Below are positions 1-39,041 of a DNA stretch of 39,041 nucleotides, piece by piece. The DNA lies in contig JANXXL010000360.1 in NCBI GenBank assembly GCA_025350625.1, positions 1 through 39,041 of the forward strand, read 5' to 3'. Position 1 is the first letter of the stretch, and every line of letters starts with the position of its first letter. This DNA is from Bryobacterales bacterium. GTDB taxonomy: Bacteria; Acidobacteriota; Terriglobia; Bryobacterales; Bryobacteraceae. The notes beneath the pieces were generated by a model that worked only from the letters and a program-made list of their open reading frames with translations, did no database searches and was not told the origin of the DNA. Both the position numbers and the translations under genes were made by a program.

Positions 1-333
1 ACCCTGACCCTCCGGCCGGTGCTTCCGGAAGACTGGCCTGGCTTTGAAATTACCTACCGACACCGTTCGTCTGTGTACCACATAACGGTGCAGAAAGACC
101 CAGCCGTGATTTTAACCGCAATAAGGATCGATGGCGGCGCTGAAGAAACCCGCGACAGCTTTGCGTTGTGCGATGACGGAGCCCCCCATGAAGTTGCCGT
201 GCGGATACAGAAGAAAACACCCGCTACTAAGGCGACCGCGCTTCCTGCTACGGAGCAGAATGGAACGAGCGGCCCCATCCCTCTCGTAAAGAGGCCGCAG
301 GATCCCACTGGCACTCCAACTGCAGTTCAATGA
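1..333 (+). CDS. C-terminal end of a GH94-type cyclic beta-1,2-glucan synthase / glycan phosphorylase (partial)
   Basis: The reading frame is open from the first base, so the gene begins outside the window and only about 110 residues are present. The visible start reads LRPVLPEDWPGFEITYRHRS, followed by SSVYHITV, then IDGG and LCDDGAPHEV. In the glycoside hydrolase family 94 / NdvB-type group the C-terminal end has this pattern (proline, tryptophan, 'FEI.YR.RSS.Y.I', then a DG and a 'DDG.H.V' strand). That is family knowledge. The last 35 or so residues are low-complexity and Pro/Thr-rich and are not recognised. The protein would make or split beta-linked glucans, but the catalytic part is not visible, so substrate and full domain layout cannot be stated. 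The sigma-54-like element for the next gene lies inside its 3' end. Confidence 0.75.
   Translation, partial: TLTLRPVLPEDWPGFEITYRHRSSVYHITVQKDPAVILTAIRIDGGAEETRDSFALCDDGAPHEVAVRIQKKTPATKATALPATEQNGTSGPIPLVKRPQDPTGTPTAVQ
309..324 (+). promoter_or_regulatory. Sigma-54-like -24/-12 promoter for the CsbD gene
   Basis: The sequence TGGCACTCCAACTGCA has GG at 310-311 and GC at 322-323 with exactly ten bases between, the diagnostic spacing of RpoN promoters (TGGCAC-N5-TTGC). The -12 part is CTGC instead of TTGC. The start codon at 383 lies 60 bases after the GC, leaving a leader of about 48 bases. A nearly identical element precedes the gene at 839 at the same distance, which makes chance less likely. 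The element lies within the last codons of the upstream gene. Confidence 0.6.
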
Positions 334-382
334 CGGATCGGTTCACTATCGGCCGGTACCTCATTGAAGAGAGGTAAACACG

Positions 383-604
383 ATGAATTGGGACCAAATC
401 GAAGGCAAATGGAAGCAGCTTACAGGATCCGCGAAACAGCAATGGGGAAAGCTCACCGATGATGATCTTGAATACATCGCGGGTTCACGCGACAAACTGA
501 TCGGTAAGTTGCAGGAGCGGTACGGTCTAAAAAAAGAAGATGCTATGACACGGGCAAATGAATGGATTGACGGTATGCCCGTCGAGACCTCCGCGAAGCG
601 ATAA
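383..604 (+). CDS. CsbD family stress-response protein
   Basis: This 73-residue protein begins MNWDQIEGKWKQLTGSAKQQ and contains 'WGKLTDDDLEYIAGSRDKLIGKLQERYG', the hallmark of the CsbD family (N-W-x-x-I-E-G-x-W, then a four-helix small soluble protein). CsbD proteins are stress-induced in many bacteria; their biochemical role is not established. The start is supported by the purine-rich stretch AGAGAGG about ten bases upstream. A sigma-54-like promoter lies about 60 bases upstream and a clear intrinsic terminator follows the stop codon, so it appears to be a single-gene transcript. The length is normal for the family. Confidence 0.93.
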   Translation: MNWDQIEGKWKQLTGSAKQQWGKLTDDDLEYIAGSRDKLIGKLQERYGLKKEDAMTRANEWIDGMPVETSAKR

Positions 605-611
605 TCCTTTG

Positions 612-642
612 AAGGCGAGAACCAGTGGTCCTCGCCTTTTTT
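612..642 (+). terminator. Rho-independent terminator after the CsbD gene
   Basis: AAGGCGAG (612-619) pairs with CTCGCCTT (631-638) around an 11-base loop and is followed by more T residues to 642. The hairpin starts eight bases after the CsbD stop codon. Confidence 0.85.
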
Positions 643-763
643 CCCACCCACTTTCTTCCCGCCAACCAGAAGTATTTGCCATGTCTCTTCCGGAAATGCA
701 AAAACATCCCCTGCAAAATGTGCGCACGGCCTCTTAATAACAACATAACTGTGTGAAATTTGA

Positions 764-779
764 TGGCACTCCAGTTGCC
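764..779 (+). promoter_or_regulatory. Sigma-54-like -24/-12 promoter for the LPKTA surface protein
   Basis: TGGCACTCCAGTTGCC has GG at 765-766 and GC at 777-778 separated by ten bases. TGGCAC and TTGC match the RpoN consensus fully. The predicted transcription start is near 790 and the ATG is at 839. The element shares TGGCACTCCA and the same promoter-to-start spacing (60-61 bases) with the one before the CsbD gene at 383. The remainder of the gap 605-838 holds the CsbD terminator and no recognisable gene. Confidence 0.7.
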
Positions 780-838
780 TCATATCGGATCGTAGCCCGG
801 CGAGAAAGTCGGCTGCGCCGAGAAAAGGAGATCTAACG

Positions 839-1621
839 ATGAAAACTTACTTAACGAGACTTGCTTTAGTGGCAGTCGTGGGTATAGCCGGTTCGGGCTT
901 TGTCGCAGCGGATGAGTTTGATAAGAAAACTGTCATTACCATCAACGAAGCGGTCCAGCTTCCGACCACCACGCTCCCAGCCGGAACCTATGTGATCAAG
1001 TTGCTCCGAACGCCCGATGTAAATCGGAATACCGTTCAAATTTTTGACAAAGACGATAAACACATCATTACGACGTTCATTGCCATCCCCAACCAGCGGA
1101 TCCACCCCACGGGGAAGAGTATTTTTGCTTTTTGGGAAGTCCCGGCTGGACAGCCAAAGGCCCTCCGAGCCTGGTTCTACCCGGGAGATGAATTCGGTCA
1201 AGAGTTCGCCTATCCGAAATCAGCGGTGACGACTATCATCGCCAGCAACGCCGGGGCGACTGTACCTGTAAATGACGAGGCTCCGGTCGCCACTTCCAAC
1301 GCTGCATCTACGGTTACCGTCGCGGCAGCCGAACCTGAGCCGGCGCCGGTGGCGACGCCTGAGCCCGCCCCCGCTCCTGCTCCGGTTGAAGTCGCTGCTG
1401 CACCGCAGGAGCCGTCTCCTGCCCCGGTAGTTACGCCGGAAGAGCCGGTTCGCGAAGCGCCCATCGTGAGCGATAACAGTGACGCACAACGAGTAAGCAC
1501 GGCTTCGGCATCCTCGGACACGCTTCCGAAGACCGCGTCTAACCTCCCCTTGTTGGGGCTGCTCGGATTGCTCTCCCTAGTGAGTGCTGTCGCATTAAAT
1601 CTGGCCTACAATCGCAGCTAG
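839..1621 (+). CDS. Secreted surface protein with Pro/Ala-rich spacer and C-terminal LPKTA sorting-like signal
   Basis: The 260-residue product has an N-terminal signal peptide (about residues 1-24, ending near GFVAADE), a globular part (about 25-140) rich in beta-strand-like sequence, a Pro/Ala/Glu-rich spacer (about 155-210), and a C-terminal tail made of LPKTA (229-233), a Leu/Gly-rich hydrophobic segment, and a final Arg. This order (signal peptide, spacer, LPxT-like motif, hydrophobic helix, positive end) is that of a sortase-type cell-surface sorting signal. I do not recognise the globular domain. The ribosome site AAAAGGAG lies nine bases before the ATG. A sigma-54-like promoter precedes the gene and a hairpin follows it. 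No sortase gene is in the window, so covalent anchoring is inference; simple membrane anchoring is the alternative. Confidence 0.8.
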   Translation: MKTYLTRLALVAVVGIAGSGFVAADEFDKKTVITINEAVQLPTTTLPAGTYVIKLLRTPDVNRNTVQIFDKDDKHIITTFIAIPNQRIHPTGKSIFAFWEVPAGQPKALRAWFYPGDEFGQEFAYPKSAVTTIIASNAGATVPVNDEAPVATSNAASTVTVAAAEPEPAPVATPEPAPAPAPVEVAAAPQEPSPAPVVTPEEPVREAPIVSDNSDAQRVSTASASSDTLPKTASNLPLLGLLGLLSLVSAVALNLAYNRS

Positions 1622-1643
1622 ATTGAAGCAACTTGCAAAGTCG

Positions 1644-1673
1644 AGGCAAGCGGTAATTCCGCCGCTTGCCTTC
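1644..1673 (+). terminator. Stem-loop, probable terminator after the LPKTA protein gene
   Basis: AGGCAAGCGG (1644-1653) pairs perfectly with CCGCTTGCCT (1662-1671) around an eight-base loop. The T-tract is short (CCTTCTTGG), so termination strength is uncertain. The TTG at 1666, a possible early start for the next gene, lies inside the 3' arm, which argues for the ATG at 1687 instead. Confidence 0.6.
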
Positions 1674-1686
1674 TTGGTCGACCACG

Positions 1687-2607
1687 ATGAATCGCATCAA
1701 TTTCGCATTTTTCTTGGCGTTTGGGATTGCTTCGCGCCTGCCGGCACAGCAAAATAATCTAGCGGGAGATCCCGAGTTCACGCTCTACACCGCCAGCCAG
1801 TTGGTAGTGCTAAACGCCGGCGTGCAAGACGCCTCGGGCGCAAATATTAAAGGGTTGGAGGCGGGAAATTTCCAAGTCTTCGAAAACGGCCGCCTGCAAA
1901 GCATAAAGCAGTTTGCTGCGGAAGACCGGCCGGTCACGCTGGGAATCGTTGTAGACGCCAGCGGCAGCATGCGCACACGGCAAGCTCAAGTGGTGACCGC
2001 GGCCTTATCTTTCGTGGGCGCGAGTAATCCGGACGATGAGATTTTCGTAGTTAACTTCAATGACCGGGCGTCTGCAGGGTTGCCTCGCGGAACTGACTTT
2101 TCAACCGATCCACGCCGGCTTCGGGATGCGTTGCTCGGGAAAAAACCGGAGGGGAAAACAGCGCTCTACGACGCGCTTATCCTTGCCACCGATCATCTCG
2201 CAAAAGGAAAGTGGGAAAACAAAGTTCTGTTGTTGATTAGCGATGGCGGCGACAACAACAGCAAGCATTCGATTGCAGAAGGCCTCCACGCAATTCAAAC
2301 CTCGGGAGCCTCGGTTTATACCATTGGACTTTTCGACCCCGACGAACCCGAGCATAATTTAGGAACGCTGCGCCGTTTTTCGAAGATATCGGGGGGTGAA
2401 TCATTCGCGCCGATGGACATCGCTGAGATCAAACCGCTATGTCTCCGCATCGCCGAGGACATTCGTGCAAGCTACACCATTGCATATACCCCCCCGCAGC
2501 CGGATCTGCACGACGTCGCTCGGAAGGTACACCTGGTAGCCGCGGCGCCCAATGTCGGGAAGCTTAAAGTGCGAACCCGCACGAGTTACATTTTGGCGGA
2601 GCGGTAG
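1687..2607 (+). CDS. VWFA-related secreted protein of the Acidobacteria type
   Basis: The 306-residue protein starts with a signal peptide (MNRINFAFFLAFG...LPAQQ). A short beta-rich region with 'GLEAGNFQVFENG' comes next, then a von Willebrand A domain. The metal-binding MIDAS motif is intact: DASGS at about residues 90-94, a later Thr in EGKTALYDAL, and Asp in LLISDGGDN. Proteins with this N-terminal 'F.v.e.G..q.i..F' segment followed by a VWA domain form an expanded family in Acidobacteria; their roles are mostly unknown, and ligand or protein binding in the periplasm or outside the cell is the usual assumption. ATG 1687 is preferred over an upstream TTG at 1666 because the signal peptide then begins correctly. 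The gene ends seven bases before a convergent gene. Confidence 0.88.
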   Translation: MNRINFAFFLAFGIASRLPAQQNNLAGDPEFTLYTASQLVVLNAGVQDASGANIKGLEAGNFQVFENGRLQSIKQFAAEDRPVTLGIVVDASGSMRTRQAQVVTAALSFVGASNPDDEIFVVNFNDRASAGLPRGTDFSTDPRRLRDALLGKKPEGKTALYDALILATDHLAKGKWENKVLLLISDGGDNNSKHSIAEGLHAIQTSGASVYTIGLFDPDEPEHNLGTLRRFSKISGGESFAPMDIAEIKPLCLRIAEDIRASYTIAYTPPQPDLHDVARKVHLVAAAPNVGKLKVRTRTSYILAER

Positions 2608-2614
2608 ATTCGGT

Positions 2615-2920
2615 TCAGTGCAATTCTTGCACGATCAATTGAAGCTTCTGGCTGCCCGGCGTCGCTTGTTGTTTGATTTCGTCGCTCTCGCGAGACAATC
2701 GAGAACCTTGCCGGGTAGCGGAAGCGTGGGACCACCAGTCGTTCGACTCGTCCAACGCGGAACAATGGAGTTGAAATACATTCTTGATTTGATCCGCAAT
2801 GGAGTCAATCATATAGGAGCGACGCGCGCCGGGGGTTGCCAGATGGGGAGCGCTTACATTGGCTGAGAGAATAGCGTGTGCCGCCAAATACGATGCTCTT
2901 TCGAGTTGCTTTGCATTCAT
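2615..2920 (-). CDS. Small conserved-looking hypothetical protein
   Basis: The 101-residue product (MNAKQLERASYLAAHAILSA...) is probably cytoplasmic: it has no signal peptide or membrane segment. The N-terminal half looks helical and the C-terminal half is charged. I do not recognise a family. The start is well supported: AGGAG (complement of 2929-2933) lies eight bases before the ATG at 2920, whereas an ORF extension to 2950 has no such site. It lies 74 bases downstream of the secreted TPR gene on the same strand; a short palindrome (2947-2962) sits in that gap. It may be co-transcribed with the TPR gene or have its own promoter. Confidence 0.6.
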   Translation of the reverse strand: MNAKQLERASYLAAHAILSANVSAPHLATPGARRSYMIDSIADQIKNVFQLHCSALDESNDWWSHASATRQGSRLSRESDEIKQQATPGSQKLQLIVQELH

Positions 2921-2946
2921 GGGGGAATCTCCTGCGATGATGAATC

Positions 2947-2962
2947 CCAAGTGAGCACTTGG
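2947..2962. repeat. Short inverted repeat upstream of the small hypothetical gene
   Basis: CCAAGTG (2947-2953) and CACTTGG (2956-2962) form a perfect inverted repeat with a two-base centre, 27 bases upstream of the start codon at 2920. The two-base centre is too tight for a hairpin loop without opening inner pairs, so a dimeric operator is a reasonable alternative. No regulator is implied by sequence. Confidence 0.4.
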
Positions 2963-2994
2963 AACTCCAAAGTGGTGTTGTGAAATCGAAGTCG

Positions 2995-3432
2995 TTAGTG
3001 ACTTTTCGGAGGCCGGCTCTTTCCCGAATGCGTGGGCAAGGCCGCTATTTTTTTCTTAACAACTTCAAGGTCTTTGGCGTCGGGGGCGACGGTCAGGTAT
3101 TTTTCGTAGGCTTGGCGGGCGGCAGGGAAGTCGCGCATTTTCTCATCGGCTTCGCCGAGTTTTAGCAGCGCTTCGCCCGAAGTTGGGTCCCACTTGCTGG
3201 CCTCAAGATAGCGCCTCGAAGCAGCCCGGTAGTTTCCCTTCTTGAAATAAAAATTGCCGGCGATGATGTTGCGGCTGGCTTCGAGCGGATTGAACGAATA
3301 CTCTTTTGGCTTTAGATCGGGATCTTCTTCGGGAGGCTCCTGCTCTTGCGAAGCGGGCGGCGGAAGCGGCTTCGGCTCCTGGGCAGCCAGGGGGATCGCC
3401 AAAAAGAAGCCCACTAAAACCGAGCGTGTCAC
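2995..3432 (-). CDS. Secreted TPR-repeat protein
   Basis: The 145-residue protein starts with a short signal peptide (MTRSVLVGFFLAIPLAAQ). A Pro/Glu-rich stretch (about 20-45) follows, then about two tetratricopeptide repeats (FYFKKGNYRAASRRYLEASKW and GEADEKMRDFPAARQAYEKY) and a Lys-rich tail. TPRs mediate protein-protein contact; the partner is unknown and it would act in the periplasm. The start is a GTG with no obvious Shine-Dalgarno site. Its start codon lies only 18 bases from the divergent uvrC start, so the two genes must have promoters that overlap each other or the opposite coding region. Confidence 0.75.
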   Translation of the reverse strand: MTRSVLVGFFLAIPLAAQEPKPLPPPASQEQEPPEEDPDLKPKEYSFNPLEASRNIIAGNFYFKKGNYRAASRRYLEASKWDPTSGEALLKLGEADEKMRDFPAARQAYEKYLTVAPDAKDLEVVKKKIAALPTHSGKSRPPKSH

Positions 3433-3450
3433 AATTTAAGTGTAGAACCA

Positions 3451-5250
3451 ATGCAAGACCTTCGCGAACGAGCTGGTGAACTGCCGCTATTGCCGGGAGT
3501 GTACCTCTATAAGGACGCCTACGATACGGTGATTTACGTAGGCAAGGCCAAGAACCTGCGCCATCGGGTGCGAAGCTACTTTTCCGACGAGCGCCTGGCG
3601 GATTCAAAGACCGGGACGCTGATCAGTGAAGCCCGGCAAATCGATTTCATTCAAGTCGACAACGAAAAAGAGGCGCTGGCGCTTGAAAACAACCTGATCA
3701 AACAATGGAAACCGCGCTACAACATACTGCTGCGTGATGACAAAACCTATCCTTATATCAAGCTGACAGCGGAGCGTTATCCGCGGGTATACGTGACCCG
3801 GCGTCTGCGCAAAGATGGGTCCAGCTACTTCGGACCTTATTTCCCAGGAAATCTGGCGCACCGGTTGGTACATTTCATTCACCGGCATTTCAAGGTGCCG
3901 TCGTGCAAGCTGGATTTGACACGATTTCATTCGCATCCCTGCCTGGAATTTCACATTCACCGTTGCCTGGGGCCGTGCGTCCAGGGCCTGACCACGGACG
4001 CCGCTTACGCCGAAGCGGTCCGCCGCGTGAGACTTTTCCTCGAAGGGCGTCATCGGGACCTGGCCGACGAACTGCGCGCCCGCATGACAACTGCCAGCGC
4101 CGAAATGCGTTATGAAGAAGCCGCCGCATTGCATGACCTGATCCAAACCGTGAAAGAACACGGCGAGAAGCAGAAGATGGCCACCGTGGAGGGCACGGAC
4201 ACCGACATTTTCGCCTATTACGCAGAACCGCCGCTTGTAGCCGTGAATCTGTTTCACTTGCGCGGCGGCCACATCGTCGATCGCCGCGAGTTCTTCTGGG
4301 AAGATCAGCGCGAGTTCGATCCACCCGAGTTTTTCTCGTCATTGATCAAGCAGGTTTACCTGGATGAACCGTATATTCCGGCGTTCATGCACGTGCCCGT
4401 GGATTTTGAAGACCGCGAGCCCCTGGAGGAACTGCTTACCGAGCGGCGCGGGCGCAAAGTGGAAATCCAGACCCCGCAGCGCGGACAGAAGAAAGTGATG
4501 CTCGAACTGGTGGAATCGAACGCCAAGCACAGTTTCGAGCAGCGTTTCCGCGTTCTGAAGCCGTCCTCGCAAGCGATTCAGGCGGCGCTGCAGGACGCGC
4601 TCGGTCTCGAAGAAGCGCCGCAGCGCATCGAATGCTTCGACATCTCCCACATTCAGGGCACCGACAAAGTGGCCAGCATGGTGGTCTGGGAAAACGGGCG
4701 GATGAAGAAATCCGACTACCGCAAGTTCATCATCCGGACCGTTCAAGGCAACGACGACTTCGCCTCCATGCGCGAAGTCATCACGCGGCGCTATGGTCGG
4801 CTGAAAGAAGAAAACTTGCCCCGGCCCGGCCTGGTGCTGGTCGACGGCGGATTGGGACAGCTGCATGCAGCCGCAGAAGCGCTCGAAGCGCTGGGGATTA
4901 CCGATCAGCCGCTCGCCTCCATCGCCAAGCGGGACGAATGGATTTACGTATACGGCCAGGAAGACGAGCCCATCGTGCTGGACAAATTCTCCCCCGTATT
5001 ACATCTGGTGCAGGAGGTTCGCGATGAAGCGCACCGCTTTGCCGTCACCTTCCACCGCACACGGCGCAACGCCAGCCGGCTGCAAAGTGAGTTGGTTCAG
5101 ATCCAGGGAATTGGCGCCAAGACGACTGCCAAGCTGCTGAAGCATTTTGGAAGCCTGGAACGCGTGCGTCAGGCGCCCGAGGATGAATTGGTGCGCGTAG
5201 CCGGACCGGCCGCGGCACAAAAAATTAGAACGGGACTCGCCGTAAAATAG
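3451..5250 (+). CDS. uvrC: Excinuclease ABC subunit C
   Basis: UvrC makes both incisions around bulky DNA lesions after UvrA/UvrB recognition. All expected parts are visible in 599 residues, the usual length. The GIY-YIG nuclease domain is at the N-terminus (GVYLYKDAYDTVIYVGKAKN). Four Cys at about 152, 164, 172 and 176 form the cluster found in UvrC proteins. The UVR motif (SAEMRYEEAAALHDLIQ) comes near residue 220. The RNase H-like nuclease domain has its acidic residues in CFDISHIQG, GNDDFASM and LVDGGLGQL and a His in FAVTFHRTRR. Helix-hairpin-helix motifs end the protein (IQGIGAKTTAKLLKHFGS). The ATG at 3451 puts the N-terminus where the family has it; no strong ribosome site is seen. 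It is a stand-alone gene between a divergent and a convergent neighbour. Confidence 0.98.
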   Translation: MQDLRERAGELPLLPGVYLYKDAYDTVIYVGKAKNLRHRVRSYFSDERLADSKTGTLISEARQIDFIQVDNEKEALALENNLIKQWKPRYNILLRDDKTYPYIKLTAERYPRVYVTRRLRKDGSSYFGPYFPGNLAHRLVHFIHRHFKVPSCKLDLTRFHSHPCLEFHIHRCLGPCVQGLTTDAAYAEAVRRVRLFLEGRHRDLADELRARMTTASAEMRYEEAAALHDLIQTVKEHGEKQKMATVEGTDTDIFAYYAEPPLVAVNLFHLRGGHIVDRREFFWEDQREFDPPEFFSSLIKQVYLDEPYIPAFMHVPVDFEDREPLEELLTERRGRKVEIQTPQRGQKKVMLELVESNAKHSFEQRFRVLKPSSQAIQAALQDALGLEEAPQRIECFDISHIQGTDKVASMVVWENGRMKKSDYRKFIIRTVQGNDDFASMREVITRRYGRLKEENLPRPGLVLVDGGLGQLHAAAEALEALGITDQPLASIAKRDEWIYVYGQEDEPIVLDKFSPVLHLVQEVRDEAHRFAVTFHRTRRNASRLQSELVQIQGIGAKTTAKLLKHFGSLERVRQAPEDELVRVAGPAAAQKIRTGLAVK

Positions 5251-5262
5251 GCGCGAACCCGT
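5230..5262. terminator. Possible stem-loop between uvrC and the Roadblock gene
   Basis: ACGGG (5230-5234) can pair with CCCGT (5258-5262) and CGCC (5238-5241) with GGCG (5250-5253), giving an interrupted stem across the uvrC stop codon. No T-tract follows, so it is weak evidence for termination of the two convergent genes. Confidence 0.3.
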
Positions 5263-5283
5263 CCTAACCCATGAAAAACCCGC

Positions 5284-5649
5284 TTAGAATAAATCGCCGA
5301 TTTCCTTGGCTGCCATGCGGGCTTCCAAATGGATCAAACCCGCGTTGCCACCTTGAGGACTCAGCACCGCCAGAACAGCCTTGCTGCCGGCAGTGTATAC
5401 GAACAGCGACGCTTCGTCGGCTTGAATGGAAACTTCGCCGAGCGTGCCTGCGCCGATGTTGTCGCTGATCTTGCGTCCCAACCCGGAGGCGGCGGCGGCC
5501 ATGGCCGCGAGCCGGTTCGGGTCCGCGCCATTGGTCAAAGCATGCGCAATAGGCAGTCCTTCATTCGACGCCAGCAGCACACCCTTCAATTCCGGAATAG
5601 AGTTGCGGAGCCCTTCGAGGGCCGCCTTCAATGCTTCGCCTTTCGCCAT
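5284..5649 (-). CDS. Roadblock/LC7 domain protein
   Basis: The 121-residue protein is one Roadblock/LC7 domain: an N-terminal helix (ALKAALEGLRNSIPELKG), the strand-turn 'VLLASNEGLPIAHAL', a small-residue helix (AAMAAAASGLGRKISDNI), and C-terminal strands ('SLFVYTAGSKAVLAVLSP'). In bacteria this family includes MglB, the GTPase-activating partner of the Ras-like polarity GTPase MglA, and many regulators near small GTPases. No GTPase gene is present in the window, so its partner is unknown. The start is supported by AAAGGGAG about seven bases upstream. It is cytoplasmic. It converges on uvrC with 33 bases between the stops. Confidence 0.9.
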   Translation of the reverse strand: MAKGEALKAALEGLRNSIPELKGVLLASNEGLPIAHALTNGADPNRLAAMAAAASGLGRKISDNIGAGTLGEVSIQADEASLFVYTAGSKAVLAVLSPQGGNAGLIHLEARMAAKEIGDLF

Positions 5650-5885
5650 GCCGTTTCTCCCTTTGAGGTATTCGCTAGATGAGTATGGATCGGCGAGTAG
5701 GGAAAAAACTTTAGACCGGCGCCGGGGAACGACGTAAGACGATCTAAAGCAGCCGGTCTCGCAGGGTTCCGGTTGGTTTTGAAATTAAGGACCCGGCCCT
5801 AGATTAAAGCGATAAGTACTTTCCCGCATAAAAAGCTTAGGACCGCCCTTGAGGATTGGGGTAAAAGAGCCGATCAACCTAAGGT

Positions 5886-7808
5886 ATGCGGTGTCTCCAA
5901 TGCGGCAAGGATGTTCCTATGTTCAAGCGTATGGCGGGCAGCGAGTTCTGTTCCGACGCACACCGCCGCGAGTACAAAGAAGAGTACAGCCAATTGGCGC
6001 TAGGACGCTTGCTGCAATCCAAGCCGACTGAATCAGACGAGAAGGCTCGGTTGAAGGGCGGCACTGTGGTTACCGCTTTCGTAGAGGACCAACCACCCGC
6101 CGCGCCTGTCTCTACGGCAGCCAAACCGGTTGTAAGCAAAGCCGCGCCAATCATGATGCCGCCGGTCCAAAGCAAAGCTCCGCCGCCAACTTTCTCAGCA
6201 AAGAAGGTGGATCATCCCGTAAGTGCGCGGCCGCAAGCAGAGCCCGCGCCGCCGAAAAAGACTTCGACTGATCCTGCGATAGCCGCTCCTATGAGTGTTC
6301 GGAAACCCGCTCCCGCGGGGCTGCAGTTGGCAGTTGTGGTCACGGCTGAATTCGAGCGAGCCTTGGCGTCGCTGCTGCCGGACCGGCCGCGCCGCCATGC
6401 AAATATGTCGCCTGCAGCTTTGCCGCAGGGCAGCCTGGTCAGCTTGGATCGCCGCATAGAAGTGGCAGATTTGGCCATGCATCCAATGGAGCGGAAGCTG
6501 GAGTTGCGGGACACTGTGCGGACTACTCCGGGGATTGGTTTAGATCTGAGCGTGGCGGGCCCGGAGTCTCTGGAACCGCAAATCCAGCCCCTGAGCATCC
6601 CGGAGTCGTCTGCCGTTGCGCCCGGCGAAGCAGCGCTGTGGACGGAAGCGCCGCTGCATTTTACTGGTTCAGTCATTGCTTTCGAAGACGTCGCGAAGTA
6701 TCGCTTTTCAACCACTGGTTTTGCGGACCCACCGCCCAGGAGCGTGCCGGCCGCCGATGATGCTAGCGCTCGGGAAGATCCGCTAGTCCATACTCGCGCA
6801 CCGCAAACTCAGGACACAGCGAACTCCGAGATGCGCCCGGAAGCCGCGGGGGAGCGGAGCATTTCGGTCCCCGATCCAGTGCTCGAGTGTCTTCCGGTGG
6901 TAGTCCAGGCGGCCACCGCCGGGAAAGGCAAAGCAGTCCAGGTGTTCGGCGTAGCATCGTTCGGTCCGGGGACGGTGAAGGTTCCGCAGCCGAGCGGGTT
7001 GCCGTTGCGGCCCCTGATGTTGCTGGCGGCTGTCGAAACCGCTCCTGCGCCGGTAGCAGCAGGCCAGAAATCTAAGGCTAAGGTTGTTACTGCCATTCAG
7101 ATCGCGCCTTCGCAGCCGGAACTTAGACCGCTGGTGCAAACTTCTGCGGAATCCGGGAGGAGTTTGCCTGGGGTACAACCGCCACCATCGCCAAGCACGA
7201 TGGCTTCGCGGATGCCGAAAATTCTGGCTGCCGTAGCGGGTGCGGCGGTCATTGCAATCGTTACTTTCCTGGCGTTGACCGGCCGCAGCGATGCCGGGCC
7301 CAACATCACGATGAGCGCTCCCTCGGGGGGCGATCAATGGAACGTCAATTTTGCGCCGGAGGGCAAGCAACAACGTAAAGTTTCAGTGCTGCGGGCGTCG
7401 ATGGGTCTGGCGGATTATCGTTTGGAGTTTGAAAGTTCAATCCAGATCAAGGGCCTGGGGTGGGTATATCGCGCTCAGGACTCGAAGAATTTTTACGCCG
7501 GGAAAATCGAATTGGAAAAAGCCGGGCTTAACCCGAAATATGTGATCGCGCACTATGCCGTCATTGGCGGCGTAGAACAACCGCGCGGACAAACGCCGCT
7601 GCAGATTAGAGTGCCGCTGGGCGGACATTACAAGATACGCTTTGAGGCTTTGGGAAACCGCTTCACAACCTGGATACAAGATCAGATTGCCGACGACTGG
7701 ACCGACGATCGGCTAACCGCTGGAGGCGCGGGCCTCTACCGCGAGGGAATTGAGCAATCCACACTGCACGGCGACTTCCGGGTCACGCCGCTGTCAAAAA
7801 AGAAATAG
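5886..7808 (+). CDS. Membrane protein with N-terminal zinc-finger-like motif, long disordered linker and C-terminal sandwich-like domain
   Basis: The 640-residue product has an unusual layout. Residues 1-30 carry CLQCGK and FCSDAH, giving a C-x2-C-x15-C-x3-H pattern that suits a zinc knuckle. About 40-430 is Ala/Pro-rich and probably disordered. One hydrophobic segment follows at about 444-466 (ILAAVAGAAVIAIVTFLALTG). The C-terminal 165 residues look like a beta-sandwich of the LamG/concanavalin-like type (WNVNFAPEG, LEFESSIQIKGLGWVYRAQD, YKIRFEALGNRFTTWIQDQI). With no signal peptide, the N-terminus should be in the cytoplasm and the C-terminal domain outside the membrane. I do not recognise a named family. 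It heads a same-strand run with a TPR protein (27-base gap) and a flippase-like protein. The gap 5650-5885 before it holds no clear gene. Confidence 0.75.
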   Translation: MRCLQCGKDVPMFKRMAGSEFCSDAHRREYKEEYSQLALGRLLQSKPTESDEKARLKGGTVVTAFVEDQPPAAPVSTAAKPVVSKAAPIMMPPVQSKAPPPTFSAKKVDHPVSARPQAEPAPPKKTSTDPAIAAPMSVRKPAPAGLQLAVVVTAEFERALASLLPDRPRRHANMSPAALPQGSLVSLDRRIEVADLAMHPMERKLELRDTVRTTPGIGLDLSVAGPESLEPQIQPLSIPESSAVAPGEAALWTEAPLHFTGSVIAFEDVAKYRFSTTGFADPPPRSVPAADDASAREDPLVHTRAPQTQDTANSEMRPEAAGERSISVPDPVLECLPVVVQAATAGKGKAVQVFGVASFGPGTVKVPQPSGLPLRPLMLLAAVETAPAPVAAGQKSKAKVVTAIQIAPSQPELRPLVQTSAESGRSLPGVQPPPSPSTMASRMPKILAAVAGAAVIAIVTFLALTGRSDAGPNITMSAPSGGDQWNVNFAPEGKQQRKVSVLRASMGLADYRLEFESSIQIKGLGWVYRAQDSKNFYAGKIELEKAGLNPKYVIAHYAVIGGVEQPRGQTPLQIRVPLGGHYKIRFEALGNRFTTWIQDQIADDWTDDRLTAGGAGLYREGIEQSTLHGDFRVTPLSKKK

Positions 7809-7835
7809 TCGAAGCCAGATAGAGGAGACGCCACC

Positions 7836-9524
7836 ATGGCGCAGGACATACCGCCCAAAGAGAGTCAACAGGTTTTCTTCGTCGACGACGAGCTGATCGA
7901 GCGCTTGCTGCGCGGGGATGTAGCACCGTCTGGAGCCAAGCACAAGCGCCCGGCGCACTCCGGCAGTCTGGCCGCCGCCGTGGCGCTGGCTTCCGCAGGA
8001 CAACTGGATGACGCCGTGCTCGAGCTCGAACGCGCTCTCGAGCGGGGCGAGAATGTTGTCGAAGTCGAAAGCGGGCTCGGCCATTTGTACTTTGAAAAGG
8101 AAAACTGGAGCCAGGCGGCCGGCCATTACGCCAAGGTGGCCGAGCGGGAGCCTAAACATCTCACCGCGCATTACAATCTGGGCTTGTGTCTGGAGCGGCA
8201 GTCGAAGTTTGAAGAAGCCGCAAATGCATTTGAAGCCGCGTTATCTCTGGACCCGAAGCGCTGGCAGGCACAGATCGGCCGCGGCCTGTGTCTATTGCGA
8301 CTCAATTGGCCGGAAGCCGCGCTGGAGTGCTGGGATGCGGCGCTGCGCGGCCTCCCGCTTGAAAAAAGAGGCCAGAGGCAGGATGACATCCTTTTCGGAA
8401 AAGCCATAGCGCTGCACCAAGCGGGGCGTTTGGAGGAAGCCGTCGATTTGTATCACGAACTATTGCCGGCCAACCCCAATTCTCCGGACCTGCTCAACAA
8501 CTTGATCGTGTTGTCCATTGCCCGAAAAGAAGAAACGCGAGTGAAGGAACAAGCGGAGCGGTTGCTCAAAATCCAGCCGTCTTCCCGGTCCGCGCTGGAG
8601 TGTCTGACCGCTATCGCTTTGTCGAATAGCGACTATAGCGGTGCGCTGCAATATTGTTCGCAGCTGGTGAAGACAGCTCCCGACTCCCACGAGGGCTGGT
8701 TCAATCTGGGCGCCGCCTATCAGAAAACCGGGCGTCTGGAGCAAGCCGCCAGCGCTTATCGCGAGGCGCTCCGTTTGCGTCCTCAGGCATCGGAAGCCAA
8801 CGCCAATCTAGGCGCGGTACTGCAGGAGCGTGGCGACCTGGCCGGCGCCCGAGAGTTATATCAGCGCGTCCTCACAGCTTCCCCCGATTTGCCGGGCGCC
8901 TTATGGAATCTGGCGATCGCCGCAGAGCGGGAGGGACGCAGTCAGCAAGCCGAGGAACTTTTTGAAAGGTTGATAGCGGCCGAGCCGGATTGGCAGGATG
9001 CCGCTTTCCGCCTGGGTTACTTGCAGCTGCAGCGCGCCGAATATGCCGGTGCGGTGGATTGCTTCGAAACCTGCGTGAAAAAACGCCATGATTGGGTGGA
9101 TGCCCTTTTCAACCTCGGGCTGGCAGCCTGGAAATTTGAGGATCTTGACACGGCTGCCGGGACTTTCCGCCAGCTGTTAACCATGAATCCCAAGCACGGA
9201 GAAGCGTTGCGTTCGCTAGCGGCGGTTGCCATCGAACAGAAGAACCCGGGCGAGGCGCTGGAATGTACCCGCAAGCTGGATTCTTTGGGAACGCCGTCGC
9301 CGGAGCTGTCCTACAATCTAGGCTTGCTGCTCCAATCCATGGGCGACCACCATGCGGCGGCAGAATGTTATCAGGCGACGTTGCAGCACAAGCCGGCCTT
9401 CTCCGGAGCGATGATCAACCTGGGCCACGCCTTTAAAGCAGCGGGCAAAGAAGAAGAGGCGCGGCAGTGTTGGAGCCAGGCGGTGGGGGCAGATCCCGAT
9501 CTGGCGGCAAGGTACTTCCAGTAG
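7836..9524 (+). CDS. Large TPR-repeat protein
   Basis: The 562-residue protein has a short N-terminal non-repeat part (residues 1-45, FFVDDELIERLLRGD) and then about a dozen 34-residue tetratricopeptide units running to the C-terminus, for instance 'HYNLGLCLERQSKFEEAANAFEAALSLDPK' split across 8167-8256 and 'WFNLGAAYQKTGRLEQAASAYREALRLRP'. No signal peptide or membrane segment is seen, so a cytoplasmic scaffold is likely. The ribosome site AGAGGAG precedes the ATG by nine bases. It follows the zinc-finger membrane protein by 27 bases and precedes the LPG-synthase-like membrane protein by 29, which suggests one transcript. TPR solenoids bind partner proteins; the partner may be the cytoplasmic half of the upstream protein, but that is inference. 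Confidence 0.9.
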   Translation: MAQDIPPKESQQVFFVDDELIERLLRGDVAPSGAKHKRPAHSGSLAAAVALASAGQLDDAVLELERALERGENVVEVESGLGHLYFEKENWSQAAGHYAKVAEREPKHLTAHYNLGLCLERQSKFEEAANAFEAALSLDPKRWQAQIGRGLCLLRLNWPEAALECWDAALRGLPLEKRGQRQDDILFGKAIALHQAGRLEEAVDLYHELLPANPNSPDLLNNLIVLSIARKEETRVKEQAERLLKIQPSSRSALECLTAIALSNSDYSGALQYCSQLVKTAPDSHEGWFNLGAAYQKTGRLEQAASAYREALRLRPQASEANANLGAVLQERGDLAGARELYQRVLTASPDLPGALWNLAIAAEREGRSQQAEELFERLIAAEPDWQDAAFRLGYLQLQRAEYAGAVDCFETCVKKRHDWVDALFNLGLAAWKFEDLDTAAGTFRQLLTMNPKHGEALRSLAAVAIEQKNPGEALECTRKLDSLGTPSPELSYNLGLLLQSMGDHHAAAECYQATLQHKPAFSGAMINLGHAFKAAGKEEEARQCWSQAVGADPDLAARYFQ

Positions 9525-9553
9525 CAGCACTGGATCGCACGCTATCATGAAAT

Positions 9554-10573
9554 TTGGGTGAGAAGAAGTCACGCAGCGTCCGATCCCGGATTCTGCTCAT
9601 TGTCATCAATATCGCCTCCCTGGGGAGCCTGTTCTGGGCTCTGCGCGGCGCCCATTTAGCCGAACTCAAACAGGATCTCGCGGAAATGAGCTGGTGGTGG
9701 GTAGCGCTCGCCGTGGTGGCGGACGTCTCCGTATACCTGTGGCACGGAGTGCGCTGGCAGACTCTCCTGCGTCCAGTGGTTCGCCTAAAATATTGGGAGC
9801 CGGTCCGGGCAATTTACGTGGGATTGTTCGCCAACGAGGTTCTGCCGTTTCGCGCGGGCGAAGTACTGCGCTGTTATTTGCTGGCGCGAAATCCGTTGCT
9901 GCCGCTATCGGTCTCTTTTACCAGCGCTCTCATCGAACGGGTGTTCGATGGCATCTGGTTGTCGTTGTGCATCATTCTGATGCTGCGCTCCACCGTCTTT
10001 CCTCACAGTTTGCGCTACCTGGTGGATGGAGCGTACGTCCTTGGCATTACGGTGCTGGTATTGGCGCTGGCGCTGGGCGTGATCATGTTCCGGCGTCACG
10101 AGACGCGCGCGGCTCTCGCCGGCGAAATCGGCTGGCGGAGGCAACTGCACGTCCTCATCGACGACCTGGAGATCATCGGGCACTCGCGCTCTTTGTGGTC
10201 CTCTTTTCTGCAGAGCCTGCCCTATCTGCTTCTGCAAATTATTCCGATCTATGGCGCATTGCGCGGTTATGGCTTCGATCTATCGATAGGAGTCGCCTTC
10301 GTATTGATGATCGTGCTGCGCCTGAGCACCATCGTGCCGCAGGCCCCCGGAAATCTGGGACTGTTTCAAGTAGTGGTCCGCGAAACGCTAGTGAAAGTTT
10401 ACAACGTGGTGCCTGCGGAAGCGGCGCGCTTCTCGCTGGTGCTGTGGGGGATGGTCACGCTGCCGCTGCTAATCGGCGGTGCCATTTCACTGGCAGTGAC
10501 GGAAGCCAAGTTGAGTGAACTGCAGGAAGCGGCCAAAGCGGAGGCCAGCCAGATCACGAACTCGCGGACATGA
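9554..10573 (+). CDS. Lysylphosphatidylglycerol synthase TM-region family (UPF0104) membrane protein
   Basis: The 339-residue protein has about eight hydrophobic helices and the family markers 'WWWVALAVVADVSVYLWHGVRW', 'FANEVLPFRAGEVLRCYLL', 'ERVFDGIWL' and 'VPQAPGNLGLFQ'. These occur in the membrane half of MprF and in stand-alone members of the family, which are proposed lipid or polyprenol-linked sugar flippases. The soluble aminoacyl transferase half of MprF is absent, so it should not itself make lysyl-lipid. The start is a TTG at 9554: the only nearby ATG (9547) is out of frame and stops after four codons. The 3' end overlaps the convergent glycosyltransferase gene by 20 bases. Confidence 0.88.
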   Translation: MGEKKSRSVRSRILLIVINIASLGSLFWALRGAHLAELKQDLAEMSWWWVALAVVADVSVYLWHGVRWQTLLRPVVRLKYWEPVRAIYVGLFANEVLPFRAGEVLRCYLLARNPLLPLSVSFTSALIERVFDGIWLSLCIILMLRSTVFPHSLRYLVDGAYVLGITVLVLALALGVIMFRRHETRAALAGEIGWRRQLHVLIDDLEIIGHSRSLWSSFLQSLPYLLLQIIPIYGALRGYGFDLSIGVAFVLMIVLRLSTIVPQAPGNLGLFQVVVRETLVKVYNVVPAEAARFSLVLWGMVTLPLLIGGAISLAVTEAKLSELQEAAKAEASQITNSRT

Positions 10574-11582
10574 CTTTTTCGTAGACGCCCCAGGTTTTGG
10601 CAACCGCCGAATCCCAGGGGAACTGCAGGGCGCGCTCCCGGCCCCGCGCGATCAAGTCTTCACGCAACGCCGGGTCGGCGGCCAGACGAGCCAGCCCGCT
10701 CGCAAGTTCATCCGCGTTCCACGGGTCCACCAGCAGCGCGGCATCGCCCGCCACCTCCGGCATAGCCGAGGATCGCGAAGTGATCACCGGAATTCCGTGG
10801 GCCATGGCTTCGAGGATGGGCATGCCGAAGCCCTCGTCGAGTGACGGAAACGCGAAGATACGGGCTCTGGCGTAGAGACCGGCGAGCTGTTCGGTCGAAA
10901 GGTGACCGAGGAGATCGATCTCCGCCCGCCGAGGGCTCTTCTCCACCGCACGTAATTCTTCGACGGCGCCATAGCCTTCGGTCGCGCCAGCCAGACTGAG
11001 ACGCCAGCCCCGAGGAACGCTTTCAAAGGCCTTTACTAGCCGGGCGACGTTCTTGCGCCGTTGAATAACGCCGACGAAGAGGATTAGGTTCTCGCGTTGT
11101 GCCGCCTGCCGTGCGGGGATTCGCACACCATGCGGAACAACGTGAATGCGCGCCGGCTCCACGCCAAGCAACTGCTCGACCTGCGAAGCTGTGAACTGCG
11201 ATACCGCGATAATGGCATCGCTCCGATCCGCCGCCTGGCGGGCCTGCTCGGTGAATCGTGCGCGAAACTCGGGCGTCGAATATTCGCCGGTCATCACGAA
11301 CAGATCGTGGAACGTCGAAATCGTGCGCCGTGCCGGTCGATCTACCCTTTGGTTCAGGGCATGGAACAGATCGGCGCGCGGTACGCCCACGAGCAAACGG
11401 CGGCCGGCGTTCGAAGGAAGCGTGTCGGAGAACGATTCAAACAGGCGGTGGGGCCGGTAGTAGAACCGGAAACGCTGCCGGGGTTGCGCCCGGGCGAGGC
11501 CGAACAACATCTCGCGCGAATACACGCCGACTCCGGACAGGTTTCTTCCGAGACTGTAGGTTGCGTCGAGGGCGATGCGCAC
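10554..11582 (-). CDS. GT4-family glycosyltransferase
   Basis: The 342-residue protein has the two Rossmann-like halves of GT-B enzymes. The N-terminal half starts MRIALDATYSLGRNLSGVGV, with the glycine-rich acceptor loop. The C-terminal half has 'ILFVGVIQRRKNVARLVKAF', 'LLGHLSTEQLAGLYARA' and the nucleotide-sugar binding 'FPSLDEGFGMPILEAMAHG' with its E-x7-E. This pattern is typical of GT4 enzymes (mannosyl/rhamnosyl/glucosyl transfer from nucleotide sugars). Donor and acceptor cannot be told. It is the last gene of a minus-strand group with the ABM protein (32-base gap). Its 3' end overlaps the convergent membrane protein gene by 20 bases. Confidence 0.93.
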   Translation of the reverse strand: MRIALDATYSLGRNLSGVGVYSREMLFGLARAQPRQRFRFYYRPHRLFESFSDTLPSNAGRRLLVGVPRADLFHALNQRVDRPARRTISTFHDLFVMTGEYSTPEFRARFTEQARQAADRSDAIIAVSQFTASQVEQLLGVEPARIHVVPHGVRIPARQAAQRENLILFVGVIQRRKNVARLVKAFESVPRGWRLSLAGATEGYGAVEELRAVEKSPRRAEIDLLGHLSTEQLAGLYARARIFAFPSLDEGFGMPILEAMAHGIPVITSRSSAMPEVAGDAALLVDPWNADELASGLARLAADPALREDLIARGRERALQFPWDSAVAKTWGVYEKVMSASS

Positions 11583-11614
11583 TCGACTGTTATCGTCGCA
11601 CGCCAGGGGAACAG

Positions 11615-11911
11615 TCAGTCGATACGCGAATAAGTTTCTACTCGGGGCGCCTCGCTGAGCAGTTCCTCGGCGAGTCCCCGGAAACGCGTTAAATGCTCCG
11701 ATGCCAAATGGCGATCCAGGTGTTCCTTCGAGACCCAGTTCTCATAGAACACGAAGCGGCCAGCGTCGTTGGTATGCACATGCAGATCGTATTGCACGCA
11801 GCCTTCCTCCCGCCGCGTGGGTTCGATCAATGCGAGCAGAGCTCGCCGCAAGTCTTCTTCTTTACCGGTTTTCGCATGCAGTTCGGCAACGACGCTTAGC
11901 AGTTGAGCCAT
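11615..11911 (-). CDS. Antibiotic biosynthesis monooxygenase (ABM) domain protein
   Basis: The 98-residue protein matches the YgiN/ABM family: 'VVAELHAKTGKEEDLRRALLALIEPTRREEGCVQYDLHVH' (split at 11780-11899), then 'FVFYENWVSKEHLDRHLASEHLTRF'. Members are dimeric ferredoxin-like-fold proteins; some are quinol or heme monooxygenases and many are of unknown substrate. The family's Glu/Tyr/Trp residues (EGCVQYDLH, YENW) are visible. It lies between the sigma-54 activator (27-base gap upstream) and the glycosyltransferase, all on the minus strand, so co-transcription is likely. Confidence 0.9.
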   Translation of the reverse strand: MAQLLSVVAELHAKTGKEEDLRRALLALIEPTRREEGCVQYDLHVHTNDAGRFVFYENWVSKEHLDRHLASEHLTRFRGLAEELLSEAPRVETYSRID

Positions 11912-11938
11912 ATTGTGACGATCATGGCAGGCCGCGCG

Positions 11939-12979
11939 TCAGCTTGCAAGCTGGTATTCCTTAAGCTTGCGATAGAGCGTAGTGCGGCCGATCCCGAGCA
12001 GGTGCGCCGCGATCGCTCTGTCTCCCCTGGTGTATTCGAGGGCGTTCATGATGGCGCGCCGTTCCAGGACCGCCAGCGGTACGATCGAAGCGACAGGTTG
12101 CAGGCCCGTCGCCGGCTCCGGCGCGGAGACATCGGCGGCCGGATAGGCCGTGGCCGAAGCCGTCGCTACCGGTTCGCCGCCTACAGCAGCCATCAGGCAC
12201 TGGGCCTTTTTCTGGATGAGATGATTCTGCAGACTCGACGGCAAATCGGCCACATGCAGCAAGGGTCCTGAATTAATGGCCACCATGTGCTGGACGCAAT
12301 TCTCGAGCTCCCGCACATTGCCGGGCCATTCATAGGACAGCATCACTTCCAGAGCTTCCGCAGTGACGCTGTAGCTGCCGCCCACGCGAGAGAGAAAATG
12401 ATTGATCAGGGCCGGGATATCCTCGCGCCGCTCCCGCAAAGGCGAGAGGCGAATGTTGATCACGTTGAGACGGAAGTATAGATCGCGGCGGAACGTGCCC
12501 TTTTCCACTTCCTTCGCCAGGTCCCGGTTAGTGGCGGCGATGATACGGAAGTCCGAGTGCCGCGTCGACACCGATCCCACTGGCCGGAATTCCTTCTCCT
12601 GAAGAACGCGCAGGAGCTTAGCCTGCAAATCCAACGGCAACTCGCCGATCTCGTCGAAAAACGCCGAGCCACCATTGGCCGCTTCGAGCAACCCGAACTT
12701 GGTAGTAGCGGCGCCCGTGAACGCGCCTTTCACGTGCCCAAACAGCTCGCTTTCCATCAGCGGCCCGACCATCGAGGAACAATCTACCGTCACAAACGGC
12801 CCCGAGGCACTTATATTATGGATACCGCGCGCCACCACTTCCTTCCCCGTTCCGGTCTCTCCCAAGAGCAACGCCGGCCACCGGCACTTGCCAAGTTTCT
12901 CAATCAAACGGAGAACCTGGCGTGTCCGGGGCGATTGCCCTACCAGAATGTGACGGGTTTCTTCGAGGTTTGGCGACAT
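11939..12979 (-). CDS. Sigma-54 (RpoN) dependent transcriptional activator without receiver domain
   Basis: The 346-residue protein starts almost directly with the AAA+ domain: Walker A GETGTGKE at 40-47, the sigma-54 contact loop GAFTGA at 85-90, Walker B in 'GGSAFFDEIGEL', and the sensor/arginine region 'FRRDLYFRLNVINIRLSPLRERREDI'. The C-terminus holds a Fis-type helix-turn-helix (about 300-346: 'AIMNALEYTRGDRAIAAHLLGIGRTTLYRKL'). No phospho-receiver, GAF or PAS domain is present, so activity must be set by another protein, by level, or by a ligand bound to the AAA+ part, as in PspF-like activators. It is a candidate regulator of the two sigma-54-type promoters near the start of the window, but no direct link is visible. 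A palindrome lies upstream (13056-13098). Confidence 0.95.
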   Translation of the reverse strand: MSPNLEETRHILVGQSPRTRQVLRLIEKLGKCRWPALLLGETGTGKEVVARGIHNISASGPFVTVDCSSMVGPLMESELFGHVKGAFTGAATTKFGLLEAANGGSAFFDEIGELPLDLQAKLLRVLQEKEFRPVGSVSTRHSDFRIIAATNRDLAKEVEKGTFRRDLYFRLNVINIRLSPLRERREDIPALINHFLSRVGGSYSVTAEALEVMLSYEWPGNVRELENCVQHMVAINSGPLLHVADLPSSLQNHLIQKKAQCLMAAVGGEPVATASATAYPAADVSAPEPATGLQPVASIVPLAVLERRAIMNALEYTRGDRAIAAHLLGIGRTTLYRKLKEYQLAS

Positions 12980-13055
12980 AGTTATTGTTATTCCAAAATG
13001 GGCCTAATCTAATGTGCGTTGGCTAAAGATAAACTCTAAGGTCGAATTGAACATT

Positions 13056-13098
13056 CCTCAAGACCCCCATATCGGGATATGGGGTACGTCAATTGAGG
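13056..13098. promoter_or_regulatory. Nested palindrome between the sigma-54 activator and rlpA genes
   Basis: CCCCATATC (13065-13073) and GATATGGGG (13076-13084) form a perfect nine-base inverted repeat with a GG centre. It is framed by a second inverted pair, CCTCAA (13056-13061) and TTGAGG (13093-13098). It lies about 77-119 bases upstream of the activator start and downstream of rlpA's stop. It could be an operator for the activator gene, or a terminator-like hairpin after rlpA; no T-tract follows on either strand, which favours an operator or attenuator role. Function is not established. Confidence 0.5.
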
Positions 13099-13147
13099 GT
13101 AGGGAATATCCCAGGTTGCGGGTAGTACCAGGGAACCAGCCCCCAGA

Positions 13148-13846
13148 TCACTCTGGGGCAGGAGAGGCCGGCTCGCGGACGACCATTGCGGCACCGGACT
13201 TCTGACGGACCCGGACCCGGAGCTGGTTCGCTTGTTCCCATGTCATCTCGCGGCCAACGATCACGCGCCATAGTGGAGGATTGCTTCCGTTCGAGAGAAT
13301 GCGCGCGTCCGCGAAGAGTTCTTCAAGAGCAGTGCGCAGCGATTCGGCCCGGTCCGAGTCGGAGAAAACGCCGGCTTGGACCGTGTAGCCGGTGGCGGGC
13401 GACGCGGGGACGGGTGCCGCCTGCACCTGCTGCGGCGGCGGGATTACCTTCAATCGCACCCGGGCAGTTCCGGCGCGAAGCATGTCGATTTCGCGCGCCG
13501 CGGCTTGCGAAAGATCCAGGATGCGTCCCTTCGCGAAGGGACCACGATCATTAATACGGACGTCCACCTGTTTTCCATTAGAGAGATTCGTGACCTCGAC
13601 CCAGGTCTGGAATGGAAGATTGCGATGCGCCGCGGTGAGTTGCTCCATGTCGTAGACCTCGCCCGAAGCGGAATGCCGGCCGTGATAGGGGACGCCATAC
13701 CAGCTTGCGACTCCGGTCTCCATCATTCCCAAGCGCGCGGGCGCGGCCGGCGGATTCACTCGCGCGATGCGGTGCGTGCAACTCGCAAGCAACATCAAAG
13801 AGAGTGCGAGTAACGTCGAACCCGCATGAATTGGGCTTCGGAACAT
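13148..13846 (-). CDS. rlpA: RlpA-like lipoprotein with DPBB and SPOR domains
   Basis: The 232-residue protein begins with a lipoprotein signal peptide; the lipobox LASC ends at Cys23. The double-psi beta-barrel domain follows (about 40-125: 'GVASWYGVPYHGRHSASGE', 'VDVRINDRGPFAKGRILDLS'). A Pro/Ala linker and a C-terminal SPOR domain (about 155-225: 'YTVQAGVFSDSDRAESL', 'WRVIVGREMTWEQAN') complete it. RlpA proteins bind denuded septal peptidoglycan and, in some species, are lytic transglycosylases. The ATG at 13846 is preferred to an ORF extension to 13885: it has a GAGAAAG ribosome site and starts the signal peptide correctly. It appears to be a single-gene unit 168 bases upstream of the activator. 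Confidence 0.92.
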   Translation of the reverse strand: MFRSPIHAGSTLLALSLMLLASCTHRIARVNPPAAPARLGMMETGVASWYGVPYHGRHSASGEVYDMEQLTAAHRNLPFQTWVEVTNLSNGKQVDVRINDRGPFAKGRILDLSQAAAREIDMLRAGTARVRLKVIPPPQQVQAAPVPASPATGYTVQAGVFSDSDRAESLRTALEELFADARILSNGSNPPLWRVIVGREMTWEQANQLRVRVRQKSGAAMVVREPASPAPE

Positions 13847-13963
13847 ACTTGTCTTTCTCAGAGCGCCTGGAACAATTCTATCCATTTACGTTTTTCGATG
13901 GAGAGAGGGTCTGCGAGCCGAAGGGACACGAGCACGCCACGGACCTTAACGTGCATTTTTTTC

Positions 13964-13992
13964 TTGACATTCAATTCAATCCACCTTATAAA
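13964..13992 (+). promoter_or_regulatory. Consensus sigma-70 promoter for the Lys/Ala peptide gene
   Basis: TTGACA (13964-13969) and TATAAA (13987-13992) are separated by exactly 17 bases, and a T-run precedes the -35. This is the strongest housekeeping-type promoter visible in the window. Transcription should start near 13999, giving a leader of about 57 bases before the ATG at 14056. The rest of the gap 13847-14055 holds no other clear element. Confidence 0.88.
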
Positions 13993-14055
13993 GGGGACAC
14001 AAGCGCGTTCTCTTTATGAGTGGCGCGTACTTTGATGTTAAGGGAGAATCAAACG

Positions 14056-14121
14056 ATGAAATTCGCAACCAAGAAGAAAGCGGCCCCGAAGAAGAAAGCT
14101 GCTGCTAAGAAAAAGAAGTAG
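14056..14121 (+). CDS. 21-residue Lys/Ala-rich basic peptide
   Basis: The tiny ORF encodes MKFATKKKAAPKKKAAAK followed by three Lys. Eleven of its 21 residues are Lys, in a KKKAA(P/A) pattern like the tails of histone H1-like and HU-tail proteins. Support is strong for its size: a perfect-spacing consensus promoter, the ribosome site AAGGGAG ten bases before the ATG, and a strong terminator 34 bases after the stop. A high expression level is likely. A role in binding nucleic acid (nucleoid or ribosome) is inference from composition. It could instead be a leader or by-product of a small RNA made from the same 180-base transcript. A second, acidic frame over the same stretch was judged less likely. 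Confidence 0.7.
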   Translation: MKFATKKKAAPKKKAAAKKKK

Positions 14122-14130
14122 CTAAACGGG

Positions 14131-14144
14131 CTCGCGATAGCGAG
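14131..14144 (+). other. Short hairpin after the basic peptide gene
   Basis: CTCGC (14131-14135) and GCGAG (14140-14144) pair around a GATA tetraloop, ten bases after the peptide's stop codon and upstream of the main terminator. It may stabilise the 3' end of the short transcript. Confidence 0.5.
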
Positions 14145-14154
14145 TTTGACCAAC

Positions 14155-14186
14155 CGGCCCCGAGCAATCGGGGCCGTTATTATTTG
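14155..14186 (+). terminator. Strong Rho-independent terminator after the basic peptide gene
   Basis: CGGCCCCGA (14155-14163) pairs perfectly with TCGGGGCCG (14168-14176) around a GCAA tetraloop and is followed by TTATTATTT. The stem and T-rich tail are on the plus strand. The 14-base GCCGTTATTATTTG at its end is repeated at 14191-14204. Confidence 0.92.
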
Positions 14187-14204
14187 TGACGCCGTTATTA
14201 TTTG
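14173..14204. repeat. Tandem duplication of a terminator tail
   Basis: GCCGTTATTATTTG occurs at 14173-14186 and again at 14191-14204, an 18-base period. The second copy supplies the stop codon (TAA, with a further TAA beyond it) of the minus-strand thioredoxin gene. Confidence 0.7.
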
Positions 14205-15103
14205 GTGCCGCCGTTCTTTACGACCCTCTCCACCGCTTCCTTCAAAGCCTCGTACTTCATTGCTCCCGGATGGTACATGCGAACAATACCCATACGATCG
14301 ACCAACACCAGCGTCGGAGTGGTGCTGGCGCCATAGCGAGTAAAGTTAGCTTCGCTCACTGGCGCCGGCCCATCGATCACGGCGGCGTAATACGTTCGCC
14401 GTACCTGCTCGATGTATGCGGTTTCGACAGCAGGCGCGGCGTCGACCCCTCCTGCCACGTAGCCATACTTTTGAGTAGGCGCGAGCAACACCAAGCCCTG
14501 TGGAGCATACTCCGCTTTGATGCGCGCAAGAATTGGAATTTCGGATTTGCAGTCCGGGCACCAATGCGCCCAGAAGAACAGCAGTGCGGGCTTGCCTTTG
14601 GGAAGCGCGACGCCGTCGAGCGGAGGCGCGGGCTTCCCTTCCAGAGTGAGAAGCAGCAGGTTCTTCCGGATGCGAGGCAAGATGGAAGTGGCGCCGAAGG
14701 CTTTAGCCTGTTCCTGGAGATACGTGACTGCCTCACTGCGGCGGCCCTGCGCGGTGAGCGTTCCTGCCTGGATTTCGATAGCGGCGCCCAAGGCCGTCGG
14801 CAAGTGCGGCTCCTTATCGAGCGGCTGCTTCTTCAATTGCTCCACCGAGAAGGTATAAATCGCCTGGGAAAATTTCTCCGCCGGCAGGTAGTTTTGGCTT
14901 TGGAATTCCGCGCGCGCCAGCCAACTGAAGGCTTCGAGATATTCCGGCGTGATTCCTTGCGAAGCACGGTAGGCACTCAGCTCCTGAATCGCCCGCGTGT
15001 CGGAACCGGTGGCGAAGGATGCCTGCACCACCTGAATGATGCCCGCCGGGGCCGGGATCGCCCAAGCCAGCGCCAAAAGAATCAGCAGGAGGGTGCGGCG
15101 CAT
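14198..15103 (-). CDS. Secreted thioredoxin-like (TlpA/redoxin family) protein
   Basis: The 301-residue protein has a signal peptide (MRRTLLLILLALAWAIPAPA). An Ala-rich helical N-terminal part (about 25-150) comes next, possibly TPR-like, then a C-terminal thioredoxin fold (about 155-295). The active site is WCPDC in 'LFFWAHWCPDCKSEIPILAR', and the cis-proline region is 'YGASTTPTLVLVDRMG'. TlpA-like proteins act in the periplasm as disulfide reductases, for example for cytochrome maturation or oxidative stress; the substrate is not known here. It is the last gene of a minus-strand operon with galU (five-base gap) and a MerR regulator. Confidence 0.9.
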   Translation of the reverse strand: MRRTLLLILLALAWAIPAPAGIIQVVQASFATGSDTRAIQELSAYRASQGITPEYLEAFSWLARAEFQSQNYLPAEKFSQAIYTFSVEQLKKQPLDKEPHLPTALGAAIEIQAGTLTAQGRRSEAVTYLQEQAKAFGATSILPRIRKNLLLLTLEGKPAPPLDGVALPKGKPALLFFWAHWCPDCKSEIPILARIKAEYAPQGLVLLAPTQKYGYVAGGVDAAPAVETAYIEQVRRTYYAAVIDGPAPVSEANFTRYGASTTPTLVLVDRMGIVRMYHPGAMKYEALKEAVERVVKNGGTK

Positions 15104-15108
15104 AGGCG

Positions 15109-15993
15109 TTACAATTTCAGATCCTTCAGATACCGGCGGAAATCTTCGCCCAGGTCATGACGCTTGAGGGCGAGCTCGACCGTGGCCTGCAGAAAACCTT
15201 GCTTGTCGCCCGCATCGTAACGCTTGCCTTCGAACTTATAGCCATAAATCGGGCGGCTCCGCAGCATGTGCTTCAGGCCGTCGGTTAACTGAATTTCGCC
15301 GCCACTGCCGGGTTGAATGGTCTCGAGCGAGGTGAAAATTTCAGGCGTAAGAACATAGCGCCCAATGATCGCGAGGTTGGAGGGAGCGTCCGCCGCCTTG
15401 GGCTTTTCCACCAGATTCCGAATTCGGTAGAGCCGGTCGCGGCCGCCGTTGTGTGCCACCGGCTCCGCATCCACCACGCCATAGGCGGAAATGTTTTCAT
15501 GCGGCACTTCCATTAGCGCCAGCACCGGCGCGGAATAAAACTCGTAGACGTCCAGCAGTTGCCGCAGACACGGGGTTTCCGCATCGATGATGTCATCGGA
15601 AAGGATCACCGCGAACGGTTCCTCGCCCACTAGTTCGTGCGCCCGCAGAACCGCGTGCCCCAACCCCAAAGCCTCTTTTTGGCGGATATAAGCTACGTCG
15701 ATCATGTCGGAAACCGCGCGCACCGTCGCGAGCAGGTCTTTCTTGTGACGGGTTTCGAGCAGGTGCTCCAGCTCGAAACTGACATCGAAATGATCTTCAA
15801 TGGCGCTCTTGCCGCGCCCCGTAACGATGATGATGTTCTGAACCCCGGAGTGCTTCGCTTCCTCGACGCCGTATTGAATCAGAGGCTTGTCGACCAGCGG
15901 CAGCATCTCCTTAGGCATAGCTTTGGTGGCTGGAAGAAAGCGGGTCCCCAGTCCGGCCGCGGGGAAAACCGCTTTACGAACTTTTCTTGTCAT
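15109..15993 (-). CDS. galU: UTP-glucose-1-phosphate uridylyltransferase
   Basis: GalU makes UDP-glucose from UTP and glucose 1-phosphate, the activated sugar for exopolysaccharide, LPS core and glucan synthesis. The 294-residue protein has the nucleotidyltransferase signature 'FPAAGLGTRFLPATKAMPKEM', the substrate residues 'VDKPLIQYGVEEA', 'EEPFAVILSDDIID' and 'LVEKPKAADAPSN', and a C-terminal 'YDAGDKQGFLQA'. Length is normal for the family. It lies 24 bases after the MerR gene and five before the thioredoxin gene. It can feed the glycosyltransferases elsewhere in the window, though UDP-glucose use by any one of them is not shown. Confidence 0.97.
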   Translation of the reverse strand: MTRKVRKAVFPAAGLGTRFLPATKAMPKEMLPLVDKPLIQYGVEEAKHSGVQNIIIVTGRGKSAIEDHFDVSFELEHLLETRHKKDLLATVRAVSDMIDVAYIRQKEALGLGHAVLRAHELVGEEPFAVILSDDIIDAETPCLRQLLDVYEFYSAPVLALMEVPHENISAYGVVDAEPVAHNGGRDRLYRIRNLVEKPKAADAPSNLAIIGRYVLTPEIFTSLETIQPGSGGEIQLTDGLKHMLRSRPIYGYKFEGKRYDAGDKQGFLQATVELALKRHDLGEDFRRYLKDLKL

Positions 15994-16017
15994 TCATTTT
16001 CTATTCTATCGGCTCAG

Positions 16018-16443
16018 CTATTTCAAAATTGCCGCCACGGCGCGCAATTCCTCGCGGACCTTATCGAACATGCGAGTGAGATCGGCAGCCCGGTTCTCGA
16101 CGAAAAGATCCCCTTGCACACGCTTACGTCCGGCAGCCTTTGCAGCCACCGGGGCGGGCTCGGGTTTGGATCGCGTTTCGAGGAACTTGCGCGCGCCCTC
16201 GATGGTGAAGCGCTCCTCGTAGAGCAGCCGCTTGATCTCCAAAACCATCTCCACGTCCTTGCGGCGATACAGCCGGTGGCCGGTGCCGGATTTCTTAGGC
16301 CCCAGTCCCGGGAATTCGGTTTCCCAGAAGCGCAGCACGTAGGGCTTGATTCCGGCCAGGCGCGCCACGTCGCCGATCCGAAAGTAGAGTTTGTCTGGGA
16401 TCTCCGGTAACTGCCCGACGATCATGTCTTCTTGCGAACTCAT
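16018..16443 (-). CDS. MerR-family transcriptional regulator
   Basis: The 141-residue protein has an N-terminal MerR winged helix-turn-helix ('[25 protein letters not shown]', '[24 protein letters not shown]', residues about 18-85). A short C-terminal helix follows (about 115-140) with no effector-binding Cys pattern. The length and the 'FWE.EFP.L.P.K...G.R.Y' core match the group of short MerR proteins that are dimeric DNA-binding regulators of unknown signal. It is the first gene of the galU operon. Its start codon lies 18 bases from the divergent rlmB start, so promoter regions must overlap, which would let it control both directions. Confidence 0.93.
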
Positions 16444-16461
16444 GACGTACCCTTAATGATA

Positions 16462-17190
16462 ATGTCCCCGCTGGTAGGAATCCATCCGGTCCGCGAGGCC
16501 CTGCTTGCCGGGAGGCCTGTCGATCGTGTGTTAATAGCGAAAGGCGCGGGCGGCGCCCGGTTGCAGGAACTGCTAGCGCTCTGCCGGGAACGGGGTGTCC
16601 CAGTGCGGGTAGAATCGCGCGATCGCCTGGATCGCGCGGCCAAGGGAGCAAACCATCAGGGGGTGGTGGCCTTCGGCGCCGCGGAAAAATATTCGTCGAT
16701 CGACGATACCGCGGCCTCCGGCGGCTTACACGTGATCCTGGACGGAGTGGAGGACCCGCATAACCTCGGCGCCATCATTCGAACGGCGCACGCAGCCGGC
16801 GCGGCCGCCGTGGTGATCCCGGAGCGCCGGGCGGCGGGCCTGAATGAGACCGTGGGCCGCGCCGCCTCCGGTGCATTGGCCTACTTGCCGGTAGTGCGAG
16901 TAGTGAACATCAATCGAACGCTAGACGAGCTGAAAGAGCGAGGTTACTGGATCTACGGCCTGGACGAACGGGGCAAGGACACCTACGACCAGGTGGAATT
17001 CACCAAGCCGTCCGCCATCGTCCTCGGCGCGGAAGGCAGCGGGCTGCATGAACACGTGGCCAAGCGCTGCGACTTTCTGGTGCGCATTCCAATGGCGGGA
17101 CAAGTGGCATCCTTGAACGTCAGCGTGGCCGCGGGCGTGATCCTTTTCGAGTGGAAGCGTCGTGCAGCCCTTCCAACCCCAGCTCCCTGA
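16462..17190 (+). CDS. rlmB: 23S rRNA 2'-O-methyltransferase, TrmH/SpoU family group 3 (RlmB-like)
   Basis: The protein of about 242 residues has an N-terminal substrate-binding domain (VGIHPVREALLAG) and the SPOUT methyltransferase domain. Its motifs are intact: motif 1 'LDGVEDPHNLGAIIRTAHAAG', motif 2 'VLGAEGSGL' and motif 3 'IPMAGQVASLNVSVAAGVILFE'. RlmB methylates the ribose of G2251 in E. coli 23S rRNA using SAM; target assignment here rests on similarity. The start at 16462 (MSPLVG) matches the usual family N-terminus; an ATG six bases earlier is possible. It is divergent from the MerR gene. Confidence 0.9.
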   Translation: MSPLVGIHPVREALLAGRPVDRVLIAKGAGGARLQELLALCRERGVPVRVESRDRLDRAAKGANHQGVVAFGAAEKYSSIDDTAASGGLHVILDGVEDPHNLGAIIRTAHAAGAAAVVIPERRAAGLNETVGRAASGALAYLPVVRVVNINRTLDELKERGYWIYGLDERGKDTYDQVEFTKPSAIVLGAEGSGLHEHVAKRCDFLVRIPMAGQVASLNVSVAAGVILFEWKRRAALPTPAP

Positions 17191-17240
17191 ATCACCGCCG
17201 TCGCTTTCATCAGCCTGCGTGCGGTTGATATACTCACGGC

Positions 17241-17555
17241 ATGTGGGAGCTACGACTCGGCGACGAAATTGACGATTATTGCGTCAAGTGCCGTCGGCTC
17301 ACCAATCATTCGATCGTCTCTTTAGTGGATACCAAGGCGGCGAAAGTGCGCTGCCGCACCTGTTATAGCGATCACGACTTCCGGAATGAGCAGGCGCCCC
17401 CATCGAAGAAAGAACTGGCGCGGCAAAAAGAACTCTTTAACGCCGTGCTCGCTGGAGTGGCTCCCGCCGAGGCGGCCATCGTTCTCGAGCCTCCTGAAGC
17501 GCCCCCCGAACCAGAAGCGCAAGCAACAGCCAAGTCGAAAAAGAAGAAAATCTAG
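17241..17555 (+). CDS. Small zinc-ribbon-like hypothetical protein
   Basis: The 104-residue protein has two CxxC pairs (CVKC at about 14-17 and CRTC at about 38-41) in an N-terminal part that suits a zinc ribbon. A charged helix (SKKELARQKELFNAVLAG) and a Pro/Ala/Glu-rich, Lys-ended tail follow (KSKKKKI). I do not recognise a named family. It may bind RNA or DNA, judging by the zinc pattern and basic tail, but this is inference. It lies 50 bases after rlmB and may share its transcript, which would suit an RNA-related role. Its 3' end overlaps the convergent addA-like gene by four bases. Confidence 0.75.
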   Translation: MWELRLGDEIDDYCVKCRRLTNHSIVSLVDTKAAKVRCRTCYSDHDFRNEQAPPSKKELARQKELFNAVLAGVAPAEAAIVLEPPEAPPEPEAQATAKSKKKKI

Positions 17556-20500
17556 GTTCCCTCGGGAGACCACTCGCGCCACTCATCGAGCAATGGGAAA
17601 TATAGGCCCAGCCGGACCGGATCCCCGAGCGACGCCATGATGCGCGCGTAGCGCTCCATCTGATCGCGATAACGGCGCTGCTGTTCGTCGAGAAATACTG
17701 CGAGGTTTCCACCCTCGTGCTCACTGGTCTTGAAGTCGATGATCCAGCGCACGCCCTGGTCGATAAAAGTGCGATCCACTAAACCTCGCACGATTTCACC
17801 ATTCACGACGCCCGTGACCGCATACTCCGCTTGTGCATCTTGGTGACGGTCTAGAATCCAGCGGCCCCGGCGGCTGACACGAATGAGCGCGAGTGCTTGC
17901 CGGACCCGCTGCGCGCCGGCTTCGAGATCGAGCGGCGACGCGCCGGCATGCATCAGGGCTCTCCGGATCTCCGGCATTTCCGGTCGAGGGGAATCCACGC
18001 TCTGCATCCGTTGCAGGAATGTGTGCACCACCGTACCCGCATGGCGCAGCCCCTCACCCACCCATTCGAAACTCGGCTCATGCGGTTCTGCATGCGGAAT
18101 TGTCCCGCTGCTCCAAGCCACCGCTGGAGGCATTTCAGGCAAACGCCAGGTATCCGGCAAGCGCCGCAATACGGCCGGCGGGCGGAGTGCAGGAGCCGGG
18201 ACTGCTCCCGTAGCAGCGCGCCGGAAGCGATCGCGCTCTTCATCTAAAAGAGCAGGCCACAGGTCCTTCAGCATGGTGCCTGACGATGGCTCACCGTTAT
18301 TCCCGACATGCCCCATCAGGTGCAACCGCTTGCGGGCGCGAGTCGCCGCTACGTAGAGCTGCCGCGCCCGCTCCCAGTCGCTCTTCTGCCGTTCGAGGCT
18401 CCGCAGATAGCGATAGAGAACATCGGGCTCGGCGCGCGTCTCGTCAATCGGCGCTACCAGGCATTCGAAACGGCCATCTTGCCGCCACTCGTGAAACAAC
18501 ACCAGCGGCTTATCGTCGGACTTGGATGGGCGGCCGAGTCCGGGAACGATGACGGTATCGAATTCCAGCCCCTTGGCCTTGTGGATCGTCATGATCTCTA
18601 CGGCGGGTCCGGTGGGGTTCTCGGGCCTCGCGTATAACTCGGTCACGCGTTCCGAGAAACGGCCGAAATCAGGCAAGTCCGCGCCTGCCTGCGTGGCTTC
18701 GAGAAGATCGAAATATGCCGCGGCATCCTGCAGACCGCCTTCGTCGCCTTCCAAACACGCGGGACCGCCTATTTTTATCCAGACGCGTTCCACCCAGCGG
18801 CGCAAAGGCCAGCGGCCTTGTTCGGAAAAAGCTTCGCCCAGGACGTCCCGCAGGCGCTCGGCGCGTTTATTGCCGTCGGCGCTCAGTGCGCGCAGATCGT
18901 GCAGGCAATCCCACAGGCTGGTTGCGAGACGGTCGTGCGCCAGCGCCTCCAGATCGGCGAGCGTCAGCCCGCACCAGGGCGCGCGCAGAATGGATAACCA
19001 GGCGATGCGGTCCACCGGATCGAGCAGGGCGCGAGTCAGGGCCAACAGGTCGCGGACGATAGAGCGATCGGCCAGCGCCTCGATTTCAACCGCGCTAAAC
19101 GGGAGTTCCGCCGCTTTCAACGCTTCGCTGATGGCAAACAGATGGGAGCGCGCGCGTACCAGTATCGCAACCGAGCCAGCGGGGTCGTGTTCTCGAGCTT
19201 CACGAATGCGTCTGACGACACAAGCCGCTTCGAGTTGGTCTTCACCCTCAATAAATCCGTCGATCGTCACCATGCCATCGTCTTTTTCCGTGGGCGCTTC
19301 GTTGGCGGCGCGGGAAGGCGTGTATTTGACGGCTCCGGTTTCGTCGTTATCGGCATCGGCAAAACTGCCGGTGAACAGCGCGTTCACACGATTGACAATG
19401 GCAGGGAGCGAGCGTCGATTCAAGTGAAGCTGCAAACGGTCCAGGCGCAGGCCGCCCATACCCTTCTCTTCTACTTCCTTGAACAAACCGACCTCAGCCT
19501 GACGAAAGCGATAGATCGACTGCATGGGATCACCCACCAAAAACAGCGTGCGGCCGTCGCCCTGCTGCCAGCCGCTCGTCAGTTTTTCCAGCAGTTCGAA
19601 TTGGGCTCGTGAAGTGTCCTGGAATTCATCCACCAGCAAATGCTCGATGCGCGAATCCATGCGGAAGGCCACTTCGGTGGGATTATCGAGGGGCCCCAGA
19701 GCTTCGCTCGCCGCGATGCCCAGTTCCATGAAGTCGATGGCGCGTCTCTCGCGGAAAACCATGCGCAATTGCCCCACCGCAAGTTGTAACGACCGTAATA
19801 AAGCTCGTAGAACTTGCCATTGGTCGTCGCTATATGCGGGCGGAGGGAGCCTCCGCAGGCGCTCCAGCGCCTCTTCCAAACCCGCGCACGACTGAAGCGC
19901 GGCGATCAAGTCTGCGCATTGGTCCTTGCGAAAATTGTTGCCCGCCGGAAAACCGCATCTGATCGTAAGTCCATTGCGCTTGCGCCACGACCCGTCGCCC
20001 CTCAAGACCACACTCGCCAAATGTCGCCATATAGCGCAGTTTTCGGCGGTTGCGTCCGGCCACCTTGAAAAATCCAGCAGCGGGATATTCAGGTTGGCGG
20101 CGGTATAACGCCCCAGATCCGCCCAAACCGCGCGCAGTTCGCCCGGGACTTGACGATCCACCGCGGCCAAGCCTCTGGCGACAGCGTCCGTCAAGGCCCT
20201 TTCGAGTTCGACTCGCGCCTCATCGTCGTCGAGGACCAGCAGTTTCAGCCACTGATCCCGCTGCGCCAGCATGGTGGCGATCAATTCCCGGGCATGAGTG
20301 GAGTTGTTATCCAGGTGCCGTAGCAGCGTAGTAAGCGCCTGCTGATAATTGGGATTGCTTTCGAGCAGAGTCAGGTGCGCCGCTTCCCGATACAACTGGC
20401 GCGCGTCCTCTTCAACGCGTGGCATGCCGCCCAGGCGGGCTAGCCAAGGCATCTCGCCGACGATCGACATGCATAGTGAATCGATGGTCTGCACGCGCAG

Positions 20501-20854
20501 GCGGCCGGGATGTTCGAGCAGATCCCACTTGAGTTCTCGATCCCGCAGGAGCACTTGCTGCGCCAACTGACGCGTGATTTTGAGGTGCGGCTTCTCTACC
20601 GGCGTTCCGGCTGTGGCGTCTCTTAGCGCGGCGGCGATGCGCTCCAGCATTTCACCTGCGGCTTTCCGCGTGAAGGTGATGGCGACGATGGATTCCGGTT
20701 TGCCGACAATGGCGAGTAATCGCAAAAAGCGGTGGATCAGCAACTCGGTCTTGCCCGAGCCGGCGGGAGCGCGCACGGTGAAGGAGCGTGAAGGGTCGAG
20801 AGCCTCCCTGCGCTGCGGTTCATCGAGATCCTGCAGGATGACTGGGCTACTCAC
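17552..20854 (-). CDS. addA: AddA-like UvrD/REP helicase with C-terminal PD-(D/E)xK nuclease
   Basis: The 1100-residue protein is a complete AddA-type double-strand break repair enzyme. It has Walker A APAGSGKTELL near residue 30, helicase motif Ia 'VAITFTRKAAGEMLERI', motif II 'LLVDEFQDTSRAQFELL', motif III 'FLVGDPMQSIYRFRQAE', and motifs V-VI 'MTIHKAKGLEFDTVIVPGL' and 'LYVAATRARKRL'. The C-terminal nuclease keeps its residues: GLVDRTF, WIIDFKTSE and QMERYA. AddAB complexes resect DNA ends for RecA loading, as RecBCD does. It overlaps the upstream addB-like gene by eight bases, so the two are translationally coupled. Confidence 0.92.
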   Translation of the reverse strand: MSSPVILQDLDEPQRREALDPSRSFTVRAPAGSGKTELLIHRFLRLLAIVGKPESIVAITFTRKAAGEMLERIAAALRDATAGTPVEKPHLKITRQLAQQVLLRDRELKWDLLEHPGRLRVQTIDSLCMSIVGEMPWLARLGGMPRVEEDARQLYREAAHLTLLESNPNYQQALTTLLRHLDNNSTHARELIATMLAQRDQWLKLLVLDDDEARVELERALTDAVARGLAAVDRQVPGELRAVWADLGRYTAANLNIPLLDFSRWPDATAENCAIWRHLASVVLRGDGSWRKRNGLTIRCGFPAGNNFRKDQCADLIAALQSCAGLEEALERLRRLPPPAYSDDQWQVLRALLRSLQLAVGQLRMVFRERRAIDFMELGIAASEALGPLDNPTEVAFRMDSRIEHLLVDEFQDTSRAQFELLEKLTSGWQQGDGRTLFLVGDPMQSIYRFRQAEVGLFKEVEEKGMGGLRLDRLQLHLNRRSLPAIVNRVNALFTGSFADADNDETGAVKYTPSRAANEAPTEKDDGMVTIDGFIEGEDQLEAACVVRRIREAREHDPAGSVAILVRARSHLFAISEALKAAELPFSAVEIEALADRSIVRDLLALTRALLDPVDRIAWLSILRAPWCGLTLADLEALAHDRLATSLWDCLHDLRALSADGNKRAERLRDVLGEAFSEQGRWPLRRWVERVWIKIGGPACLEGDEGGLQDAAAYFDLLEATQAGADLPDFGRFSERVTELYARPENPTGPAVEIMTIHKAKGLEFDTVIVPGLGRPSKSDDKPLVLFHEWRQDGRFECLVAPIDETRAEPDVLYRYLRSLERQKSDWERARQLYVAATRARKRLHLMGHVGNNGEPSSGTMLKDLWPALLDEERDRFRRAATGAVPAPALRPPAVLRRLPDTWRLPEMPPAVAWSSGTIPHAEPHEPSFEWVGEGLRHAGTVVHTFLQRMQSVDSPRPEMPEIRRALMHAGASPLDLEAGAQRVRQALALIRVSRRGRWILDRHQDAQAEYAVTGVVNGEIVRGLVDRTFIDQGVRWIIDFKTSEHEGGNLAVFLDEQQRRYRDQMERYARIMASLGDPVRLGLYFPLLDEWREWSPEGT

Positions 20855-23393
20855 CGGCTTCGTCCGCCCTCCTGAAATCGCCGATGCGGCAAAGCGAATG
20901 AAGATCGCAAAGCGCGCAGGTTTTCGTGGCGTTCTTGGGATCCACAGTGGCGTCGCCCGCGAGGAAATTGGCGCCGAGCTGGTCTACAACTTTGCTCCAC
21001 TCCGGGAGCCGCTGCTCCAGTTCACGGCCAGCATGCCCCAGCAGCGCCGTTTGCCCCGGCACCAATTTAGCGAAATACACTCCGGAAACTATGCGTTCGC
21101 TTTTTACGGCATAGAGCGGCAGTTGCGGTGCATCGGGCCGGTCGCCGTCCCAGTTTTTAATACTCAGATTGTCGGATGTTTTGTAATCCAGAATCACATG
21201 GGTTCCATCGGCGACTTGTTGATCGATACGGTCGACCTTGAGTTCCAATTCCAACCCGCCGGCGTTGATCCGGCGAGGCGTTTCCCGTTCTACTACTGTG
21301 AAATCCAGCCGGGCTCTTTCCAGATGGAGCCATTCCTCGAGCAAACTGGTGAGGCGACTGTGTTCCAAAACGCGGGAACGTTCGAGCGATGCATTTTTGT
21401 GACGGCGGCTCAGGCGGCTGTCGAGCGCGGTGCTGACGGAAGTCTCGATGACATTCGCGACCTCCGCGGCTGACATGAGCGCCAATTCACGCTGCGATCC
21501 GATTTCACGCCAAAAATGTTCCAGCGCTTGGTGGGCTACTGTGCCGCGCTCCGAAGGCGATATGCCGATATCTGGATCGTTATACTCGCGAGCGCCCAGG
21601 CGGTGAATGGCAAAGGCCCGGAACGGGCACCACGCCTGGTCTGCCAGAACCTGCATTCCTCCGCGCTGCAGCGTGACGGGCAAAACCGGCGGCGCTTGCC
21701 CCATCGGTTGGCGGTTTAACGGAACCCACGCCAAGAAAATCTTACGCAACGGAGTTTCGAAGGGAGCGACGAAGTTCGTTTCCTCGGGAAGCGCCTCGGG
21801 AAGCGTTTCGATAAGCGGGCTGATGCGAAGCTTTTCCTCGCCCGAGAATAACGGATAGCTCCACACTACCTCGGGCGCCGATGCGAGCAACCGGGCGGTG
21901 ACGCTGCGAGCGCAGTTCAGCTCGCGCTCGGGTGAACTGTGCGGCATTCCGGCGGCGCGCTGAAGCGCCGACGGCAGAAATGGATTCAAACGCGGCAATT
22001 CCGGCCACACGCCGGCATGCAATGCAGCGATCCATAACGCATCGAAGTGCGAACCAGCGGCTTCTGGCAGGTCCATTACCTGAACCGGAGCGGCTTCGTC
22101 GCGCGCGGAAAAGCGTTCATCGTATGCAATGCGCCGCAACCGTTCGAGGGCTTGGCTGTAGTTGAGACGCGGCAGCACGATATCCAGTGACGCCATTTGA
22201 GACAGTAATGTTTTCCAGTGCTCCACTGTCTGCTGCTCGACAGGGGAAAGCGTACGATCGCCCGGCCAGCCTGCGCCATCGAGCAGTTTCGAAAACGTGG
22301 CGCTCCATTCGCTCGGATGCTGGCGTTCCCGCAATGCATCTGCCGCCTTCGCCATCGCTGGAAATACACGCCGAACCGCTTCGATCTCAAAGGAAATTGT
22401 TTCGACGCCCTGGCGGCGGAGGTCGGCGTACGCGCGGGAAGCCGGCAATTTATCCAAGCGCAGGAAAGGCGACCGCAATAATAAACCCGCTTCGCCGATC
22501 TGGAGTCCGGGCTTCAGTCCCAATGTAAGCAACGCCACGCCGATCATGGGAATGTCGGCGCATCGCACACCCGAAGAGATGTGGAAGGCGGCGTCAGAAG
22601 CTGCGGGTCGTACAAAATCCAGACTGGGATGGAAGGTGTCATCGAAGATGCGCTCGACAGCAACCGAAAGCCCGGCGAGCCCCGGCACCACAACGCCGAT
22701 CTTCGCGTCCGGCTTGGCTTCGAGTGTTCGCCGGGCCCAAGCGGCGGCATGGATCAATTCTTCGGACACATCGCGGAACGCAACCCGGGAGCGTCGCGAC
22801 GGTTCGGCAGGATCGATCGGCCATGGTTGTGCATGACAGGCTTCAAACAGAGATCGATCGGCGGGTGCCAGTTCGTCGAAGCCGGCATGGAAGACCACGC
22901 CGGGAACGAGCGTGCCCTGGTGGACTCGATTGAGTAGCGCTTGAGGCAACTCGCTGGCCGTAATCCAATCGTTCTCGCGCAGCTTGCGTTCCACCGCGCG
23001 CATCCACCCCAGGAACGCCTCAGGGTCGGAAAGCCCCTCGAACTCAGACGCTTCGCATCCCACTCCCCAGGTCCGTGCCAGGTTCCAGGCCTGCGCTGCC
23101 GTCGCTATCGTTGCCGGAAGGTCGAGCAAAACGCCGGTGACGTCCGACGCCGCGATGGCCTGTTCCCACAGCACCTGCTCCTGCAAAGGGCTGAGCAAGA
23201 CCGGTGTGCCGAAGGGATCGCGAGCCGCACACTTCTGCCACAGGCGCGCGAGCCATGCGCCCCGCGGAAGAATGTCCGGCGATTCCCATGCACGAACGCC
23301 CCGCCGGCGGCGATCCGCGTCGTAATCCCGCCGTAACTGCCGGCTCAGTCGCGCATTTGCGGTGACCAGCGTGCCTTGCGTGTAGCGATCCAC
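20847..23393 (-). CDS. addB: AddB-like nuclease subunit of the end-resection complex
   Basis: The 848-residue protein ends in a RecB-type PD-(D/E)xK nuclease domain (LELKVDRIDQQ, HVILDYKTSD, LPLYAVK). It has the four-cysteine iron-sulfur pattern of AddB: one Cys in 'AWCPFRAFAIH' and a C-terminal C-x2-C-x5-C (CALCDLHSLC). The N-terminal part has the fold-like sequence of an inactivated helicase (TLVTANARLSRQL) but no Walker A GKT. This matches the 'probable DNA repair protein' type often encoded next to an AddA-like helicase. It would nick one strand at a break while the partner unwinds. It begins three bases after the stop of the SpoU methyltransferase gene, so all three are probably one operon. 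Confidence 0.85.
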   Translation of the reverse strand: MDRYTQGTLVTANARLSRQLRRDYDADRRRRGVRAWESPDILPRGAWLARLWQKCAARDPFGTPVLLSPLQEQVLWEQAIAASDVTGVLLDLPATIATAAQAWNLARTWGVGCEASEFEGLSDPEAFLGWMRAVERKLRENDWITASELPQALLNRVHQGTLVPGVVFHAGFDELAPADRSLFEACHAQPWPIDPAEPSRRSRVAFRDVSEELIHAAAWARRTLEAKPDAKIGVVVPGLAGLSVAVERIFDDTFHPSLDFVRPAASDAAFHISSGVRCADIPMIGVALLTLGLKPGLQIGEAGLLLRSPFLRLDKLPASRAYADLRRQGVETISFEIEAVRRVFPAMAKAADALRERQHPSEWSATFSKLLDGAGWPGDRTLSPVEQQTVEHWKTLLSQMASLDIVLPRLNYSQALERLRRIAYDERFSARDEAAPVQVMDLPEAAGSHFDALWIAALHAGVWPELPRLNPFLPSALQRAAGMPHSSPERELNCARSVTARLLASAPEVVWSYPLFSGEEKLRISPLIETLPEALPEETNFVAPFETPLRKIFLAWVPLNRQPMGQAPPVLPVTLQRGGMQVLADQAWCPFRAFAIHRLGAREYNDPDIGISPSERGTVAHQALEHFWREIGSQRELALMSAAEVANVIETSVSTALDSRLSRRHKNASLERSRVLEHSRLTSLLEEWLHLERARLDFTVVERETPRRINAGGLELELKVDRIDQQVADGTHVILDYKTSDNLSIKNWDGDRPDAPQLPLYAVKSERIVSGVYFAKLVPGQTALLGHAGRELEQRLPEWSKVVDQLGANFLAGDATVDPKNATKTCALCDLHSLCRIGDFRRADEAGE

Positions 23394-23396
23394 AAC

Positions 23397-23954
23397 CTAT
23401 GTTAGTGTCGCGCGTCCGGCAGCCGGATTTCCAGAGAGCGCCTGATACTTGCGCAGCAGTTCAAACAAAACCACCCCGCCCGCGGTCGCCACATTCAACG
23501 AGTGCTTACGGCCCAGCATGGGAATCCGTATATGGACATCGCAGTGCGCCGAAACTTCAGCGCGGATGCCGTCCACTTCATGTCCGAAAACGATGCACAC
23601 CGGGAAGGGAGGTTTCCACTCGAACAAGTCCACCGCGCGGGGCGTGGTTTCGATGGCGGCGATCTGATAGTTTCGCTCGCGCAGCAGGTCGAGCAGCGGC
23701 AGCGGATCCAGTGCGTGTTCCCAGCGGACCACCTCTTCGGCCCCCAGCGCGGTCTTGCGGATGCCGGGCTGGGGTGGACAGGCCGTGATGCCCGTCAGCA
23801 AAAGCTTTTCGGCAGCCGCAGCGTCCGCCGTGCGGAAGAACGACCCCACGTTATACATGCTGCGAACGTTATCCAGCAGAACCGTTACCGGCAGTGTGCC
23901 GATTCCTTCGTAAGGCGAGGCCAGCGAAGTGGCGCGAAAGGGAAGGCGGTCCAT
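23397..23954 (-). CDS. SpoU/TrmH-family RNA 2'-O-methyltransferase
   Basis: The 185-residue protein is a bare SPOUT domain without an N-terminal RNA-binding extension. It has motif 1 'LLDNVRSMYNVGSFFRTADA', motif 2 'IVFGHEVDGI' and motif 3 'IPMLGRKHSLNVATAGGVVLFE', all intact. It should use SAM to methylate a ribose in tRNA or rRNA; the target is unknown. It is distinct from the rlmB-like protein at 16462 (longer, group 3). It starts an apparent operon with the addB/addA-like genes. Its start codon overlaps one arm of a 12-base inverted repeat shared with the divergent GT2 gene. Confidence 0.9.
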   Translation of the reverse strand: MDRLPFRATSLASPYEGIGTLPVTVLLDNVRSMYNVGSFFRTADAAAAEKLLLTGITACPPQPGIRKTALGAEEVVRWEHALDPLPLLDLLRERNYQIAAIETTPRAVDLFEWKPPFPVCIVFGHEVDGIRAEVSAHCDVHIRIPMLGRKHSLNVATAGGVVLFELLRKYQALSGNPAAGRATLT

Positions 23955-24026
23955 TATAAGTTGTGGGCTTTCTCATGGTGACACGATAGTGAGCGCAAGC
24001 AGGCGATGCGCGGCTATAATGGACCG
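23947..24026. promoter_or_regulatory. 12-base inverted repeat spanning the divergent start region
   Basis: CGGTCCATTATA (23947-23958) and TATAATGGACCG (24015-24026) are exact inverted copies, 56 bases apart. The left arm holds the start codon of the SpoU methyltransferase gene. The right arm begins nine bases inside the annotated start of the GT2 gene and contains a perfect TATAAT. It may mark divergent promoter elements or a symmetric regulator site; no -35 match is evident. Confidence 0.5.
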
Positions 24027-24752
24027 TTGACGCTCTCCATCGTCGTCCCCGCATTTAATGAAGAGCGCCGTCTGCCCTCCACCCTCGATGTAATTTTGGC
24101 GTGGCTGGATAGCGGCCCTTTCCGCGATGCGGAGGTGCTGGTGGTGGACGACGGATCGCGCGACAGCACGGCAGAACTGGTAGAAAGCCGCGTCGCGAGG
24201 GAGCCGCACCTGCGTCTCATCCGCAATCCGGGCAACCGCGGTAAGGGCTACGCGATTCGCCACGGCATGCTCGAGGCGAAAGGGGACTGGATTTTATTCT
24301 CCGATGCCGATCTCTCCGCGCCTATCGATGAACTTCCCAAATTACTCGCCGCCGCCGGGGAACGGAACGCAGCCATCGCGATTGGCTCCCGCGCGCTCGA
24401 CCGCTCCCTCATCGGCGTTCACCAGAGCCAATGGCGCGAGATCTCCGGCATCTTTTTCAACCAGATTATGCGTTTGATCACCGGCCTGCCTTTTGCCGAT
24501 ACGCAGTGCGGTTTTAAATTGTTCCGGCGGGACGCCGCACAGCGCGTTTTCCCACTGCAGCGATTGGACGGCTTCAGTTTCGACGTGGAGGATTTGTTTA
24601 TAGCGCATAAGCTGGGCATTGCTACCATTGAAGTCCCGGTCCGCTGGAACAATGTGGAAGGAACCAAAGTCGGCCTCACGCAGGGTATCGCGTCGTTTCT
24701 CGACCTGCTCCGCATCCGCTGGAATTGGCTGCAGGGCCGCTACGCGGATTAG
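24006..24752 (+). CDS. GT2-family glycosyltransferase, polyprenyl-phosphate glycosyltransferase type
   Basis: The 248-residue protein has a GT-A fold. It has 'LSIVVPAFNEERRLPSTLD', 'VLVVDDGSRDSTAELVE' and 'GKGYAIRHGMLEAKGDWILF', followed by the DxD-type SDADLS. Then come 'RSLIGVHQSQWREISG', 'DTQCGFKLFRRDAAQR' and 'VPVRWNNVEGTKVG'. This set matches dolichyl/polyprenyl-phosphate glucosyl- or mannosyltransferase-like GT2 enzymes, which put one sugar on a lipid phosphate at the inner membrane. The exact sugar cannot be told. The start is uncertain: ATG 24006 is chosen, TTG 24027 is the alternative. It is followed nine bases later by a sugar aminotransferase gene, so the two are likely co-transcribed. 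Confidence 0.9.
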   Translation: MRGYNGPLTLSIVVPAFNEERRLPSTLDVILAWLDSGPFRDAEVLVVDDGSRDSTAELVESRVAREPHLRLIRNPGNRGKGYAIRHGMLEAKGDWILFSDADLSAPIDELPKLLAAAGERNAAIAIGSRALDRSLIGVHQSQWREISGIFFNQIMRLITGLPFADTQCGFKLFRRDAAQRVFPLQRLDGFSFDVEDLFIAHKLGIATIEVPVRWNNVEGTKVGLTQGIASFLDLLRIRWNWLQGRYAD

Positions 24753-24761
24753 ACTGGGAGA

Positions 24762-25895
24762 ATGGCAACCAAAGCCCGGCTGCGGTCCATCCCGTTGCTC
24801 GATCTGACGCGTCAATATCAGCCCTTGCGCGAGCCGATCCAAACCGCCATTTCGGCCGTGATTGAATCGCAACGCTTCATTCTGGGAGCCGGTGTCGAGC
24901 ACTTCGAGCAGCGCTTCGCCGATTATTGCGGAGCGCGTTATGCGATCGGCTGTGCGTCGGGCACCGATGCTCTCGAATTGGCTCTCATGGCGCTGGATAT
25001 CGGAGCCGGCGATGAAGTCCTGACCGTGCCGTTCACCTTCTTTGCCACCGCAGGCGCGATCATGAGCGCGGGAGCGCGGCCCGTGTTCGTCGACGTCGAG
25101 CCGGAATCGTTCAACCTCGATGTCCGGCAACTGGACCACGCCCTGGCAACCCACCCGCGCGTTAAAGCAATTCTCCCGGTGCACCTCTATGGCGGCTGCG
25201 CCGACACCGGGCCGATGATCGAACGAGCCGTCGCTCGCCGTATTCCCGTGATTGAAGACGCCGCCCAAGCCGTCGGAGCCGAGTGGCAGGGCCGGCGCGC
25301 GGGCGCGATCGGGACGGTCGGCTGCTTCAGTTTCTTCCCCACCAAAAACCTCGGCGGGTTTGGCGACGGCGGCATGCTCACCACCGACAACGAAGACCTG
25401 GCGCGCAAACTGAAAGCGCTCCGCATCCACGGGTCGGTTGAAAAATACATGCACCAGTGGCCCGGCATGAATTCGCGGCTCGACGCGCTGCAAGCAGCGG
25501 TGCTTGACGTCAAGCTGGATCATCTTGACGACTGGACTCGCGCCCGCCAGCGTAATGCGGCGCTCTACTGCGAGTTGCTGTCGGGAGTGGTGACGACGCC
25601 CGCCGCGCAGCCTTATCAGACCAGCCACGTCTACAATCAGTTTGTGATCCGCTGCGCGCGCCGGGATGAGCTGCGCGCTTTCCTGGCTGAGTCCGGAGTA
25701 GGGACCGAAGTGTATTATCCCCTCCCGCTGCATCTGCAACCGGCGCTCGTAAGCTACGGCCACAAGGCTGGAGATTTCCCGGTCAGTGAACAACTCGCCA
25801 AAGAAGTGCTGGCGCTGCCCATATTCGCCGAACTTACCGAGGAAGAGATCACTGCGGTCGCGGGTTTGATCCGCGAGTTTTACGGGCGGGCGTAA
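24762..25895 (+). CDS. DegT/DnrJ/EryC1/StrS-family sugar aminotransferase
   Basis: The 377-residue protein is a PLP enzyme of the nucleotide-sugar aminotransferase family. Visible marks are 'IPLLDLTRQYQPLREPI' at the start, 'GCASGTDALELALMAL', 'VPFTFFATAGAI', the PLP-contact 'VIEDAAQAVGAEWQGR', the Schiff-base Lys region 'CFSFFPTKNLGGFGDGGM', and 'HQWPGMNSRLDALQAAVLDVKLDHL'. It adds an amino group to a keto-sugar nucleotide, giving an amino sugar for surface glycans. The precise product cannot be assigned. It follows the GT2 gene by nine bases and precedes a peptidase gene by 16, so the run may be one transcript. Confidence 0.95.
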   Translation: MATKARLRSIPLLDLTRQYQPLREPIQTAISAVIESQRFILGAGVEHFEQRFADYCGARYAIGCASGTDALELALMALDIGAGDEVLTVPFTFFATAGAIMSAGARPVFVDVEPESFNLDVRQLDHALATHPRVKAILPVHLYGGCADTGPMIERAVARRIPVIEDAAQAVGAEWQGRRAGAIGTVGCFSFFPTKNLGGFGDGGMLTTDNEDLARKLKALRIHGSVEKYMHQWPGMNSRLDALQAAVLDVKLDHLDDWTRARQRNAALYCELLSGVVTTPAAQPYQTSHVYNQFVIRCARRDELRAFLAESGVGTEVYYPLPLHLQPALVSYGHKAGDFPVSEQLAKEVLALPIFAELTEEEITAVAGLIREFYGRA

Positions 25896-25911
25896 CCCCG
25901 GAGGCTTTTCT

Positions 25912-28038
25912 ATGCGCGTTTTGCATCAATTCATAGCCGTATTTCTGGCGGCTTCAATTTTCAGCGTTGCCGCGGACAATTTGCCGCCCGTCCCGCAAAC
26001 GCCCAAGAAGCCGGTGACTGACGACTACCAGGGCGTACAAGTGGTCGATGACTACCGCTGGCTCGAACCCCCCGCCGACCCCGATGTTCGCAAGTGGAGC
26101 GATCAGCAGAACGCCCGCACCCGGGCATATCTGGATCATCTCCCGAATAGAGCCGAGATCGTGGAACGGCTGAATCAACTGAACAGCAGCTCCTCGATCC
26201 GTTTCTCAGCTCTCATTTCGCGCGGCGGCATGCTCTTCGCGCTCAAGACCCAGCCGCCGAAGCGGCAAGCCTACCTGGTAGCGCTGGCTTCGCCCGACGA
26301 TCCGGATTCCGCGCGCACAGTAGTCGATCCCAACGCGCTCGATCCCAGCGGGACCACCACCATTGACTTCTATGTGCCGTCGCTCGACGGCAAACTGCTG
26401 GCTGTCTCGCTCTCGAAAGGCGGCAGTGAAGATGGCGCCGTTTCTGTCTTCGACGCCGCCACCGGAAAGCAGCTCGGGGACAGCGTGCCGCGCGTCAATG
26501 GAGCCACTGCCGGTGGCAGCGTAGCCTGGAATCGAGACTCCACCGGTTTCTGGTATACCCGCTATCCTCGCGAGGGCGAGCGTCCTGCGGCCGATCTAAA
26601 TTTCTACCAGCAAGTTTATTTTCACCGCCTCGGCACGCCCACCGCGCAGGACGAATACGCCGTCGGCAAGCAGTTTCCGCGCATCGCCGAGGTCTTCCTG
26701 CGGTCCTCTGACGACGGCAAATACGTCCTCGCGCGCGTTGCCAATGGCGATGGCGGTGAATTCCTGCACTTCATGTTATTGCCCGACGGCCAGTGGCACC
26801 AGATCACGCGTTTTTCCGACCATACCTCCGAAGCAAACTTCGGAGCGGACGGAACGCTGTACCTCTTGACGCGTAAAGATGCTCCCATGGGCAAGATACT
26901 GGCCCTGACACCGCCGGCGTTCTCCGTCGCGAACGCAAAAACGATTGTGACGGCGACGCTATCCTCGATCGATGGCTTCGTCAAGGCGGGTTCGCATCTC
27001 TTCGTGCGCTATATGGCTGGCGGACCCTCCAAGCTGTTCGATATCGAATCCGGCAAACCCGACAAGCCCATTGACGTTCCGACGATTTCCTCGGTGGGAC
27101 AAATGGTGGCCCTCGGCGGCAATCAATTGCTGTTCGAGAACCAGAGTTTCGTCGAACCCCCAGCGTGGTTTCGCTATGACCCCGCCAACGGGCAGATGAA
27201 GAAGACGGCCTTATTCCAGACCACGCCTGCAGACTTCAGCGACGTCGAAGTCCTCCGTCAGATGGCTTCATCGAAAGACGGCACGCGCGTTCCCATGACC
27301 ATCCTCCGTCGCAAAGGCACCAAACTCGATGGCAAGAATCCAACGCTCCTCACCGCTTACGGCGGGTACGGAATCAATCAGGCCCCCACTTTTTCCGTGC
27401 GCCGCCGGCTGTGGCTGGAACACGGCGGTGTGTGGGTAGTGGCCAACCTGCGCGGTGGCGGCGAGTTCGGTGATACCTGGCATGAACAAGGACGCCTGAC
27501 CAAAAAACAAAATGTTTTTGACGACTTCATCGCCTGCGCCGAGACTCTTATCAAGACAAAGTACACCAGTCCCGATAAGCTGGTCATCGAAGGCGGCAGC
27601 AACGGCGGCCTGCTGATGGGCGCCGCGCTGACGCAACGGCCCGAACTCTTCCACGCCGTCGCAAGCCACGTCGGCATTTACGACATGCTGCGCGTCGAAA
27701 CCTTTCCGAATGGTGTTTTCAATGTGACTGAGTTCGGAACCGTGAAGGAGAAGGACCAGTTCCAGGCGCTCTACGCCTATTCGCCCTACCATCACGTAAA
27801 GGACGGTACCGATTATCCGGCCGTGCTCTTCCTCACCGGCGCAAACGATGGCCGGGTGGATCCTATGAACTCGCGAAAAATGACCGCGCGCTTGCAGGCC
27901 GCGACTAAATCCGACCGGCCCATCTTGCTGCGCACCAGCGCCGACTCGGGCCATGGCATCGGCGCAGCCTTAAACCAGCGCATCGAACAGGACGCCGACG
28001 TATTCTCGTTCCTGTTCGATCAATTAGGAATGAAGTAG
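25912..28038 (+). CDS. Secreted prolyl oligopeptidase family (S9) peptidase
   Basis: The 708-residue protein has a signal peptide (about 1-21, ending near SVAADN). It has the S9A N-terminal mark 'VVDDYRWLE', a beta-propeller region (about 70-430), and a C-terminal alpha/beta hydrolase domain. The catalytic residues are visible: Ser in 'IEGGSNGGLLMG', Asp in 'TGANDGRVDPMNS', and His in 'ADSGHGIG'. 'LRGGGEFGDTWHEQG' is the conserved loop before the catalytic part. It should cleave short proline-containing peptides in the periplasm or outside the cell. The ribosome site GGAGG lies about ten bases before the ATG. Its 3' end overlaps the convergent asparagine synthetase gene by 15 bases. Confidence 0.95.
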   Translation: MRVLHQFIAVFLAASIFSVAADNLPPVPQTPKKPVTDDYQGVQVVDDYRWLEPPADPDVRKWSDQQNARTRAYLDHLPNRAEIVERLNQLNSSSSIRFSALISRGGMLFALKTQPPKRQAYLVALASPDDPDSARTVVDPNALDPSGTTTIDFYVPSLDGKLLAVSLSKGGSEDGAVSVFDAATGKQLGDSVPRVNGATAGGSVAWNRDSTGFWYTRYPREGERPAADLNFYQQVYFHRLGTPTAQDEYAVGKQFPRIAEVFLRSSDDGKYVLARVANGDGGEFLHFMLLPDGQWHQITRFSDHTSEANFGADGTLYLLTRKDAPMGKILALTPPAFSVANAKTIVTATLSSIDGFVKAGSHLFVRYMAGGPSKLFDIESGKPDKPIDVPTISSVGQMVALGGNQLLFENQSFVEPPAWFRYDPANGQMKKTALFQTTPADFSDVEVLRQMASSKDGTRVPMTILRRKGTKLDGKNPTLLTAYGGYGINQAPTFSVRRRLWLEHGGVWVVANLRGGGEFGDTWHEQGRLTKKQNVFDDFIACAETLIKTKYTSPDKLVIEGGSNGGLLMGAALTQRPELFHAVASHVGIYDMLRVETFPNGVFNVTEFGTVKEKDQFQALYAYSPYHHVKDGTDYPAVLFLTGANDGRVDPMNSRKMTARLQAATKSDRPILLRTSADSGHGIGAALNQRIEQDADVFSFLFDQLGMK

Positions 28039-29898
28039 ATCCGGCGCCCTCACGCGACTCGCTCGCAGCCAGTTTTCGAGCACCACCAACGTCCACAATT
28101 GCACCGGCGCACGTCCCTGCTCGATAGCCCTCGATACAGCGCCTGCCAGTTCACCTTTGCGCATCCAGCCTTGCTGTTCCAAAAGAGGGTCCTCGACCAG
28201 CGCGTCCAGTTGGGGCCGCCAGCCGTTCGCCAGCCAGTTCTCGACGGGAACGGTGAAGCCTTGTTTTTTTCGGCTGGCCACTTGAGGCCCGACGTTGCGG
28301 CGCACCAGGGCCCGCAGGATCGCCTTCAACTCATTGCCGCGCAGCCGCATCTCAATCGGCAGAGACGCCGCATGCTCCCACATGCACTGATCGAGAAACG
28401 GAGAGCGCGCTTCGATCGAATAATACATGGCCCCGCCATCCACTTTGGTCATGTACTCGGCCAAGAAGCGGGTGCGAAGCTCGTATCCCAAAAAGTCGCG
28501 CATCAATTCGCGGCCGGAGTCGAAGGAATCTGCAATCTGGCGGTGCGACATCTGTCTTCCCGAGAGGCGCTCCCCGAGCATGCCGGCACGTTCGTAATAC
28601 GGCAACCCGTCATGGGTTCGAGTCACCGCGCCCAGCCCACCGACGGCGTAATCGGTCAAATGCATCCCCCGCCGCAATGCCGGAATCCGCGCCACCGCAG
28701 GACGCAAAGCAGGCCATAGCCGCGCCGCCTGCCGCGGCAGGAGCCGGGATAAACGCTGAGCGTAGTGGAAATTCCGGTGATGGTTGTAACCGAGAAAGAC
28801 GTCGTCCCCGCCATCGCCGGTCAGCAGCACCGTGGCTTTCGCTTTCACGGCCTTGCACACCTGCAACATGCCTAGCGCGGAGGAACAGGCGAAGGGCTCC
28901 CCATAAGCGTGGGTTAAATCCTGCAACGCAGGTTGCTCGCCGGGAGCAAGCTCGATGACCTCGTGCGGGATTCCCAGAATGCGGGCGGTCTCGCGGGCGT
29001 CTTCCGATTCGTCGGAGGGATGGCCCGGCGTTCCCACCGTGAACACTTTCACGTTCGCGTTCAGCTTGGCCATAGCCCATGCGATAAGAGTGGAATCGAT
29101 CCCTCCGCTGAGCAAAGCGCCGACCGGGACATCGGCGATCAAGCGGAGTTTCACGACTTCGAGCAGCAGAGCTTCCGTTCGATTCACCGCGTCGTCGAAG
29201 CTGATGCGCTGCGACCCGGGTTCCGGCGATGTCCAGTAGCAGCGTTGCTGAATGCGCCCGTCCTGCCATTCGACGATGGTGGCAGCCGGCACTTTCCGCG
29301 CCCCCGCGTAAATGGCCAGGTCTTCGCTAACCCAGCCGAATTCTAGAAATTCGAGCACCGCTGCGGGATCGATCTCGTCAACCAAGCCCGCCTCGCGAAG
29401 CGCCGTGATGGTGGAAGCGAAGCCGATCTGTCCGTTCGTCGCGGCATAGAGCAATGGTTTGACGCCCAACCGGTCGCGTACCAGCGTAAGCTTGCGCTGC
29501 GGATTATCCCAAATCCCGAAAGCAAACATTCCGCGCAGCCGGGGGACCATCCCGTCGATTCCCCACTGCCGGTAGCCGTTGAGGAGAACCTCCGTATCGG
29601 TATTAGACCGAAAGCGGTGCCCACTCGATTCGAGCTCCTTGCGCAGCTCCTGGAAATTATAGATACACCCGTTGAATACCAGCCCGATCTCGCCGTCGTC
29701 GGAAAGCATGGGCTGATTCCCGGCCGCGCTTACGTCCAGGATCGCCAGCCGGCGATGTCCCAGAACCGCCTCGGGCCAAGTGGAGACGCCCTCGGAATCC
29801 GGGCCGCGCCGCGCCAGAGAGCACACCATGGCGTCGACCGCCTGACGTGCGCCTCGCGGATCAATCGACCGCCCGACGAGACCCGCAATCCCACACAT
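28024..29898 (-). CDS. asnB: Glutamine-hydrolysing asparagine synthetase
   Basis: The 624-residue protein begins MCGIAGLVGRS. The class II glutaminase nucleophile is Cys2, with 'LGHRRLAILD' and 'FNGCIYNFQELR' behind it. The synthetase half has the PP-loop 'GALLSGGIDSTLIAWAM' and 'LLTGDGGDDVFLGYNHH', then 'YYSIEARSPFLDQCMWEHA'. It makes asparagine from aspartate, ATP and glutamine. Homologues in surface-glycan clusters often instead amidate sugar acids or act on other carboxylates, so the true substrate is open. It lies divergent to the flippase gene with 25 bases between the start codons, inside the glycan region. Confidence 0.95.
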   Translation of the reverse strand: MCGIAGLVGRSIDPRGARQAVDAMVCSLARRGPDSEGVSTWPEAVLGHRRLAILDVSAAGNQPMLSDDGEIGLVFNGCIYNFQELRKELESSGHRFRSNTDTEVLLNGYRQWGIDGMVPRLRGMFAFGIWDNPQRKLTLVRDRLGVKPLLYAATNGQIGFASTITALREAGLVDEIDPAAVLEFLEFGWVSEDLAIYAGARKVPAATIVEWQDGRIQQRCYWTSPEPGSQRISFDDAVNRTEALLLEVVKLRLIADVPVGALLSGGIDSTLIAWAMAKLNANVKVFTVGTPGHPSDESEDARETARILGIPHEVIELAPGEQPALQDLTHAYGEPFACSSALGMLQVCKAVKAKATVLLTGDGGDDVFLGYNHHRNFHYAQRLSRLLPRQAARLWPALRPAVARIPALRRGMHLTDYAVGGLGAVTRTHDGLPYYERAGMLGERLSGRQMSHRQIADSFDSGRELMRDFLGYELRTRFLAEYMTKVDGGAMYYSIEARSPFLDQCMWEHAASLPIEMRLRGNELKAILRALVRRNVGPQVASRKKQGFTVPVENWLANGWRPQLDALVEDPLLEQQGWMRKGELAGAVSRAIEQGRAPVQLWTLVVLENWLRASRVRAPDLLHS

Positions 29899-29923
29899 AT
29901 CCTAATTATCTCAGCCTGGAGCG

Positions 29924-31543
29924 GTGCCGCGGGCAGGCTACAATCAAACTACAGCCCACTCGGGAGGAACAACGACGGAGACCAACACGCTTGGCGAAGG
30001 CCAGGAAAGATGGGCCGAACGATTTTTCGTAAACGTCGTTTGGAGCTGGCTGGGCGTGATTGCCAGCTTCCTGACCGGTTTTTTCCTTTCGCCGTACATC
30101 ATTCGAAAACTGGGGGAGCAAAGATACGGGATCTGGGCGCTGGCCTTCGCGTTCATCGATTATTTCACCTTCTTCGATTTCGGATTCAAGTCCGCAATCA
30201 TCAATTTTGTCTCCCGCTTCCGCGGGCAAAATGATCGCGACTCCATCAACGAAGTAGTCAACACCGCGCTGTACTATTTCCTCGGAATCGCAATACTTTT
30301 GCTTACTGCGACGTGGCTGATTTCAGGGCAGCTCCACCGCTTCTTTAAGATTTCGCCGGAGTATCAGGCTGAATTTGCGGTGCTGGTGCGCATCATCGGC
30401 GTGGGCTGGTCGGCGGCGATTGCGCTGAACGTTTTTGTGGCCGGCCTCGAAGCCTTCCAGCGTTTCAAAGTGCAGAACCACATCGCCGTTCTGTCGTTGA
30501 TTCTGCGCTCGGGAACCAGCGCTGTGCTTCTTTTCTTCGGCTACGGATTGACCGCCATGGGAGTGGCCGTCATGTTCAGCCAATTCGTGAGTTACGGGCT
30601 CACTTTCCTTGGTTTCCGGCGCGCGTTCCCCGCCTTGCGCATTTCCCCCTCGCTGGTGCGGAGAAGGATGTGGAAGCAACTGGCGCAATATGGAATCCAT
30701 TCGTTCGTTGCGCAGCTCGGCGCCATGCTGCAAAATCAAGGGCCGCCGGTCCTCATCGGGCACTTCCGCACCGAAGCATTCGTCGGTTATTACACTCTTC
30801 CCAATCGCCTTTTGCAGTACATGGTCGAGATGGTGACGCGCATCGCCTCGGTCACTACGCCCAACACCGCGGAGCTTCTGGCGCAAGGCAAGCGCGACCG
30901 CATCGCACGCCTGGGAGTGTATTTGAACCGCTATTGTTTCGCGCTTTTTGTGCCGCTCAGCCTGTTCCTGTTGATCTATGGAAAGGCGCTGATTGAGCTT
31001 TGGGTGGGTCCGGCGTTCAGCATGCATGCGGCCCCCTTGCTGCCCGCTTTCGTGCTGATGACGTCGTTTGGCGTCGCGGGACAGTTCAACTCCGTGGGAA
31101 TTCTTTTCGGGATGGCCAAGCACGATACCTTCGCCAAGGCCATGGTGACGGAAGCTGTAACCACTTTGATCGGCATGACCCTGGTGCTTCCGCGATTCGG
31201 GATCCTCGGCGCAGCCTGGGTGGCGTGCGGAGTGGCCATCGCGAATCGGGGGCTGGTCACTCCCTACTTGCTCTGCCGCAATCTCGAATTGAGCTTGCCT
31301 CGCTACTTGCGGGCGATTTATTTGGTGCCGGTGCTGTTAGCCCTGCCCACGGCGGTGCTCGCGTACTGGATGCGGAATTCCTGGCTTCCCGGGAAAAATT
31401 GGATGGAGCTGCTGATGGCGCTGGCGATTTTGAGCGCGCAGTACTATGCCGTATTCTTTTTCACCGGCTTCGACAGGGAGCACCGATCGATGCTCCAGGA
31501 GTGGGTTACCCGCAGGCTACAAATCCGCCGCGCCCGCGCATAA
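29924..31543 (+). CDS. Polysaccharide flippase (Wzx/oligosaccharide exporter type)
   Basis: The 539-residue protein has about 12-14 hydrophobic helices and the family's opening 'GLVASF-like' segment (VIASFLTGFFLSPYIIRKLGEQRYGIWALAFAF split at 30055-30160), 'FDFGFKSAIINFVSRFRG', and a conserved mid-part 'LAQYGIHSFVAQLGAMLQNQ'. It should move lipid-linked glycan repeat units across the inner membrane. The true start is uncertain: GTG 29924 is the only obvious start codon; a strong GGGAGG lies at 29960 with no standard start codon behind it, and the first 30 residues are polar and not conserved-looking. It leads the group containing the carrier protein and ligase genes, 62 bases upstream of the former. 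Confidence 0.88.
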   Translation: MPRAGYNQTTAHSGGTTTETNTLGEGQERWAERFFVNVVWSWLGVIASFLTGFFLSPYIIRKLGEQRYGIWALAFAFIDYFTFFDFGFKSAIINFVSRFRGQNDRDSINEVVNTALYYFLGIAILLLTATWLISGQLHRFFKISPEYQAEFAVLVRIIGVGWSAAIALNVFVAGLEAFQRFKVQNHIAVLSLILRSGTSAVLLFFGYGLTAMGVAVMFSQFVSYGLTFLGFRRAFPALRISPSLVRRRMWKQLAQYGIHSFVAQLGAMLQNQGPPVLIGHFRTEAFVGYYTLPNRLLQYMVEMVTRIASVTTPNTAELLAQGKRDRIARLGVYLNRYCFALFVPLSLFLLIYGKALIELWVGPAFSMHAAPLLPAFVLMTSFGVAGQFNSVGILFGMAKHDTFAKAMVTEAVTTLIGMTLVLPRFGILGAAWVACGVAIANRGLVTPYLLCRNLELSLPRYLRAIYLVPVLLALPTAVLAYWMRNSWLPGKNWMELLMALAILSAQYYAVFFFTGFDREHRSMLQEWVTRRLQIRRARA

Positions 31544-31605
31544 CAGGGCCGGCCTCCATCTGTCACTATGGAAGTATCTTCTTGAGGGAGGCGATTGCGC
31601 TAAAC

Positions 31606-31854
31606 ATGGCGGACAGTGATTGTTTGGAAGCGGTGGGGGCCATTATCCGCGAGGTATGCGGGATTAGCGGCTTACAACCCGACCAGGATTTTTACGATGC
31701 TGGCGTGACATCCGTGCAGGCCCTGCCCCTGCTGATGGAACTCGAAGACAGATTTGAGGTGGCGATTCCCGATGACCGCTTTATTGCGGTGCGAAATACC
31801 CGCGCCCTGTGTGCGGTGATCGCGGAAATCAAAACCGGCAGCAACGCCGCATGA
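31606..31854 (+). CDS. Stand-alone acyl/peptidyl carrier protein
   Basis: The 82-residue protein is a four-helix carrier domain. The phosphopantetheine site is Ser36 in 'FYDAGVTSVQALPLLMELE'; the usual DSL is TSV here, with Thr in place of Asp. The later 'FEVAIPDDRF' and 'VRNTRALCAVIAEIK' match helices III and IV. A phosphopantetheinyl transferase must add the cofactor; none is in the window. The start ATG follows a GAGGGAG site about 16 bases upstream. Its stop codon overlaps the next gene's ATG (ATGA), so the two are translationally coupled. With the adjacent seryl-tRNA-synthetase-like ligase it is a strong candidate for a dedicated amino acid carrier, not a fatty acid ACP. Confidence 0.88.
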   Translation: MADSDCLEAVGAIIREVCGISGLQPDQDFYDAGVTSVQALPLLMELEDRFEVAIPDDRFIAVRNTRALCAVIAEIKTGSNAA

Positions 31855-33017
31855 CAAACTCCGTGCGCCTCCAATCCCCAGCCAGTGAGATGGCCCGGGA
31901 AGAGATCTCGAAACAAGTTGCCTTTTTATCCAAATCGATAACCAATGTCAGGTTCTCCGACGACGGGGCTTCTATCACCTTCGAGGCGGATGACGCTGAA
32001 TCCGATGGATTGCAAGCGTCCGTGCAGCAGTTGGGGAACCGTGTCGCCCGCGCGCTACGCAGCCTGCAGCGCAAAATTGTTTTTTCGAGCGCCGCCGCCG
32101 CCGATCCCAAATTTTCAAGCGCGGTTCGCATGGACGGAGTCCATTTTATGGGCAATGGTCAAGTGGCCCTCGCCGGTCTGCCGCTGCGTCTGTTTAATTA
32201 CTTCGACCGGGTGTTTGAAGACTTCGGCAAACCCTGGCAGGCGGAGCCGGTGCGGACACCCACCCTGATTCCCACGAAAACCCTGTCCCGCTGCGATTAT
32301 TTTCGCTCCTTCCCGCAGAACGTTACCTTCGCCAGTCACCTGCGCGAAGAAGGAGATGTGATTGACGGATTCCGAGCCCGCCATCAAACCGCCGATGACG
32401 TGGATGACCATGCGCTGGCGGATATGGAGCGCCCCGAAGCGTGTCTATCGCCGGCGGTTTGTTATCACGTCTACCGTATGCATCAGGATGAAACTCTGCC
32501 TGCGCAGGGATTGATCTACGGCATCTGCGGGAAGTGCTTCCGCTACGAATCTTCGAACCTCTCCGACCTGCGGCGGCTGTGGGACTTCACCATGCGCGAA
32601 GTGGTGTTTCTCGGAACCCGCGAGGACGTGCTGGCGAAGCGCGAAAAATCGATGACCATGATGGCGGAATTTCTAGACGCGCATCAACTGGCAGGCGAGA
32701 TTCGGACTGCCAGCGACCCCTTCTTTGTAGCGCCCGACGCCGTCTCCAAAACTTACTTCCAGTTGAGCTCGGATTCAAAATTCGAAGTTTCCCTGATGTT
32801 ACCCGCAGGGGAACGCACCGCCGTCGGGTCTCATAACTATCATTCCGACTTTTTTGGACGCGTCTTTCATACCGACATCGCGGGCGCGGGCGCGATGCAC
32901 AGCGTATGCGTGGCGTTCGGTCTCGAGCGCTGGGTATACGCGTTCCTGCAACAGCACGGCTCCGACCCCTCTCAGTGGCCCGAACCTGTGCGTGGAGCGC
33001 CTGAGTTCCGGGGCTAG
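31851..33017 (+). CDS. Amino acid:[carrier protein] ligase, class II seryl-tRNA synthetase-like
   Basis: The 388-residue protein keeps the class II aminoacyl-tRNA synthetase core. Motif 2 is 'CFRYESSNLSDLRRLWDFTM' (about 229-248), then REVVFLGT. Motif 3 is 'VAFGLERW' (about 354-361). Probable zinc ligands are Cys148 (SRCDYFRSF), Glu196 (ERPEACL) and Cys353 (HSVCVAFG), as in methanogen-type SerRS and in the ligases that load glycine or alanine onto carrier proteins. The helical tRNA-binding arm of true SerRS is missing; about 90 N-terminal residues are unlike it. It should form an aminoacyl-adenylate and pass the amino acid to the pantetheine of the carrier encoded just upstream. The amino acid is not decided by sequence here. 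A tRNA role is unlikely. Confidence 0.87.
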   Translation: MTNSVRLQSPASEMAREEISKQVAFLSKSITNVRFSDDGASITFEADDAESDGLQASVQQLGNRVARALRSLQRKIVFSSAAAADPKFSSAVRMDGVHFMGNGQVALAGLPLRLFNYFDRVFEDFGKPWQAEPVRTPTLIPTKTLSRCDYFRSFPQNVTFASHLREEGDVIDGFRARHQTADDVDDHALADMERPEACLSPAVCYHVYRMHQDETLPAQGLIYGICGKCFRYESSNLSDLRRLWDFTMREVVFLGTREDVLAKREKSMTMMAEFLDAHQLAGEIRTASDPFFVAPDAVSKTYFQLSSDSKFEVSLMLPAGERTAVGSHNYHSDFFGRVFHTDIAGAGAMHSVCVAFGLERWVYAFLQQHGSDPSQWPEPVRGAPEFRG

Positions 33018-33021
33018 GCGC

Positions 33022-33999
33022 ATGGAATACCGTCCGCTAGACGGAGCCTCCTTCGCGGTCGAGGCCAGTGAGTTGCTCCAGGGAGCCTGGCGGCCGCCGG
33101 CGCTTTTCTATAGCCCGGAATATCTGAAATGGCAGCTCTCGTTTCCGGGGCCGTTCCCGGCTCCGGCAATTGCAGGGTTCGACGGAACGACGCCGGTCGG
33201 CTTCGCGGCATCGATGCATCGCCAAGTACGGTTCACGGCCGCCGCGATCGACGCCGTCATTGTCTCCTTCGTCGCCGTGCATTCGGATTTTCATAATCGC
33301 GGAATCGCGGCCCGTTTGTACGCCAATTTGCTGGCAGCGATTCGGGAGCGGGAAATTCCCGTCATCACATATGCGGTTTCGGGATCTGCCGGGGAGCGCG
33401 CTATCGAGCGGGCCTATCCCGGCGCGGGCTTCGTCCTTCACTCGCTAGGCTCGTTTCCGCTATACGGTTTCGCCGTGCGACCGGAGACGGATGTCGGCAC
33501 GTGGACTCCCGCGGCAGTCGGCGAGGAATGGCTGGTCTTAGACAGTTTGATCGATCGCGGTATCGCTGGGGAAGGCCGGATTTGCAGCCATCCTACCGTG
33601 GCTCAGATGGAGCATTACCTAAAGGACCCGCGTGGCAGGCAGCTCCTGGTCGAACGGGGCGGCGACGGCACCGCGACCGCTGCGGCGTGGGCCGCGCAGG
33701 TGGAGCATAGAGGGGTGAACGGGAATCACTCGGTGATTACCATCGACTGCGCGTGGTTGGCCCCCGAAAGAGCCCATGCTTTACCGGGTCTGGCAGCAGC
33801 CGCCGTCCGCGTGTGGCCCGAACCGGGCTCGCCCGGGCCGGTGATCGTGCAAGCCTCCAGCCTGTGCGGATTCGATCCCCAAGCGTTGCGTAAGGCCGGC
33901 TTCCGGCAGATCGCAACTCCGTTTCAAGGTTATGTGGCAGCCGCCGGCGCGGGGCACCCGTTTTGCGAAGCCCGAGGATCGAACCTCGAGGTCGTGTAG
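33022..33999 (+). CDS. GNAT-fold acyl/aminoacyl transferase-like protein
   Basis: The 325-residue protein starts five bases after the ligase gene. Its N-terminal half is a GNAT domain with the acyl-donor phosphate-binding motif 'SFVAVHSDFHNRGIAARLY' (about 82-100; R-x-x-G-x-A type HNRGIA). The C-terminal half (about 170-325) looks like a second, degenerate GNAT unit (ITIDCAWLAPERAHALPGL, then 'FDPQALRKAGFRQIA'). GNAT enzymes take acyl groups from CoA or carrier-protein pantetheine. Placed next to a carrier and its amino acid ligase, it is the best candidate for moving the aminoacyl group to an acceptor; this is inference. The start ATG 33022 gives the normal domain begin. A glycosyltransferase follows after eight bases. 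Confidence 0.8.
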   Translation: MEYRPLDGASFAVEASELLQGAWRPPALFYSPEYLKWQLSFPGPFPAPAIAGFDGTTPVGFAASMHRQVRFTAAAIDAVIVSFVAVHSDFHNRGIAARLYANLLAAIREREIPVITYAVSGSAGERAIERAYPGAGFVLHSLGSFPLYGFAVRPETDVGTWTPAAVGEEWLVLDSLIDRGIAGEGRICSHPTVAQMEHYLKDPRGRQLLVERGGDGTATAAAWAAQVEHRGVNGNHSVITIDCAWLAPERAHALPGLAAAAVRVWPEPGSPGPVIVQASSLCGFDPQALRKAGFRQIATPFQGYVAAAGAGHPFCEARGSNLEVV

Positions 34000-34007
34000 G
34001 CTCATCC

Positions 34008-35036
34008 ATGAAGGTGCTGTATTCCCGTCCGCTCACCGCCCCGAAGATTCAACTTCCGCAAAATTTCCAGCAGATAGAAGACGAGTCGGATCTATCGTGG
34101 CGGTTGGCGCAGCGGTTTCGTTGGGCCGGCCGTTATTCCGAGCATCTTGCGGGTTTGCGCCTGGCCCTTACACTACTCGGTCTGCGGCGAGGGTTTGACG
34201 TGGTGGTTACCGGCCGCTATGGCGAATGGTTCGCCTTGCTGCAAAGTTTCTTACCGTCCGGCAGGCGTCCTCACCTTCTTCTGGATGTCGAATGGTATGA
34301 GAGTCACAGCAACGCGTGGCGCCGCAAGTTCAATCGCTGGCTGCATCGCCGGATTATACAGGGCGCGACCAGAGTACAAGTGTTTTGTCAGATCGAGGCC
34401 CGCAACTATGCCGCCTATTTTGGGGTGGAGGAATCGAAATTTCTGTGGATTCCGTACTGTACGGACGCCGATCGCACCGCCGCAGCGCCTCGCGAAGATG
34501 CCGATTTCATCTTCACCAGCGGCGTGCATCAGCGCGATTATCGGACGCTGCTGGCCGCCGTCGCCGGACTTCCGGTGGAGTTACGAATTGCGGCTCCGCG
34601 CGATGAGTTTCGCTCTCTGGAACTTCCCGCAAACGTGAAGCTGCTCGGCGAAATCCCCGCATCGGACTACTGGAAGACGTTGAAGAGCGCGCGTTTCCTG
34701 GTGCTTTCTCTGCATCCCGAAACTCTGCGGCGTCCTGGCGTGATCACCTACGCCGGGGCGATGCGCATGGGCAAGTGTGTGGTGGTAAACGACCCGGCGG
34801 GGGCGGCGAGCTACCTCCGTGATGGGGAAACGGGATTCCTGGTCCGCCCGGCAGATCCCGAGGCGCTCCGTGCGCAAATCTCTTTCCTGTTGGACCATCC
34901 GGAAACGGTAATTGCGACAGGGGAAAACGCCGCAGAGGCGGCCCGAAAAACGTTCTCGGTCGCACAGTACATCGTTGCGCTTGAGAGCGCAGTGCAACAA
35001 ACGCTGTTAGCGGAAGGCCTGCTACAAGTCCGTTGA
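34008..35036 (+). CDS. GT-B-type glycosyltransferase
   Basis: The 342-residue protein has a GT4-like layout. The N-terminal half is divergent ('KVLYSRPLTAPKIQLPQNF', 'GFDVVVTGRYGEWFALLQSF'). The C-terminal half has 'DFIFTSGVHQRDYRTLLAAV', 'VKLLGEIPASDYWKTLKSARFLVLSL', 'GVITYAGAMRMGKCVVVND' and 'ETGFLVRPADPEALRAQI'. The usual E-x7-E donor site is only partly kept, so the exact family is unsure. ATG 34008 is chosen over an ORF extension to 33963 because it begins the first strand and lies eight bases after the GNAT gene. The tight spacing makes it part of the carrier/ligase/GNAT transcript. The 3' end overlaps the convergent methyltransferase gene by 15 bases. Confidence 0.8.
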   Translation: MKVLYSRPLTAPKIQLPQNFQQIEDESDLSWRLAQRFRWAGRYSEHLAGLRLALTLLGLRRGFDVVVTGRYGEWFALLQSFLPSGRRPHLLLDVEWYESHSNAWRRKFNRWLHRRIIQGATRVQVFCQIEARNYAAYFGVEESKFLWIPYCTDADRTAAAPREDADFIFTSGVHQRDYRTLLAAVAGLPVELRIAAPRDEFRSLELPANVKLLGEIPASDYWKTLKSARFLVLSLHPETLRRPGVITYAGAMRMGKCVVVNDPAGAASYLRDGETGFLVRPADPEALRAQISFLLDHPETVIATGENAAEAARKTFSVAQYIVALESAVQQTLLAEGLLQVR

Positions 35037-35705
35037 ATCGGTTCCCCAGTTTTTACGGACCACTCCAATGCCCATCCTCCCCTGGTTCCGATCCTCAACG
35101 AATTCTTCGACCGGAACCTGCTGGCTCAGCTCGTTCCAAAAACGGTCGACCGTGCATTCGGGGACGACGTTGGGAATGATATCGTGGAACGCAATCAGGC
35201 CTCCCTGGCGCACCAGCGGAGCGTACATCAGATAGTCCTGTTTGACACCCTCATAGCTATGATCGCCATCGATGAACAGCAGATCCAGTGCGTTTCCTTT
35301 GAGTATTCTCTTCACTTCCCCGAGCGACGCGGGCGCGTGCGAATCGGCGCGCAGGAAGAACGACTTCTGGCCGGGGAGAGTTAACCGGCGATAGACGTGG
35401 GTCTTCCATTGCGAGTAGCCCCCGCCGAGCGGCCCGCCGGGAAGGTCCAGGCTGATGAGCGTGGCATCGCGGACAGCGCTTCGCGCCAGCAGGAAAAAGT
35501 TGCCCCCCTGCGCGGTCCCGATTTCAAGGATGTACCTGGGCTTCAACTTTTCGGCCGCTTCGAGAAACCGGATCGCTTCGGATTTGACCTGCAGCGGATT
35601 CAGGAACCCGTTAGCGAATTGTTGTGCTTGTTTGAAGATTTCAGCCCAGGAATGACGCTCGCGATTCATCCTGCGCAGTTTTGGAAGACGGAAAAGCAGC
35701 TGCAT
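35022..35705 (-). CDS. Class I SAM-dependent methyltransferase (cephalosporin hydroxylase/CmcI-like)
   Basis: The protein of about 227 residues has the SAM-binding glycine motif 'YILEIGTAQGGNFFLLARSA' and then 'TLISLDLPGGPLGGGYSQWK', 'LDLLFIDGDHSYEGVKQDYL' and 'GGLIAFHDIIPNVVPE'. The 'FIDGDHSYEGVK.D' and 'HDI' parts are typical of the group of methyltransferases common in surface-glycan clusters. It may methylate a sugar hydroxyl; the substrate is unknown. The start is uncertain: ATG 35705 is chosen, with ATG 35669 or GTG 35738 as alternatives; the longer reading to 35993 has an Arg-rich, unlikely N-terminus. Confidence 0.85.
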   Translation of the reverse strand: MQLLFRLPKLRRMNRERHSWAEIFKQAQQFANGFLNPLQVKSEAIRFLEAAEKLKPRYILEIGTAQGGNFFLLARSAVRDATLISLDLPGGPLGGGYSQWKTHVYRRLTLPGQKSFFLRADSHAPASLGEVKRILKGNALDLLFIDGDHSYEGVKQDYLMYAPLVRQGGLIAFHDIIPNVVPECTVDRFWNELSQQVPVEEFVEDRNQGRMGIGVVRKNWGTDSTDL

Positions 35706-35850
35706 CAGCAGGGCAGCCTTCGCTAGGCGAGTATTCACTTTTGCATCAGTGTAACATTCCGGTTGGCCGCTAAGAGTGCGGTATCCTGAAGCGCATGACA
35801 CGGTATTTCGCGCACCTATGCTCGAATCGCCCTGGTGAAGTATAGCGGGA

Positions 35851-36453
35851 ATGCGGCGCTTATACCTGACGGTTCGGCTAGGCCTGACCCTTCTGGGCCT
35901 TGCGTGGGTGCTGGTAACCGTGACTCCGCTAACGCGCTGGTACGCGGCCATGCTGGCGGGACCGTGGCTGGAACCCAAGGGCGATATTCTCATCGTGCTG
36001 GGTGCGGATGAACCGACCGACGGCTTGATCGGACCCGTTACTTACTGGCGTTCCGTGTATGCCGTTCGCGCCTGGCGCGAAGGCGGATTCAACTCCGTGG
36101 TGGTGAGCGGAGGGAACGGCCTGGCGGACTCAATGAAAGAATTCCTCCAATTCGAAGGCGTGCCGGAAGACAAAATTATGGTGGAGCGGCACGCGCTCTC
36201 CACCCGCGAAAATGCCTTGTATACGGCTGAGTTTCTGAATCATGCGGCGGGTTCGATGGTGCTCCTGACCAGCGATTTTCACGTATATAGAAGCGTTCGG
36301 GCATTTCGGAAAGTGGGTTTGTCCGTCCTGCCGCGATTTTTTCCCTACGCGTTCAAACGTTTTAACAGTTGGCCGGATCGCTGGCCCCTATTTATGGATC
36401 TGTGCGTAGAGACCGCCAAAATCGTTCGCTACCGAATCAGCGGCTGGATTTAG
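35851..36453 (+). CDS. YdcF/DUF218 family membrane-anchored protein
   Basis: The 200-residue protein has one N-terminal membrane helix (about 6-28, LTVRLGLTLLGLAWVLVTVT) and a DUF218 domain outside the membrane. Marks are 'DILIVLGADEPTDG', 'SVVVSGGNGLADSMKEFL', 'MVERHALSTRENALYTAEFL', 'MVLLTSDFHVYRSVRAFRKV' and 'VETAKIVRYRISGWI'. Members such as SanA, ElyC and YdcF affect envelope integrity or undecaprenyl-phosphate metabolism; the catalytic activity is not known. Its position between glycosyltransferase genes suits a role in lipid-carrier-linked glycan assembly. It is divergent from the methyltransferase gene (145-base gap, no clear promoter seen) and is 13 bases before the next glycosyltransferase gene. 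Confidence 0.9.
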   Translation: MRRLYLTVRLGLTLLGLAWVLVTVTPLTRWYAAMLAGPWLEPKGDILIVLGADEPTDGLIGPVTYWRSVYAVRAWREGGFNSVVVSGGNGLADSMKEFLQFEGVPEDKIMVERHALSTRENALYTAEFLNHAAGSMVLLTSDFHVYRSVRAFRKVGLSVLPRFFPYAFKRFNSWPDRWPLFMDLCVETAKIVRYRISGWI

Positions 36454-36466
36454 GACTGGCCAGCTA

Positions 36467-37444
36467 ATGCTGATCGTCACCAACTTTCGATCGTTCCCGC
36501 CCTCGTGGACCGCCTCATCGGGCGAAACCGGCGACAGCGCCGCCGCGACTGGTTATCTCGATTTTGTCCGGTATCGCGACCAGCCCGGCGCGGTATATCT
36601 GGTGAATTGCAACGCGCGGCTTACGTTTCAACTGGCGGCCGCAGCACTCCTGCCGGGCTTCCACCCCCCGTTGATCTCCGCGGATTTAATCCTGCGCCGC
36701 CCTGTCGGTCTGCTGGCCCACCTGAGCGTGCCCGTGAAGCGATTTCTACTTTCCCATGTGGATCACTTCATTCACTACTTTCGGGACGTGCGCGCCTATC
36801 AAGAAATTTTTGGCATAGGCGAGGACCGCAGCACGTTTGTCCCGTTTAAATCCAATCTAAGCGACCGCCATCGGATCGGACCGCAGTACGAAGGTGAGTA
36901 TGTGCTCTGTTTCGGACGTTCCTTGCGTGACTTCGACACTTTCTTCGCGGCCATGGAAGGGTTGCCCTGCGCGGGCGCCATTGCGCGCCCTGATCCAGCG
37001 GAATTGAGGCGCCACTCCGCGAAGTTCAGCCGTCCCCTGGACGCGTTGCCGGAAAATGTCCGCGTCCTCGAAGACGATGGCAGCGAGGCCGCACAGCTCC
37101 GGATCTTGGGGGACGCGAAACTGGTGGTTTTGCCGATTCTCAAGACCAGCATGGTGGCTTCGGGAATCAGCACCTGTCTCAACGCGATGATGCTCGGGAA
37201 ATGCGTGATCGGTTCGGAAGGGACGGGCATGACCGACATCTTCACGCAAGGAGAGATCCTGGCGGTCCCGCCGGAAGATCCCATTGCTCTTCGCGAGATG
37301 ATTGGCCGGGCCTGGAATGACCAGGCCCTGCGCGATTCGACCGCCGCCGCCGGGCACACTTATGCTCTGGAGGCAGGCGGGGAACGCGAGCTATACCAGC
37401 GAATTATCGACGAACTGGTATTAAACGGTGGGCGCGGAACGTAG
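36467..37444 (+). CDS. Glycosyltransferase-like protein, GT-B C-terminal half
   Basis: The 325-residue protein has an unusual N-terminal half (LIVTNFRSFPPSWTAS, VYLVNCNARLTFQLAAAALL, SVPVKRFLLSHVDHFIHYFR). Its C-terminal half is GT-B-like: 'EYVLCFGRSLRDFDTFFAAM', 'LRILGDAKLVVLPILKTS', 'GISTCLNAMMLGKCVIGSEG' and 'LAVPPEDPIALREMI'. It probably moves a sugar from a nucleotide donor, but the family is not certain. It lies 13 bases after the YdcF-like gene, likely on one transcript. The 3' end overlaps the convergent acyltransferase gene by 24 bases. Confidence 0.78.
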   Translation: MLIVTNFRSFPPSWTASSGETGDSAAATGYLDFVRYRDQPGAVYLVNCNARLTFQLAAAALLPGFHPPLISADLILRRPVGLLAHLSVPVKRFLLSHVDHFIHYFRDVRAYQEIFGIGEDRSTFVPFKSNLSDRHRIGPQYEGEYVLCFGRSLRDFDTFFAAMEGLPCAGAIARPDPAELRRHSAKFSRPLDALPENVRVLEDDGSEAAQLRILGDAKLVVLPILKTSMVASGISTCLNAMMLGKCVIGSEGTGMTDIFTQGEILAVPPEDPIALREMIGRAWNDQALRDSTAAAGHTYALEAGGERELYQRIIDELVLNGGRGT

Positions 37445-38158
37445 CGAACGGGTCTGCCGCGCCGGATTTCCCGCCACGATAGTATCGGCAGGAACGCTGT
37501 TCATCACTACAGACCCCATGGAGACGATGCTGTTTTCGCCAATCGCCACTCCGGGATAGATGATGGCATTGCTGCCGATCCACACGTTGTCGCCCAGTGT
37601 AATGGCGCGAACATCCTCGAGATTCGCCGGGTTCCCTGCGAGACGGCTGGCTGGATCGGAAGGGTGGCCAGACACGTCAAACATCTGAATACCCGCCGCT
37701 ATGCGGCAGTGTTTGCCGATAGTGATGCGGTCGCCGATCACGAATGAGCAGTTGTGTCCGATTCTCGTTCCGTCGCCGATCGCCAGCGTGGGGCGGTTGG
37801 TGTAGCGAGCGGCAAAAAAGAAATGGCATTGCCCGTCGATGGTGACATCGTCGCCGGCTATCAGATCGCCCTCTCCCTGAACCCAATGCAGAAAAGCTCC
37901 GGTATGGAAATTGCGGCCGTAGCTTTTGCAGTAGACCTTGAACAGCGGCTCGCAGTAGAAGACGCGCACCAGAAAATAATAAGTGGTTCTTATCGCCAGC
38001 ACCACGGCCAGGAGCGGACGGAAAAGAAATCGGGGAGCGGGCACGCTGAAGTTGGTGACCGCACGGTAGCCATGGCGCGCCGAACGAACGGCCCAGTGGT
38101 CCGAGTGCGCGAGAAATCGATACCATCCGGCCATCAGTTCATCATTATCGCGCAGCAA
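37421..38158 (-). CDS. Hexapeptide-repeat (left-handed beta-helix) acyltransferase
   Basis: The protein of about 245 residues has a C-terminal left-handed beta-helix with hexapeptide turns (LAIGDGTRIGHNCSFVIGD, 'ITLGDNVWIGSNAIIYPGV', 'AIGENSIVSMGSVVMNSVP') and the ending 'IVAGNPARQTRSL'. The catalytic His is probably in 'FDVSGHPSDP'. It is of the WcaF/NodL/maltose acetyltransferase type and would put an acetyl or similar acyl group on a sugar. A hydrophobic part (about 45-70) may contact the membrane. The start may be TTG 38158, six bases after the upstream gene's stop codon, or ATG 38134. It is downstream of the GT4 gene on the same strand. Confidence 0.9.
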   Translation of the reverse strand: MLRDNDELMAGWYRFLAHSDHWAVRSARHGYRAVTNFSVPAPRFLFRPLLAVVLAIRTTYYFLVRVFYCEPLFKVYCKSYGRNFHTGAFLHWVQGEGDLIAGDDVTIDGQCHFFFAARYTNRPTLAIGDGTRIGHNCSFVIGDRITIGKHCRIAAGIQMFDVSGHPSDPASRLAGNPANLEDVRAITLGDNVWIGSNAIIYPGVAIGENSIVSMGSVVMNSVPADTIVAGNPARQTRSLRSAPTV

Positions 38159-38164
38159 CTGGAA

Positions 38165-39041
38165 CTAAGAAGCCAGCACCTCTAGAAACAGGGTTTCGTA
38201 GCACGTCACCACGCGGGGAGTTGCATAGTGATCGAGAATGCGCCGCCGGGCGGCCGCGCCCATGCGGGCTCGCAAGTCCGCGTCGTCGAGAAGACGAACC
38301 AGGCCGCGTGCGATTTCCTCTAAATTCCCCATGGGTGTGACCAGGCCGTGGATTTCCGTTTCGATTAGCTGCGTGTGCGCCGGGATCTCACTCACCAAAG
38401 CCGGAAGGCCAGATGACATGGCTTCAATTAAAGAACAGGGAAGTCCTTCGACGGCGGAAACCATAGTGAAAACATCGCTCGCGTGGAGCCATTTCAGCAC
38501 GCCGCCCGCATCCAGGCGGCCGGCGAGAATGAGATTGCGGTCAATTTCGAGATCGTGCGCCATTTTTACGATTTGCGCGCGCAGCGGGCCATCCCCCACC
38601 AGCACCAGGGTCGCGCGCGGGCGTTCGCGCACCACGAGTTGGAACCCGCCCAACAGCCAGGGCAGTTCTTTTTGCGTATCCAGGCGGCCGACAAAAACGA
38701 CCAGCGGCGTTTCCGGAGCTATGTTCAATTCTTGACGGCGCTGCTCGCGCTCACTGGAGGTACAGGAATAGAACACGTCCGTATCCACCGGATTCGGCAT
38801 CCAGCCCAGCCGAGCGGGATCGAGTCCGACGTCGATCGCTTCCTGCTTCATGCCCGGATTGAGGACCAAAATCCGTGTCGCCCATCGCTTGAGGAAACGC
38901 AATTCTAAGCGCCCGGAAAAAGACTCTGTCATCTGCGTAATCAGACCGCTGCAGGAGAATTTCATCACGATGCGTTTCCCCAGCAGTCCTGCAACGGGAA
39001 GGCCGGTAGCCAATTGCAGCCCCTGCATCAAAAAATAGGCG
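38165..39041 (-). CDS. GT4-family glycosyltransferase (N-terminus outside the window)
   Basis: The frame is open to the last base, reading AYFLMQGLQLATGLPVAG at the visible start, which is mid-domain for a GT4 enzyme; the first part of the gene lies beyond 39041. About 292 residues are present. The C-terminal half has 'PLVVFVGRLDTQKELPWLLG', 'LVLVGDGPLRAQIVKMAHDL', 'ILAGRLDAGGVLKWLHASDV' and the donor site 'SAVEGLPCSLIEAMSSGLPA', an E-x7-E pattern. It should transfer a sugar from a nucleotide donor in glycan synthesis. It precedes the hexapeptide acyltransferase gene by six bases, so they are probably co-transcribed. Confidence 0.92.
   Translation of the reverse strand, partial: AYFLMQGLQLATGLPVAGLLGKRIVMKFSCSGLITQMTESFSGRLELRFLKRWATRILVLNPGMKQEAIDVGLDPARLGWMPNPVDTDVFYSCTSSEREQRRQELNIAPETPLVVFVGRLDTQKELPWLLGGFQLVVRERPRATLVLVGDGPLRAQIVKMAHDLEIDRNLILAGRLDAGGVLKWLHASDVFTMVSAVEGLPCSLIEAMSSGLPALVSEIPAHTQLIETEIHGLVTPMGNLEEIARGLVRLLDDADLRARMGAAARRRILDHYATPRVVTCYETLFLEVLAS

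Follow-up and report, generated by a model that had tools for sequence, protein, structure and literature searches.

The 39,041-nucleotide stretch analysed here (the window), which comes from a soil bacterium, carries a carrier protein, a seryl-tRNA synthetase (SerRS)-like ligase and a GNAT protein in the midst of genes for glycan assembly, and the question raised by the locus is what an activated amino acid could be used for at such a place. The answer we propose is a carrier-protein module for glycan decoration, in which the ligase would load the carrier, the GNAT protein would cap the loaded residue and a left-handed beta-helix (LbH) acyltransferase would move the residue to the glycan. The observations behind this proposal are the genes present and their adjacency, together with conserved residues and the folds predicted for the proteins, and we rate its chances at just under even. 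The genes concerned are the following.

24762–25895, + strand, DegT/DnrJ aminotransferase (PF01041, E 8e-110)
28024–29898, − strand, asparagine-synthase-like amidotransferase (scoring under the cut-off of TIGR03108, the nearest NCBIfam model; the loci of G053 and G008 have relatives)
29924–31543, + strand, Wzx-like polysaccharide flippase (PF13440, E 5e-19; a relative 50% identical in genome G053, L017_4)
31606–31854, + strand, carrier protein, 82 aa (PF00550, E 3e-13; Ser36 in an AGVTS phosphopantetheine motif)
31851–33017, + strand, SerRS-like amino acid:[carrier protein] ligase, 388 aa (sequence profiles, AlphaFold, Foldseek, tree)
33022–33999, + strand, tandem-GNAT protein, 325 aa, with an N-myristoyltransferase-like fold (PF00583, AlphaFold, Foldseek)
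34008–35036, + strand, glycosyltransferase, group 1/GT4 type (PF00534, E 5e-13; G008 and L030 have relatives close to the ligase, L019_7 and L030_13 respectively)
35022–35993, − strand, methyltransferase (Methyltransf_24) within the locus (Pfam)
35851–36453, + strand, DUF218 (ElyC-like) protein within the locus (family search)
36467–37444, + strand, glycosyltransferase (relatives in the loci of G087, G053 and G008 and in L030)
37421–38158, − strand, LbH (hexapeptide) acyltransferase, 245 aa (PF00132; maltose/galactoside O-acetyltransferase-like)
38165–39040, − strand, group 1 glycosyltransferase, truncated at the contig end (PF00534, E 7e-31)

The layout bears out the original prediction, which had described the 82-residue carrier with Ser36, the ATGA overlap between the carrier gene and that of a class II enzyme, a GNAT gene shortly after the ligase (4 bases separate the two), a glycosyltransferase gene within eight bases of the GNAT gene (8 bases lie between) and a flippase gene upstream. 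The DegT/DnrJ aminotransferase might supply the acceptor amino sugar. The host genome encodes an AcpS-family phosphopantetheinyl transferase, and no tandem repeats were found within 24000–39041.

The ligase scores above the cut-off of PF00587 and contains a class II SerRS-like catalytic core. Its best NCBIfam model is the amino acid--[ACP] ligase PRK07080 with 163.7 bits, under the cut-off of 357, and judged by this score it is a relative, not a member, of the curated equivalog. The best PDB sequence matches are chains of Bradyrhizobium Bll0957 (E 1e-28), and the AlphaFold model (pLDDT 92.7), compared with known ligases as had been suggested, matches Bll0957 in Foldseek with a TM-score (target) of 0.87 and an rmsd of 2.2; archaeal-type SerRS is matched as well. 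With 388 residues against 522–527 in 2cim/3w3s, the protein aligns by profile from residue 144/168 of those chains, and most of the tRNA-binding N-terminal domain is missing, with some 20–50 residues beyond the Bll0957 match still alignable. Cys204, Glu250 and Cys353 are invariant across 44 aligned ligases and form the predicted zinc trio, corresponding by alignment count to positions 151, 196 and 299 of chain 3mey_A, which we take to be C131, E176 and C279 of Bll0957 if the chain bears a 20-residue tag. Cys353 had been named as a zinc ligand from the outset, whereas Cys148 and Glu196, named with it, were rejected since both vary among the same 44 sequences.

The tree, in which just two type-2 SerRS fragments were included and assigned by us as outgroup, places the window ligase apart from SerRS; grouping with true SerRS had been foreseen as an outcome that would refute the original prediction. 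It falls within a clade of 19 with support 100/100, whose hosts are Acidobacteriota, Planctomycetota, Gemmatimonadota and Sorangium; the partial ligases of L064 and L067 were excluded from the tree and from the locus counts, so that 41/43 loci were taken in. The possibility of a second SerRS was rejected because an ordinary SerRS is encoded on another contig of the host genome, the tRNA-binding domain is lost and the tree placement is separate. From its sequence, the ligase probably loads an amino acid onto the carrier, and by analogy with its relatives our guess would be glycine, alanine or serine.

Linkage of the parts was followed in 151 related genomes and in a contig scan by two peptide patterns, which gave 43 loci but is no census and possibly leaves out records near the window's genome. 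At E 1e-8 the GNAT protein occurs in just 4/151 related genomes, exactly the four with a close ligase (70–100% identity, the next ligase matches reaching at most 35%), and in each of the four the two genes are at most 350 bp apart. The co-occurrence of GNAT and ligase exceeds chance. A homologous carrier lies directly upstream of the ligase in 18/18 related loci (group A; 19/19 with the window), and a carrier adjoins the ligase in 16 of the 23 complete group B loci, a weak match in L062 (E 0.01) not being counted. The GNAT gene is present in 14/18 related loci and the LbH gene likewise in 14/18, that is 15/19 for each when the window is included, and carrier, ligase and GNAT are thus kept together in relatives, as had been anticipated. 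In these counts L017, L018 and L019, which coincide with L028, L031 and L032, were each counted once; some locus contigs are short (L035, L039), and the Sorangium rows are mutually close relatives. At E 1e-5 the GNAT protein has no match in 4/19 genomes with a close ligase. The median identity to the window is 64% for the ligase (n=18), 53.5% for the LbH enzyme (n=14), 51% for the carrier (n=18) and 37% for the GNAT protein (n=13). The GNAT protein is therefore the most variable part, as expected if the cap varies.

The LbH acyltransferase was absent from the original prediction and is, by its sequence and position, a candidate partner in the module. It has a hexapeptide domain with an invariant His165 in a GH(P) motif, preceded by an N-terminal extension that reads as hydrophobic. 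In this acetyltransferase class the histidine is catalytic, and the enzymes normally O-acetylate sugars from acetyl-CoA. The protein has relatives in the PDB, and the maltose O-acetyltransferase model NF007499 gives 79 bits, below its cut-off of 314. A homologue is found at E 1e-20 in 19/19 genomes with a close ligase, located 11–15 kb away from the ligase in G008 and G053. That the LbH gene is a chance neighbour was set aside on the strength of this genome count and the 15/19 loci; the lone LbH of G012, 56% identical, argues against a partnership, as the 9 kb viewed around it contain no carrier, ligase or glycan gene.

The GNAT protein has, over its whole length, the tandem fold of N-myristoyltransferase (NMT). 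The AlphaFold model (pLDDT 94.2) matches NMT in Foldseek with E 8e-16 and a TM-score (query) of 0.72, and a GNAT profile matches NMT sequences with E 1.4e-10; the Pfam NMT family PF01233 gives 20.5 bits, under the cut-off of 25, so that the protein falls outside this family. The C-terminus ends at the same conserved position in 12/12 aa-type GNAT sequences and in the window GNAT. In NMT, which acylates amines, the C-terminal carboxylate is the catalytic base. The CoA loop motif is kept in 10/14 GNATs and absent in 4/14, and three of the four motif-less proteins come from the only three GNAT loci in which a second carrier-like gene and a loader were found, namely FkbH in L028 and L033 and an AMP-binding enzyme in L045 (Fisher 4/364 = 0.011, post hoc and with close relatives among the rows). 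In these three loci alone the loop has gone completely. The conservation list of 13 rows leaves out L035 and a GNAT on the FkbH side, and the GNAT fragment of L034 was too short to be compared. The second carrier-like genes may be carriers, as read from short ORFs: Pfam gave no match for the short ORFs of L017/L028 and L045, and a profile of those of L028 and L033 matches Anaerolineales carriers.

Other enzymes occupy the GNAT slot elsewhere. In 12 of the 23 complete group B loci a different, single-domain (small) GNAT follows the ligase at a distance of at most 60 bp, and a PF00551 formyltransferase lies near the ligase in L030 (11 bp, on the opposite strand), L060 (22 bp, on a contig of only 3083 bases) and L068 (245 bp), where neither kind of GNAT is present. 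A profile of these three formyltransferases had no match in the other retrieved loci or the window. The LbH gene of L037 occurs in a locus without GNAT or formyltransferase, while L059 and L061 have a small GNAT without an LbH or AAC(3)-like gene in the locus; outside the counts, a small-GNAT relative follows the partial ligase of L067. Since an aminoacyl group is not movable by a formyltransferase, a capping role is preferred for this slot, and a cap also fits better with a GNAT that is missing in 4/19 genomes, exchanged in other loci, and devoid of the CoA loop where a second carrier and its loader are present. Against a cap, formyltransferases and GNATs are able to act on sugar amines instead of on an aminoacyl-carrier, and the loci L037, L059 and L061, in which one of the proposed parts is missing, likewise speak against the module.

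The proposed pathway would begin with the SerRS-derived ligase, which from its family should activate a small amino acid and form a thioester on the carrier. The NMT-like GNAT would acylate the amino group left free on the loaded carrier, with acyl-CoA as the donor where the CoA loop is kept and a second acyl-carrier where it is lost. The LbH enzyme, perhaps held at the membrane through its hydrophobic N-terminus, would take the capped residue off the carrier and join it to a sugar through an amino or hydroxyl group. The sugar is probably a deoxyamino product of the DegT branch, and the flippase would export the lipid-linked glycan after the transfer. At other loci a formyltransferase or a small GNAT could do the capping, and an AAC(3)-like enzyme may act as mover. 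Among known glycans, N-acetyl-alanyl, N-acetylglycyl and N-(3-hydroxybutyryl)-alanyl groups are described on amino sugars (extracts of PMC3210612 and PMC10609480).

The division of labour might be another one. In the original prediction the GNAT protein itself unloads the carrier and passes the aminoacyl group on to a sugar, a lipid-linked glycan or a peptide, which would leave the LbH enzyme only to O-acetylate the glycan. This has a precedent in vitro, where the GNAT SbzC, similar to mycothiol acetyltransferase, moves beta-methylphenylalanine from the carriers SbzG/SbzK, and the GNAT SbzI moves sulfamoylacetate (extract of PMC6331615). The tight linkage of GNAT and ligase agrees with it, and so does the same-family GNAT (first-pass E 1e-6) that follows FkbH and the second carrier-like gene in G053. 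However, the four genomes without a GNAT match, the three formyltransferase loci, the CoA loop kept in most GNATs and the wider distribution of the LbH enzyme leave the GNAT less supported as the mover, and we regard that role as unlikely, though a serious contender.

It is rather improbable that the product of the module is instead an N-acyl amino acid or peptide, small and either secreted or bound to lipid, with the glycan genes as mere neighbours, as genes for glycosyltransferases, flippases and sugar enzymes surround the module in the window and in many group A loci, and the Anaerolineales locus L048 has NeuB- and PseF-like genes. The glycan context claimed originally holds to this extent, but not for the Sorangium operons (L038–L041), which are apart from glycan genes as far as surveyed and adjoin a membrane protein that matches LPG_synthase_TM (family search, L040 and L041), nor for the close ligase L043, which like the distant L062, L065 and L069 has next to it large ORFs that contain AMP-binding-like stretches and look NRPS/PKS-like. 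An amine-acylating fold such as that of NMT would also suit a small product, and FeeM is cited as a GNAT using an acyl-carrier (extract of PMC6331615). A reading in which both acyltransferases modify sugar nucleotides from acetyl-CoA without the carrier, and the carrier-ligase pair serves an unrelated step, seems very unlikely, given that the GNAT among the 151 relatives is confined to genomes with a close ligase, and that a carrier, a ligase and an acyltransferase stand side by side in several phyla, each time with other enzyme families. Both families are nevertheless common in glycan loci, and the G012 LbH would fit such a reading.

The preferred reading remains the module in which the GNAT caps and the LbH enzyme moves the residue. 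In a wider form, interchangeable modules of loader, carrier, cap and mover would build N-acylated aminoacyl side groups on surface glycans in several phyla, the loader being fixed, the cap a tandem GNAT, a small GNAT or a formyltransferase, and the mover either an AAC(3)-like or an LbH enzyme. This branch of amino acid:[carrier protein] ligases would then have its role, and the modules would be one of the origins of N-acyl-aminoacyl sugars, which are known from O-antigens such as those of E. coli O123 and O161. We offer this generalisation tentatively, as somewhat short of an even bet. What is described is a ligase branch that has a constant carrier, is accompanied by two acyltransferases and stands in a glycan context in many loci of several phyla, with named strains of Sorangium cellulosum among the hosts. 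If the proposal is true, it gives a job to the enzyme family and explains amino acid activation and capping ahead of deoxyamino sugars. Among the matches listed from the open-licence literature no paper was found that describes a SerRS-like ligase paired with a GNAT or placed in a glycan locus, which is weak evidence of novelty.

Compared with known systems, the window ligase shares with Bll0957 (PDB 3mey, 3pzc, 4h2s) the class II core, three aligned zinc ligands, a neighbouring carrier and the lack of a full tRNA-binding domain, but it has about 30% identity, a clade of its own, a score under the PRK07080 cut-off and an N-terminal stretch alignable to a portion of archaeal-type SerRS past the Bll0957 alignment. 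Canonical amino acid:[carrier protein] ligases in related genomes partner an acyl-CoA dehydrogenase-like protein and DUF1839, whereas the window type partners GNAT and LbH. The GNAT resembles eukaryotic N-myristoyltransferase in its tandem fold over the whole length, in local sequence similarity and in the conserved C-terminal end, but with 11–14% identity and PF01233 below cut-off. Similarly, the LbH enzyme has the hexapeptide domain and invariant His165 of maltose/galactoside O-acetyltransferases but a longer N-terminus, linkage to carrier and ligase genes and scores below the curated cut-offs. In the AlmEFG and Dlt systems the ligase and the final transferase belong to other families than those of the window module. 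Vibrio cholerae AlmEFG (extract of PMC4790380) and the Dlt systems are alike in bringing an amino acid onto a surface glycolipid via a carrier. The SbzB-SbzG/K-SbzC system of SB-203208 biosynthesis likewise combines an amino-acid-loaded carrier with a GNAT that uses it, but there the loader is adenylate-forming and not a SerRS derivative, and the product is a small antibiotic (extract of PMC6331615).

The genes predicted to encode a carrier protein, an amino acid:[carrier protein] (aa:CP) ligase and a GNAT acyltransferase are located at the predicted positions, with coordinates and Pfam families in agreement:

31606-31854, carrier protein of 82 residues with Ser36 (PP-binding by Pfam)
31851-33017, ligase of 388 residues (class II core by Pfam)
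33022-33999, GNAT protein of 325 residues (GNAT by Pfam)
34008 (start), glycosyltransferase gene (Pfam)
37421-38158, minus strand, left-handed beta-helix (LbH) acyltransferase

The carrier and ligase genes are joined by an ATGA overlap, the GNAT gene starts 4 bases after the ligase and ends 8 bases before the glycosyltransferase gene, and the Wzx-like flippase of the window was confirmed by Pfam. The coupled unit is borne out, yet it is larger than first described, with the LbH gene added. The window also encodes an LPG_synthase_TM (PF03706) membrane protein (9554-10573), about 21 kb away from the module, and an asparagine-synthase-like amidotransferase (28024-29898), nearest to XrtA/PEP-CTERM amidotransferases and kept in the glycan loci of two related genomes, G053 (66% identity) and G008 (57%).

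The ligase belongs to a known enzyme family, and its nearest NCBIfam model is PRK07080 (163.7 bits; cut-off 357). In Foldseek its AlphaFold model (pLDDT 92.7) matched archaeal-type SerRS and the Bradyrhizobium aa:CP ligase Bll0957 at similar E-values, but Bll0957 fits far better (rmsd 2.2, 292 columns, target TM 0.87). Of the zinc ligands in the original prediction Cys353 stands and Cys148 and Glu196 do not; Cys204, Glu250 and Cys353 are invariant in an alignment of 44 ligases and align with Bll0957. A grouping with true SerRS was checked in a tree of 53 rows, where the window ligase lies apart from the SerRS fragments, inside a clade of 19 (support 100/100), with canonical aa:CP ligases in a separate clade of six rows (100/99); the outgroup was two type-2 SerRS fragments of our choice, with long branches and a bootstrap that is not fully settled. 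An ordinary SerRS is encoded elsewhere in the genome.

Among 151 related genomes 12 have the ligase at E 1e-15 and four, the window's included, a close one (70-100% identity); the GNAT (E 1e-8) is found in exactly these four. A draw of 399 genomes from the class gave three ligase matches at E 1e-60, two of them close, including the window's own. Two peptide patterns, scanned against GTDB contigs, yielded 43 loci: 18 in group A (ligase 57-78% identical; Acidobacteriota, Planctomycetota, Gemmatimonadota, Sorangium) and 25 in group B (32-43%; Chloroflexota, Myxococcota, Actinomycetota and others). Since presence is sparse yet identity is high across phyla, horizontal transfer is suggested.

Conservation of the triplet was confirmed in group A, where a carrier gene is immediately upstream of the ligase in 18/18 loci (16/23 complete group B loci) and a tandem GNAT, of the window's family, is present in 14/18, in 10 of these no more than 100 bp after the ligase, while the contig end cuts the L034 and L035 copies. 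Homologues of the window LbH are found in 14/18 as well, and these counts are not independent because the loci share descent (four are Sorangium). Whole-genome searches of 19 genomes found the GNAT in 15 (E 1e-5) and an LbH homologue in every one, with at least 49% identity in 17, the window's own counted, and 40-47%, elsewhere in the genome, in two. A close LbH (E below 1e-70) occurs in six of the 151 relatives, namely the four with the close ligase, G034, where its neighbourhood includes a carrier, an AMP-binding enzyme and a fragment resembling asparagine synthase, and G012. The G012 copy (L079:3117-3863, 56% identical) has no carrier, ligase or glycan neighbours within the 9 kb viewed.

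The ligase of group B loci is often followed by a gene for another acyltransferase. A different, single-domain (small) GNAT is found there in 12/23 complete loci: L059 and L061, with neither LbH nor AAC(3)-like gene within the locus, and ten from Anaerolineales (L047-L052, L054, L055, L057, L070) with the row carrier, SerRS-like ligase, small GNAT, AAC(3)-like enzyme. Family search, which covered L048 only, showed NeuB- and PseF-like genes and a DUF4910/M28-type protein, and proteins similar to the NeuB/PseF-like ones are present in others of the loci viewed. An LbH gene follows the ligase in Myxococcota loci L046 and L053, and the start of one in L056. An AAC(3)-like gene (PF02522) is also located at L033:4902-6040, directly followed by a further carrier-like match (profile E 1e-27). 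Three loci have a formyltransferase (PF00551 above cut-off) and no tandem or small GNAT:

L030 (group A), 11 bp from the ligase, other strand
L060, 22 bp from the ligase, contig of only 3083 bases
L068, 245 bp from the ligase, after the carrier

A profile of the three found no further copy in the compared loci or the window. N-acylation of an amine is chemistry common to GNATs and formyltransferases, and a formyltransferase cannot transfer an aminoacyl group; mainly because it replaces the GNAT here, the slot after the ligase is read as that of a capping enzyme. This counts against the GNAT as mover of the aminoacyl group, as originally predicted, a role for which the GNATs SbzC and SbzI of SB-203208 biosynthesis give a precedent (PMC6331615).

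The AlphaFold model of the GNAT (pLDDT 94.2) has N-myristoyltransferases as best PDB matches over its full length (E 8e-16, TM 0.72), a likeness backed by a GNAT profile against their sequences (E 1.4e-10, about 80 residues), and the 12 C-termini compared within the family all share one conserved end point, E(V/I)x. Of 14 such GNATs, 10 keep the CoA loop motif, which is altered in L036 and missing in L028, L033 and L045. Of these last three loci, L028 and L033 have an FkbH enzyme and a second carrier-like gene, and L045 encodes an AMP-binding enzyme together with an SDR and a carrier-like stretch of the DSL type; Pfam gave no match for the second carriers of L028 (scanned as L017) or L045, and a profile of those of L028 and L033 matches Anaerolineales carriers. 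No FkbH or AMP-binding loader was found in the flanks, some of them short, of the other GNAT loci. Loop loss thus coincides with a second carrier or loader (Fisher 0.011, 4/364, or 0.003 with L036 counted as kept, both post hoc), and the cap donor is therefore read as CoA in most loci and the second carrier in these three. The FkbH-type loader, second carrier-like gene and tandem-family GNAT share their loci with the aminoacyl module (L028:10996-14106, L033:11662-14810), which suggests glyceryl groups besides aminoacyl groups.

We prefer an order, with function inferred throughout, in which the ligase would load the carrier, the GNAT would add a cap, the LbH would move the capped group onto a sugar and the flippase would do the export. 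DegT aminotransferases, encoded in the window, G053 and G008, make an amino sugar the probable acceptor; in the latter two they are accompanied by a WecD-like GNAT, so read from a PF00583 match and position. PMC3210612 and PMC10609480 describe O-antigen deoxyamino sugars that bear N-acetyl-alanyl, N-acetylglycyl and N-(3-hydroxybutyryl)-alanyl groups, as well as a legionaminic acid with a D-alanyl group, and by analogy the module might be a route to such groups. Against this order, SbzC and SbzI set a precedent for the GNAT as mover, L037 has neither GNAT nor formyltransferase, L059 and L061 have no mover in the locus, the Sorangium operons (L040 surveyed) are outside a glycan cluster, and L043 has a close ligase without GNAT, beside an ORF of 2813 aa read as NRPS/PKS-like.

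The Sorangium loci (L038-L041) have a compact row of membrane protein, LbH, carrier, ligase and GNAT outside glycan genes; the membrane protein matches LPG_synthase_TM (family search, L040 and L041), and the acceptor could be a lipid. L043 (7887-19669) and L022 have a SerRS-like ligase, a carrier and common transporter-like neighbours, with neighbour functions read from sequence, and from the ORF after its ligase the L043 loader may also feed peptide synthesis.

Although the enzyme family is known, the partner set of SerRS-like ligase with GNAT and LbH did not turn up among the literature matches listed (open-licence papers). A canonical-type ligase is found in another operon conserved in five related genomes (L023-L027), which in L024:7822-16440 reads carrier, acyl-CoA dehydrogenase-like protein, ligase, DUF1839, glycosyl hydrolase family 2-like protein, alpha/beta hydrolase and methyltransferase (family search in L024 only; several have homologues in the other four). 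The canonical-type ligase is thus paired with an acyl-CoA dehydrogenase-like protein and DUF1839, whereas the window module pairs its ligase with a GNAT and an LbH acyltransferase.
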